Assembly (NCBI GenBank): GCA_905182765.1
Contig: CAJJCV010000038.1
Location: 1-48,830, forward strand
Reading direction: 5' to 3'
From: Cryomorphaceae bacterium BACL29 MAG-121220-bin8
GTDB lineage: Bacteria > Bacteroidota > Bacteroidia > Flavobacteriales > Flavobacteriaceae
Length of the DNA stretch: 48,830 bases
How positions within the stretch are numbered: position 1 is the stretch's first letter; each line of letters begins with the position of its first letter. This document shows positions 1 to 48,830 of this stretch, in pieces. The translations under genes were made by a program, and so were the position numbers. A model generated the notes under the pieces. It was not told the origin of the DNA. It was given only the letters and a program-made list of their open reading frames with translations, and did not search any database.

Positions 1-2
1 TA

Positions 3-572
3 AAAATATTTAAAAAGGAACAATGTGATTTTACTTATAGAAGTTCTATATTCAAGGAAAAACTTAAAAATAAGTATATAATTTCAAGTGTCACTTTTAA
101 GCTTTCAAAAATAAATCATATCATAAATTCTGAATATAAACCCTTGAAAGATTTACTTTTAAATAAAGGAAATTTAGACCCAACTATTCAGGACATTTCA
201 AAACTAGTAATTAAGATTAGAACTAATAAACTCCCTGATCCAAAGAAAATAGGAAATTGTGGAAGTTTTTTCAAAAACCCAATAATTTCAATTACAAATT
301 TTGAGAAATTGATGAAAAGAAATAATAATATTCCTTATTATAAAATATCAAAAAATGAATTTAAAATTCCTGCTGCATGGTTAATTGAAGAATGTGGATT
401 TAAAGGAATAACTGAAGGTAAAACTGGAACACATAAAAAACACGCTCTTGTTGTTGTAAATAAAGGTGGTGCTTCCGGAGAAGAAATTTATCGCTTTTCT
501 CAAAAAATCAAGAAAAGTGTTTTGAAAAAATTTGATATCTTGCTTGAAGAAGAAGTTAATATATTTGAATAA
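3..572 (+). CDS. murB: UDP-N-acetylenolpyruvoylglucosamine reductase, 3' part
   Basis: The gene runs in from before the window; the frame is open from base 3, so the 5' end is missing. MurB reduces UDP-GlcNAc-enolpyruvate to UDP-MurNAc with NADPH and FAD, a cytoplasmic step in peptidoglycan precursor synthesis. Visible family marks are YRSSIFK near the start, NCGSFFKNP (the serine that protonates the intermediate in the family), IPAAWLIEECGFKG, and the C-terminal EEEVNIF with the conserved late glutamate. About 190 residues are present, roughly the C-terminal 55-60% of a normal MurB. The TTG at 144 is internal and is not the start. The next gene follows 2 bases later, suggesting a shared transcript. 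Confidence 0.93.
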   Translation, partial: KIFKKEQCDFTYRSSIFKEKLKNKYIISSVTFKLSKINHIINSEYKPLKDLLLNKGNLDPTIQDISKLVIKIRTNKLPDPKKIGNCGSFFKNPIISITNFEKLMKRNNNIPYYKISKNEFKIPAAWLIEECGFKGITEGKTGTHKKHALVVVNKGGASGEEIYRFSQKIKKSVLKKFDILLEEEVNIFE

Positions 573-574
573 CT

Positions 575-775
575 ATGAAATTATTTCTTATTACATTTTT
601 ATTAGTTGGATTAGCATTTGCAGGAATTGCAATTAAAATTATCGTAAAAAAGGATGGGAAATTTGCTGGAACATGTGCTAGCGCAAGTCCATTTTTAAAT
701 AAAAATGACGAACCATGTGGAATCTGTGGGAAACTTCCTACTGAAATCGATTGTAAAAATCCTGAAATAAAATAA
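575..775 (+). CDS. small membrane-anchored Cys-containing protein
   Basis: This is a 66-residue protein starting at ATG 575, two bases after murB. Residues 1-25 form one hydrophobic segment (LFLITFLLVGLAFAGIAI), followed by IIVKK, which fits an N-terminal anchor with the tail outside the cytoplasm or an uncleaved signal. The tail carries four cysteines in a TCASASP - EPCGICGK - IDC arrangement, including one CxxC, which could bind metal or form disulfides. I recognise it only as the kind of short protein annotated 'membrane or secreted protein' in flavobacteria; no function is known to me. The ECF sigma gene follows 4 bases later, so murB, this gene, the sigma factor and the Nramp-like gene look like one operon. 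Confidence 0.75.
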   Translation: MKLFLITFLLVGLAFAGIAIKIIVKKDGKFAGTCASASPFLNKNDEPCGICGKLPTEIDCKNPEIK

Positions 776-779
776 TCTT

Positions 780-1331
780 TTGTCTGAAAGTACTATAGTT
801 TTAAATCAAATAAATTTAGCAAAAGAAAATAATCAAAATGCTTTTAGTTTTTTATTGAACCTATACTGGGACGATGTATATAAGTTTCAGCTCAAAAGAA
901 CTAATAACGAAATTGATGCTGAAGATATTACTATAGTAAGTTTCGCTAAAGCTTTTGAAAAAATAAATACTTACAATCACAAATATATTTTCAAAACCTG
1001 GCTAATTACAATATCTAAAAATCTTCATATTGATCAGTTAAGAAAAAATAAAAATAAGGTTGATTTAAATCAATTAAATGAAAATATTCAAATTAAAGAA
1101 AGTTCTCCTAGTCCAGAAGACAACCTAATTAATGAACAAAAATTAAAATCATTAAAATCTAAAATAAATAAATTGAAGCCTCATTATAAGGAAGTTATAG
1201 AGCTAAAATGCTTTAATGAACTTACTTATAAAGAAATTTCAATTAAACTAAATCAACCTATTAACAACATTAAGGTAAAAGTATTAAGGGCAAAGAAGAT
1301 TCTATTTCAATTAATATCAGAAAATGATTAA
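780..1331 (+). CDS. RNA polymerase sigma factor, sigma-70/ECF type
   Basis: This 183-residue protein has the two-domain ECF layout. Region 2 lies near residues 20-95 (DAEDITIVSFAKAFEKI, then FKTWLITISKNLHIDQLRK) and region 4 near residues 120-180 (LKPHYKEVIELKCF, LTYKEISIKLNQP, VKVLRAKKIL), a helix-turn-helix for the -35 element. It would direct core RNA polymerase to a specific promoter set. The start is TTG at 780, the only start that keeps the N-terminal helix, 4 bases after the preceding stop. The 3' end overlaps the Nramp-like gene by 8 bases, so the two are probably translationally coupled. No anti-sigma gene is adjacent, so its signal is unknown. Confidence 0.88.
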   Translation: MSESTIVLNQINLAKENNQNAFSFLLNLYWDDVYKFQLKRTNNEIDAEDITIVSFAKAFEKINTYNHKYIFKTWLITISKNLHIDQLRKNKNKVDLNQLNENIQIKESSPSPEDNLINEQKLKSLKSKINKLKPHYKEVIELKCFNELTYKEISIKLNQPINNIKVKVLRAKKILFQLISEND

Positions 1332-2535
1332 TACATTAAAAAAACTAGGCCCAGGCTTACTTTTTGCTGGTGCAGCTATTGGAGTATCACACTTAGTTCA
1401 ATCCACACGTGCGGGTGCAGATTTTGGTTTTACATTAATATGGGTTCTGATACTTTCAAATATAATTAAATATCCGTTTTTTCTATTTGGACCAAAATAC
1501 GCTATGGCAACTGGAGAAACTCTTCTTCATGGATATAAAAAAATGAATACCAGTGTATTAGTAATATATTTTATTTTATCTATTGTAACAATGTTTACAA
1601 TTCAAACTGCAGTAACGATTGTTACAGCAGGATTAGCAATAGAACTTTTTGGGATTTCATCAAACATTACCACTTGGGCTATAATTATAATAATTTTATG
1701 TCTATTTATTTTAATAATAGGTCGTTATAAATTTTTAGATAACATGATGAAATTTGTTATTATATTACTAACTATAAGTACAATTTTTGCTGTATTTTTT
1801 GCAGGTTTTGAATCTACAAATTCGTTTGAAATGAAACAGGTTTTTCCAACAACTGAACTAGGAATAGCATTTTTAGCAGCATTCATGGGTTGGATGCCAG
1901 CACCATTAGATGTGTCTATATGGCAATCCATATGGACTCTTGAAAAAACTAAAAAGGAAAAATTTTTTAACTATAAAAATGCGATTTTTGATTTCAACAT
2001 TGGATATATCACAACAATTATTTTAGGATTAAGTTTTCTTTGTTTAGGAGCATTTGTAATGTATGGAAGTGGAGAAGTTTTTTCGAATAACGGAAGTGAA
2101 TTTGCTAAACAATTAATTAATCTTTACACTGAGTCAATTGGAGAGGGTGTGTTTTTAATAATAGCTATAGCAGCCTTTACAACTATGTTTAGCACAACAA
2201 TAACTTGTTTAGATGCTTCTCCAAGAGCTATGAAAATCAGTTCAGAACTTCTGGGATTCAAATGGTTTGAAAATTATAATTTATGGATAATAATATTATC
2301 TGTTGGAACATTACTGATTTTTATTTTTTTCATTTCAGAAATGGGTTTATTGGTTAAGGTAGCTACTATACTTTCATTCATAACTGCTCCTTTTTACGCA
2401 TTTATTAATTACAAATTAATAAATAGCAAACATACACCAAAGCAATATAGGCCTTCAAAATTTATTAATATACTGAGTGTTATTGGGCTTATATTTCTAA
2501 CATGTTTTAGTCTTTGGTATATTTCAATTTTATAA
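1324..2535 (+). CDS. Nramp-family transporter, non-canonical
   Basis: This 403-residue integral membrane protein has about 11 hydrophobic segments. The first segment reads GPGLLFAGAAIGVSHLVQST, the Nramp TM1 region, and the middle of the protein has AFMGWMPAPLDVSIWQS, the TM6 region. Canonical Nramp metal transporters carry DPGN in TM1 and MPH in TM6 as metal ligands; both motifs are absent here. Family placement is firm, but the substrate (Mn2+/Fe2+, Mg2+ or something else) cannot be assigned, so mntH is not used. Start is ATG 1324 inside the end of the sigma gene. It is the last gene of the plus-strand group; the lipA promoter follows. Confidence 0.85.
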   Translation: MINTLKKLGPGLLFAGAAIGVSHLVQSTRAGADFGFTLIWVLILSNIIKYPFFLFGPKYAMATGETLLHGYKKMNTSVLVIYFILSIVTMFTIQTAVTIVTAGLAIELFGISSNITTWAIIIIILCLFILIIGRYKFLDNMMKFVIILLTISTIFAVFFAGFESTNSFEMKQVFPTTELGIAFLAAFMGWMPAPLDVSIWQSIWTLEKTKKEKFFNYKNAIFDFNIGYITTIILGLSFLCLGAFVMYGSGEVFSNNGSEFAKQLINLYTESIGEGVFLIIAIAAFTTMFSTTITCLDASPRAMKISSELLGFKWFENYNLWIIILSVGTLLIFIFFISEMGLLVKVATILSFITAPFYAFINYKLINSKHTPKQYRPSKFINILSVIGLIFLTCFSLWYISIL

Positions 2536-2556
2536 GGATTTTTAAACAACAGTTCG

Positions 2557-2564
2557 TATATTTG
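2557..2564 (+). promoter_or_regulatory. Bacteroidota-type -7 promoter element for lipA
   Basis: The octamer TATATTTG matches the Bacteroidota -7 consensus TAnnTTTG and sits 25 bases before the lipA ATG, giving a plausible 5' leader of under 20 bases. No clear -33 TTTG is seen, only a T-rich run (GGATTTTTAA) upstream. Confidence 0.5.
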
Positions 2565-2588
2565 AAATTTAATAATTGATTTATATTT

Positions 2589-3464
2589 ATGTCTGACATT
2601 ACAGATGTTATTGAACCTAAAATCGCCAAAAAACCTAAATGGATTCGTGTAAAACTACCAACAGGTAAAAAATACACTGAACTAAGATCGTTAGTTGATA
2701 AATATAAATTAAATACTATTTGTTCTTCAGGTAGCTGCCCTAATATGGGAGAATGCTGGGGAGAAGGCACAGCAACATTTATGATACTAGGTAATATTTG
2801 TACACGTTCTTGTGGCTTTTGTGGTGTAAAGACTGGAAGACCAGAAACTATCGATTGGGAAGAACCTGAAAAAGTTGCAAATTCTATTAAAATAATGAAT
2901 ATTCAACATGCTGTTTTAACATCTGTGGATAGAGACGATTTAAAAGACATGGGTACTCTTATTTGGACTGAAACAGTAAAAAGTATAAGAAGAATTAGCC
3001 CTGGAACAACACTTGAAACATTAATTCCGGATTTTCAAGGTATAGAAAAACACCTTGATAAAATTGTTGATGTTAATCCTGAGGTTGTTTCTCACAATAT
3101 GGAAACAGTTAGAAGATTAACTCGTGAGGTAAGAATTCAAGCTAAATATGATCGAAGCTTAAATGTATTAAAGTACCTGAAAGATAATGGTATTAAAAGA
3201 ACTAAATCAGGAATAATGCTCGGTCTTGGCGAAAAAGAAGATGAAGTATTTGAAACTCTTAAGGATTTAGCCAAAAACAATGTAGATATAGTAACACTTG
3301 GACAATATCTTCAACCTTCAAAAAAACATTTACCTGTAAAAGAATTTATCAACCCTGATCAATTTAAAAAATATGAATTATTTGCAAAAGATTTAGGGTT
3401 TAGACACGTAGAAAGTGGTCCTTTAGTTAGATCATCTTATAAAGCTAAAAAACATATTAGCTAG
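2589..3464 (+). CDS. lipA: lipoyl synthase (radical SAM)
   Basis: LipA inserts two sulfurs into protein-bound octanoyl chains to make lipoyl groups on 2-oxoacid dehydrogenases and the glycine cleavage H protein. The 291-residue product has both iron-sulfur motifs: the auxiliary-cluster CX4CX5C at Cys45, Cys50 and Cys56 ([12 protein letters not shown]) and the radical-SAM CX3CX2C at Cys71, Cys75 and Cys78 (CTRSCGFC). The C-terminal RSSY, whose serine caps the auxiliary cluster in the family, is present. Length is normal. The partner lipB lies in the same window at 22425-23132. The 3' end overlaps the convergent lpxK by 8 bases. Confidence 0.97.
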
Positions 3465-4464
3465 TAATAGCCTCTTCAATTAATGAATTAAAAAGAGATT
3501 CATTTTCTAAAAATTTAATTTTAATTTCTAAATAAACCCATTTATTTTTTCTTTGTAATAATTGTATTTTTTGAAAATCTTTTTCTGTTGTTATAATTAA
3601 CCTATTGTTGTTTTTTTCTAATCTATTAATATCATTTTGCGAGTAATTAAAATGATCTGAATATGAAATATGTTCAAAATCAACATCGCTCTTTTTTAAA
3701 AAATTTACAATTGGTTCGCTGTTAGCAATTCCTGTAACTAAAAGAATTGATTCTTCTATTAAATCTAAATTGATTTGAGTATCACCTTTTAAATTATTAT
3801 CATAATCAATTTTAGTAAAAAAAAGATTTTGATAATTATAGGGCTTAATCATTTTTCTAATGTGATCTAAATCTTCTTTACTATTTAGTTCTGGACATTT
3901 AGTTACAACTATGATATCAGCTCTATTATAATTGTTCTTTTGTTCTCTTAAGTTACCAACTGGGATTATAAAGTCATTATAAAATGGAGAGTTATATGTC
4001 GTCAAAATGATACTGATTTTTAAATTAATTTTTCTATGTTGAAAACAATCATCTAAAACTACTAAGTCTGTTTTAGGTTCTTCAATTAAAATTTTTGAAA
4101 CTCCACGAACTCTATCAGAATCAACTACAGTGGTTATGTTTTTAAACTTGTTAAATATTTGAAAAGGTTCATCACCAATAGAATCAGGTGTACTACTAGA
4201 ATTAGCTCTTACATATCCGTTAGTTGATCGTTTATATCCTCTACTTATTAAAACAGTATTATTATTTTTAGAAAAATTTCTGATCAAATACTCAACCATT
4301 GGAGTCTTCCCAGTTCCTCCTGTACTTAGATTACCTACTCCAATTAATGGAATTTTGAATGAAACAGAATTGAATACGTTAAAATCATAAAGTTTGTTTC
4401 TAATATATGTTACTAGAAAATACAAAACTCCAAAGGGAAATAATAAAAATTTATATATTTTCAT
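3457..4464 (-). CDS. lpxK: tetraacyldisaccharide 4'-kinase
   Basis: LpxK phosphorylates the 4' position of the lipid A disaccharide with ATP at the inner membrane. The 335-residue protein starts with one hydrophobic anchor (residues ~5-22) followed by the Walker A loop [12 protein letters not shown] near residues 44-55. Further on it has the conserved ISRGYKR, GDEP and [10 protein letters not shown] stretches typical of LpxK. The start is ATG at 4464, with 59 bases to the divergent Nif3-like gene. Its presence shows an outer membrane with lipid A. The end overlaps lipA in a tail-to-tail arrangement. Confidence 0.94.
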
Positions 4465-4523
4465 TTACAACTAAAATATAATTTAATTCAATCATATAAT
4501 AATTTTTAACTTTACATATTATT

Positions 4524-5303
4524 ATGAAATTAAAAGACATAACAAATATTATTGAAAAGTGGTCTCCATTACAGCAGGCAGAAACATTTGATAATGTAGG
4601 ATTATTAGTAGGTAACCCAAACAGTAATGTAGAAAAAGCGTTAATTACAATCGACACAACAGAGACTGTAATAGACGAAGCAATAAAAAATAAATGTGAT
4701 TTAATAGTAACATTTCATCCAATTATATTTTCTGAATTAAAACAAGTAACAGAAAACACATATGTAGAACGGGTTGTAAAAAAGGCTATAAAAAACAATA
4801 TTAATATATATGCTATTCATACCAATCTGGATAATAATCCAAAAGGTGTTAATTATAAAATTTCTGAAATATTATCTCTTAAGAATACATCTATATTATT
4901 AAAAAAGGATAATAAAGACATTGGGATGGGTATGATAGGTGACTTAAGCAAAGAACTTAATGAGTTAGAGTTTTTTGAGTTTTTAAAACATAAAATGGAT
5001 GTTAAATACATTAAGCATTCTCCATTTCTTGGAAAAAAAATAAAAAAAATAGCTGTTCTAGGTGGTTCAGGTAGTTTTGCAATCAATGAAGCTATAAATC
5101 AAAAAGCAGATTGTTATGTCACATCAGATTTAAAATATCACGATTATTTTAAAGCAGAAAAAAAAATATTATTAGCAGATATAGGTCACTATGAAAGTGA
5201 ACACTTTACAAAACAATTAATTTTAGATTTTTTTATCAAAAAAATTCCTAAGTTTGCGTGCATTATATCAAAAACAAATACTAACCCAGTTAATTATTTT
5301 TAA
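4524..5303 (+). CDS. Nif3-like dinuclear metal center protein
   Basis: This 259-residue NIF3/YbgI-family protein forms a hexameric toroid with two metals per subunit in known members; its reaction is not settled. Likely ligands are visible: the His of TFHPIIF (many homologs have two histidines here), the Asp of HTNLDN, and His and Glu in DIGHYESEH near the C-terminus. The N-terminal QAETFDNVGLLVGNP is characteristic. It lacks the central PII/CutA-like insert that makes many Bacteroidota homologs about 360 residues. It lies 2 bases before the coiled-coil zinc-ribbon-type gene, a pair often found together. It is divergent from lpxK. Confidence 0.9.
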   Translation: MKLKDITNIIEKWSPLQQAETFDNVGLLVGNPNSNVEKALITIDTTETVIDEAIKNKCDLIVTFHPIIFSELKQVTENTYVERVVKKAIKNNINIYAIHTNLDNNPKGVNYKISEILSLKNTSILLKKDNKDIGMGMIGDLSKELNELEFFEFLKHKMDVKYIKHSPFLGKKIKKIAVLGGSGSFAINEAINQKADCYVTSDLKYHDYFKAEKKILLADIGHYESEHFTKQLILDFFIKKIPKFACIISKTNTNPVNYF

Positions 5304-5305
5304 TT

Positions 5306-6085
5306 ATGGCAAAAAAAATAGAATTTTCAGTGGAAGACAGACTAAGAGCTTTGTATGACCTTCAACTTATTGATTCAAGAATTGACAAAATTAAAAGCGT
5401 TAGAGGTGAATTGCCTCTGGAGGTTGAGGATTTAGAAGACGAAGTAGCTGGATTAGAGGTTAGGTTAGCAAAAATTGAAGAAGATTTAAATCAATTTACA
5501 AATGATATAAAATCTAAAGAACTTACAACTGAGCATGCTAATACAATGATAAAGAAATACAATGAACAACAAAAAAATGTTAGAAATAACAGAGCTTTTG
5601 AATCGTTGAGTAAAGAAATTGAATTCCAAGAATTAGAAATTGAACTTTGCGCAAAGCAAACTAAAGAGTTACACGCCCAGATTGAATTAAAAAAACAATC
5701 AATTGAAGAAAACAATGTTAAGCTTAGTGAAAGAAAAGAACATTTAAAGCATAAAAAAAATGAGCTTGGTGATATTTTAAAAGAAACTGAAAAAGAAGAA
5801 AGTGATCTTTTGAAAAAGTCTTCTACTTTCCAATCTAAAATAGATGGATCGTTATTAATTTCATACAATAAAATAAGAGCTAGTGTTAGAAATGGATTAG
5901 CTGTTGTGGCTGTTGAAAGAGGTGCTTCAGCAGGATCTTTTTTCACAATTCCTCCTCAAGTTCAATTAGATATTGCATCTAGAAAAAAATTCATTACTGA
6001 TGAACATAGTGGAAGAATCTTAGTTGATAAAGAATTAGCAGATGAAGAAAATGAAAAAATAAGTAAATTATTTACTAGTATTTAA
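5306..6085 (+). CDS. coiled-coil protein of the C4 zinc-ribbon (DUF164/CdsZ-like) family, Cys-less
   Basis: This is a 259-residue, highly charged protein. Residues ~35-180 are a long antiparallel coiled coil (heptads such as LEDEVAGLEVRLAKIEEDL). The C-terminal ~60 residues align with the zf-RING_7 zinc ribbon: GASAGSFFTIPPQVQLDI followed by KFITDEHSGRILVD. In zinc-binding members these positions hold CxxC pairs (RxxCxxCxxxIPPQ and CxxCGRIL); here all four cysteines are replaced. The family is linked to RNA/ribosome-associated roles in some bacteria, but function here is open. It is likely co-transcribed with the Nif3-like gene, with a strong terminator 18 bases downstream. Confidence 0.85.
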   Translation: MAKKIEFSVEDRLRALYDLQLIDSRIDKIKSVRGELPLEVEDLEDEVAGLEVRLAKIEEDLNQFTNDIKSKELTTEHANTMIKKYNEQQKNVRNNRAFESLSKEIEFQELEIELCAKQTKELHAQIELKKQSIEENNVKLSERKEHLKHKKNELGDILKETEKEESDLLKKSSTFQSKIDGSLLISYNKIRASVRNGLAVVAVERGASAGSFFTIPPQVQLDIASRKKFITDEHSGRILVDKELADEENEKISKLFTSI

Positions 6086-6103
6086 TTAGTAAAGTATAAG
6101 TAT

Positions 6104-6132
6104 AAAAAAAGCCGCTTTTAGTGGCTTTTTTT
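6104..6132 (+). terminator. rho-independent terminator after the Nif3/coiled-coil operon
   Basis: An A7 run, GCCGC, loop TTTTA, GTGGC and T7 form a hairpin with an A:T-extended stem and one G:T wobble, ending in a U-tract. It starts 18 bases after the stop at 6085. Confidence 0.85.
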
Positions 6133-6209
6133 ATACGAATTATATTAGTAATTTACTTGAGTGATTAAATAATAATCACTCTAAAATTTAGTTTGATTAA
6201 TATTCATAA

Positions 6210-6404
6210 ATGATTTGTATAAAAACAAATATTCCTAAAGAAATATGTGAAATTGATGATGAACTAAAAGCAATTTATCATAGTAAAGACACAATTTGTA
6301 TTTTGATTTTCAAAAGTAGAATTGAAAGAAATAAATTTATGGATGAAACAATAGGAATGCTAAAAAAAGAAAGAGAAGATCATTACATCTTAAATTACAA
6401 ATAA
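6210..6404 (+). CDS. small hypothetical protein
   Basis: This is a 64-residue ORF from ATG 6210. The composition is protein-like for this genome: mixed charge, with a predicted beta-strand (DTICILIFKS) and an amphipathic helix (RIERNKFMDETIGMLKKE). It has no cysteines beyond three scattered ones, no signal and no membrane segment. It sits alone between a terminator and the minus-strand tRNA-Val terminator. I do not recognise the family. It could be a chance ORF, but its length and the lack of competing frames favour a gene. Confidence 0.45.
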   Translation: MICIKTNIPKEICEIDDELKAIYHSKDTICILIFKSRIERNKFMDETIGMLKKEREDHYILNYK

Positions 6405-6429
6405 AAAAACCCCAACTAATGTTGAGGTT
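6403..6429 (-). terminator. terminator for tRNA-Val (minus strand)
   Basis: Read on the minus strand this is AACCTCAAC, loop ATTA, GTTGGGGTT and T5: a nine-pair stem with one wobble followed by a U-tract, 7 bases after the tRNA. On the plus strand the central pair becomes a C.A mismatch, so it works best for the minus strand. Confidence 0.75.
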
Positions 6430-6436
6430 ATAAATG

Positions 6437-6511
6437 TGGGCGCTAAGGGATTCGAACCCCTGACCCCTTGGGTGTAAACCAAGTGCTCTGAACCAACTGA
6501 GCTAAGCGCCC
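6437..6511 (-). tRNA. tRNA-Val (anticodon TAC)
   Basis: The minus strand folds into a full cloverleaf. The acceptor is GGGCGCT/AGCGCCC (7 pairs), the D arm GCTCAGTTGGTTCAGAGC, the anticodon stem CTTGG/CCAAG with loop TTTACAC, and the T arm holds TTCGAAT. The discriminator base is A and CCA is not encoded. The anticodon TAC reads GTA-type valine codons. It lies 29 bases downstream of the flavodoxin-fold reductase gene on the same strand. Confidence 0.96.
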
Positions 6512-6540
6512 TAAATCGATGGCAAATATAATATAAATAT

Positions 6541-7119
6541 TTAATCCTGTGCTAAATCATTCTTAATATCTTTTTCAACTGTTTTGAGATATTTTGCTCT
6601 CTTTTCTTGTGATACAAAAGGAACGGACCAGAACTGTCTAGTCTTAGTAAAAAGAGATAATCTCCATCCAAAAACAAATGTATATACACCCATAACTAAT
6701 CTCAATTTTACAGAATTTAAATACAAAGTTAAAACTGGAATTGCAGGAGCACCATGAGTAACATAAGTTCTTACTTTTTTATTTTTTAAAAATGGTTTAG
6801 GGTAAGCATACAGTTTAGTAATATTAACAAATTCATATGCAAATCCAGGCTCAAAAACTTCATCGAAAAATATTTCCATTCTTGGTGTTAATCTAAACCA
6901 CCAAACAGGAGATATAAAGTAAATTCTTTCAGACCAAGTAACCAAATCTTGGTATTTCTTAATTAACTTAGTTCTTGGTCTAGTAAAACTATCTCTGTAC
7001 AAATCAATAATTTCAATATCTTCTTTGTTTTTAGATAATTGATTTTTAACAGTCTTAAAAATACCATCATAACAAAATGATTCTTTATTAGGGTGACCAA
7101 TTATAATTAAGTTTTTCAT
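6541..7119 (-). CDS. NAD(P)H oxidoreductase, flavodoxin-like fold
   Basis: This 192-residue protein belongs to the Flavodoxin_2 (NQO1/KefF-type) group, FMN- or FAD-dependent NAD(P)H reductases acting on quinones or similar acceptors. It begins with the first strand and FMN loop (LIIIGHPNKESFCYDG). The middle has RIYFISPVWWFRLTPRM, the typical S/TPxWW flavin contact, then EVFEPGFAYEF and VTHGAP. The C-terminal part has a weakly hydrophobic stretch (VMGVYTFVFGWRLSLF) matching the family's last helix. The start is ATG at 7119. Physiological substrate is unknown. tRNA-Val follows on the same strand. Confidence 0.85.
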   Translation of the reverse strand: MKNLIIIGHPNKESFCYDGIFKTVKNQLSKNKEDIEIIDLYRDSFTRPRTKLIKKYQDLVTWSERIYFISPVWWFRLTPRMEIFFDEVFEPGFAYEFVNITKLYAYPKPFLKNKKVRTYVTHGAPAIPVLTLYLNSVKLRLVMGVYTFVFGWRLSLFTKTRQFWSVPFVSQEKRAKYLKTVEKDIKNDLAQD

Positions 7120-7336
7120 TGATAAATTTAAAAATCAAATTTAAATCTTTATTATTTTAGATTCTAGACTTTTTATCAATTAAAATTAAATATATTTAGG
7201 TGTAAACATTTTTTTTATTTTTATAAAAAGATTATATCTCATAATTCAATTTATCATATTTTAAAGAAATGTTAAATAAACTAGAAACAATTGAAAAAAG
7301 GCTTGATAGTTTAGAAAAAATATATATAACACGTTT

Positions 7337-7838
7337 GTGAATAAAACCTGGCCAGTTTCATGTAAAATGAAAATATATGCAACTAAGGAGCAACTATGGT
7401 CCTTGATTACAAAACCTGGACATTTAAATTTATTTCATCCCTTTATTAAATCAAACGAAGTAATTAAATGGGATGGAGTTGGTTCAAGAGATGAATTGAC
7501 CTATTTAAACGAAATATCTCTTTTTAAGAGATTTTATTAAATGGAATCAAAACATCGGATACACTTTATTAATTGGAAGAAAAAACGGGCAAAAATCTAA
7601 AGTAGAATGGGAAATAACTACATTGAATAATGAAACATTTTTGTCTATCACCGTACATCCTCATTTGCTAAATTCAGTTCCAAGATTTATCTCTTATTTT
7701 CCGTATAGTTTATTTATCAAACCTAAATTAAAAAAATATTTAAGTTCTGTAATAAGAGGGATAAATTGGTATTTTGAAAATAAAAACCCAATTCCAAAAA
7801 ACCATTTTGGCAAACATGATTGGTTTTCGAAAACTTAA
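7337..7838 (+). pseudogene. SRPBCC (START-like) family protein, frameshifted
   Basis: Two consecutive plus-strand frames make one SRPBCC/START-like ligand-binding protein of about 166 residues. The first part (GTG at 7337, to a stop at 7540) reads KMKIYATKEQLWSLITKPGH..., a typical SRPBCC first strand and helix. The second part continues one base later in the +1 frame with LRDFIKWNQNIGYTLLIG... through the C-terminal helix to 7838. Removing one T from the T5 run at 7521-7525 joins them seamlessly (ISLLRDFIKW). It is therefore either a genuine frameshift or a one-base sequencing error. The ligand and role are unknown. Confidence 0.75.
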
Positions 7839-7852
7839 TATCAAAAAATTAT

Positions 7853-8743
7853 TTAATCTACAATTAATCCATCAATATCATATTTGGAAACAAAATCCCA
7901 AATTAACTGACCTGTATTTTTACCATTAAAATCGTTACTAAACCAAACATGTTCACCATTAATAATTTTATAATGTTCTACAGAAACATTATTATTACCA
8001 TTTTCGTATTTGTAGCTTGTTATTGAAGTACCGTTATCATTAATATTATTTATTATTGGATCAGTATTAGTATTATTAAAATTTATCCAAAAATCAAGAA
8101 CAGATTTTACAGAGTTATAATCCTCGCCTCCATCATAATAATCAGTTGTTCCATGTAATTTTATTAAAGGCATTGAATGAGATGGAGTACATTCATTTTG
8201 AATCATGTATCCTGAAACTGAGCCAATAGCAGCTATTAAATTGCTCTTGTAACAAGCCAAAGCATAACTCATCATACCACCATTAGAATACCCAACGGCA
8301 TAAACTCTTTTTAAATCAATTAAATTTTCAGAATATAATTTATTAACTAAAGCCTCAATAAAACCCAAGTCATCAACATCACTTTTATTATCGTCTCCAT
8401 TTAAGTCAGCATTCCAATGAGGATAACCATCCAAATTAGTTCCTTGAGGATATACTAAAATAAAATTCTCAGAATCAGCAATAGAACTCATGTTAGTATA
8501 TGACATATAATCACCTGCCTGTCCACCAAATCCATGAAAATTTAGTAAAAGCGGTAATTTAGAAGTGCCGTCATATCCTTGTGGAGTATGTATAATATAT
8601 TGCCTCACAATTCCATTGAAGGTAATGGTTTCTATTGGCCCGTCGTAGGATTGGCCATCCTTATCAAAACCATCTTTTTCAAATTCATCACTAGAACAAG
8701 AAAAAGAAAAAATTAAAGTAAATAACAAAATAAAATTTTTCAT
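7853..8743 (-). CDS. secreted esterase lipoprotein, PHB-depolymerase/feruloyl-esterase-like
   Basis: This is a 296-residue alpha/beta hydrolase. The N-terminus is a lipoprotein signal with lipobox FSFSC (Cys16), so it is anchored outside the cytoplasm. The oxyanion region is NFHGFGG, the nucleophile is Ser153 in VGYSNGGMMSY (GxSxG), and the C-terminal histidine lies in INGEHVWF. The overall pattern fits the LpqC/PHB depolymerase group (CE1-like), which hydrolyses polyesters or feruloyl/acetyl esters on polysaccharides; the actual substrate cannot be read from sequence. It lies 30 bases downstream of folC on the same strand, so it may be the last gene of nhaD-folC-esterase, although the gap contains its own promoter-like site. 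Confidence 0.85.
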   Translation of the reverse strand: MKNFILLFTLIFSFSCSSDEFEKDGFDKDGQSYDGPIETITFNGIVRQYIIHTPQGYDGTSKLPLLLNFHGFGGQAGDYMSYTNMSSIADSENFILVYPQGTNLDGYPHWNADLNGDDNKSDVDDLGFIEALVNKLYSENLIDLKRVYAVGYSNGGMMSYALACYKSNLIAAIGSVSGYMIQNECTPSHSMPLIKLHGTTDYYDGGEDYNSVKSVLDFWINFNNTNTDPIINNINDNGTSITSYKYENGNNNVSVEHYKIINGEHVWFSNDFNGKNTGQLIWDFVSKYDIDGLIVD

Positions 8744-8755
8744 ATTAAGAATTTT

Positions 8756-8771
8756 ACAAAATCTGTGCCAA
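8756..8771 (-). promoter_or_regulatory. possible sigma-54-like promoter before the esterase gene
   Basis: On the minus strand the sequence is TTGGCACAGATTTTGT. This keeps the sigma-54 -24 block TTGGCAC and the GG-N10-GC spacing, but -12 is GT rather than GC. The predicted start would lie only about 2 bases before the ATG at 8743, which counts against it. Confidence 0.25.
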
Positions 8772-8773
8772 AA

Positions 8774-9979
8774 TCACAAAATTTCAGAAACAATAAAATT
8801 ACTTCCTCCAATAAAAATTAAATCGTCATCAACTGAATTTGATAAAGCAGAATTATAAGCATCCGAGACACTATTATGCAAAGAGTACTTAAGCCCACAA
8901 GCAGAACCATAATCAGCTAAATTCTCTAAAGAAAGTCCTCTTTCAATATTGGGCTTACAGAAAAAATAATGAGCACTTTTAGGTAAAATATCTATTATTT
9001 TTTTAAAATCTTTTCCTTTTACAAAACCTAATACTATTTTTAAATTTTTAAATTTTAAAGACTTAATATGGTTATTGATTACTTTAAAAGCATCTGAATT
9101 ATGACCAACATCACATATTACAAATGGTGATTGTTTAAGAATCTGAAGTCTTCCAGTAAGACCAGTGTTTTTTTGAACATTTAGAAGACCACTATTAATA
9201 TCATCGATTGAAATATTAAATTCTTTTAAAAGTGAAATTACTTTTACAACTCCATTAATATTTTTATGTTGGAAATCACCAATCAAATCAGTTTTAAATT
9301 TGTTTAGACTATTAGACAGGAATAGATCCGAGTTTAAATTTTTTGCTGTTTCTTCAAAAACCGAATATGTTTCTTTTTGAAATTCACTTATTACGACAGG
9401 AACACCTGATTTAATTATTCCAGCTTTTTCTTTAGCTATATCTTTTAAATTAGCTCCTAGAAATTCTTTATGATCTAGTCCAATATTTGTAATAAGACTA
9501 ACTAAAGGGTTTAAGATATTGGTAGAATCTAATCTTCCTCCAAGCCCAGTCTCAATAATTGCAATATCAACATTAGATTTAGCAAAATAATCAAAAGCCA
9601 TTGCTACAGTCATTTCAAAAAATGAAATATTATTGTTTTTAAAAAACTCTATATTCTTTGTTACAAAATCTGAAACAAAATCTTTTTCTACTAGCTTTCC
9701 ATTTAACTTAATTCGTTCACGAAAATCTAATAAATGAGGTGAAGTATATAAACCAACTTTCAACCCTGCTTCTTGTAAAATTGAAGATAACATATGAGAA
9801 CTTGAACCTTTACCATTAGTTCCTGCTACATGTATTGATCTAAATTTATTTTGTGGATTGTTTAAATAATCACAGGTATTAAGAATTGGTTCTAAATTAA
9901 CTTTGTACTTAAAAACACCATCTAGTTGATAAACAGGAAGTTGATTAAAAAGCCAATTAACTGTTTGATTATAATTCAT
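8774..9979 (-). CDS. folC: dihydrofolate synthase / folylpolyglutamate synthase
   Basis: This 401-residue Mur-ligase-family enzyme adds glutamate to dihydropteroate and folates with ATP in the cytoplasm. The ATP-binding loop is VAGTNGKGSSSHML near residue 53. It is followed by SPHLLDFRERI, ETGLGGRLDSTN and TNIGLDHKEFLG with the metal-binding histidine, and later by DVGHNSDAF in the C-terminal domain. Length and domain order are normal. It is 6 bases downstream of nhaD, so the two are co-transcribed. The start is ATG at 9979. Confidence 0.95.
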   Translation of the reverse strand: MNYNQTVNWLFNQLPVYQLDGVFKYKVNLEPILNTCDYLNNPQNKFRSIHVAGTNGKGSSSHMLSSILQEAGLKVGLYTSPHLLDFRERIKLNGKLVEKDFVSDFVTKNIEFFKNNNISFFEMTVAMAFDYFAKSNVDIAIIETGLGGRLDSTNILNPLVSLITNIGLDHKEFLGANLKDIAKEKAGIIKSGVPVVISEFQKETYSVFEETAKNLNSDLFLSNSLNKFKTDLIGDFQHKNINGVVKVISLLKEFNISIDDINSGLLNVQKNTGLTGRLQILKQSPFVICDVGHNSDAFKVINNHIKSLKFKNLKIVLGFVKGKDFKKIIDILPKSAHYFFCKPNIERGLSLENLADYGSACGLKYSLHNSVSDAYNSALSNSVDDDLIFIGGSNFIVSEIL

Positions 9980-9985
9980 TAATTA

Positions 9986-11308
9986 TTAAAAAACAAAATC
10001 TCTTAATAACATAAACGTACCATAACCAGATAAAAAACCTACTAAAGCTAAGAGTGCAATGTTTTTGAAATACCAGAAAAAATCAATCTTTTCCATACCC
10101 ATTGCAACAACTCCTGCAGCAGAACCAATGATAAGCATACTTCCACCTGTTCCGGCTGAAAAAGCTAATGCATGCCATAAAGGATCATCAAGAACATTTG
10201 GAAACATTCCCATTGATGCAGCAACTAAAGGAACGTTATCAATTATTGCAGATAAAAATCCAAACAACACCATTAAAACATCTGTATTAGGAAATATTTC
10301 GGTAAGGTATCCAGCAAAATTAAATAGAATTCCAAGTGACTCTAATGCTCCTACGGCTAATAAGATACCTAAAAAGAATAAAATACTAGGAAGCTCTATT
10401 TTTGAAAGTGAAAGATGAACAGGACTATGGTGAGCAACAGCATCACTTTCAGAATCAACATTAGAAATATTGATTTTTTTATTTGATAATATTTCAGCAA
10501 TTGTTGCTACAAAAGCAAGAGAAAGCATCATTCCAACATAAGGTGGAAGATGAGTTATTACTTTAAAAAACGGAACAAACAATATAGAACCTAAACCTAA
10601 AAATAACATTTTATTTCCGTGAGGATTACTTTCTTCACTTATTTTTGTCACTTCCAATTCACCCTTGAAAATACTAAATCTTGAAGCTATAAAAAATGGA
10701 ACTACCATACAGACTATGGATGGAATTATTAAGTATTTAACAAGATTTACTTCACTTACTTTGTTTCCAATCCAGAGCATTGTTGTTGTAATGTCTCCAA
10801 TTGGTGACCATGCCCCTCCGGCATTAGCAGCGATAATAATTAAACCAGCGTACCATAATTTTAAAGACCTCACTTTAACAAGTTTTTGCAAAAGAGTTAT
10901 AAGTACAATAGTAGCAGTAAGATTATCAATTATAGCTGAAAGAACGAAAGCTAGTAATCCAAAAATCCATAAAATTTTAACTTTACTTCTTGTCTTAATA
11001 ACCTGTTTAATACCTGAAAAACCATTAAAATAATCGATTATCTCAACTATTGTCATAGCTCCCAAAAGAAATATTAATATTTCGGCAGTTTTACCAAGAT
11101 GATGCAATAAAACTTCCTCTATGTGGGTTGGTTCCAATTTTAATAATTCCAAATTTATATCAAATACTTCTAGATGATTTAGAGCAATTATAGCCCATAA
11201 AACACCCATCATACCTAAGGCAGGTATAAGTTTATCGATTTTAATGGTATGCTCTAATGTTATTAAAATATAACCTAGAACAAATATTGAGATAATTAAG
11301 ATTTCCAT
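9986..11308 (-). CDS. nhaD: Na+/H+ antiporter NhaD
   Basis: This 440-residue inner-membrane protein has about 12 hydrophobic segments and belongs to the NhaD branch of the ion transporter superfamily. It exchanges internal Na+ for H+, a role that suits a marine bacterium. Conserved stretches are visible: HLGKTAEILIFLLGAMTIVE, SAIIDNLTATIVLITLLQKL, IIAANAGGAWSPIGDITTTM and, in the second half, SAIIDNVPLVAASMGMF plus SAGTGGSMLIIGSAAGV. The two DN (IIDN) motifs in the discontinuous helices are the family hallmark. It is the first gene of a minus-strand set with folC and is divergent from gltB across 204 bases. Confidence 0.93.
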   Translation of the reverse strand: MEILIISIFVLGYILITLEHTIKIDKLIPALGMMGVLWAIIALNHLEVFDINLELLKLEPTHIEEVLLHHLGKTAEILIFLLGAMTIVEIIDYFNGFSGIKQVIKTRSKVKILWIFGLLAFVLSAIIDNLTATIVLITLLQKLVKVRSLKLWYAGLIIIAANAGGAWSPIGDITTTMLWIGNKVSEVNLVKYLIIPSIVCMVVPFFIASRFSIFKGELEVTKISEESNPHGNKMLFLGLGSILFVPFFKVITHLPPYVGMMLSLAFVATIAEILSNKKINISNVDSESDAVAHHSPVHLSLSKIELPSILFFLGILLAVGALESLGILFNFAGYLTEIFPNTDVLMVLFGFLSAIIDNVPLVAASMGMFPNVLDDPLWHALAFSAGTGGSMLIIGSAAGVVAMGMEKIDFFWYFKNIALLALVGFLSGYGTFMLLRDFVF

Positions 11309-11512
11309 ATTTTAAATTTAGGTGATAAAAATATTAAAAAAAATGACACGGCAGACTTTTTAATAAATATTCATTATTTATGTTTTTAAATGTGAAATAA
11401 TCAATTTAAATCGATTTAATTATCAACTTAACATTAATATAAGGTTTAACATGAATTCTTAATTAAAAATATTTATAAATAGATATATTTACTAGTTCCA
11501 ATTATATATTTT

Positions 11513-14500
11513 ATGCTACCAAAAAAACAAGGGCTTTACTCCCCAGAAAATGAACATGATAATTGTGGTGCCGGGTTTATTTGCAGTCTTAAAGGTGAAA
11601 AAACTAATGATATAATTCACAAAGCTTTAAATATTCTTACGTGTTTAGAGCATAGAGGAGCCGTAAGTTCTGATGGTAAAACTGGAGATGGAGCAGGAAT
11701 ATTAATTGAAATTCCTGATGATTTTTTTAGAAAAGAATGTTCTTTTGAATTGCCAGAACCTCAGCAATATGCTGTTGGAATGTTGTTTCTTCCTCAAAAA
11801 ATTAATCAAGCTAAACATTGCATTGATATTTTTGAAAAAGAAATTGAAAGACAAGGTCTATCCATATTAGGATGGAGAGATGTCCCATTAAACTCAAAAA
11901 TAGTCGGTAGCATAGCGGCAACAACACAACCTATAATCAAACAAGTATTTGTAGGGAAAAACAATATTGAATTAACGGAATCAGAATTTAGCACTAAATT
12001 ATTTGTAGCTAGAAAAATTTCTGAGAACGAAATTTACAATACTGCCCTATCTCAAAAGCAATATTTTTACTTTTCTAGCCTTCATCACAGAACATTAATT
12101 TATAAAGGATTACTAATTCCAGAAGATATTGATCAGTTTTATTTAGATCTATCAAACCCAAAACTAGTAACAAGATTGGCATTAGTTCATCAAAGATTTT
12201 CAACCAATACATTTCCTACTTGGGATTTAGCTCAGCCATTTAGATACATGTGTCATAATGGAGAAATTAACACTAGAAGAGGAAACGTTACTAGAATGAA
12301 TGCAAGAGAAGAGCTAATGAAGTCTGATTTTATTGGAAAAGACTTGCTAAAAGTTTTTCCTACGATTTTAGATGGAAAATCAGATTCATCTCAAATGGAT
12401 ATGGTTGTAGAAATACTATTAACAACAGGTAGATCACTTCCAGAAGTTATGATGATGATGGTGCCTGAAGCATGGGAAAAACACAAGTCTATGTCTGATG
12501 AAAAAAAGGCTTTTTATGAATTTAATTCCTGTATAATGGAACCTTGGGATGGTCCTGCTTCTATCCCCTTCACTGACGGTAAGTTCATTGGGGCCATGTT
12601 AGATAGAAATGGATTAAGACCTTCTAGATATAGTGTTACCAAAGATGGTTATGTTATTATGTCCTCTGAAACTGGCGTAGTTGATATAGAACCTAGTAAT
12701 GTAGAAAAACACGGAAGATTAGAGCCAGGAAAAATGTTTTTAGTTGATATGATTGAAGGGCGTATAATCGAAGATGAAGAAATTAAGAATGAAATAGTTT
12801 CAAAACATCCCTACAGAAAATGGTTAAACCAAAACACCCTTCCTCTAATGGAAGTTCCTTACACCGGAAACAAAACTCCGTTAGAAAAATTAGATTTTGA
12901 AACAAGACTTAGGATATTTGGATACACTGAGGAAGATTTAAAGACCATAATTCTTCCAATGTGTGTGTCGGGTAAAGAAGCAATGGGATCTATGGGTACA
13001 GATACTCCATTAGCTGTACTATCGAACAAACCTCAATTGTTATTTAACTATTTTAAACAACTTTTTGCTCAAGTTACTAACCCTCCATTAGATGGAATAA
13101 GGGAAGAAATTGTTACAGATACAAGTTTAGGATTGGGAAGTGATTATAATATTTATGATATAGTTCCTGAACATTGCAAAAAATTAAAAATAAATAATCC
13201 TATTATTTCTAATGAGGATTTAGATAAAATAAAATTTATAAAAAGTAAAGATTTCAAAACTTCCTCAATAAGCGCCTTATATGATATAAGTAAAGGGCAT
13301 AATGGAATTGAAGAAGCTTTGGACAAGATGGTTATTGATGCTAGTAAAAGAATAGACGAAGGCTATAATATTATTATTTTAAGTGATCGTGGTGTAAGTA
13401 AAAAAATGGGGGCAGTTCCAATCCTATTAGCATGTTCTAACATCCACCACTGTATGATGAAGCTTAAAAAGAGATCTAAATTCGGAATTGTTATTGAATC
13501 ATCCGAACCAAGAGAGCCTCACCATTTCTCTATGTTATTTGGATACGGAGCAAGTGCAATAAATCCATACATGGTTAATGAAATAATTGCATTTCATCAC
13601 AAAAAGAATTTTTTTGGTGATCAGAGTTTAAAATCATCCATTCAGAACTTCAATAAAGCAATAGCCAAAGGAATACTAAAAGTGATGAATAAAATTGGTA
13701 TTTCAACACTTCACTCTTATAGGGGTTCACAAATATTTGAAGCTCTAGGATTAAGAGAAAGCTTTACTGAAAAATATTTTTCAAACACTCCAACACGAAT
13801 TGAGGGAATTGGACTATATAGTTTAGAAAAAGAATATTCTAAAAAACATCTTGATGCATTTTCAAAAGAAAATTCTTTTATGAGTTTAGAGATTGGAGGA
13901 AGTTACAGGTGGAGAAGAAATGGAGAAGCTCACATGCTTAATCCATCAACAATTTCAAAATTACAGCAAGCAGTTAGAGAAGATAAATTTGAAACCTATA
14001 AAGTATATTCCGACTTAATAAATAAACAAAATAAACAATTAATGACCCTTAGAGGGATGTTTAAATTTGTTAACCATGATCCAATTCCAATTGATGAGGT
14101 AGAACCTTGGACAGAAATTGTTAAAAGGTTTAAAACAGGAGCAATGTCATATGGCTCTATTAGTAAAGAAGCGCATGAGAACTTGGCAATAGCGATGAAT
14201 AGAATTGGCGGAAAAAGTAACTCTGGAGAAGGTGGAGAAGATCCATCCAGATTTATAAAAAATGCCAATGGTGTTTGGAAAAATAGTGCCATCAAACAAG
14301 TTGCTTCTGGTAGGTTTGGAGTAAGTTCTCATTACTTAACAAATGCTAATGAGATTCAAATAAAAATGGCTCAAGGAGCAAAACCTGGAGAAGGCGGACA
14401 ATTACCAGGACCTAAAGTCAATCCCTTGATTGCCAAAGTAAGAAATTCAACGCCTTATGTAGGGTTAATTTCTCCCCCTCCTCACCACGACATCTACTCT

Positions 14501-16015
14501 ATTGAAGATTTATCTCAACTAATTTATGACTTAAAAAATGCTAACAGGGAAGCTAGAATAAATGTAAAATTAGTCTCTGAAGTTGGAGTTGGTACAATTG
14601 CTGCTGGAGTTGCTAAAGCTAAAGCTGATGTGATATTAATTTCAGGATTTGATGGAGGAACTGGAGCTTCTCCTTTAACTTCTCTTAAACATGCTGGTTT
14701 ACCTTGGGAACTTGGAATTGCTGAAGCCCAACAAACTTTAGTAATGAATGGACTTAGAGGAAGAATAGTTTTAGAATGTGACGGACAATTAAAGACAGGA
14801 AAAGATGTTGCTATAGCGTGTCTTTTAGGGGCAGAAGAGTTTGGATTTTCAACAGCTCCATTAGTTGCTTCAGGATGTATTATGATGAGAGCTTGCCACT
14901 TAAATACTTGTCCTGTGGGAATTGCTACTCAAGATCCTGAATTAAGAAAAAACTTTAAAGGAAAACCGGAGCATGTAATCAACTTCATGCATTTTGTTGC
15001 AGAAGAACTAAGAGAAATAATGGCAATACTTGGGTTTAGATCAATCAATGAAATGGTTGGGCAAAGTCAAAAAATAAACATGGAGGATGCTGTTAAAAAT
15101 TATAAAACTAAAGGAATAAATTTATCTAAGATTTTATATAAACCTGATGTTCCTAAAAATGTTTCATTAAAAAACAACTCTAAACAAAATCATAATCTTG
15201 AAAAAGTTATAGATTTTAAAATTTTATCAGAAGCAAAATTAGCAATTGAAAAAAAGGTTAAAATGAGTTTGTCCTACAAAATTCAAAATACAGATAGAAC
15301 TGTTGGAACAATTTTAAGCAATGAAATCTCAAAACTTTACGGAGCTAAAGGACTTCCAAATGACACATTGAAACTTAATTTTAAAGGTGCAGCTGGTCAA
15401 AGTTTTGGAGCTTTCAGCACCAAAGGTTTAACCATGAAAATCAGCGGAAATACAAATGATTATTTTGGGAAAGGACTTTCAGGAGCTAAAATTATTGTAA
15501 AAACACCTAAAGAATCAACTATTATTTCTCACAAGAATGTTATAACTGGAAATACAGCGCTTTATGGTGCCACCTCAGGAGAAGCTTATATAAATGGAAT
15601 TGCTGGAGAAAGATTTTGCGTAAGAAATTCTGGAGCCACAGCAGTTGTTGAAGGAGTTGGAGACCATGGGTGTGAATACATGACAGGTGGAATAGCACTA
15701 ATACTTGGAGATATAGGAAGAAATTTTGCCGCAGGAATGAGTGGAGGAATTGCATATATATATAAATCTGAGAAATTTGATAAAAGAAACTTTAACATGG
15801 AAATGATTGAGTTTGAAAATCCAAATGATCAAGATTTAGATTACATTAATAAATTAATTGAAAATCACTTTAGCTATACTTCTAGTAAATTAGCCGAAGA
15901 TCTTTTAATAAATTGGAATAAAGAGTCAAACAACTTTATTAAAATAATGCCTACAGAATATAAATTAGCTTTAGAAAAAATGGCTAAAGAAAAAATTACT
16001 GAAATAATCAAATAA
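11513..16015 (+). CDS. gltB: glutamate synthase (NADPH), large subunit
   Basis: This is a 1500-residue GOGAT large subunit, full length. After a short propeptide the catalytic nucleophile is Cys18 (DNCGAGF), the N-terminal glutaminase residue that frees ammonia. The middle contains the FMN-binding synthase domain (SGEGGEDPSRF, GAKPGEGGQLPGPKV, SPPPHHDIYSIEDL). The 3Fe-4S cluster motif reads ASGCIMMRACHLNTCPVGIA. The C-terminal glutamate-synthase beta-helix (GLSGAKIIV, GATSGEAYINGIAGERF) ends the protein. It converts 2-oxoglutarate plus glutamine into two glutamates. The operon continues with gltD 5 bases later. The upstream 204 bases hold a perfect 14-base palindrome (TTAAATCGATTTAA) that might be regulatory. 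Confidence 0.98.
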   Translation: MLPKKQGLYSPENEHDNCGAGFICSLKGEKTNDIIHKALNILTCLEHRGAVSSDGKTGDGAGILIEIPDDFFRKECSFELPEPQQYAVGMLFLPQKINQAKHCIDIFEKEIERQGLSILGWRDVPLNSKIVGSIAATTQPIIKQVFVGKNNIELTESEFSTKLFVARKISENEIYNTALSQKQYFYFSSLHHRTLIYKGLLIPEDIDQFYLDLSNPKLVTRLALVHQRFSTNTFPTWDLAQPFRYMCHNGEINTRRGNVTRMNAREELMKSDFIGKDLLKVFPTILDGKSDSSQMDMVVEILLTTGRSLPEVMMMMVPEAWEKHKSMSDEKKAFYEFNSCIMEPWDGPASIPFTDGKFIGAMLDRNGLRPSRYSVTKDGYVIMSSETGVVDIEPSNVEKHGRLEPGKMFLVDMIEGRIIEDEEIKNEIVSKHPYRKWLNQNTLPLMEVPYTGNKTPLEKLDFETRLRIFGYTEEDLKTIILPMCVSGKEAMGSMGTDTPLAVLSNKPQLLFNYFKQLFAQVTNPPLDGIREEIVTDTSLGLGSDYNIYDIVPEHCKKLKINNPIISNEDLDKIKFIKSKDFKTSSISALYDISKGHNGIEEALDKMVIDASKRIDEGYNIIILSDRGVSKKMGAVPILLACSNIHHCMMKLKKRSKFGIVIESSEPREPHHFSMLFGYGASAINPYMVNEIIAFHHKKNFFGDQSLKSSIQNFNKAIAKGILKVMNKIGISTLHSYRGSQIFEALGLRESFTEKYFSNTPTRIEGIGLYSLEKEYSKKHLDAFSKENSFMSLEIGGSYRWRRNGEAHMLNPSTISKLQQAVREDKFETYKVYSDLINKQNKQLMTLRGMFKFVNHDPIPIDEVEPWTEIVKRFKTGAMSYGSISKEAHENLAIAMNRIGGKSNSGEGGEDPSRFIKNANGVWKNSAIKQVASGRFGVSSHYLTNANEIQIKMAQGAKPGEGGQLPGPKVNPLIAKVRNSTPYVGLISPPPHHDIYSIEDLSQLIYDLKNANREARINVKLVSEVGVGTIAAGVAKAKADVILISGFDGGTGASPLTSLKHAGLPWELGIAEAQQTLVMNGLRGRIVLECDGQLKTGKDVAIACLLGAEEFGFSTAPLVASGCIMMRACHLNTCPVGIATQDPELRKNFKGKPEHVINFMHFVAEELREIMAILGFRSINEMVGQSQKINMEDAVKNYKTKGINLSKILYKPDVPKNVSLKNNSKQNHNLEKVIDFKILSEAKLAIEKKVKMSLSYKIQNTDRTVGTILSNEISKLYGAKGLPNDTLKLNFKGAAGQSFGAFSTKGLTMKISGNTNDYFGKGLSGAKIIVKTPKESTIISHKNVITGNTALYGATSGEAYINGIAGERFCVRNSGATAVVEGVGDHGCEYMTGGIALILGDIGRNFAAGMSGGIAYIYKSEKFDKRNFNMEMIEFENPNDQDLDYINKLIENHFSYTSSKLAEDLLINWNKESNNFIKIMPTEYKLALEKMAKEKITEIIK

Positions 16016-16020
16016 TTTAT

Positions 16021-17481
16021 ATGGGTAAATTAAAAGGATTTATTGAATACGAAAGAACTGAGGAAGGCCTAATTCCGGTTAAAAAAAGAGTTAAAAATTA
16101 TAAGGAATTTACTCTAAAACCCTCTGATGATAAATTAAAAGAACAAGGTGGAAGATGTATGGATTGTGGAGTACCATTTTGTCATAGTGGATGCCCTCTT
16201 GGAAATTTAATTCCAGATTTTAATGATGCAGTTTACAATAATGAATGGAAAAAAGCTTTATACATATTACATTCAACTAATAATTTCCCCGAGTTTACTG
16301 GAAGATTATGTCCAGCTCCATGTGAAGCTGCCTGTGTATTAGGTCTTATTAATCCTCCGGTTTCAATTGAAATGATTGAGAAATATATAGTGGAAAGAGG
16401 TTTTGAGGAAGGATGGATAAAAGCTAATCCACCTTTAAATAGAACTGGTAAAAAAATTGCAGTTGTGGGATCTGGTCCAGCTGGATTAGCAGCAGCTCAA
16501 CAACTTAATAAAGCAGGTCACACTGTTGATGTTTTTGAAAGAGATTCTAAAATTGGTGGATTATTAAGATATGGCATTCCTGATTTTAAAATGGAAAAAA
16601 ATATTATTGACAGAAGATTATCTCAATTAAAAGAAGAAGGTATTAATTTTTTTACAAATAATGAAGTTGGAAAAAACTATCCTATTGAAAAATTAAAAAA
16701 ATATGATTCAATAGTATTATGTGGAGGAGCAACAATTAAAAGAAATTTACCTATTAAAGGATCTGATTTAAAGGGTGTAAAACAAGCTATGGATTTTTTA
16801 AAACTTCAAAATGAAGTTGTTGATGGTTTAAACAAAACCAATGAACCTTTAAATGCAAAAGATAAAAATGTGATAGTAATTGGTGGTGGTGATACTGGAT
16901 CAGATTGTATAGGGACATCTAATCGTCAAGAAGCAAAATCTGTTACAAATTTCGAGATAATGTCAAAGCCTAGTGAAAACAGAACAAATGAAAATCCCTG
17001 GCCATATTGGCCTTTCCAGCTAAAAACAACTTCATCTCACGAAGAAGGTATTCACAGAGAATGGAGTATACTAACAAAAGAATTTGTTGGTGATGAAAAC
17101 GGAAAAGTTAAAAGCTTAAAAACTGTTGAAGTTGAATGGATTAAAAAAGAAGGTGAAAGACCTCAATTGAAAGAAAGAGAAGGGTCAGAAAAATTATGGC
17201 CTTGTGATCTAGCATTATTAGCACTAGGATTTACTGGTCACGAACCTGATTTAATTGACAAACTTGATTTAGATACTAACCTGAATAATCAAATAATAAC
17301 TAACAACTATCAAACCAGTGTTTCAAATGTTTTTTCTGCTGGAGATATGAGAAGAGGACAATCATTAATTGTTTGGGCGATTTCTGAAGGAAGAGAAGCT
17401 GCTTATCAAGTAGATAAATATCTTATGGGACATTCTGAATTAGAAACAAAAGAAAAAGGAGATTTACCAACTGTCAGTTAA
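16021..17481 (+). CDS. gltD: glutamate synthase, small subunit
   Basis: This 486-residue NADPH-dependent flavoprotein passes electrons to GltB. The N-terminal part carries the cysteines that hold two 4Fe-4S clusters (CMDCGVPFCHSGCPLGN near residue 47 and RLCPAPCEAACVLG near residue 95). An FAD-binding Rossmann loop follows (VVGSGPAGLAAAQQL), then an NADPH-binding GGGDTGSDCIG, and the C-terminal FSAGDMRRGQSLIVWAI FAD contact. Length and domain order are normal. It directly follows gltB and runs tail to tail, 3 bases apart, into the putative porin gene. Confidence 0.97.
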   Translation: MGKLKGFIEYERTEEGLIPVKKRVKNYKEFTLKPSDDKLKEQGGRCMDCGVPFCHSGCPLGNLIPDFNDAVYNNEWKKALYILHSTNNFPEFTGRLCPAPCEAACVLGLINPPVSIEMIEKYIVERGFEEGWIKANPPLNRTGKKIAVVGSGPAGLAAAQQLNKAGHTVDVFERDSKIGGLLRYGIPDFKMEKNIIDRRLSQLKEEGINFFTNNEVGKNYPIEKLKKYDSIVLCGGATIKRNLPIKGSDLKGVKQAMDFLKLQNEVVDGLNKTNEPLNAKDKNVIVIGGGDTGSDCIGTSNRQEAKSVTNFEIMSKPSENRTNENPWPYWPFQLKTTSSHEEGIHREWSILTKEFVGDENGKVKSLKTVEVEWIKKEGERPQLKEREGSEKLWPCDLALLALGFTGHEPDLIDKLDLDTNLNNQIITNNYQTSVSNVFSAGDMRRGQSLIVWAISEGREAAYQVDKYLMGHSELETKEKGDLPTVS

Positions 17482-17484
17482 TAT

Positions 17485-19407
17485 CTAATTGAAAAAATTC
17501 CAAACTAGACCAAATCTTATTAAAAAATCTCTGTAAGGATATGATGGAGATGAATAAAAACTATTTCCTGTAATAGAAGAATTTATATGTTCTGCTTTTA
17601 AGTACAATCTTGTTTGTTTAATTTTTGCATTAACAAAAAAATCTAACATTGGAAATCCTCCAATTTTCTGTTCGGATTGTATGTGAAAAGAACTAATTAA
17701 AGGGTTGTACTCATTAGCAAAATATTTGGAGAAGTAATTAAAAGTAAATCCCGTCTGAATAAACATAGCCCGTTTAAAGACATTATTTGAGTAATAAAAA
17801 GTATTTCTAGTAATCAAATTAGGTAAGTTTAAAATCTTCTGACCTTGACTAACTGATTGATAAATTACAGAATTATCTAAAGCGAATTTTCCAAATCGAA
17901 ATTCTTTTTGCCACTTAAATTTTAAATACTTTACTGTATTTTCATATTGATTTACTTTTGGAATTAAATTAACCTCACCTTCATTGTTTATGGTATCATT
18001 ATTTAATAATTCAAAGTAAGCTAGATTGTCTATTAAACGATAGTCTAAACTCAGTGAGCCAAATAGATTAGAATTGATTTTGAAAAATAAATTTTGAATT
18101 TTCAATAATTTCAAATCATTGCTCCAACTAACTTTTTCATAAGCACTATCAAAAAGCTCAAAATGAAAGCCAGAATGCTTAGATAAGATATCTAAACCTA
18201 AAGTATAATTAAATTCTGATTCATTATTCGAATCAAGCGTAAAGTTTATAAGGTCCCCTAGCCTATTTCCAAATAGATTTTTAGAAAATTTTCCACTTAT
18301 ATCATGATTAAAAATTGATTTTTTTAATGCTAAGGAGATCGAATTCTCATTTTCTTTAAAACCCTCATGATTTGTACGTAGAGTATTTGTTTTATAATTG
18401 TAATTATAATTTAAGTAAGAGACCATTACATCACCAAAAAACTTAGACTTTAAACTTGTATAAAAAGTATTAGAGACAGTCTTAAGCTCTGTTTTATCGT
18501 TAATTTTATTTGAGGCAGGTCCGTAATAATCGCTTGAGTCAGCTTGCTCAAAAGAATTATACATAGTTTCATATTCAAAGACATGACCTAAAGAAAAACT
18601 ATTAGAATTTTTTAATTTAAACAATAAGATATTCTGATCAAAGAAGTATCGTTTGTTTAAAAAATAACTAGTTGCATTTTCAAATTTTACTGAAAGCTTA
18701 GATCTTTCAGTAAACAAATTATCTTCAGATTCAAAATTTATAATTGAGGCATTAGTTAGCCCGCCATTTTCTCTATTTTCTAAATTTTGACTAACATAAT
18801 GAGTTCTAAGTCTATAATTGTTGTTTTTTGATTTATAATTTGTAGAAAACACAAATTGTTTAAGGCCTGATAATATATTTTGGTAGTTGCCAAGTGATCT
18901 CATTCCTTTAAATCCAATAGAAAAATTAAAATTTTCAGATGTATTTGTTGAAAATAACACATCAGTAAATTGACCTTGTTTCATAACTGATTTAAATAAA
19001 AGCTCAGTTAATGGGGTAGGAATATTATAATAATTTACATCATTAGAATTAAGGTATATGTCTTTTTTAGAGGAAAAACTAAAAGCAGGTAAAGAAGAAT
19101 TTTCAAAATCAAAAGTAAGTGAATTATAAGTTTGACCGAGATTTGAAAATTTTAATTTTTCAAGATTGTCTTTTCTTAAAAAATTGAATTTATAAAGCTT
19201 CTTAATTGTTAATGAAGTGTCTATATAAGTTGTATCACTGTAATTTTTAAAAATTAAATATTTTTTAATTGATGGTAAATTCTTGTTAGACAAAGAATCT
19301 TTTTTGAAGCCAATTGAATTTGTAAAAGAATCTATCGGATTGGAATCTTGACAAAATGTAATATTGACCGAAAATATTATAATTAAAAAAAAGTAATAAA
19401 ACTTCAT
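17485..19407 (-). CDS. putative porin (Bacteroidota PF14121-type)
   Basis: This 640-residue protein starts with a signal peptide (FYYFFLIIIFSVNITFCQ). The rest is rich in alternating aromatic, polar and hydrophobic residues typical of outer-membrane beta strands, ending in an aromatic-rich strand (FLIRFGLVWNFFN) with the C-terminal pattern recognised by the Bam machinery. It fits the 'putative porin' family of Bacteroidota; the permeating solute is unknown. No plug or TonB box is seen, so it is not SusC-like. It stands alone on the minus strand, convergent with gltD and divergent from rnhB. Confidence 0.75.
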   Translation of the reverse strand: MKFYYFFLIIIFSVNITFCQDSNPIDSFTNSIGFKKDSLSNKNLPSIKKYLIFKNYSDTTYIDTSLTIKKLYKFNFLRKDNLEKLKFSNLGQTYNSLTFDFENSSLPAFSFSSKKDIYLNSNDVNYYNIPTPLTELLFKSVMKQGQFTDVLFSTNTSENFNFSIGFKGMRSLGNYQNILSGLKQFVFSTNYKSKNNNYRLRTHYVSQNLENRENGGLTNASIINFESEDNLFTERSKLSVKFENATSYFLNKRYFFDQNILLFKLKNSNSFSLGHVFEYETMYNSFEQADSSDYYGPASNKINDKTELKTVSNTFYTSLKSKFFGDVMVSYLNYNYNYKTNTLRTNHEGFKENENSISLALKKSIFNHDISGKFSKNLFGNRLGDLINFTLDSNNESEFNYTLGLDILSKHSGFHFELFDSAYEKVSWSNDLKLLKIQNLFFKINSNLFGSLSLDYRLIDNLAYFELLNNDTINNEGEVNLIPKVNQYENTVKYLKFKWQKEFRFGKFALDNSVIYQSVSQGQKILNLPNLITRNTFYYSNNVFKRAMFIQTGFTFNYFSKYFANEYNPLISSFHIQSEQKIGGFPMLDFFVNAKIKQTRLYLKAEHINSSITGNSFYSSPSYPYRDFLIRFGLVWNFFN

Positions 19408-19486
19408 TAGTTATATTTAATTCAAAGTTATTCATTTCATTTCATTTATTATTTTAATTATTTCTTAAATTTAATTAAAGTCAATT

Positions 19487-20059
19487 ATGTTAATTAATTC
19501 ATATTCTAAATTTGTCGAATGCGGAACAGATGAAGCCGGAAGGGGATGTTTGGCAGGGCCAGTTACAGCCGCTGCAGTAATATTACCAAAAGGTTTTATT
19601 AACAAAGAATTAAACGACTCAAAAAAACTTTCTGAAAAGAAAAGAAATTATTTAAAAAAAATAATTATTGAGAAGGCAATAGATTACTCAATAGTTCACA
19701 TACCAGTAAAAATTATTGAAAAGATAAATATTTTAAATGCTTCAATATTAGCAATGAATAAAGCAATTGAAAATTTAAAAATAATTCCTGAATTTATAAT
19801 TGTTGATGGTAACAGGTTTAATTCTAAACTCAAAATACCGTTTAAATGCATTGTAAAAGGGGATTCAAAGTTTATGAACATAGCTGCGGCATCGATACTA
19901 GCCAAAACATCTAGAGACGAATTAATGAAATCTTTATCAAAAAAGGAGCCTTTATATCATTGGGATAAAAACAAAGGATATCCAACCAAAAATCATAGAT
20001 TGGCAATATCAAAATATGGTATAACTGAACATCATAGAAAAAGTTTTAAGTTACTATAA
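19487..20059 (+). CDS. rnhB: ribonuclease HII
   Basis: This 190-residue enzyme cleaves the RNA strand of RNA-DNA hybrids and single ribonucleotides in DNA. The first catalytic block is [20 protein letters not shown] with the adjacent Asp and Glu. [10 protein letters not shown] follows, then the FIIVDGNRF aspartate, [21 protein letters not shown] with the last catalytic Asp, and the GYPTKNH substrate loop. The ATG at 19487 is the natural start. The next gene follows after 40 bases. Confidence 0.95.
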
Positions 20060-20099
20060 ACTAAAAGAATTGTTCATTACTTTTACAAGAGTATTTTTT

Positions 20100-22445
20100 A
20101 TGAAAAAAGAAATTATATTACTGTTGTCATTACTCTTTTTAGGATGTCAAAATAAAATTAATATTAATAGTTTAATTGACCTTGTCCCTGCAGATCCATT
20201 ATTAATTATTAATTACAAATCAAATTCTAATGTTGAAAATTTTAATCAGAATTTTAATACTTTAATTAATATAAAAATTGATTCTGTTTCAAAAAAATAC
20301 AGAAATGGTGAAATACTAGTTAGCTATCATAAAATCGGAAAGAAGAACATTGTTCCTGTTTATTTTACGAGTATTGATAACACAAAACATGAGGAAACAA
20401 TTGACACTATTTTTTATGACGGCTCTCTAATTAAAAGGATTGGGGGAAAAAATAAATATAAATACTCAACTCAAAAAAATAATATTCATATTGAATCTAC
20501 AAGTAAATTATTAGTTGAAAACTCGATTAGAAAATCAAATCAAGTTTTTAAAATACCTAACAAAGAACTAAGAAAGCTTTATGATATTTCTAATTCAGAA
20601 ATTTCACTTTTAATTTCAGAAAATATTAAGGATTATTTAGATAATAAAAAACTTTTCAGTTTTTTTAATATCTCAAAATTATCTAACTGGATTCAATATG
20701 ATATTGATCTAAATCAAAACGGATTAACCTTGAACGGATTAGCATTTCTAAATGATTCAGTTCCAAAAAACATTTCTTATTTAAGTGGAATAAAACCAAG
20801 TAAAAGTAATTTCATACAAATAATCCCCAATAGTTTTTCAGATTTCCAAAGAACAGGTTTTAATTATTATAAATACTTAGAAAATTTTGAAAATAATGAA
20901 TCTATTACAAAAATTAACGAATACAAGAACGACTCTCTTTTAATTGAAATTAATGAATTTGGTATCTTAAAAAATAAACTAGACACTATTCTTTTAGTAA
21001 ATTTTGAAGATAAAATATTTTTAAATAAGGAAATTATTAAAGTAAGTGAAAGTGATTATGATTATAGAAATTATAAAATTTACAAATTAAAAAAGTCATT
21101 AATAAATTATAAAAATTTAAAATTTATTGACGTTAATTTAAAACAAAATTATGCTAGTATTATTGATAACAACCTCGTAATTAGTAACACGAATAATAAT
21201 TTAGAAAGAATAATAATAAACATTTCAAATTCATCAACTATTAATAAAGAAATTAAGTTCAATCAATCTATAGAGAATATTCCTGAAAAAAGTAATTTTT
21301 TAAAAGTATATGATTTAAAAAACTCTGAAAGAAAAACATTAGAATCTGTAAATGCGTCTAATAAAAAATTTCCTTACTTATTAAATCATATCAGATTAGA
21401 CGAAAATATAATTTACAACACTTACAGCATAATAAAGTCAATTGAAAAAAACAAAACATCCGGAATTAATCTAAACTTTAGTTTTAAAACAGATTATCCG
21501 ATTCATCTAAATCCAAAATTTGTTATAAACTACGTTACTAAGAAAAAAGAAATTATAGCTCAGGACACTAACAATATATTGTATCTAATTTCTTTGGAAG
21601 GAAAATTAATTTGGAAAAAAAATATAGACTCTAAAATTATTGGAGAAATTCATCAAATTGATCTTTATAAAAACGGAAGATTACAATACGCATTCAACAC
21701 TGAAAATGATTTTCAAATTATAGATAAAAATGGCAAACAGGTTAAAGAGATAAAAAATAAAAATTATTTAGGCTTAACTATTTTTGACTATGATAAAGTA
21801 AAAAATTATAGATTTATATTATTTGATACTGATATAAAGTTGTTAAATTCTAAAATGAATAGAGTCCGAGGGTTTAATAAAAAAAATATTAAAGGCACTC
21901 AAATAAATAATCCAAAACATTTTAGAATTGGAAAAAAAGATTACTTACTATTTAATTCAAATAACAAACTAAAAATCACTGACCGAAGAGGGAATATTAG
22001 AATTAAAAATAATCTTGCTAAGATTGAAAATGAAATATATCTAAATCAAAATTCATTTATTACAATTGATTCCAAAAATAATATTATAAGAATTAATACT
22101 AAAGGAGAAATAACTAGAAAGCCTTTGCCCTCTGATGGCAAATATTTATTTAGTGCAGATAAAAATAACTTTACACACTTAAATGAGAACATTTTAACAA
22201 TAAACGGAAAAGTTACAGAGCTTCAATTTGCAAATTATACTAAACCTGAAATATTTAATGACAATATTGCTATAACAGATACAGACCAAAAAAAAATATA
22301 TCTTTTTGATTCAAATTCTAACTTAATTCCAAATTTTCCGGTTTTTGGATCTAGTACGATTGATTTTTTTAAAGAAAAAAGTTCGAAAAAATATATAACA
22401 TGTTTAGGTGAAAACAATGAAATACTAGTCTACTCTTTCTTGTAA
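20100..22445 (+). CDS. large lipoprotein with C-terminal propeller-like repeats
   Basis: I choose ATG 20100 rather than the upstream TTG 20070 because it starts a clean lipoprotein signal, KKEIILLLSLLFLGC, with Cys16. The 781-residue protein is Asn/Lys/Ile-rich. The N-terminal ~450 residues (VPADPLLIINYKSNSN onward) recall DUF3352-like envelope proteins. The C-terminal ~250 residues contain repeated short beta-motifs (LEGKLIWKKN, DKNGKQVKEI, DRRGNIRIK, NTKGEITRKP) like a degenerate beta-propeller. The function is unknown to me. It lies between rnhB and lipB, overlapping convergent lipB by 21 bases. Confidence 0.7.
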   Translation: MKKEIILLLSLLFLGCQNKININSLIDLVPADPLLIINYKSNSNVENFNQNFNTLINIKIDSVSKKYRNGEILVSYHKIGKKNIVPVYFTSIDNTKHEETIDTIFYDGSLIKRIGGKNKYKYSTQKNNIHIESTSKLLVENSIRKSNQVFKIPNKELRKLYDISNSEISLLISENIKDYLDNKKLFSFFNISKLSNWIQYDIDLNQNGLTLNGLAFLNDSVPKNISYLSGIKPSKSNFIQIIPNSFSDFQRTGFNYYKYLENFENNESITKINEYKNDSLLIEINEFGILKNKLDTILLVNFEDKIFLNKEIIKVSESDYDYRNYKIYKLKKSLINYKNLKFIDVNLKQNYASIIDNNLVISNTNNNLERIIINISNSSTINKEIKFNQSIENIPEKSNFLKVYDLKNSERKTLESVNASNKKFPYLLNHIRLDENIIYNTYSIIKSIEKNKTSGINLNFSFKTDYPIHLNPKFVINYVTKKKEIIAQDTNNILYLISLEGKLIWKKNIDSKIIGEIHQIDLYKNGRLQYAFNTENDFQIIDKNGKQVKEIKNKNYLGLTIFDYDKVKNYRFILFDTDIKLLNSKMNRVRGFNKKNIKGTQINNPKHFRIGKKDYLLFNSNNKLKITDRRGNIRIKNNLAKIENEIYLNQNSFITIDSKNNIIRINTKGEITRKPLPSDGKYLFSADKNNFTHLNENILTINGKVTELQFANYTKPEIFNDNIAITDTDQKKIYLFDSNSNLIPNFPVFGSSTIDFFKEKSSKKYITCLGENNEILVYSFL

Positions 22446-23132
22446 TTTAGCAGAAAATATTTCAATAAAATGTTTGATTATTTTTTCTTTGACTTCATTT
22501 AAACTAATATTTTTCCCAGTTTCTTCAAAAACTGAAGTAACAGATTTGTTTGAAATTCCGCATGGAATAATATTTTCAAAAAAACTTAAATCATTATTTA
22601 TATTTAAAGCTAAACCATGCATTGTTACCCATCGACTAGCCTTAACACCCATAGCACATATTTTTCTAGAAAAAACTAAATCTGAATCTATCCAAACTCC
22701 AGTTTCATTTTTACTTCTTTCCGAGGCAATTCCAATATCGTTTAAAGTTCTAATTACAGTTTCTTCTAAGTATCGTAAATATTTATGAATATCTGTAAAG
22801 AAATTATCTAAATCCAATATCGGATAACAAACAATTTGACCTGGTCCGTGACAAGTTATATCACCACCTCGATTTGTATTAAAAAATTGAATTTTTTTAT
22901 CAATCAACTCATTTTTATTTAACAACAAATTATTAATATCACCACTTTTTCCTAAAGTATAAACATTGGGATGTTCAACAAAAACTAAATGATTTTGAGT
23001 TTGAATATTATTATTGGTTCTTCTATTTTTAACCTTGACATCAATTATTTGATTAAATAATTTTAATTGATAATCTAGTGCAATTTGATAATCTACCAAG
23101 CCCAAATCATGAACAATTATATGTTTATTCAT
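22425..23132 (-). CDS. lipB: octanoyl-[ACP]:protein octanoyltransferase
   Basis: LipB moves octanoate from acyl carrier protein to the lipoyl domains that LipA then sulfurates. The 235-residue protein has VEHPNVYTLGKSGD, RGGDITCHGPGQIVCYP (substrate-binding RGG and GPGQ), the thioester-forming cysteine in KICAMGVKASRWVTMHG with the partner lysine, and a C-terminal IIPCGI. Length is normal. It is 4 bases downstream of the small Pmp3-family gene on the same strand. Its 3' end lies within the convergent lipoprotein gene. Confidence 0.95.
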   Translation of the reverse strand: MNKHIIVHDLGLVDYQIALDYQLKLFNQIIDVKVKNRRTNNNIQTQNHLVFVEHPNVYTLGKSGDINNLLLNKNELIDKKIQFFNTNRGGDITCHGPGQIVCYPILDLDNFFTDIHKYLRYLEETVIRTLNDIGIASERSKNETGVWIDSDLVFSRKICAMGVKASRWVTMHGLALNINNDLSFFENIIPCGISNKSVTSVFEETGKNISLNEVKEKIIKHFIEIFSAKLQERVD

Positions 23133-23136
23133 GTTT

Positions 23137-23295
23137 TTAATATTTGGGATTATTTAAAATAACTAAAGCTGCAATAACACCTGGAACCCAGCCACATAAT
23201 GTTAAAATAAAAACAATTACAATTGAGCCACATCCTTTATCTAAAACTGAAAAAGGAGGAAATAAAATCGATAAAATTACTCTCCAAAAACTCAA
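23137..23295 (-). CDS. Pmp3/YqaE-family small membrane protein
   Basis: This 52-residue protein is read on the minus strand from TTG 23295 to the stop at 23137. The reading frame gives SFWRVILSILFPPFSVLDKG then CGSIVIVFILTLCGWVPGVI, two hydrophobic segments joined by the family signature (FPP-x-V, LTLxGWxPGxIxA, ending in ...NNPKY). Pmp3/YqaE proteins (Proteolipid membrane potential modulator family) are small inner-membrane proteins linked to stress and salt tolerance; the exact activity is unknown. The TTG start is forced: no ATG lies upstream in frame. It overlaps nothing and lies 4 bases before the lipB start, forming a two-gene unit. Confidence 0.85.
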   Translation of the reverse strand: MSFWRVILSILFPPFSVLDKGCGSIVIVFILTLCGWVPGVIAALVILNNPKY

Positions 23296-23377
23296 GTGAT
23301 TATTTTTTAAATTAACAATGTAAATATATTAATTTAATGAAGAATGAAATACAAAGCTACCTTTATAATTGATTGAT

Positions 23378-23385
23378 TATATTTG
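23378..23385 (+). promoter_or_regulatory. Bacteroidota-type -7 element for lysS
   Basis: TATATTTG matches TAnnTTTG and lies 18 bases before the lysS ATG at 23403. It argues that the earlier TTG at 23373 is not the start because that codon would lie upstream of the transcript. Confidence 0.5.
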
Positions 23386-23402
23386 AAAAAAAAAAAATAA
23401 AT

Positions 23403-25091
23403 ATGCTATCCGAGCAAGAGCAAATTAGAAGAGAAAAATTAAATAAACTAAAGGAATTAGGAATTAATCCTTTTCCTGCAGCATTATTCCCAATAAACAC
23501 TAATTCTTCAGAAATTATTTCAAACTATGAAGAAAATAAAAAAGTTACCATTGCTGGAAGATTAATGTCCAGAAGAATACAAGGAAAAGCTAGTTTTGCT
23601 GAGATACAAGATAGTAAAGGAAAAATTCAGGTCTATTTTAATAGAGACGAAATATGTCAGGGAGATGATAAAACTATTTATAATGAAGTTTATAAAAAAC
23701 TTCTTGATATAGGCGATATTATTGGAATTGAAGGTGAGTTATTTACTACTCAAGTTGGACAAAAAACAATTCTTGTTAAGAATTTCACATTATTAACAAA
23801 ATCAATTAAACCAATCCCTTTACCTAAAACAGATTCTGAAGGAAATACATATGATGAATTTTCGGATCCAGAGTTAAGGTACAGACAACGTTATGTAGAT
23901 TTAATAGTTAACCCTGAAGTAAAAGAAACATTTATAAAGAGAACTAAAATCATTAACATTATACGTTCATTTTTTAATAATAACGATTATTTAGAAGTTG
24001 AAACACCTATTCTACAACCAATTCCGGGTGGAGCATCGGCAAGACCATTCGCAACTCATCACAATGCATTAAACACGCCGCTTTATTTAAGAATTGCAAA
24101 CGAACTTTATTTAAAAAGACTAATAGTAGGTGGTTTTGATGGGGTCTATGAATTTGCAAAAGCTTTCAGAAATGAAGGCATGGACAGAACACATAATCCT
24201 GAATTCACCATGGTTGAATTATATGTTGCATATAAAGATTATTACTGGATGATGAAAATGACTGAATCATTATTAGAAAAAGTTGCCATTGAATTAAATA
24301 GCTCAACTATTGTTAATCTAAATGATACAGAAATAAATTTTAAAGCTCCTTTTAAACGTATTAGTATACTTAATTCTATAAAAGAACACACAGGCATAGA
24401 TATTTCACAAATGAATGAAAATCAACTTTTCAAAACTGCCCAAAAACTTGGTATTGAAGTGGACAGTACAATGGGAAAAGGCAAACTAATTGATGAAATT
24501 TTTGGAGAAAAATGTGAACACAAATATATTCAACCTACTTTCATCACTGATTATCCAAAAGAGATGAGTCCATTAACCAAGGAACACAGAGATAATCCGG
24601 AATTAACTGAAAGATTTGAATTACTTGTAAATGGCAAAGAACTTGCCAACGCATATTCAGAGCTTAATGATCCAATCGATCAATTAGAAAGGTTTGAAGA
24701 TCAATTAAAACTTTCAGAAAAAGGTGATGATGAAGCTATGTTTATTGATAGTGATTTTATTAGAGCTCTTGAGTATGGAATGCCTCCAACATCTGGAATA
24801 GGAATTGGAATAGATAGATTAGTTATGTTATTCACTAATAACGTATCTATACAAGAAGTACTTTTCTTTCCACAGATGAAACCTGAAAAAAAGAATATTG
24901 CTTTAAGTGAAGAAGAAAAAAATATTCTAAAAATTATAAAAACCAGTCCAGCTGAAGAACTTATTAAAATAAAAAATGATTCTGGCCTGTCTAATAAAAA
25001 ATGGGATAAAGCGATTAAAGGTTTAACTAAAAACAAACTAGTTTTAGTAAAGAAAATTGATGATAAATTATTTATTGAGTTAATAGAATAA
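23403..25091 (+). CDS. lysS: lysyl-tRNA synthetase (class II)
   Basis: This 562-residue enzyme charges tRNA-Lys. I choose ATG 23403 ([13 protein letters not shown]), which matches the family N-terminus, over TTG 23373, which lies before the promoter element. An OB-fold anticodon-binding domain ([20 protein letters not shown]) is followed by class II motif 1 around [21 protein letters not shown], motif 2 [20 protein letters not shown] and motif 3 [15 protein letters not shown]-terminal extension of about 60 residues after motif 3 ([15 protein letters not shown]...) resembles one seen in Bacteroidota LysRS. It is the sole gene of its unit. Confidence 0.96.
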
Positions 25092-25203
25092 ACATTCATT
25101 TAAGAATTTTTTAAAATAATCCTGATTTTAATAAGAAAAAATTAAATATTTCTTAATTATAACAATATTTATTTAATATATTCATAATTGAAAAATCATC
25201 ATT

Positions 25204-27648
25204 ATGAACAAATCCAATATATTTACATTTCTAATTTGTCTACTAATTTCTATAAGCCTCAATGCACAAAAACCTAGTGCCAAAGAAGACTCAAAAAAAC
25301 CTAAAAAAGAAAAGACTTATAAGGAGATTATTACAAAAGAAGCAATGACTGACAAAGGGCTATTTGATATTCATAAAGTTAAAGACAAATATTATTATGA
25401 AATAAATGATTCACTTCTTGGAAGAGAGATGTTAATGGTTACTAGAATTGCTAAAACAGCATCTGGACTTGGTTTTGGAGGAGGAAAGCAAAACACTCAA
25501 GTTTTAAGATGGCAGAAAAAAGATTCCAAGATATTATTAAGAGTAGTTTCTCATAATATAGTTGCATCTGATTCACTTCCAGTAAGTGAAGCTGTCTTAA
25601 ATTCAAATTTTGAGCCAATTTTATATAGTTTTAAAATAGAAAGTAAGGGAATTGATTCTATTTCAACACTAATTGACGTTACAAAACTTTTTAATGAAGA
25701 TGTAAAGCCATTAGGGTTTCCCCAAAGTAGAAGAAAAGGATATAAAATATCAAGTTTAAATTCTAAAAAATCTTTTATTGAATCAATAAAAAGTTATCCT
25801 GAAAATATAGAATCAAGACATGTAAAAACATATAATTCTTCATCACCACCATCAAATTCCAGTACTGGAACAATATCACTTGAAATTAATAATTCAATGA
25901 TATTATTACCTAAAACACCTATGAAAAGAAGATATTTCGATCAAAGAGTTGGATGGTTTGCCAGAAGTCAAGTTGATTATGGATTAGATGTCCAAGAAAG
26001 CAAATCTTTAAAATATTTAGACAGATGGAGGTTAGAAGTAAAAGATGAAGATTTAGAAAAATTTGAAAATGGTGAATTAGTTACTCCAAAAAAACAAATC
26101 GTATATTATATTGATAGGGCCACACCTGTAAAGTGGAGAAAATATTTAAAACAAGGTATAGAAGATTGGCAAGCTGCGTTTGAGGAAGCTGGATTCAAAA
26201 ATGCAATAATTGCGAAGGATCCTCCAACAAAAGAAGAAGATCCGGAATGGAGTCCTGAAGACGTAAGGTATTCTGTTGTTAGATACTTAGCTTCTCCAAT
26301 ACCAAATGCCAATGGTCCTCATGTGAGTGATCCAAGATCAGGAGAAATTTTAGAATCCGACATTAATTGGTATCACAATGTAATGACATTACTAAGGAAT
26401 TGGTTTTTTGTTCAAACTGCAGCTATAAATGAAGATGCTAGAGGAGTTTCTTTTGATGATGAAGTAATGGGAAGGTTAATAAGATTTGTTTCAGCACATG
26501 AAGTTGGACATACTATAGGATTACCACATAATATGGGTAGTAGTAGTGCATATCCTGTAGATTCACTTAGATCTGCATCATTTACAAAAAAATTCGGAAC
26601 TGCTCCTTCTATTATGGATTATGCTAGATTTAATTATATAGCTCAACCAGAGGATAAGGGTGTTGCTTTAATGCCAGATATTGGAGTATACGATAAACAT
26701 GCTGTGAGATGGGGTTACAGACCTATTCCTAATGCAAAAACAGCAAAAGATGAAAAGAAAACATTAGACAAGTGGATAAGAGATAATGAAAATAGCTTAA
26801 TGCATAGATTTGGAAGTGCTGGTATTGATCCAAGCTCACAGACAGAAGATTTAGGAGACGATGCCGTTAAGGCAAGTGAATATGGAATATTAAATTTAAA
26901 AAGAATTGTTCCAAACCTTACTAAGTGGACATCTGAAGACGGAAAAGACTACTCAGATCTTCAAACAATGTATGGGCAAGTACTCACACAGTTCAATCGA
27001 TATATGGGTCATGTAAGCTCTAACATTGGTGGGGTATATCAATATTATAAAACTTATGATCAAGAAGGTCCAGTTTATACACACGTGAAAAAGTCTCATC
27101 AAAAAAAATGTATGAATTTTTTAAATGACCAACTTTTTGAAACGCCAACATGGATGATTGATAATAACATTCTTAACAAAATTGAATTTGCTGGAATTAC
27201 AAATAGAATTAGAAGTACTCAATCTAGAACTCTTAATAGTATTTTAGATTTTGGTAAAATGGCAAGACTTATTGAAAATGAAGCAATAAACGGTAAAAAT
27301 GCCTATTCTTTAATTGATATGATGTCAGACTTAAAAAAAGGAATTTGGAAGGAATTATATTCACATAAAACGATTGATGTATATAGAAGAAATTTACAAT
27401 TTGCTTACTTAGATAGGATTAGTTATATAATGAACGAAGAACAGGGTTCATTACCGTCTTGGGCTAGAGGAAGAGTTACATCTGTAAAAGTGAGTCAGTC
27501 TGACATAAGAACAATAGCTGTTGGACAATTATTAGAATTGAAAAAAGACATTAAAAGGCATAAAAATAGATCTGATAAAATGACTAAAATGCATTTAGAC
27601 ATGGCAATGGCAAAAATCAATAAAATACTTGTTGGAAAGCCTATTTAA
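25204..27648 (+). CDS. secreted zinc metalloprotease (DUF5117/DUF4953 type)
   Basis: This 814-residue protein starts with a signal peptide ([17 protein letters not shown]). A conserved DUF5117-like region follows ([18 protein letters not shown] near residue 245). The zinc site [15 protein letters not shown] near residue 432 (HExxHxxGLPHN) is of the metzincin type, and [10 protein letters not shown] supplies the Met turn. It is expected to act in the periplasm or outside the cell. The family is common in Bacteroidota but its substrates are uncharacterised. A T-rich 112-base leader separates it from lysS. It overlaps the convergent hemL by 4 bases. Confidence 0.88.
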
Positions 27649-28931
27649 AGAGTTTTTGAAACTTTTATTAATGCATCAAGTGTGAAATCTACATCATCAT
27701 ATGTAAGTGCATCGTTTAAAAAGTAACTTTCAAATGCACTAGGAGGAAGATAAACACCTTCTTTTAGCATACCATGAAAATACTTTTTAAATTTTTCATT
27801 ATTGCCTTTTTGAGAAGTTTTAAAATCTATAACATCTTCTGAACAAAAATGTAACGAAATCATAGATCCTAAGCGATTTATTTTGAAATCTAATGATGTT
27901 TTACCAAGCACTTCATACATTCCTTTTTCTAAATAAGAAGATTTTTCATCTAAACTTTGATAAATATTATCGTTCAATTTTAATTCTGACAAAGTAGCTA
28001 ATCCAGCTGACATTGCAAGAGGATTTCCACTAAGAGTACCAGCTTGATAAACCGATCCTTCAGGTGAGAGTTTATTCATTATTTCGTTTCTAGAAGAAAA
28101 AGCTCCAACAGGTAACCCTCCGCCAATAACTTTTCCATAAGTAACTATATCTGCATTCACACCTAAAACTTCTTGAGCTCCTCCCTTAGCAAGTCTAAAA
28201 CCAGTCATCACTTCATCAAAAATTAAAAGACAATTGTTCTGATCACATAATTTTCTTAAGCCCTCAATAAATCCATTTTGTGGAATAACACAACCCATAT
28301 TACCAGCAACAGGTTCAATTATAATAGCAGCAACTTCATCTTTATTTTTTTGAAAAAGTTCTTTTACATAATTCAAATTATTATATGGAGCAATTAAAGT
28401 ATCCTTAGCAGTACCTTTAGTAACTCCGGGACTGTTTGGAGTTCCAAAAGTTACTACTCCACTACCCGCTTCAATTAAAAAGGAGTCAGAGTGTCCATGA
28501 TAACATCCAGAAAATTTTATTATTTTTTCTTTATTGGTAAATCCTCGCGCTAATCTAATAGCACTCATACAAGCTTCTGTTCCTGAATTAACAAACCTAA
28601 TTTTTTCCATTCCTGGAACCATAGACAAAGATAATTTGGCTAGATCTGTTTCTAAAATTGTTGGCATTCCAAAAGAGGTTCCGTTTTTAGCTGTTTCTGA
28701 AATTGCTTTAATCACCTTAGGATGTGCATGACCTAATATCATTGGTCCCCATGAAGAAATATAATCTATATATTTATTTCCATCTTCATCATAAACATAA
28801 GCGCCTAAAGCTTTTGATGCAAAAATAGGTGAACCACCAACTGACTTAAAAGCTCTTACAGGTGAATTAACACCACCAGGAATATATTTTTTTGCTTCAT
28901 TAAAAAGCATGCTACTTCTTTTGTACAACAT
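27645..28931 (-). CDS. hemL: glutamate-1-semialdehyde 2,1-aminomutase
   Basis: HemL isomerises glutamate-1-semialdehyde to 5-aminolevulinate for heme, using PLP in the cytoplasm. The 428-residue protein has the substrate-facing [10 protein letters not shown] near the N-terminus, [17 protein letters not shown] and [10 protein letters not shown], the PLP-binding [10 protein letters not shown] with the essential Asp, and the Schiff-base lysine in [16 protein letters not shown]. The chain length is normal. Its ATG overlaps the stop of the upstream glucosaminidase gene (TAATG), so translation is likely coupled. Confidence 0.96.
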
Positions 28932-29737
28932 TATTTGTTAATTATTTTTAAAGATTGGCCTACACTTAAATTGTTATTTTTTATTTTATTTAACTTAATA
29001 AGTTCAGAAACACTAATGTCAAGTTTTTTTGAAATTGAATATAAAGTATCACCTTTTTTAACGACATATAATGATTTAGTATCAATCTTTACTTCAACTT
29101 GTTTTTTTGATAATTTTTTTTCTCTAGACTTATTGAGTGGTTTTTTTGAACCATCCAGTTTCCAAAGCTCATACCTTTCTATAATTGAAATTAATTTGTC
29201 TGCATACTTCGGATCAGTTGCATATCCTGCTTTCTTAAGACCTTTCGCCCATTTAACATAATTTCTCTTATTTAATTTAAATAAAAAATTATATCGATCT
29301 CTAGATTCTAAAAATATAGAATGATCTCTATAAGATTTATCTGGATTTTTATACTTTCTAAAACATTCTCCTTTTGCATCGTCATCGTGATAAACTTTCT
29401 TCCCTTTCCAACCCTTATGGCATTTAATTCCAAAATGATTATTAGATTTTAATGCAAGACTACCTTTACCCGAATTAGACTCTAATATACCCTGAGCCAT
29501 TGTAATACTAGCTGGAATTCCAAATTTTTTCATTTCATCAATTGAAATTTTAGAATAAGTATTAACATACCAATGTGTTCTTTGTTCATTGGTCATTGTC
29601 TTAAAAAAACGATTAACAGATTTAACTGATTTATTTTTTATTTTTTTTGGATTATTATCACGATAAGATACTTTTTTGACGCCGCATGAGTTAAAAAAAA
29701 CAATAAAAGCTAATATTAATAATTTATAGTTTCGCAT
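28931..29737 (-). CDS. glucosaminidase (GH73) lipoprotein with C-terminal LysM
   Basis: This 268-residue protein has a lipoprotein signal ([14 protein letters not shown], Cys19), a GH73/Flg_new-type glucosaminidase domain at about residues 60-195 ([19 protein letters not shown] with the catalytic Glu, then [15 protein letters not shown] and [15 protein letters not shown]), and a C-terminal LysM ([20 protein letters not shown]). It would cut peptidoglycan glycan strands in the periplasm during wall remodelling. It overlaps the upstream ACC-deaminase-like gene by 22 bases and hemL by one, so the three genes form an operon. Confidence 0.93.
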
Positions 29738-30636
29738 CCTTTCTTTTTAAGTAGTTCATTAATTCCAATTGAAGACTGAGTGCCTCCAGTATTTATAATT
29801 AAAATATTTTTTCCAAATCTCCATTTATTTTTATTAATCAAATCAATTATGTTAAAGATCATTTTAGCATTGTATATAGGATCTAATTTGATATTATGAC
29901 TTTTATAAAATTTATTAATGAAATTTATTAATTCGTTATTAAATTTTGCATAACCACCAAAACAACTGTCATCAAATATTTTCCAGTTATTTTTTTTTAC
30001 AAATCTATTAATTACTTCGTTTATATTACTATTATTAAGAGCAGAAAAACCTAGTATTTTTTGATTACTTAAACTAGAATTAACTAAACCAGAAAAAGTT
30101 CCACCAGAACCAACCGGTACGCAAACTACATCAAAAAATTCTTTATCATGTTCTGTTAATATCTCCTCACAACCCTTGATTCCAAAAATATTTGTTCCAC
30201 CTTCTGGAACTATGTACGAATTCTTGTATTTATTTTTTAACTCAAGAATATATTCATTTGTGTTTCGTTTTCTATAATTCTCCCTTGATATAAAATCGAA
30301 ATTCATTCCAAAATCAGAACATTTTTTTAAAGTTGAATTAAGTTTAGAATTTTTAAGTTCTTCTCCTCTGACTATTGCTAAAGTTTCAATTCTTTCAACT
30401 TTTCCTAAGTAAGCAACTGCTAATAAATGATTCGAAAAAGCACCACCAAAAGTAATTAAAATCGAATTTTTGTTTTTTTTAAATTCCTTTAAATTATACT
30501 TTAATTTACGAAATTTATTTCCTGAAATAATAGGATGAATCAAATCCTCTCTTTTCATATAAAATCTAAGGTCTTGGTTTAAATATGAAAAATCTAAAGA
30601 AATATTTTCTGTTTTAATATTGTGGAAAAAAGACAT
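29716..30636 (-). CDS. 1-aminocyclopropane-1-carboxylate deaminase / D-cysteine desulfhydrase family
   Basis: This 306-residue PLP enzyme has the fold type II TrpB-like pattern. The Schiff-base lysine lies in ISGNKFRKLKYNL, with ITFGGAFSNHLLAVAYLG (the ACCD/DCyD GGxxSNH site), PEGGTNIFGIKG and the phosphate-binding PVGSGGTFSGL. The two named activities cannot be separated by eye; the likely roles are D-cysteine breakdown or related deamination. It heads the minus-strand trio with the GH73 protein and hemL. The start is ATG at 30636. Confidence 0.9.
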   Translation of the reverse strand: MSFFHNIKTENISLDFSYLNQDLRFYMKREDLIHPIISGNKFRKLKYNLKEFKKNKNSILITFGGAFSNHLLAVAYLGKVERIETLAIVRGEELKNSKLNSTLKKCSDFGMNFDFISRENYRKRNTNEYILELKNKYKNSYIVPEGGTNIFGIKGCEEILTEHDKEFFDVVCVPVGSGGTFSGLVNSSLSNQKILGFSALNNSNINEVINRFVKKNNWKIFDDSCFGGYAKFNNELINFINKFYKSHNIKLDPIYNAKMIFNIIDLINKNKWRFGKNILIINTGGTQSSIGINELLKKKGCETINY

Positions 30637-30728
30637 TTATATGAATAAAATTATGATCTGAAATTAAATAAATATAAATTTAAATAAATTAAAGGCACAA
30701 TTTTTGTGTTATATATAAAAAACTAATT

Positions 30729-31271
30729 ATGAAAAATTTTAATTTGTTTACAATTACATTTCTTATTTCACTAATATTAGCAAGTTGTGGTTCCGTAAGA
30801 GTTGCTTCAGATTATGATTCAGAAGCTGATTTTTCGAAATATAAAACTTTCGCCTTTTATAAATCAGGTATTGATAAAGTTGAAATCTCAGATATTGATA
30901 AAAAGAGAATACTTAAATCGATACAAAGCTCATTATTAAATAAAGGATTAACTATTGATGAAAATCCTGATGTTCTAATTAATATTGCTACTAAATCCTC
31001 GGAAAATATTTACATAGATAATACTTTTTACAGCCCTTATTACACAGGTTGGTATCCTAACTATGGAAGAGGTCATAGACAAGTAGCCTATTCAACCTCT
31101 GAAGGAGCTTTATATATAGATGTAATCGATACTAAGACTAAGCAATTAATTTGGCAAGGTAAAGGAACCGGAGTTTTATCTAGTAGTAAAAAGACAAATA
31201 GAGATGTTCTTGTAAGTTCTTTTGTAACTAAAATTTTAGAAGTATATCCTCCTGAAATTGAAACTAAATAA
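30729..31271 (+). CDS. DUF4136-domain lipoprotein
   Basis: This 180-residue protein has a lipobox (ISLILASCG, Cys20) followed by the DUF4136 domain pattern: VASDYDSEADFSKYKTFAFY at the start and SEGALYIDVIDTKTKQLIWQ with a terminal helix. It is an envelope lipoprotein whose function is unknown. It is a single plus-strand gene wedged between two minus-strand genes, ending 1 base from alaS. Confidence 0.85.
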   Translation: MKNFNLFTITFLISLILASCGSVRVASDYDSEADFSKYKTFAFYKSGIDKVEISDIDKKRILKSIQSSLLNKGLTIDENPDVLINIATKSSENIYIDNTFYSPYYTGWYPNYGRGHRQVAYSTSEGALYIDVIDTKTKQLIWQGKGTGVLSSSKKTNRDVLVSSFVTKILEVYPPEIETK

Positions 31272-31272
31272 T

Positions 31273-33885
31273 TTAAAACAATTTTTTAGCTTCTAAAATT
31301 AATTTTGAAATTCCTTTGAGATTAGTCCCGCTGGCGTTTGCAAAAAATGGTTGCCCTCCACCAGATCCATCAATATACTGACTCAGGTCTTTAACAATAT
31401 TATTCGCATTTATATTTAAAGATTGAACTAGTGTTTTAGAAATATAACAGGTTAAATAAGCTTTACCTTCATTTATACATACTAGTATTAAAAACAGGTT
31501 TTCTATTTGTTTTCCTGCACCAAATGCTAAATTTTTTAATAATTCAGGGGAGCATGAAAGTTGATTACAACAAAAATTAACAGAATTCTTTTTTTCAGTC
31601 TGATTAACAATTTCGTTCAAGTAAAACTTAGATAATTCAATACTGTAATTATTAAGTTTTTTACTTAATTGTATATTTTGATTTTTAAGCTTATTAATAG
31701 CTACTAAAACATCCTTTTCATTATTTAATAAAGAATTAACTTTATCTAAAGTATTTATTTTTTCATTTAAATAATCCTTAGCAGCTGTTCCGCTTATTGC
31801 CTCTATTCTTCTAATTCCCGTTGAAATTGCTGATTCAGACTTAATAATAAAATTTTTAATTAAACTCGTGTTGTTAACGTGAGTTCCTCCACAAAGCTCA
31901 AATGAATTTCCGAATTTTACGGATCTAACTTTGTCACCATACTTTTCACCAAACAATGCAATTACTCCACTATTCAAGCATTCGTTATAATCGGCTGATC
32001 TGTTTTCTTTAAGATCTAAATGATCATTAATTTTTTTATTTACAAAATTCTGAACATTTTTAATTTGAATCTCACTTAATTTTTCAAAATGAGAGAAATC
32101 AAATCGTAAATATTTATCAGAAACCATAGAACCTTTTTGCTGAACATGACTTCCAAGAACATGTCTTAGAGCTTCATGTAACAAGTGTGTAGAAGTATGA
32201 TTACAAGAACTATTAAGCCTAGTATCTTTATCAACGAAAACAGTTATTTGCGAATTTAATGCATTTGGAAGTTGATTAGTTACATGAATTATAGTATCAT
32301 TTTCTTTAACTGTATTAATAATCTTTATAGTATAATCTTCGACTGTTTTTATATAACCAGTGTCTCCAATTTGACCACCACCCTGAGCGTAAAATGGTGT
32401 AGATTCAAAAACTAAATGAAAAACAGAATCTCCCTTTTTAGTAATCGACTCCCTATACATTGATATTTTAGTTTCAGCATATAGCTGATCGTATCCTAAA
32501 AATTTTGTTTGTTGAAAATTATCATGTAAAGATATCCACTCATGATTTTGATTATTAACAGCAGCTTTTGATCTATTTTTTTGCTCTTGCATTAAACTAT
32601 CAAATTGATTTGCATCATAATTCATGTTTTTTTCTCTTAAAATAAGAGCCGTTAAATCAACAGGAAACCCAAATGTATCATATAACTCAAAAGTATTTGA
32701 TCCGGATATAGTATCTGTTTTGTTTTTAGATATTATTTCATCGAGTTTAACAATTCCTTTATCCAAAGTTCTTAGAAAAGATTCTTCTTCTTTTTTAATA
32801 ACATTTTCAATAATATCAATTTGTAAGTTTAATTCTGGGAAAACAGAGGAAAACTGATTTGAAAGAGTCTTAACTAGTTTGAATATAAATGGTTGTTTTA
32901 AATTTAAAAACGTGTAACCATACCTAATTCCTCTTCTTAAAATCCTTCTTATAACATAGCCTGCACCATTATTGGAAGGCAGCTGACCATCTGCAATAGA
33001 AAAAACAACTGCTCTTAAATGATCAACGATAACCCGAAATGCTATATCAGATTTTTTTGCATCTCCATATTTTACATCACAGATATTTTCTAAATCCTTG
33101 ATTAAAGGAGTAAATACATCAGTATCATAATTAGATTTAACTCCTTGTAAAACCATACAAAGTCTCTCAAAGCCCATTCCAGTATCAATATGCTTTGAGG
33201 GAAGGTTTTCTAAGCTTCCATTGTTTTTTCTATTGTACTGAATAAAAACTAAATTCCAAATTTCAATAACTTCCGGATGGTCTTTATTAACCAAACCATT
33301 TCCAGGTGTAATGGATTTATCTTTTTCAGATCTTATATCTACGTGAATTTCAGAACATGGACCACAGGGTCCAACATCACCCATTTCCCAAAAATTATCT
33401 TTTTTATTACCTAAAATAATTTTGTCTTTGTCAACTATCTTAGACCAAATATCAAAAGCATCTTGATCTAAATTTGTATTATCGTCTTTAGAACCCTCAA
33501 AAATTGTAACATATAATGATTCTTTATCTATTTTATAAATATCAGTTAACAATTCCCATGCCCATATAATTGCCTCTTCTTTAAAATAATCTCCAAAACT
33601 CCAATTACCAAGCATTTCAAACATGGTATGATGGTAAGTATCAATACCTACTTCTTCTAAATCATTATGTTTTCCAGAAACTCTTAAACATTTTTGGGTA
33701 TCAGTAACTCTTTTGTTATCAATAATTGAGTTTCCTAAAAAGTTATCTTTAAATTGATTCATTCCTGCATTTGTAAACATTAATGTAGGATCGTTTTTTA
33801 TAACCATAGGAGCAGATTTAACCACTTTATGATTTTTATTTTTGAAAAAATCGATAAACGTAGAACGAACTTTATTAGAATTCAT
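31273..33885 (-). CDS. alaS: alanyl-tRNA synthetase
   Basis: This 870-residue protein is the full-length enzyme. The N-terminal catalytic domain begins RSTFIDFFKNKNHKVVKSAP and has class II motif 2 (HTMFEMLGNWSFGDYFKEEA) and motif 3 regions. The editing domain carries HTSTHLLHEALRHVLG (HxxxH) and SFELCGGTHVNNTS (Cys and His). The C-terminal part holds coiled-coil heptads and the DGSGGGQPFFANASG C-Ala block. Editing and charging functions both appear intact. Upstream of it is the divergent M23 peptidase gene. Confidence 0.97.
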   Translation of the reverse strand: MNSNKVRSTFIDFFKNKNHKVVKSAPMVIKNDPTLMFTNAGMNQFKDNFLGNSIIDNKRVTDTQKCLRVSGKHNDLEEVGIDTYHHTMFEMLGNWSFGDYFKEEAIIWAWELLTDIYKIDKESLYVTIFEGSKDDNTNLDQDAFDIWSKIVDKDKIILGNKKDNFWEMGDVGPCGPCSEIHVDIRSEKDKSITPGNGLVNKDHPEVIEIWNLVFIQYNRKNNGSLENLPSKHIDTGMGFERLCMVLQGVKSNYDTDVFTPLIKDLENICDVKYGDAKKSDIAFRVIVDHLRAVVFSIADGQLPSNNGAGYVIRRILRRGIRYGYTFLNLKQPFIFKLVKTLSNQFSSVFPELNLQIDIIENVIKKEEESFLRTLDKGIVKLDEIISKNKTDTISGSNTFELYDTFGFPVDLTALILREKNMNYDANQFDSLMQEQKNRSKAAVNNQNHEWISLHDNFQQTKFLGYDQLYAETKISMYRESITKKGDSVFHLVFESTPFYAQGGGQIGDTGYIKTVEDYTIKIINTVKENDTIIHVTNQLPNALNSQITVFVDKDTRLNSSCNHTSTHLLHEALRHVLGSHVQQKGSMVSDKYLRFDFSHFEKLSEIQIKNVQNFVNKKINDHLDLKENRSADYNECLNSGVIALFGEKYGDKVRSVKFGNSFELCGGTHVNNTSLIKNFIIKSESAISTGIRRIEAISGTAAKDYLNEKINTLDKVNSLLNNEKDVLVAINKLKNQNIQLSKKLNNYSIELSKFYLNEIVNQTEKKNSVNFCCNQLSCSPELLKNLAFGAGKQIENLFLILVCINEGKAYLTCYISKTLVQSLNINANNIVKDLSQYIDGSGGGQPFFANASGTNLKGISKLILEAKKLF

Positions 33886-33984
33886 TAAATATTAAATTAG
33901 TAATAGATATTAAAAAAAACAATTTTATATATTTACTTATATTATGTAAAGTAATTTAAGCGTAAAATTAGTATATTTTAATTA

Positions 33985-34962
33985 ATGTTTAAGACCAAAT
34001 ATTATTACGACACAAAAACACTTTCTTACAGAAAGATTAAAGTAAGTAAAGGAGTTCAGTTAAGAAATATTTTAACTTTTTTAATTGCTTCTTCATTCTT
34101 TGGAATTATAGCTTTATTAACTCTGCTTAAATCTCCTTTGATTAATACACCTACAGAACTTTCACAAGCAAGAGAAATCTCAAATTATAAATTTCAATTT
34201 GAGTTGATGAACAAAAAACTAAATCAACTCAACATTGTACTTAACGAAATTGAACAAAGAGACAATAATATTTACAGAGTATTATTTGAAACAAACCCAA
34301 TTCCTAGTGAAGTTAGAAAAGCTGGATTTGGTGGTGTTAATAGGTATGAAGATTTAGAAGGTTTTGATAATTCTAAATTAGTAATTGAAACAACTAAAAA
34401 AATTGAAATACTTACAAAACAAATTGTTATTCAATCAAAATCTCTTGATGAAATAGAAAGGTTAGCTAGTGAAAAAGAAAAGCTTATGTCTGCAATTCCA
34501 TCAATTATGCCAGTTAAAAAAAGTGATTTAACAAGAATGGCCTCGGGATTTGGTTACAGAACAGATCCATTTAATAAATCAAGAAAAATGCATTCAGGAA
34601 TGGATTTTACCGCCCCCAGAAATACTCCTGTTTACGCAGCTAGCGATGGTAGAATCCTAAGAGCTGATTCTAGATCATCTGGATATGGAAAACATATTAG
34701 AATTGACCACGGTTTTGGCTATGTAACTCTATATGCTCATCTAAACAAGTATAATGTAAAAAGGGGTCAAAAAGTAAAAAAAGGAGATGTTATTGGCTAT
34801 GTAGGTAGTACTGGTAGATCACAAGCGCCTCACCTACATTATGAAGTTCAAATTGATAAAAAAAGAGTTAATCCAATTAATTTTTATCTTGGAAATCTTA
34901 CTCCAGATGAATTTGACGAACTGCTTAGTTTAGCTAATCAAGAAAATCAATCTCTAGATTAA
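33985..34962 (+). CDS. M23-family metallopeptidase, membrane-anchored
   Basis: This 325-residue protein has one N-terminal transmembrane helix at about residues 26-48 (ILTFLIASSFFGIIALLTLL), a coiled coil (residues ~58-170), and a C-terminal LytM/M23 peptidase domain. The zinc ligands are visible in RKMHSGMDFTAPRNTP (His and Asp) and APHLHYEVQIDK (HxH). It is probably an endopeptidase of peptidoglycan cross-links, or a regulator of one, with its active domain in the periplasm. Its stop (TAATG) overlaps the start of the MerR gene. Confidence 0.92.
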   Translation: MFKTKYYYDTKTLSYRKIKVSKGVQLRNILTFLIASSFFGIIALLTLLKSPLINTPTELSQAREISNYKFQFELMNKKLNQLNIVLNEIEQRDNNIYRVLFETNPIPSEVRKAGFGGVNRYEDLEGFDNSKLVIETTKKIEILTKQIVIQSKSLDEIERLASEKEKLMSAIPSIMPVKKSDLTRMASGFGYRTDPFNKSRKMHSGMDFTAPRNTPVYAASDGRILRADSRSSGYGKHIRIDHGFGYVTLYAHLNKYNVKRGQKVKKGDVIGYVGSTGRSQAPHLHYEVQIDKKRVNPINFYLGNLTPDEFDELLSLANQENQSLD

Positions 34963-35279
34963 TGCATGTTAATTTACCTCAAAAATTATATTATAGTATA
35001 GGAGAAGTTTCTAAAGCGTTTAATGTTAATGCATCACTTATTAGATTTTGGGAAAAAGAATTTCAAGAATTAAATCCAAAAAAAAACAACAAAGGAACCA
35101 GAAGATATTCATCAATAGATATTGAAAAACTTCAAATAATACACCACTTAGTAAAAGAAAAAGGATATACCCTTGATGGAGCTAGAGATCAATTAAAAAC
35201 ATTAAATAAAAATTTTGAAGTGATTAAAAAATTAGAAAAAATAAAAACAAGTTTATTAAATATCAAAAACGAGCTTTAA
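34962..35279 (+). CDS. MerR-family transcriptional regulator
   Basis: This 105-residue protein is a MerR winged helix. The HTH is KLYYSIGEVSKAFNVNASLI (residues ~8-27), then RFWEKEFQELNPKKN, the wing GTRRYSSIDIEKLQIIHHLV and a short C-terminal helix for dimerisation. It has no effector domain and no cysteines. It is coupled to the M23 peptidase, as in many flavobacteria, so it may relate to the cell wall, but its targets are unknown. It abuts convergent der with no gap. Confidence 0.88.
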   Translation: MHVNLPQKLYYSIGEVSKAFNVNASLIRFWEKEFQELNPKKNNKGTRRYSSIDIEKLQIIHHLVKEKGYTLDGARDQLKTLNKNFEVIKKLEKIKTSLLNIKNEL

Positions 35280-36584
35280 TTATTTTTTTCTAAAGAATAT
35301 TCTAATAGGCACTCCATTAAAATCATAAATCTCTCTTATTTTATTTTCTAAAAACCTTTTGTAAGGATCCTTAATGTATTGAGGAAGGTTACAGAAAAAT
35401 GCAAATTGAGGGAATGAAGAAGGGAGTTGAGTACAAAATTTAATTTTAACATACTTTCCTTTATACGCTGGTGGAGGCGTTTTTTCAATTATTGGAAGTA
35501 GGCATTCATTAAATTTTCTAGTAACGATTTTTTTTGATCTAGTTTTAAAGACTTCCATGGCAGTTTCAATAGCTTTGAAAATTCTTTGTTTTGTTAAACT
35601 AGATATGAATATAATTGGGACATCTGTAAAAGGCTCTAGTTCTTTTCTAATTTGCTCTTCGAAGAGTTTTATTGTATTTGTTTTTTTATCAACTAGATCC
35701 CATTTATTGACTAAAATCACAATCCCTTTATTATTTCTTTCAGCTAACCAAAAAATATTTTTCACTTGACTATCAAAAGATCTAGTAGCATCAAAAATTA
35801 TTAAACACACATCAGCATTTTCTATAGTTCTAATAGATCTAACAACTGAGTAAAATTCAACATCATCATTTATTTTAGATTTTTTTCTAATGCCAGCAGT
35901 GTCAATTAATTTAAAATCAAAGCCAAAACGATTAAAATGTGTGTCAATACTATCACGTGTTGTTCCAGCTAAATCCTTAACTACATAACGATCTATTCCA
36001 AGCAAAGCATTAATAAATGAAGACTTACCAGAATTAGGGCGACCAACTACAGCAAATCCTGGAATTTGATCATTTTCTATTACTGAATCTTCTGGCATTA
36101 ATGAAACTAATGAATCTAGTAATTCTCCTGTTCCTCCTCCATTAATCGAACTTATATTGAAGATTTTTTCAAAACCAAGTGAATGAAATTCAGTAGATTC
36201 TAATTGTCTTTTAGAATTATCTACTTTATTTACAGCAAGTAATACATCTTTACTGGATTTATGTAATAATCTTGAAATTTCACTATCCATAGAACTAATA
36301 CCTGTTTCAACATCAACAACAAAAACAACAATATCTGCTTCTTCAATAGCTATCATCACTTGAGCATTAATTTCTTTTTCAAAATTATCGTCTCCGCCTA
36401 GCATAAAACCTCCAGTATCGATAACAGTAAAATCCTTTCCGTTCCAAAATGAATAACCGTAGTGTCGATCTCTTGTTACACCACTTTGAGAATCAACAAT
36501 TGCATCTCTTTTTTGTATTAGTCTGTTAAAAAATGTTGACTTCCCGACATTTGGTCTTCCAACAATAGCTACAATAGAACTCAT
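35280..36584 (-). CDS. der: ribosome-assembly GTPase Der (EngA)
   Basis: This 434-residue protein has two consecutive GTPase domains. G1 of the first is VGRPNVGKSTFFNRL at about residue 8, with DTGGF (G3) and NKVD (G4). G1 of the second is VGRPNSGKSSFINALLG, with DTAGIRKK and NKWDLVD. A C-terminal KH-like domain follows (residues ~350-434). It acts in 50S subunit assembly. It is 50 bases downstream of era on the same strand, a common pairing. The start is ATG at 36584. Confidence 0.97.
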   Translation of the reverse strand: MSSIVAIVGRPNVGKSTFFNRLIQKRDAIVDSQSGVTRDRHYGYSFWNGKDFTVIDTGGFMLGGDDNFEKEINAQVMIAIEEADIVVFVVDVETGISSMDSEISRLLHKSSKDVLLAVNKVDNSKRQLESTEFHSLGFEKIFNISSINGGGTGELLDSLVSLMPEDSVIENDQIPGFAVVGRPNSGKSSFINALLGIDRYVVKDLAGTTRDSIDTHFNRFGFDFKLIDTAGIRKKSKINDDVEFYSVVRSIRTIENADVCLIIFDATRSFDSQVKNIFWLAERNNKGIVILVNKWDLVDKKTNTIKLFEEQIRKELEPFTDVPIIFISSLTKQRIFKAIETAMEVFKTRSKKIVTRKFNECLLPIIEKTPPPAYKGKYVKIKFCTQLPSSFPQFAFFCNLPQYIKDPYKRFLENKIREIYDFNGVPIRIFFRKK

Positions 36585-36634
36585 TATGAATTTTTTAAAA
36601 GGTGTACAAAACTAAACTTTTATTTTAATAAAAA

Positions 36635-37522
36635 TTATTTTTGATGATATCCGAATTTCTTAAGTTGATTCTCGTCAGAACGCCAGTTTTTATTAACCTT
36701 AACCTGAAGGTCTAGAAATATCTTTATATTGAAAAATTTTTCAATATCAATCCTGGCTTGAGTACCAACTTTTTTTATAGCAGCACCTTTATGACCAATT
36801 ATAATTCCTTTTTGGGAATCTCTTTCTACAATAATAATAGATCTGATCTTAATAATAGTTTCCTCTTCAAAGAAATCTTCAGTAACAACTTCAACAGAGT
36901 AAGGAATTTCTTTTTTAAAATTTAATAATATTTTTTCTCTAATTATCTCATTTACAAAAAAACGTTCACTCTTGTCGGTTAGTTGATCTTTAGGAAAATA
37001 AGGGGGTGATTCGGGACTTAATTCAACTAATCTATCTAATAATTTATCAATATTAAATGATTCTTTTACTGAAATTGGCCAAATCTCAGCATTTGGAACT
37101 TTGTTTTTCCAAAAATCTAACTCGAAATCTAGTTTTTCTTGGTCAATTAAATCAATTTTATTAATAATAATTAAAAGAGGAACTTTAATATTTACAATCT
37201 TATTAAATAAAGAATCGTCTTTTAAGTTATGATCTCTATACTCAACCATATATAAAAGGATGTCAGCATCTTCTGTGGCAGGCAATACAAAATCCATCAT
37301 AGACTTATGAAGTTTATGAGCTGGTTTAATTATACCTGGCGTGTCAGAAATTACTAGCTGAAAATCATCATTGTTAATAAGAGCCAAAATCCTATGTCTT
37401 GTAGTTTGCGCCTTTGAGGTGATTATAGATAACTTTTGACCTAACAAGAAATTAGTTAAGGAAGATTTACCAACGTTTGGATTACCTATAATATTTACAA
37501 AACTAGATTTATGCATACACAT
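36635..37522 (-). CDS. era: GTPase Era
   Basis: This 295-residue protein matures 16S rRNA and assembles the 30S subunit. The GTPase domain has IIGNPNVGKSSLTNFLLGQK (G1), TTRHRIL (switch I), DTPGIIKP (G3) and INKIDLID (G4). The C-terminal KH RNA-binding domain has GIIIGHKGAAIKKVGTQARI. The ATG at 37522 and a second in-frame ATG two codons later (37516) cannot be separated; I keep the longer one. It heads the era-der unit and lies next to the 422-base non-coding stretch. Confidence 0.96.
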   Translation of the reverse strand: MCMHKSSFVNIIGNPNVGKSSLTNFLLGQKLSIITSKAQTTRHRILALINNDDFQLVISDTPGIIKPAHKLHKSMMDFVLPATEDADILLYMVEYRDHNLKDDSLFNKIVNIKVPLLIIINKIDLIDQEKLDFELDFWKNKVPNAEIWPISVKESFNIDKLLDRLVELSPESPPYFPKDQLTDKSERFFVNEIIREKILLNFKKEIPYSVEVVTEDFFEEETIIKIRSIIIVERDSQKGIIIGHKGAAIKKVGTQARIDIEKFFNIKIFLDLQVKVNKNWRSDENQLKKFGYHQK

Positions 37523-37944
37523 GCGAATTTAAGATTGTTAATTAAGATTTAGAAGATTTTGCATAAAAATTAAATAATTTTTGAACAAAGCACAACATAA
37601 ACACCTTTACACTTAACAATTCACAAGTAATCTAAGAAAAAATTGTGAGAAGATGAATATAAGAGTAAAACGTGTTTTATATGTACAATAAAAAGAATAA
37701 TTTACCTATACAACACTTAAACATTTAAAATTATTAAAACAACACATATTAAACTAAAAAAAAAATTTCAGGTTAAAACAAAACATTTAATACTAAAAAA
37801 ACGGTTTTAATAAATGTAAAGGTTTTATAAACAAAATATAAAAATAATACGCCTATTTTTAAGATATAGTTCCTCAATAAAATAATATCGTGTTTAGGTT
37901 TGTAAACTAATAATTATTTGAGAAATACTGTTTTAAAATAAAAT
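37523..37944 (+). other. 422-base intergenic region ahead of the glucan operon
   Basis: No gene is seen on either strand. It serves as leader for both era (minus) and the glucan operon (plus). It is A/T rich with short repeats. AAACATTTAA occurs twice (37719-37728 and 37781-37790), GGTTTTA occurs twice (37803 and 37821), and there is one promoter-like motif with an inverted repeat at 37892-37907. Confidence 0.7.
37892..37907 (+). promoter_or_regulatory. promoter-like element with overlapping inverted repeat
   Basis: TAGGTTTG at 37895-37902 matches the Bacteroidota -7 TAnnTTTG. The perfect inverted repeat GTTTA-N6-TAAAC (37892-37907) overlaps it, the usual placing for a repressor or activator site. 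The operon start codon is 38 bases beyond the repeat. No -33 TTTG is clear. Confidence 0.35.
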
Positions 37945-40900
37945 ATGCCCGAAAAGATTTACGTTGGTGATTTAGAATCATTGTTCAATGATAAAAAAGT
38001 TGAAGGAAAACAATTAAAAATTGCAAATGAAAATTTTTATAAAATTTCCAATGTAGATAAAATGCGTCCATTCTTTATGAGTATTGTGAGCAATTCCAAT
38101 CATTGGATGTTCATTTCGAGCACAGGAAGTTTGTCTGCTGGAAGAAAAAATAGTGAATTCGCTCTTTTTCCTTATTACACCGATGATAAAATTACAGAAT
38201 CAAGCGAAACTACAGGAAGTAAAACTATTTTAGTTATAAAAATTGCTAATAAAAATTACTTATGGGAACCTTTTTCAAATAAATATTCTGGAGTTTACAA
38301 TATTTCAAGAAATATTTATAAAAACACTATTGGAAATAAAGTAATTTTTGAAGAAATCAATCATGATTTAAACGTTGAATTTAGTTACCAATGGAACTCA
38401 AGTAATAAATATGGTTTTGTTAGAAAATCATTTATAAAAAATACTTCAAAGAAAAGTATACAAATAAATATTCTTGACGGACTTCAAAATATTTTACCAT
38501 ACGGAGTAGGAGAAGGACTTCAAAATGCTCAAAGTAATTTAGTTGACGCATATAAAAAATGTGAATTAGAAAAAGAAAGTAAATTAGGAATCTTCACCCT
38601 TAGTGCTATTATAGTTGATAAAGCAGAGCCAAGTGAAGCATTAAAAGCAAACTCTTTATGGACAACTGAAATTAACAATACAAAACACCTCTTATCCTCT
38701 CTGCAGCTTGATGATTTCAGAAAGGGAATTAGCTTGAAAAGTGAAAATGAAATTAAAGCTGAAAAAGGTGCTTATTTCATAAATAAGAAAATTGAGTTAA
38801 AAGAAAATTCTTCTAATGATTGGATGATTATTTGTAATGTTAACCAAACAATTTCTGATGTTGTTAGCTTAAAAAAATCAATAATTGAAGATAAAGAAAT
38901 CCGATCTGAAGTTGAAAATGACATAGTACTAGGTTCATCAAACTTAAGAGAACTAGTTGGAAATGCTGATGGATTACAGCTAACTAATGATAAACTTAGA
39001 ATGATTAGACATTTTTCTAATTCAATGTTTAATATAATGAGAGGAGGTATTTTTGATGATAATTATCAAATAGAAAAAAATGACTTTCTACCCTATTTAA
39101 GTAAAGCGAATTTCTCAATTTACCAGTCTTTTAATGAAACTCTTAATAATCTTCCTGATACTTTTAGTTTACATTATTTAAAATCAATTTCAGAAAATAT
39201 CTCAAATCATGATTTTAAAAGGTTGTGTACAGAATATCTACCATTAAAATTTAGCAGAAGGCATGGTGATCCAAGCAGACCTTGGAATAAGTTTTCAATT
39301 AATACTAAAAGTGAAATAGATGGATCTAAAATTTTGGATTACCAGGGAAATTGGAGAGATATTTTTCAAAATTGGGAAGCCTTAGCATATTCATATCCTC
39401 AATTTATTGAGGGAATGATTCATAAATTCTTAAATTCCACAACTTTTGACGGATACAATCCATACAGAGTCACAAAGGATGGATTTGATTGGGAAACCAT
39501 TGAACCAGATAACCCTTGGTCATACATAGGTTACTGGGGAGATCATCAAATTATTTATCTTTTAAAATTTTTAGAATTCATTGAAAATCACTTCCCTAAG
39601 AAACTATACAAATATTTTTCAAAAAGTTTGTTTGTATATGCCAATGTCCCTTATAAAATTAAATCTTATGAAAAGATTCTAAAAGACTCTAAAAATACAA
39701 TTGATTACGATCATCAAAATGAATTATTAATTAAAAAAAGAAGAGGTGAAATTGGAATTGACGGATCATTAGTACACAATAAAAATTCTGAAATTTACAG
39801 AGTAAACTTTATAGAAAAGATTTTAGCGACTTTACTTTCAAAAGTTTCAAATTTTGTACCTGAAGGCGGAATATGGATGAATACTCAAAGACCTGAGTGG
39901 AATGACGCAAACAACGCATTAGTTGGTAATGGAATTTCAATGGTAACTTTATATTATCTGAGAAGATTTGTTAATTTTTTTAATTCATTATTAGAAAAAA
40001 CTGACCTTATTTCGGTTGAAATTTCTTCTGAATTAAACAAGTTTTTTAATGATATTTATTTTGCTTTAAGTGAAAATAACAAAGTTATTAACTCATCAAT
40101 TTCTGATTATGACAGAAAAAAAATAGTTGACTTACTTGGTACAGCAGGCTCAAATTATAGAAATAAAATTTACGACAATAGTTTTTCTGGAATTAAATCT
40201 GCAATTGGAATAAAAGAAATTACGGAATTCACACAACTTCTTCTAAAATATATAGATCATTCTATTGATTCCAATAAAAGAAGTGATAAGCTTTACCATG
40301 CTTACAATCTATTAACTATAAATGAAGATAAAATATCAGTTTCACACTTGCCAGAAATGCTTGAAGGCCAAGTTGCTGTTTTAAGTTCTGGATATTTAAG
40401 TTCAAAAGAAAACTTAGAAGTTTTAGATGCTCTTAAGTCTAGTTCATTATTTAGAGAAGATCAATATAGTTATATACTTTACCCTGATAAAGATTTAGGC
40501 TTATTCTTAGACAAAAACACTATTCCTTCTTCAAAAGTCAATGGATCTAAATTGTTAAAAGAATTATTGAATGATGGAAATGAACAAATTGTTTCAAAAG
40601 ACTGTGAGGGTGTTTACCATTTTAATTGTGATTTTAATAATGCAAATGGATTAATAAGTGAATTGAATTTGTTGCCAGAAAAATATCATGAACTTGTAAA
40701 GGATGAATACAATAAAATTCTTGGGGTTTTTGAAGACGTATTTAACCATAAAGAATTTACTGGTCGATCTGGAACTTTCTTTGGATATGAAGGACTAGGT
40801 TCAATATACTGGCACATGGTATCTAAACTTTCGTTAGCTGTTTTAGAAACTACTAAGAAGGCTTTAAAAGAAAATGACAAAAATTTAGTTGGAAGATTTT

Positions 40901-41394
40901 TTGATCACTACTTTGAAGTTTTAGAAGGAATTGGAGTTAATAAATCACCTAAACTATATGGTGCTTTTCCAACTGATCCCTACTCTCATACTCCTGCAGG
41001 CAAAGGAGCTCAACAACCAGGAATGACTGGTCAAGTTAAAGAAGATTTCATTTGTAGATTTGGAGAGCTTGGCGTTGAAATAAATGAAGGGATCTTAAGC
41101 TTCAACCCAATTATGCTAAGAAATGAAGAATTTTTAAAAACTCAAGAAACCTTTAGATATGTAAATATCTCTAAAGAGAAATCTTTATTAGAAATAGAAA
41201 AAAATTCATTGTGTTTCACATATTGTCAAGTTCCAATAATCTATTTAAAAGCTTTAGAAAATAAAATCACAGTTCAACTTAACGATGGAAACATTATAAA
41301 TTTTAAAGACAATCAATTAAATAAAGAAACAAGTGCTTCGATTTTCAATAGAGATAATAAAATCAATAAAATAACAGTATCAATTGTAAAATGA
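37945..41394 (+). CDS. beta-1,3-glucan phosphorylase, GH149-like
   Basis: This 1149-residue protein has no signal peptide, so it is cytoplasmic. It has an N-terminal beta-sandwich domain with GH94-like features (SNSNHWMFISSTGSLSAGRK), an (alpha/alpha)6 catalytic part with GNWRDIFQNWEALA, NPWSYIGYWGDHQIIYLLK and PEWNDANNALVGNGISMVTL, and a late block with GRSGTFFGYEGLGSIYWHM and HTPAGKGAQQPGMTGQ that resembles the phosphate-binding region of the phosphorylase group. Length and motifs fit GH149, whose known members phosphorolyse beta-1,3-glucan chains to glucose 1-phosphate; GH94 members are shorter. It is the first gene of the operon, and its TGA overlaps the ATG of the next gene (ATGA). Confidence 0.82.
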   Translation: MPEKIYVGDLESLFNDKKVEGKQLKIANENFYKISNVDKMRPFFMSIVSNSNHWMFISSTGSLSAGRKNSEFALFPYYTDDKITESSETTGSKTILVIKIANKNYLWEPFSNKYSGVYNISRNIYKNTIGNKVIFEEINHDLNVEFSYQWNSSNKYGFVRKSFIKNTSKKSIQINILDGLQNILPYGVGEGLQNAQSNLVDAYKKCELEKESKLGIFTLSAIIVDKAEPSEALKANSLWTTEINNTKHLLSSLQLDDFRKGISLKSENEIKAEKGAYFINKKIELKENSSNDWMIICNVNQTISDVVSLKKSIIEDKEIRSEVENDIVLGSSNLRELVGNADGLQLTNDKLRMIRHFSNSMFNIMRGGIFDDNYQIEKNDFLPYLSKANFSIYQSFNETLNNLPDTFSLHYLKSISENISNHDFKRLCTEYLPLKFSRRHGDPSRPWNKFSINTKSEIDGSKILDYQGNWRDIFQNWEALAYSYPQFIEGMIHKFLNSTTFDGYNPYRVTKDGFDWETIEPDNPWSYIGYWGDHQIIYLLKFLEFIENHFPKKLYKYFSKSLFVYANVPYKIKSYEKILKDSKNTIDYDHQNELLIKKRRGEIGIDGSLVHNKNSEIYRVNFIEKILATLLSKVSNFVPEGGIWMNTQRPEWNDANNALVGNGISMVTLYYLRRFVNFFNSLLEKTDLISVEISSELNKFFNDIYFALSENNKVINSSISDYDRKKIVDLLGTAGSNYRNKIYDNSFSGIKSAIGIKEITEFTQLLLKYIDHSIDSNKRSDKLYHAYNLLTINEDKISVSHLPEMLEGQVAVLSSGYLSSKENLEVLDALKSSSLFREDQYSYILYPDKDLGLFLDKNTIPSSKVNGSKLLKELLNDGNEQIVSKDCEGVYHFNCDFNNANGLISELNLLPEKYHELVKDEYNKILGVFEDVFNHKEFTGRSGTFFGYEGLGSIYWHMVSKLSLAVLETTKKALKENDKNLVGRFFDHYFEVLEGIGVNKSPKLYGAFPTDPYSHTPAGKGAQQPGMTGQVKEDFICRFGELGVEINEGILSFNPIMLRNEEFLKTQETFRYVNISKEKSLLEIEKNSLCFTYCQVPIIYLKALENKITVQLNDGNIINFKDNQLNKETSASIFNRDNKINKITVSIVK

Positions 41395-42689
41395 AAAAAA
41401 ACCTAATAAATAGAATAAATTTCAAGGTTATTAGTAACTATATTTTGCTTTTACTTCTAAACTCTATTTTACTTACTTCGTGTAGTTCAAATGATGAAAA
41501 AAAAATGAAAGTGAAAGAAATTACAGCTCAAGAGATTTTAAATAATCCTGAGTATTTAGCAATTTCTTATGGAGGATATAGAAAAAATACAAGGGATATA
41601 CAACCTACTATTGATGAACTGAAAGAAGATCTTCAAGTACTTTCATCAATTGGAATAAAAATACTTAGGACTTATAATCTACAGTTAGATCAAGCTCCTA
41701 ATATTTTAAAAGCAATTACAGAATTAAAACATGCAAATCCTAAATTTGAGATGTATGTTATGCTTGGTGCATGGATTGATTGTGAAAATGCATGGACAGA
41801 AAATCCAGACCATACAAAGGAAAACGAATCTGCAAATGCTATTGAAATACAAAAAGCAATAAACCTAGCAAATCAATATCCTGAAATTATAAAAATTATT
41901 GCTGTCGGAAACGAAGCTATGGTAAACTGGGCATGGAGTTATTATGTTGAACCTTCTGTTATATTAGGGTGGGTGAACCATCTTCAAGATCTAAAAAAAC
42001 AAAAAAAACTTCCTGAAAATTTATGGATAACAAGTTCAGATAATTTTGCTGCTTGGGGAGGCGGTGAAGAATCTTATCACACTAACGATCTAAATTCTCT
42101 AATAAAAGCTGTTGATTACATTTCTATGCATACATATGCTTTCCACGACACTCATTACAATTCTGATTTTTGGAATCTTGAGAAAGAGCCTAAAGACCAA
42201 AATTATGACTTAGAAATAATTAACCAGGCAATGGATAGTGTTCACAATTATTCAATATATCAATATAATAGTGTGAAAAATTATCTTAAAAAAATTGGCG
42301 TAGATAAACAAGTACATATTGGAGAATTAGGTTGGTCTACAAAATCTAATAGAAATTACGGAAGAAATGGATCTCGTGCTGCTGACGAATATAAACAGGC
42401 TGTATTCCATGATAAAATTAGAAAATGGACAAAAAAAGAAAAAATTGCTTGTTTTTATTTTTCAGCATTTGATGAATCTTGGAAAGACTTTTCAAATACA
42501 AATGGTTCGGAAAATCATTTTGGGCTTTTTACTGTTGATGGTAAAGCAAAATATGCTTTATGGAAAAATGTTGACAATGGTGATTTCAAGGGATTAACTA
42601 GAAATGGTAATTCAATTACAAAAACATATAACGGAAATAGCGAAGATCTTTTAAATAATGTCTTAACTCCGTCTGTCAAAAATCAATAG
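41391..42689 (+). CDS. GH17 beta-1,3-glucanase lipoprotein
   Basis: This 432-residue protein has a long signal with lipobox LLTSC (Cys31) followed by SSNDEKK, an acidic tail that may help surface export in Bacteroidota. The GH17 TIM barrel spans residues ~50-395. The catalytic acid/base is Glu175 in IAVGNEAMVNWAW and the nucleophile is Glu312 in HIGELGWSTKSN. The conserved late stretch FYFSAFDESWKDF is present. GH17 enzymes of this type cut internal or terminal beta-1,3-glucosidic bonds, as in laminarin. Translationally coupled to the phosphorylase; the next gene starts 1 base after its stop. Confidence 0.88.
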   Translation: MKKNLINRINFKVISNYILLLLLNSILLTSCSSNDEKKMKVKEITAQEILNNPEYLAISYGGYRKNTRDIQPTIDELKEDLQVLSSIGIKILRTYNLQLDQAPNILKAITELKHANPKFEMYVMLGAWIDCENAWTENPDHTKENESANAIEIQKAINLANQYPEIIKIIAVGNEAMVNWAWSYYVEPSVILGWVNHLQDLKKQKKLPENLWITSSDNFAAWGGGEESYHTNDLNSLIKAVDYISMHTYAFHDTHYNSDFWNLEKEPKDQNYDLEIINQAMDSVHNYSIYQYNSVKNYLKKIGVDKQVHIGELGWSTKSNRNYGRNGSRAADEYKQAVFHDKIRKWTKKEKIACFYFSAFDESWKDFSNTNGSENHFGLFTVDGKAKYALWKNVDNGDFKGLTRNGNSITKTYNGNSEDLLNNVLTPSVKNQ

Positions 42690-42690
42690 T

Positions 42691-43701
42691 ATGAAATTAA
42701 AATATTTTAATATTATTTTTTTATTAATCTTTTTTGTGGGATGTAATGATTTTAATGAAATTAAAAATGATGTTATTTCAATTTCTGAAAGAAGCTTGTT
42801 AATTAATAACAAAAAGTATTTTATTAAAGGAATATGCTATCATCCAGTTCCTAAAGGGAGTACTGAAAGAAGTTTTGAAAATATTGATATTGATCTATCA
42901 TTAATGGTTGATGCTGGGATAAATACAGTAAGAGTATATGAACCAATTGATGATGTAAAAATATTAGACAAAATTGAACAGGCTGGGTTAAAAATTATTA
43001 TTGGATTTGGATATGATCAGAACGGATATTATGATATACTTTCAGGAACTTATATTGATTACGTTGAAAAATATAAAAACCACAATTCTATATTATTTTG
43101 GGAGTTAGGAAATGAATATAATTACCACCCTGAATGGTTTGAAAATGATATTATTAATTGGTACACCGCTTTAAATAATACTGCTGGAAAAATTCAAGAA
43201 ATAGATAAAAGCAAACCAGTATCGACGGCTCATGGTGAAATTCCAGATAATTTAGCTATTTCTTCACTTGATAATATCGATGTTTGGGGACTGAATATCT
43301 ACAGGTGGGATAATCCTTCTCCTGTTTTTGACGAATGGAAATCAATAAGCTCAAAACCGATGTATCTATCTGAAGCAGGAAGTGATAGCTACATGACAAT
43401 CGAAAGACTTGGGTATTCAAAAGGAGAAAATCAATTGGCACAAGCAGATGCAAATTCAAAAATCTTAAATGCAGTTTTTAAAAACTCGAATATAGTTTCT
43501 GGAGTTCTTGTTTTTCAATTTACTGATGGTCTTTGGAAGTCTGGGAATCCTGAAAAGCAAGATATTGGTGGATGGGCACCAAATAGTATAGGTGTTCCAT
43601 ATGATGGATCACCAAACGAAGAGTTTTGGGGAATTGTAGATATTGACAGAAAGAAAAAGAAATCATTTGATGTAATAAAAGAAAAATTTAATAATAATTA
43701 A
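42691..43701 (+). CDS. clan GH-A glycoside hydrolase lipoprotein (GH2/GH5-like TIM barrel)
   Basis: This 336-residue protein has a lipobox (FFVGC, Cys18). A (beta/alpha)8 barrel follows: ISERSLLINNKKYFIKGICY resembles the entry of GH2 and GH5 barrels, and NTVRVYEP is the first conserved arginine strand. The acid/base glutamate is Glu142 in FWELGNEYNY and the nucleophile is Glu228 in MYLSEAGSD. I cannot name the family with certainty (GH2 TIM barrel without the sugar-binding domains, GH5, or a newer beta-glucanase family such as GH158). The operon context suggests a beta-glucan substrate. It lies between the GH17 and GH30 genes with gaps of 1 base. Confidence 0.75.
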   Translation: MKLKYFNIIFLLIFFVGCNDFNEIKNDVISISERSLLINNKKYFIKGICYHPVPKGSTERSFENIDIDLSLMVDAGINTVRVYEPIDDVKILDKIEQAGLKIIIGFGYDQNGYYDILSGTYIDYVEKYKNHNSILFWELGNEYNYHPEWFENDIINWYTALNNTAGKIQEIDKSKPVSTAHGEIPDNLAISSLDNIDVWGLNIYRWDNPSPVFDEWKSISSKPMYLSEAGSDSYMTIERLGYSKGENQLAQADANSKILNAVFKNSNIVSGVLVFQFTDGLWKSGNPEKQDIGGWAPNSIGVPYDGSPNEEFWGIVDIDRKKKKSFDVIKEKFNNN

Positions 43702-43702
43702 A

Positions 43703-45190
43703 ATGCATATTTCAAAACACCTCTTAATGATATGTCTTTTAATCTTTATAAGCTCATGTAGTAATAATTCTGATATTATGATTAAAGTTTACGAGACCTC
43801 AAGAGAAGGAAATAAATTAACGGAACAAACGGATTTTGAAATTGGTGATAGTGTTTCAATAATAAAAATAAATACTAACAAAAAATATCAAACAATTACA
43901 GGATTTGGTGGAGCTTTCACAGAATCATCGGCATATTTATTAAACCAGATGAGCGATGCCAAAAGAAAAGAAATTATTGATGCTTATTTTTCAGAGAATG
44001 GATCGAATTACTCCTTAACTAGAACTCACATGAACTCTTGTGATTTTTCTCTTTCAAATTATTCTTATAGTCCAATTGAGAATGACAAGGAGCTTAAACA
44101 CTTTTCTGTTAAAGAGGATATGGATGATATAATCCCAATGATAAAAGATGCACAAGAAGCTTCTAAAGATGGTTTTAAAATTTTTGCTTCACCTTGGACT
44201 GCTTCTCCTTGGATGAAGGACAATAATGATTGGCGAGGAGGAAAATTACTTCCAGAATATTATGATACATGGGCGTTATTTTTTTCTAAATATGTTGATG
44301 AATATAAAGCTCAAGGAATTGACATTTGGGGATTTACAGTTGAAAACGAACCTCACGGGAACAATTCAAGTTGGGAAAGTATGCATTACTCGCCTGATGA
44401 AATGACAAATTTTGTGAAAAACTTTTTAGGACCTCAGCTTGAAAGAGATGGAAAAGGAGATCTTATTATTCTAGGTTATGATCAAAACAGAGCGGATTTA
44501 AAAAACTGGGTCGATTCAATGTATGAAAATGAAGAATCCTCTAAATATTTTGATGGAACAGCCGTTCATTGGTACGACAGTACTTTCGAGTACTATCCTG
44601 ACGAATTACAATATGCTCATAACAAAGCTCCAAACAAATATCTTATCCAAACTGAAGCTTGCATAGACTCTGAAGTTCCACAATGGGAAGATGACGATTG
44701 GTACTTTAGAAAAGAAGCTACTGACTGGGGATACGATTGGAGAGAAGATGAGAAAAAATATTTGCATCCAAAGTATGCGCCATTCAATAGATACTCTAGA
44801 GACATTATTGGATCATTAAACAACTGGGTAGATGGTTGGGTAGATTGGAATATGGTGCTTGATACGCAAGGTGGACCAAACTGGGTAAATAATTGGTGCG
44901 TAGCTCCAATAATTGTTGATCCAAATCAAGATGAAATATACTATACTCCTCTGTATTATGTAATGACTCATTTCAGCAAATACATAAGACCTGGTGCTGA
45001 GATAATTGATGTAGAAAACAATGACTCGGATTTAATGGTAACAGCAGCTCAAAACCCAGATAATAGTATCGCTGTCGTATTATTTAATGAAGGAAAAGAT
45101 GAAAAAAGCTTTAATATCAAATTAAATGAATATTCAAAAATTATAACAATTAGTCCTCAAGCAATTCAAACTGTGATAATTAATCAATAA
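43703..45190 (+). CDS. GH30 glycoside hydrolase lipoprotein (beta-glucan debranching candidate)
   Basis: This 495-residue protein has a lipobox (LIFISSC, Cys19). The barrel has TITGFGGAFTESSAYLL near the start, the acid/base Glu216 in TVENEPHGNN, the nucleophile Glu318 in LIQTEACIDS, and a small beta-domain at the end (SIAVVLFNEGKDEKSF). It belongs to GH30 (GH30_1/GH30_3-like; glucosylceramidase-like). Related marine flavobacterial enzymes remove beta-1,6-linked glucose side chains from laminarin, so debranching is the likely role here. The ATG lies 1 base after the previous stop. Confidence 0.87.
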   Translation: MHISKHLLMICLLIFISSCSNNSDIMIKVYETSREGNKLTEQTDFEIGDSVSIIKINTNKKYQTITGFGGAFTESSAYLLNQMSDAKRKEIIDAYFSENGSNYSLTRTHMNSCDFSLSNYSYSPIENDKELKHFSVKEDMDDIIPMIKDAQEASKDGFKIFASPWTASPWMKDNNDWRGGKLLPEYYDTWALFFSKYVDEYKAQGIDIWGFTVENEPHGNNSSWESMHYSPDEMTNFVKNFLGPQLERDGKGDLIILGYDQNRADLKNWVDSMYENEESSKYFDGTAVHWYDSTFEYYPDELQYAHNKAPNKYLIQTEACIDSEVPQWEDDDWYFRKEATDWGYDWREDEKKYLHPKYAPFNRYSRDIIGSLNNWVDGWVDWNMVLDTQGGPNWVNNWCVAPIIVDPNQDEIYYTPLYYVMTHFSKYIRPGAEIIDVENNDSDLMVTAAQNPDNSIAVVLFNEGKDEKSFNIKLNEYSKIITISPQAIQTVIINQ

Positions 45191-45195
45191 AAAAT

Positions 45196-46623
45196 ATGGA
45201 AACCAATATCAATAAAGTTAAGGGAGTTGGAATGGGTCAGAAAATAGCTTTTGGTTTTGGAATGCTAGCAAATCAAATGTTTCCTGCTGCATTAGGTGTT
45301 TTTATTATTGTTCTTGTTCAAGATCTTGGTTTTGCCGCACTATTATGGGGAATAATACAATTCGCTCCCAGAATATTTGATGCAATAACTGATCCTTTAA
45401 TGGGATTTATTTCTGACAACACTAAGTCTAAATGGGGAAGACGTCGACAATATGTTTTTATTGGTGGTATAATAATGGGAATTGCTTATGTAGCTATGTG
45501 GCAACTTTATGAAGATGATGGAGTTTTATATAATTTTATTTATTTCTTTTCATGGTCTTTAGTATTCTATTTAGGTCTAACTATTTTTAGCGTTCCTTAT
45601 GTAGCTATGGGTTATGAAATAAGTGATGATTTTCATGAGCGTACTCAAATTATGGCTATTGCTCAATTCATAGGACAATGGGCATGGGTAATTGCTCCAT
45701 GGTTCTGGGTTATACTTTATGATCCAGCTTGGTTTCCTGATGGAGCTGGACAAGGAGTCAGAGATTTATCTGTTTGGGTGGCAATTCCGTGTACTATTTT
45801 TGCGCTTATACCTGCGATTTTCATAAAAAGCAAATCAACAAAAGATAGAACAGATTTTGTCCCAATCAATGCAAATTATATTTTAAGAAGTATAAAAGGA
45901 ATATTTATTTCAGCGTTTGAAGCGTTCAAAATAAAGCAATTCAAAAAAATTGCATTCGCTACATTTTTAATATTTAACTCATTTCAAGTTATTGCTGCAT
46001 TTACTTTTCTTATAATAGTACACTATATGTTTAACAGTGATCCTGCAAGTGCAGGTAACTGGCCAGCACTTCACGGATGTATTGGAGCTTTAATAACATC
46101 ATTCTTAATCATACCATTGATAACTGTTGTTTCAAATAAAATAGGAAAAAAGAAGGCTTTTATTGTATCACAATTAATTTCGATAATCGGGTATATTTTA
46201 TTTTGGTTTTTATTTGTTCCTGGAAAACCTTATTTATTTTTATTTGCTCTACCATTCCATTCATTTGGGATTGGTAGCTTATTCACAATTATGATGTCAA
46301 TGACTGCGGATATCTGCGATCTTGACGAATTAGAAAATGGTAAAAGACGTGAAGGTGTAATTGGTGCAGTTTACTGGTGGATGGTTAAGCTAGGTTTTGG
46401 AGTTGCTGCTTTACTGAGTGGGTTCATTTTATGGTTAGTTGGATTTGACCCTGATTTAGTTACAGAATCAGCAACCACAGGGATGCGTTTATTTTATACT
46501 TTTTTGCCTATTTGTGGTGTGATTGGTGCTATTTATATAATGAAAGATTACGATATCACAGAAGAAAGAGCTAATGAAATAAAAAAAGAATTAGCTATTA
46601 GAAAATCAAAAAATAAAATTTAA
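45196..46623 (+). CDS. GPH-type sugar:cation symporter (MFS)
   Basis: This 475-residue inner-membrane protein has about 12 hydrophobic helices. The GPH/MelB-like loop ITDPLMGFISDNTKSKWGRR (with the charged cation-coupling positions) lies after helix 2, and IPLITVVSNKIGKKKAF is its half-repeat. The C-terminal ADICDLDELENGKRREGVI is the typical late GPH motif. It would import the products of the upstream lipoprotein hydrolases, probably beta-glucan oligosaccharides or glucose, with H+ or Na+. It follows the GH30 gene by 5 bases and precedes the leaderless GH17 genes by 7, so it divides exported from cytoplasmic enzymes. Confidence 0.9.
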   Translation: METNINKVKGVGMGQKIAFGFGMLANQMFPAALGVFIIVLVQDLGFAALLWGIIQFAPRIFDAITDPLMGFISDNTKSKWGRRRQYVFIGGIIMGIAYVAMWQLYEDDGVLYNFIYFFSWSLVFYLGLTIFSVPYVAMGYEISDDFHERTQIMAIAQFIGQWAWVIAPWFWVILYDPAWFPDGAGQGVRDLSVWVAIPCTIFALIPAIFIKSKSTKDRTDFVPINANYILRSIKGIFISAFEAFKIKQFKKIAFATFLIFNSFQVIAAFTFLIIVHYMFNSDPASAGNWPALHGCIGALITSFLIIPLITVVSNKIGKKKAFIVSQLISIIGYILFWFLFVPGKPYLFLFALPFHSFGIGSLFTIMMSMTADICDLDELENGKRREGVIGAVYWWMVKLGFGVAALLSGFILWLVGFDPDLVTESATTGMRLFYTFLPICGVIGAIYIMKDYDITEERANEIKKELAIRKSKNKI

Positions 46624-46630
46624 AATTATT

Positions 46631-47515
46631 ATGTCTTACAGAAAAGAAAAGATTCATTCTTTAACAGGCATTAATCTTAATAACATATCTAATGATGAAT
46701 TAAAAAGTCTTTGTAAAAAACACCTAGATAAAGGTATTCACGGTTTATGTTTTAGTGCATATGATGAAGGTCAAGAACCAGGAGATCAAATTTCAGATGA
46801 CCAAATAAGAAGAAAATTAAAAATCATAAAACCCTATATTAAGTGGATAAGAACTTTTTCTTGTAAAGATGGAAACGAAAGAATCCCTGTAATTGCTAAA
46901 AAACTTGGAATAAAGACTTTAGTTGGAGCATGGCTTAGTGATAATAAATCAACAAATGAAAAAGAAATCAAGGGTTTAATATCATTATGTAATTCAGGGA
47001 ACGTAGATATTGCTGCTGTTGGAAATGAGGTGCTTTACAGAAAAGAATTAACAGAAGAAGAACTAATAAGCTACATTATAAAAGTAAAAAAAGAAATCAA
47101 AGGAATTCCTACTGGATATGTAGATGCATATTATGAATTTCCTAAAAGGCCTAAACTTACTGAATGTTGTGATGTTATTTTAGCTAATTGTTATCCTTAT
47201 TGGGAAGGTTGTAGCTTAGACTATTCACTTATGTATATGAAACAAATGTACAATGAGGCTTTAACTGCTGGAAATGGAAAGAAAGTTATAGTTACAGAAA
47301 CTGGATGGCCAAGTCAAGGTGCAAGTCTTGAAGGTGCGCATCCTTCTAAGGAAAATGCACTAAAATATTTTATTAATTCTCAAAATTGGTCATTTGAAGA
47401 TAAGATAGAAATGTTTTATTTTTCATCTTTTGATGAGTCCTGGAAAGTTGGAGTCGAAGGAGACGTGGGAGCTTACTGGGGACTTTGGGATAAATATGAA
47501 AACTTAAAATTTTAA
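46631..47515 (+). CDS. GH17-family beta-1,3-glucosidase/glucanase, no signal peptide
   Basis: This 294-residue protein starts at ATG 46631 with a soluble, charged N-terminus (SYRKEKIHSLTGINL), so it looks cytoplasmic. The minimal GH17 TIM barrel includes LCFSAYDEGQEPGD, KWIRTFSCKDG, the acid/base Glu133 in AAVGNEVLYRKEL, the nucleophile Glu223 in IVTETGWPSQG (the GH17 signature seen also in plant enzymes) and MFYFSSFDESWKV near the end. It probably hydrolyses or transglycosylates imported laminari-oligosaccharides next to the cytoplasmic phosphorylase. It ends 5 bases before the second leaderless GH17. Confidence 0.85.
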   Translation: MSYRKEKIHSLTGINLNNISNDELKSLCKKHLDKGIHGLCFSAYDEGQEPGDQISDDQIRRKLKIIKPYIKWIRTFSCKDGNERIPVIAKKLGIKTLVGAWLSDNKSTNEKEIKGLISLCNSGNVDIAAVGNEVLYRKELTEEELISYIIKVKKEIKGIPTGYVDAYYEFPKRPKLTECCDVILANCYPYWEGCSLDYSLMYMKQMYNEALTAGNGKKVIVTETGWPSQGASLEGAHPSKENALKYFINSQNWSFEDKIEMFYFSSFDESWKVGVEGDVGAYWGLWDKYENLKF

Positions 47516-47520
47516 ATTAA

Positions 47521-48453
47521 TTGGATTACTCAAAAATATTAAACATAAATTCTGGAAATGCTGTATGCTATTCTGGATACAGAGAAGGTCAAACACCAGG
47601 CATATCCTTCCCTACTTACAATCAAGTTAAAGAGGATTTATTAATTATTGAAAAAAACTGGAAATACATAAGATTGTACAGTTGTGATCATCATTCAAAA
47701 ACTGTTTTAGAAGTTATAGAACAAGAGAAGTTTAATATAAAAGTAATGCTTGGTTGTTATATTGAAGCAGAGGTAAACAATTATTCTTGTCCTTGGGGTG
47801 GCGAACACTCAGTTGAGAAACTAGAACTTAATAAAAAAGGTAATTTAAATAGAGTTAATTTACTTTCTGAATTAGCGAATACTTATCCTAATATAATTTT
47901 TTCACTCTCTGTTGGAAATGAAGCATGCGTTAGTTGGACTGATCATATGGTTCCAGTAGAAAGTGTGATTGAATATGTGAAAATTGTAAAAAAGAAAGCT
48001 AAACAACCAGTAACATTTTGTGAAAACTATGTTACTTGGGTAAACAAATTAGAAAAACTTGTAGATGTTTTAGATTTTATTTCAATTCACACCTATCCAC
48101 AGTGGGAAAATGTGTTTATTGATGATGCTATAAACTATACAATAGAAAATTACAATCTTGTAAAAAAAAGGTATCCTAATAAACTGATTGTTATAACTGA
48201 AGCTGGATGGGCAACTTCAACAAATGATATTGAAATAAAAAAATATAACACAAACGAACATTTTCAAAAGATCTATTACAAACAACTTTCTAAATGGAGT
48301 GAAGATGAAAAAATTCTAACGTTTGTATTTGAAGCATTCGACGAACCATGGAAAGGTTCAGATGATCCTAACGAGCCTGAAAAACATTGGGGTCTATTTA
48401 ATGAAGATCGAACACCAAAACACACAATGAAGGAAGAAGTTTATAAGAAATAA
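47521..48453 (+). CDS. second GH17-family enzyme without signal peptide
   Basis: This 310-residue protein starts at TTG 47521; an in-frame TAA lies directly before it and there is no other early start that keeps the conserved AVCYSGYREGQTPG. No signal or membrane segment is present. The GH17 acid/base is Glu134 in LSVGNEACVSW and the nucleophile is Glu227 in VITEAGWATSTN. LTFVFEAFDEPWKG ends the barrel. It is only distantly alike the 46631 copy and closer in its N-terminal pattern to the lipoprotein GH17 of this operon, so this is not a recent tandem copy of its neighbour. It is the last gene of the operon. Confidence 0.85.
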   Translation: MDYSKILNINSGNAVCYSGYREGQTPGISFPTYNQVKEDLLIIEKNWKYIRLYSCDHHSKTVLEVIEQEKFNIKVMLGCYIEAEVNNYSCPWGGEHSVEKLELNKKGNLNRVNLLSELANTYPNIIFSLSVGNEACVSWTDHMVPVESVIEYVKIVKKKAKQPVTFCENYVTWVNKLEKLVDVLDFISIHTYPQWENVFIDDAINYTIENYNLVKKRYPNKLIVITEAGWATSTNDIEIKKYNTNEHFQKIYYKQLSKWSEDEKILTFVFEAFDEPWKGSDDPNEPEKHWGLFNEDRTPKHTMKEEVYKK

Positions 48454-48516
48454 TATTTTTTATAAAGATAAATCTTGTTCTGTAATACTTATTTGTCATA
48501 TCTTTACGTTTCAAAT

Positions 48517-48589
<73 letters not shown>

Positions 48590-48600
48590 CTAAAACAATA

Positions 48601-48637
48601 AAACGGTTATACTTTTATAAAGTGTAGCCGTTTTTTT
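48601..48637 (+). terminator. rho-independent terminator after tRNA-fMet
   Basis: AACGGTTATACTTT, loop TATA, AAGTGTAGCCGTT and T7 form a long hairpin of about 13 pairs with two G:T wobbles, followed by a U-tract, 11 bases after the tRNA. Confidence 0.85.
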
Positions 48638-48830
48638 ATTTAAAAAGACCTCGTTTAAATACTCTCAAAGATTAGTAGAATTTCTTCCAGCGATTATTAG
48701 AACAGTTCAAAATAGTATTGAAAAAGTTTAACGTCATTTAAGAATTTAGTTTATTATATTTGGAGAGGTTCGTGCCAAAACACGCCATAGCTCATATACA
48801 AACACGTTGTGTGCAATTTAAAAAAAGTAT
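48638..48830 (+). other. non-coding right end with short inverted repeats
   Basis: No gene is supported. It holds a -7-like TATATTTG (48755-48762) followed by CGTG-N6-CACG (48771-48784), a second copy of AAACACG (48778 and 48800) and ACAC-GTT-GTGT (48802-48812). A short reading frame near 48662-48731 ending at TAA has no start codon and is not called. Confidence 0.5.

Follow-up and report, generated by a model that had tools for sequence, protein, structure and literature searches.

The seven-gene operon at 37945–48453 of the window (the whole 48,830-nucleotide stretch of DNA analysed here, from the small marine bacterium Cryomorphaceae bacterium BACL29 MAG-121220-bin8) is likely the inner-enzyme half of a laminarin system kept in two places. 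The importer half would lie elsewhere on the chromosome, and a shared direct-repeat element would switch both on together. Laminarin, the storage sugar of algae, is among the largest sugar pools of the ocean, and a SusC/D pair adjoining laminarinase genes is often the sign by which organisms using it are identified. Counts based on SusC/D would miss small-genome clades, or label them oligosaccharide scavengers, if these clades divide the system between two sites. The operon and its surroundings comprise the following features.

35280..37522 (-): der and era, conserved neighbours forming the upstream edge of the operon
37705..37724 (+): direct-repeat element CCTATACAACACTTAAACAT, proposed operator; best matrix score in the window (11.2 bits)
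37814..37833 (-): second, inverted copy of the element; second-best matrix score in the window (9.7 bits)
37945..41394 (+): gene 1, predicted GH149 beta-1,3-glucan phosphorylase, 1149 aa; signal peptide not seen
41391..42689 (+): gene 2, predicted GH17 endo-laminarinase, lipoprotein by pattern, 432 aa; Pfam GH17, lipobox pattern
42691..43701 (+): gene 3, clan GH-A glycosidase related to GH2/GH158, 336 aa; Glyco_hydro_2_C
43703..45190 (+): gene 4, GH30, lipoprotein by pattern, 495 aa; Glyco_hydro_30 (257.4 bits)
45196..46623 (+): gene 5, predicted GPH/MFS sugar symporter of the inner membrane, 475 aa; MFS_2 (193 bits)
46631..47515 (+): gene 6, signal-less GH17, 294 aa; Pfam GH17
47521..48453 (+): gene 7, signal-less GH17 of a second subtype, 310 aa, TTG start; Pfam GH17
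48517..48590 (+): tRNA-Met, downstream edge of the operon

All seven open reading frames are intact, lie on the plus strand exactly at the positions listed, and are spaced by -4, 1, 1, 5, 7, and 5 bases, in agreement with an original prediction of seven plus-strand genes with gaps of 7 bases or less. They are predicted from sequence to be co-transcribed. Four congeners (L102, L104, L106, L109) have these seven genes in the same order and place, and two others (L105, L108) have contigs that break off partway through the operon, so the operon is neither a chance arrangement nor an assembly artefact. The operon adjoins era-der in all seven genomes of this form (the window's genome and six congeners), and six other congeners examined (L210–L215) have era without an adjoining operon. 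The era-der neighbourhood is common to the genus and to Schleiferiaceae/Cryomorphaceae. The window's contig ends at 48830, shortly past tRNA-Met. The operon has the gene content of the known variant B/1 laminarin cluster: at least two GH17 genes, a GH30 (assigned at family level only), and an MFS gene stand in one cluster with GH149. Pfam searches found no GH16 among the operon genes, which a variant B/1 cluster would include. SusC and SusD were found neither in the window, as predicted for the operon, nor beside the operon in congeners of the same form, and the enzyme genes thus lack the adjoining pair of a canonical PUL.

Gene 1 scored 1758.9 bits against NF058639 (cut-off 1150; model positions 2–1133 of 1134), confirming the 1149-residue protein as a GH149-type phosphorylase, and matched Pro_7066 (6hq6) with E=0. 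Alignments with Pro_7066 (residue numbering offset of 19, derived by hand) show that the equivalents of its WND motif, RD motif, E951, and H959, residues whose roles are given in passages of PMC6771811, are all identical. Of three surface-site residues compared, E994 is kept, Y993 is replaced by F, and E990 by D. Beta-1,3-glucan/laminarin is the probable substrate, a proposal backed by family membership and by orthologous enzymes of Formosa, and gene 1 would act by phosphorolysis, with its ATP saving.

The families first proposed for the remaining genes were also recovered: GH17 for genes 2, 6, and 7, clan GH-A for gene 3, GH30 for gene 4, and MFS_2 for gene 5. Signal and lipobox calls, including those for the three lipoproteins, are pattern matches and not SignalP results. 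By sequence comparison, gene 2 is a close relative of the characterised laminarinase FbGH17A, matching structure 6fcg, which we take to be FbGH17A, with E=2.6e-159. Passages of PMC6246565 describe the activity of FbGH17A and the sequential action on laminarin of FbGH30, FbGH17A, and FbGH17B from one Formosa cluster. The only Pfam match above cut-off in gene 3 is Glyco_hydro_2_C (38.5 bits), with no other GH2 domain matched. Its structural model is a TIM barrel (pLDDT 80.7, pTM 0.82) whose best Foldseek match is GH158(Pro) 9p26 (E=3.7e-14), with GH2 6ncw also matched; identity to GH158(Pro) structures is ~20%. E142 and E228 are invariant in an alignment of 14 sequences and lie in the model beside strand 134–139 and within strand 224–229, respectively, giving the TIM barrel with two Glu after strands 4 and 7 that marks clan GH-A. 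These two residues are the putative catalytic pair. The same lipobox pattern finds no match in gene 3 of several congeners.

Gene 4 is likely a debranching beta-1,6-glucosidase like FbGH30; it matches the same-place gene of a Formosa MAG (Hel1_33_131, L017) at 794 bits and scores 234.7 bits against the endo-1,6-beta-glucanase model NF053856, under the cut-off of 700. Gene 5 is likewise under the cut-off of TIGR00792 (171.6 against 231 bits). Gene 6 has 58% identity to the MFS-fused GH17 domain and 60% to the free-standing GH17 of L017. A reading of the separate MFS and GH17 genes as a broken fusion was dropped because separate genes occur in many loci. Gene 7 shares about 28% identity with gene 6 and 31% with gene 2, and has near relatives (at least 404 bits) in L016, L019, L020, L062, L063, and L067, besides congeners.

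A laminarin-type SusC was identified at another place in four of the six congeners with the window's operon form (G002, G009, G013, G014), as expected from the original prediction that outer-membrane uptake is supplied from elsewhere. These SusC homologues share 80–82% identity and are followed in all four genomes by SusD and a PKD protein. In G009 and G014, the next protein shares 66–68% identity with the L007 GH16/PKD protein; GH16 was assigned by Pfam on the latter and by similarity to it in L198 and L200, and is visible in two of the four congeners, the contigs of the other two being cut. With importer and GH16 encoded at the other locus in congeners, the operon is not the self-contained route first proposed. 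In G008 and G010, which have the SusC/D-linked arrangement, the SusC-SusD-PKD-GH16 block continues directly into GH149-GH17A-GH-A. No laminarin-type SusC/D was found in G001 or G004.

A search for SusC/D across the window's genome recovered other pairs (on contigs C12 and C40) and no laminarin-type SusC in 1.396 Mb (80% complete), where the best full-length match was 32%. The C40 pair was rejected as a laminarin importer; its neighbours, read by eye from the sequence and not by family search, look GH43-like, xylose isomerase-like, and xylulokinase-like, indicating xylan. Contig C36 (6.7 kb) carries six consecutive, in-order homologues of the left flank of the SusC/D locus and breaks off within the regulator gene, of which it covers 742 of 924 aa, just before the expected SusC. 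Because C36 ends where SusC should start, absence of SusC/D from the organism was set aside as the leading view; from this contig end and the congeners, the pair is probably unassembled rather than absent. The statement that SusC/SusD are lacking therefore stands for the locus and probably falls for the organism.

The element was first spotted by eye in alignments, and one of this kind also precedes SusC where congeners have the separate laminarin locus. A matrix was trained on nine SusC-upstream sites, chosen by expressions written after seeing both site sets; the training sites score 22–31 bits, against 11.2 and 9.7 bits in the window. When both strands were scanned, the third-best position in the window scored 7.7 bits and lay inside a gene. 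The copy at 37705..37724 matches the genus-wide search pattern exactly. Across 22 congeners, all 14 matches to the strict pattern fell at operon or SusC/D laminarin loci, compared to three for a reversed-pattern control; it did not pick up the promoters of SusC in G007, G008, G010, G011, and G015, where looser versions are present.

The closest 80 of at least 586 confirmed GH149 loci were surveyed. The element stood upstream of a gene in 19 of 78 other GH149 loci, compared to at most one with 60 shuffled models, and 58 of the 78 were below 17 bits. Several copies of it are present in the Polaribacter of L073 and in the Seonamhaeicola of L054. Before GH149 in 16 further chosen loci, scores were 19.3 bits (L038), 13.7 bits (L039), and at most 8.1 bits in 13, with L051 too short. 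SusC/D-less Schleiferiaceae/Cryomorphaceae loci showed no such element before GH149. A looser pattern had 15 exact matches in 20 genomes, 11 inside GH149 loci by coordinates and two lying 4.5 and 7 kb outside such loci, before SusC (G043, G049). The other two (G041, contigs C11 and C49) lie elsewhere. A regulator gene adjoined the element in 11 of 30 match loci examined in the 20-genome search.

The element may act as an operator. We lean, with somewhat better than even confidence, towards a wider reading, in which a laminarin-specific Y_Y_Y/LuxR-type regulator common to marine Flavobacteriia uses this 20-base direct repeat (CTATACA, 11-base period) as its operator. The trans-acting switch would hold the regulon together and let laminarin PULs split into a SusC/D-GH16 half and a GH149-GH17-GH30-MFS half, which can lie anywhere in the genome; SusC/D-less clusters would be detached parts of the regulon, and the element would find all laminarin genes. 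Such a conserved operator, if true, would give a sequence handle on the whole laminarin regulon and make the regulator directly testable. No title on a laminarin operator stood among the papers listed by full-text literature searches.

Three other explanations were weighed. The organism might have no laminarin SusC/D and live on laminari-oligosaccharides freed by others, taken up through a porin or another TonB-dependent receptor. The missing SusC would fit, and receptors are available: the genome has 15 Plug-domain matches (14 above cut-off), and the C12 SusC/D pair could serve. We consider this quite unlikely given an 80% complete genome, a contig that stops at the expected SusC, and a SusC/D locus in four of six congeners with this operon. 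No sugar-degrading gene cluster was seen beside the C12 pair; a GH3 lies ~7 kb from it. The element could also be a general promoter feature of AT-rich genomes, since the inverted copy upstream of SusC partly coincides with a sequence resembling the Bacteroidota -7 box. At one mismatch, the looser pattern gave 53 sites in 20 genomes against 23 for the reversed control, so about two-fifths of loose matches may be noise, and no recognised laminarin gene is seen at 12 of the 30 loci with a match that were examined. A general promoter should be far commoner than a strict pattern confined to laminarin loci, and we regard this explanation as very improbable.

The operon might instead be a portable module that was acquired independently and passed between lineages, with an incidental link to SusC/D. 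GH149 of the window's form is only 64–65% identical to that of the SusC/D-linked congeners; for era the figure is 77–78%. Three genomes that share the window's form show no greater era identity (77–79%), so simple rearrangement of a single locus may not account for the two operon forms. SusC/D-less operons also adjoin era-der in Schleiferiaceae/Cryomorphaceae (L012–L014). In a tree of GH149, the one gene of the seven so analysed, the two genus forms nevertheless group as sisters (SH-aLRT 97 by a quick method), separate from the Schleiferiaceae clade, and the shared element ties the two loci; we consider the portable-module explanation unlikely.

In the two-place system that we prefer, the other locus would supply the regulator, SusC, SusD, PKD protein, and GH16, with GH16 cutting laminarin at the surface and SusC/D importing it. 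The GH30 would strip beta-1,6 glucose branches and the GH17A lipoprotein cut the beta-1,3 backbone into oligosaccharides. The GPH symporter would carry oligosaccharides or glucose into the cytoplasm, where the two signal-less GH17 enzymes would trim or rearrange oligosaccharides and GH149 would phosphorolyse them to glucose 1-phosphate. The direct-repeat element would switch on both loci together, with the Y_Y_Y/LuxR-type regulator from the gene adjoining SusC as its most likely binding partner. In L198 this regulator gene lies at 12504–15275 on the minus strand.

GH149 clusters without SusC/D are neither new nor rare among the closest 80 of at least 586 loci. Of these 80, 55 had enough upstream sequence, and 37 of the 55 had no SusC/D within ~10 kb, an upper bound. 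Nine of the 37 were extended by ~20 kb on each side (to ~30 kb) and 28 were assessed to ~10 kb; six of the nine still had none, L054 and L073 had a pair upstream, and L032 had one downstream with lower scores. The rarity implied by the original prediction was rejected on this count and on the 2018 description of such clusters (passages of PMC5827456).

Compared to the variant B/variant 1 PUL of Formosa Hel1_33_131, Polaribacter, and Cd. Prosiliicoccus, the operon has GH149, GH17A, GH30_1 (by the variant's subfamily name), MFS, and GH17 in common. Published variant 1 strings include GH149-GH0-GH30_1-GH17 (passages of PMC10108472), and variant B/1 PULs have GH16 with GH30_1 and often two GH17 (passages of PMC6794258). 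Unlike these, the operon has no attached SusC/D or GH16, its MFS and GH17 are separate genes where fusion is common, and it has an extra, second-subtype GH17 and adjoins era-der. The Muricauda PUL, as described in passages of PMC13188888, resembles the operon in its GH17A-GH30_1-MFS-GH17B order and also contains a GH2 gene; most of its clusters have GH149, and many begin with a gene annotated as LuxR. It is, however, a contiguous locus with GH16, and its GH30_1 has no signal peptide, whereas the GH30 here has a lipobox by pattern. Maribacter strains (PMC11345257) likewise keep laminarin genes outside a single PUL, but use GH16_3 and GH3 with no GH17 or GH30, and the passages available report no shared element. 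The susCD-less clusters of Kuhaudomlarp 2018 (PMC5827456), with GH3 and/or GH30_1 plus GH17 and/or GH16, and the variant 1 PUL of NS4 MAG W_MB115 (PMC10108472) resemble the operon in having no SusC/D in place, as far as passages of these papers show. Those passages do not state where SusC/D lies, whereas here the pair was located in congeners together with a shared element. What is new here is the operon as the likely half of a two-place system.

Seven plus-strand open reading frames occupy positions 37945-48453 of the window, exactly where the original prediction had placed them, and its claim of gaps of 7 bases or less was borne out (-4, 1, 1, 5, 7, and 5 bases). The window is the entire contig C38 of an assembly of 1.396 Mb (~80% complete), and contains the following features:

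upstream edge of the operon, opposite strand: era and der
37705-37724: copy of a CTATACA direct-repeat element
37814-37833: second copy; both lie in the 422-base gap before GH149 and are the two top positions of the element matrix
37945-48453, plus strand: GH149, GH17 (GH17A), clan GH-A, GH30, MFS, GH17, and GH17 genes
downstream edge of the operon: tRNA-Met, with the contig end beyond

The first gene codes for a GH149-type phosphorylase, as predicted, scoring 1758.9 bits against the NCBIfam GH149 equivalog (cut-off 1150). Among solved structures, Pro_7066 (6hq6, E = 0) is the closest to it, and the WND, RD, E951, and H959 positions named in an excerpt of PMC6771811 are all conserved in an alignment for which the numbering offset was determined manually. 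Gene 2 matches the GH17 enzyme 6fcg (E = 2.6e-159), gene 4 was identified as GH30 by family search, and gene 5 is MFS_2 by Pfam, with a score under the GPH model cut-off. Genes 6 and 7 are both GH17 (Pfam), but of two distinct subtypes with ~28% identity. The product of gene 3 is a barrel protein of clan GH-A that matches Pfam Glyco_hydro_2_C at 38.5 bits, and its residues E142 and E228 are unchanged across 14 homologues; the structures nearest to its AlphaFold2 model (pLDDT 80.7, pTM 0.82) are GH158 and GH2 enzymes at ~20% identity. Gene 3 may correspond to the "GH0" given in the same slot in papers, an equation that is our own.

The gene content of this operon is already known. Clusters of GH149 without SusC/D were reported in 2018 (PMC5827456, in part) and in 2023 an NS4 MAG was described with a variant 1 laminarin PUL that lacks susCD (excerpt of PMC10108472). 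Among the closest 80 of at least 586 confirmed GH149 loci from named genomes, 55 have at least 9.5 kb of upstream sequence; SusC and SusD are both missing from 37 of these, an upper bound, and one or both are present in 18. Extending nine of the 37 by ~20 kb per side revealed SusC/D 14-17 kb upstream of GH149 in two (L054 and L073) and a downstream pair in one (L032); none was found within the extended stretches of the other six. The SusC/D-less arrangement is therefore neither new nor rare. The present analysis places the missing SusC/D half in close relatives, offers a likely reason for its absence from the window's assembly, and adds a conserved DNA element that links the two halves.

GH149 is present in 10 of 22 genus genomes, including the window's, and occurs in two forms that are sister clades in the GH149 tree (97, SH-aLRT, quick method). 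The window's form occurs in seven genomes, beside era-der in every one. Five of these loci have the full seven-gene set (the window, L102, L104, L106, and L109), and in two (L105 and L108) the contig ends inside the operon. No such operon was found beside era in six congeners without this form (G006, G007, G008, G010, G015, and G016; stretches L210-L215). The second form occurs in G008, G010, and G020. In G008 and G010, a SusC-SusD-PKD-292 aa-GH16 series continues into GH149-GH17A-GH-A and then MFS, with GH30 present in G010 and absent from G008; the G020 contig is cut upstream. The window's GH149 shares 64-65% identity with GH149 of the second form and 81-85% with that of its own form; for era, the values are 77-78% and 77-90%, respectively.

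Three loci from Schleiferiaceae/Cryomorphaceae (L012-L014) also have a SusC/D-less GH149 operon adjoining era-der, but on the upstream side and with the same orientation. Among 93 GH149 loci scanned, era-der is within reach only in these three and in the seven with the window's form; the common neighborhood may reflect coincidence, a hotspot, or ancestry. In L006, a SusC/D-linked locus, a 105-aa ORF after MFS (18696-19013) has no Pfam match, resembles by eye the start of a GH5-CBM6 protein, and is perhaps a trace of rearrangement. The contig of L022 is labelled Rhodobacteraceae and is likely mis-binned; its GH149 locus groups with Formosa-like Flavobacteriaceae.

The second-form SusC has genus homologues at 78-90% identity. 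In four of the six other genomes with the window's form (G002, G009, G013, and G014), a laminarin-type SusC lies on another contig, followed in all four by SusD and a PKD protein. A Y_Y_Y/GerE-type regulator (Pfam on the G014 protein) precedes SusC in G002, G009, and G014. Where the contig continues (G009 and G014), these are followed by a protein that shares 66-68% identity with L007's GH16/PKD protein. G015, which lacks GH149, has a broken SusC copy (71-78%) interrupted by several stops (contig C4, L205 8394-10798); the regulator before it is also fragmented, and SusD, PKD, GH16-like, and GH3-like genes downstream remain open.

No laminarin-type SusC was found in the ~80% complete assembly of the window's own genome, where the best full-length match was 32%. 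Contig C36 of this genome carries, over all of its 6708 bases, six consecutive homologues (66-76%) of the genes preceding SusC in congeners, in the same order, and ends within the regulator at residue 742 of 924. An assembly gap is the likeliest reading. Contigs of two congeners break at the same locus, early in the regulator (G004) and just before it (G001). Elsewhere in the window's genome, contig C40 (L004) has a SusC/D locus with GH43-, symporter-, xylulokinase-, and xylose isomerase-like proteins, as read by eye, and is probably a xylan locus. The sole GH16 match found in this assembly is weak (26.1 bits; contig C28, L216 6243-7100) and adjoins an apparent MFS transporter.

When the upstream regions of GH149 and SusC were aligned, both showed similar CTATACA direct repeats. 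Nine SusC-upstream sites were used to train a matrix, which gave 11.2 and 9.7 bits for the two copies when scanned over both strands of the entire window, against 7.7 for the next best position and 22-31 for the training sites. The pattern CTATACANNACYTAWACAT (≤1 mismatch) has 14 matches in the 22 genus genomes, compared to 3 for a reversed control. Seven lie before GH149, in all seven genomes with the window's form, and the other seven before laminarin-type SusC genes (the G020 match was assigned by the regulator end beside it). It has no match at the SusC promoters of G007, G008, G010, G011, and G015, where looser versions are present, or of G013, where the contig begins within SusC. A matrix from 13 genus sites reached ≥17 bits in 20 of 78 other GH149 loci, 19 of them 50-350 bases upstream of a gene. 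Sixty column-shuffled matrices did so in a mean of 2.1 loci (maximum 10; gene-upstream mean 0.13, maximum 1), and a reversed-column matrix in three, none gene-upstream.

A search of 20 genomes, with a pattern derived from loci already seen, returned 53 matches versus 23 for the reversed control. Thirty match loci were examined with eight query proteins. The regulator gene lies beside the element in 11, with either a laminarin-type SusC (5) or a GH2-like gene (6) after it; a GH16-like gene adjoins the element in four, the element stands behind the cluster's last GH17 in three, and these queries recognized nothing in 12. One regulator probably drives both the operon and the SusC/D locus. Among the titles listed by literature searches for a laminarin operator or regulator, none concerned such an operator.

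In known systems, FbGH30 strips beta-1,6 branches, FbGH17A cleaves the debranched chain, and FbGH17B frees glucose (PMC6246565, in part), and GH149 phosphorolyses beta-1,3-gluco-oligosaccharides (excerpts of PMC5827456 and PMC6484121). The degradation route and compartments that we assign to the operon products are putative. Genes 6 and 7 could code for a glucose-releasing hydrolase or a transglycosylase, since a passage of PMC13188888 terms the free GH17B of Muricauda a transglycosylase. At the separate SusC locus of G014, a GH5-CBM6 protein comes next after the GH16/PKD-like protein, and the content is the same as in the third variant described in an excerpt of PMC6794258 (GH5_46 with CBM6, and GH16).
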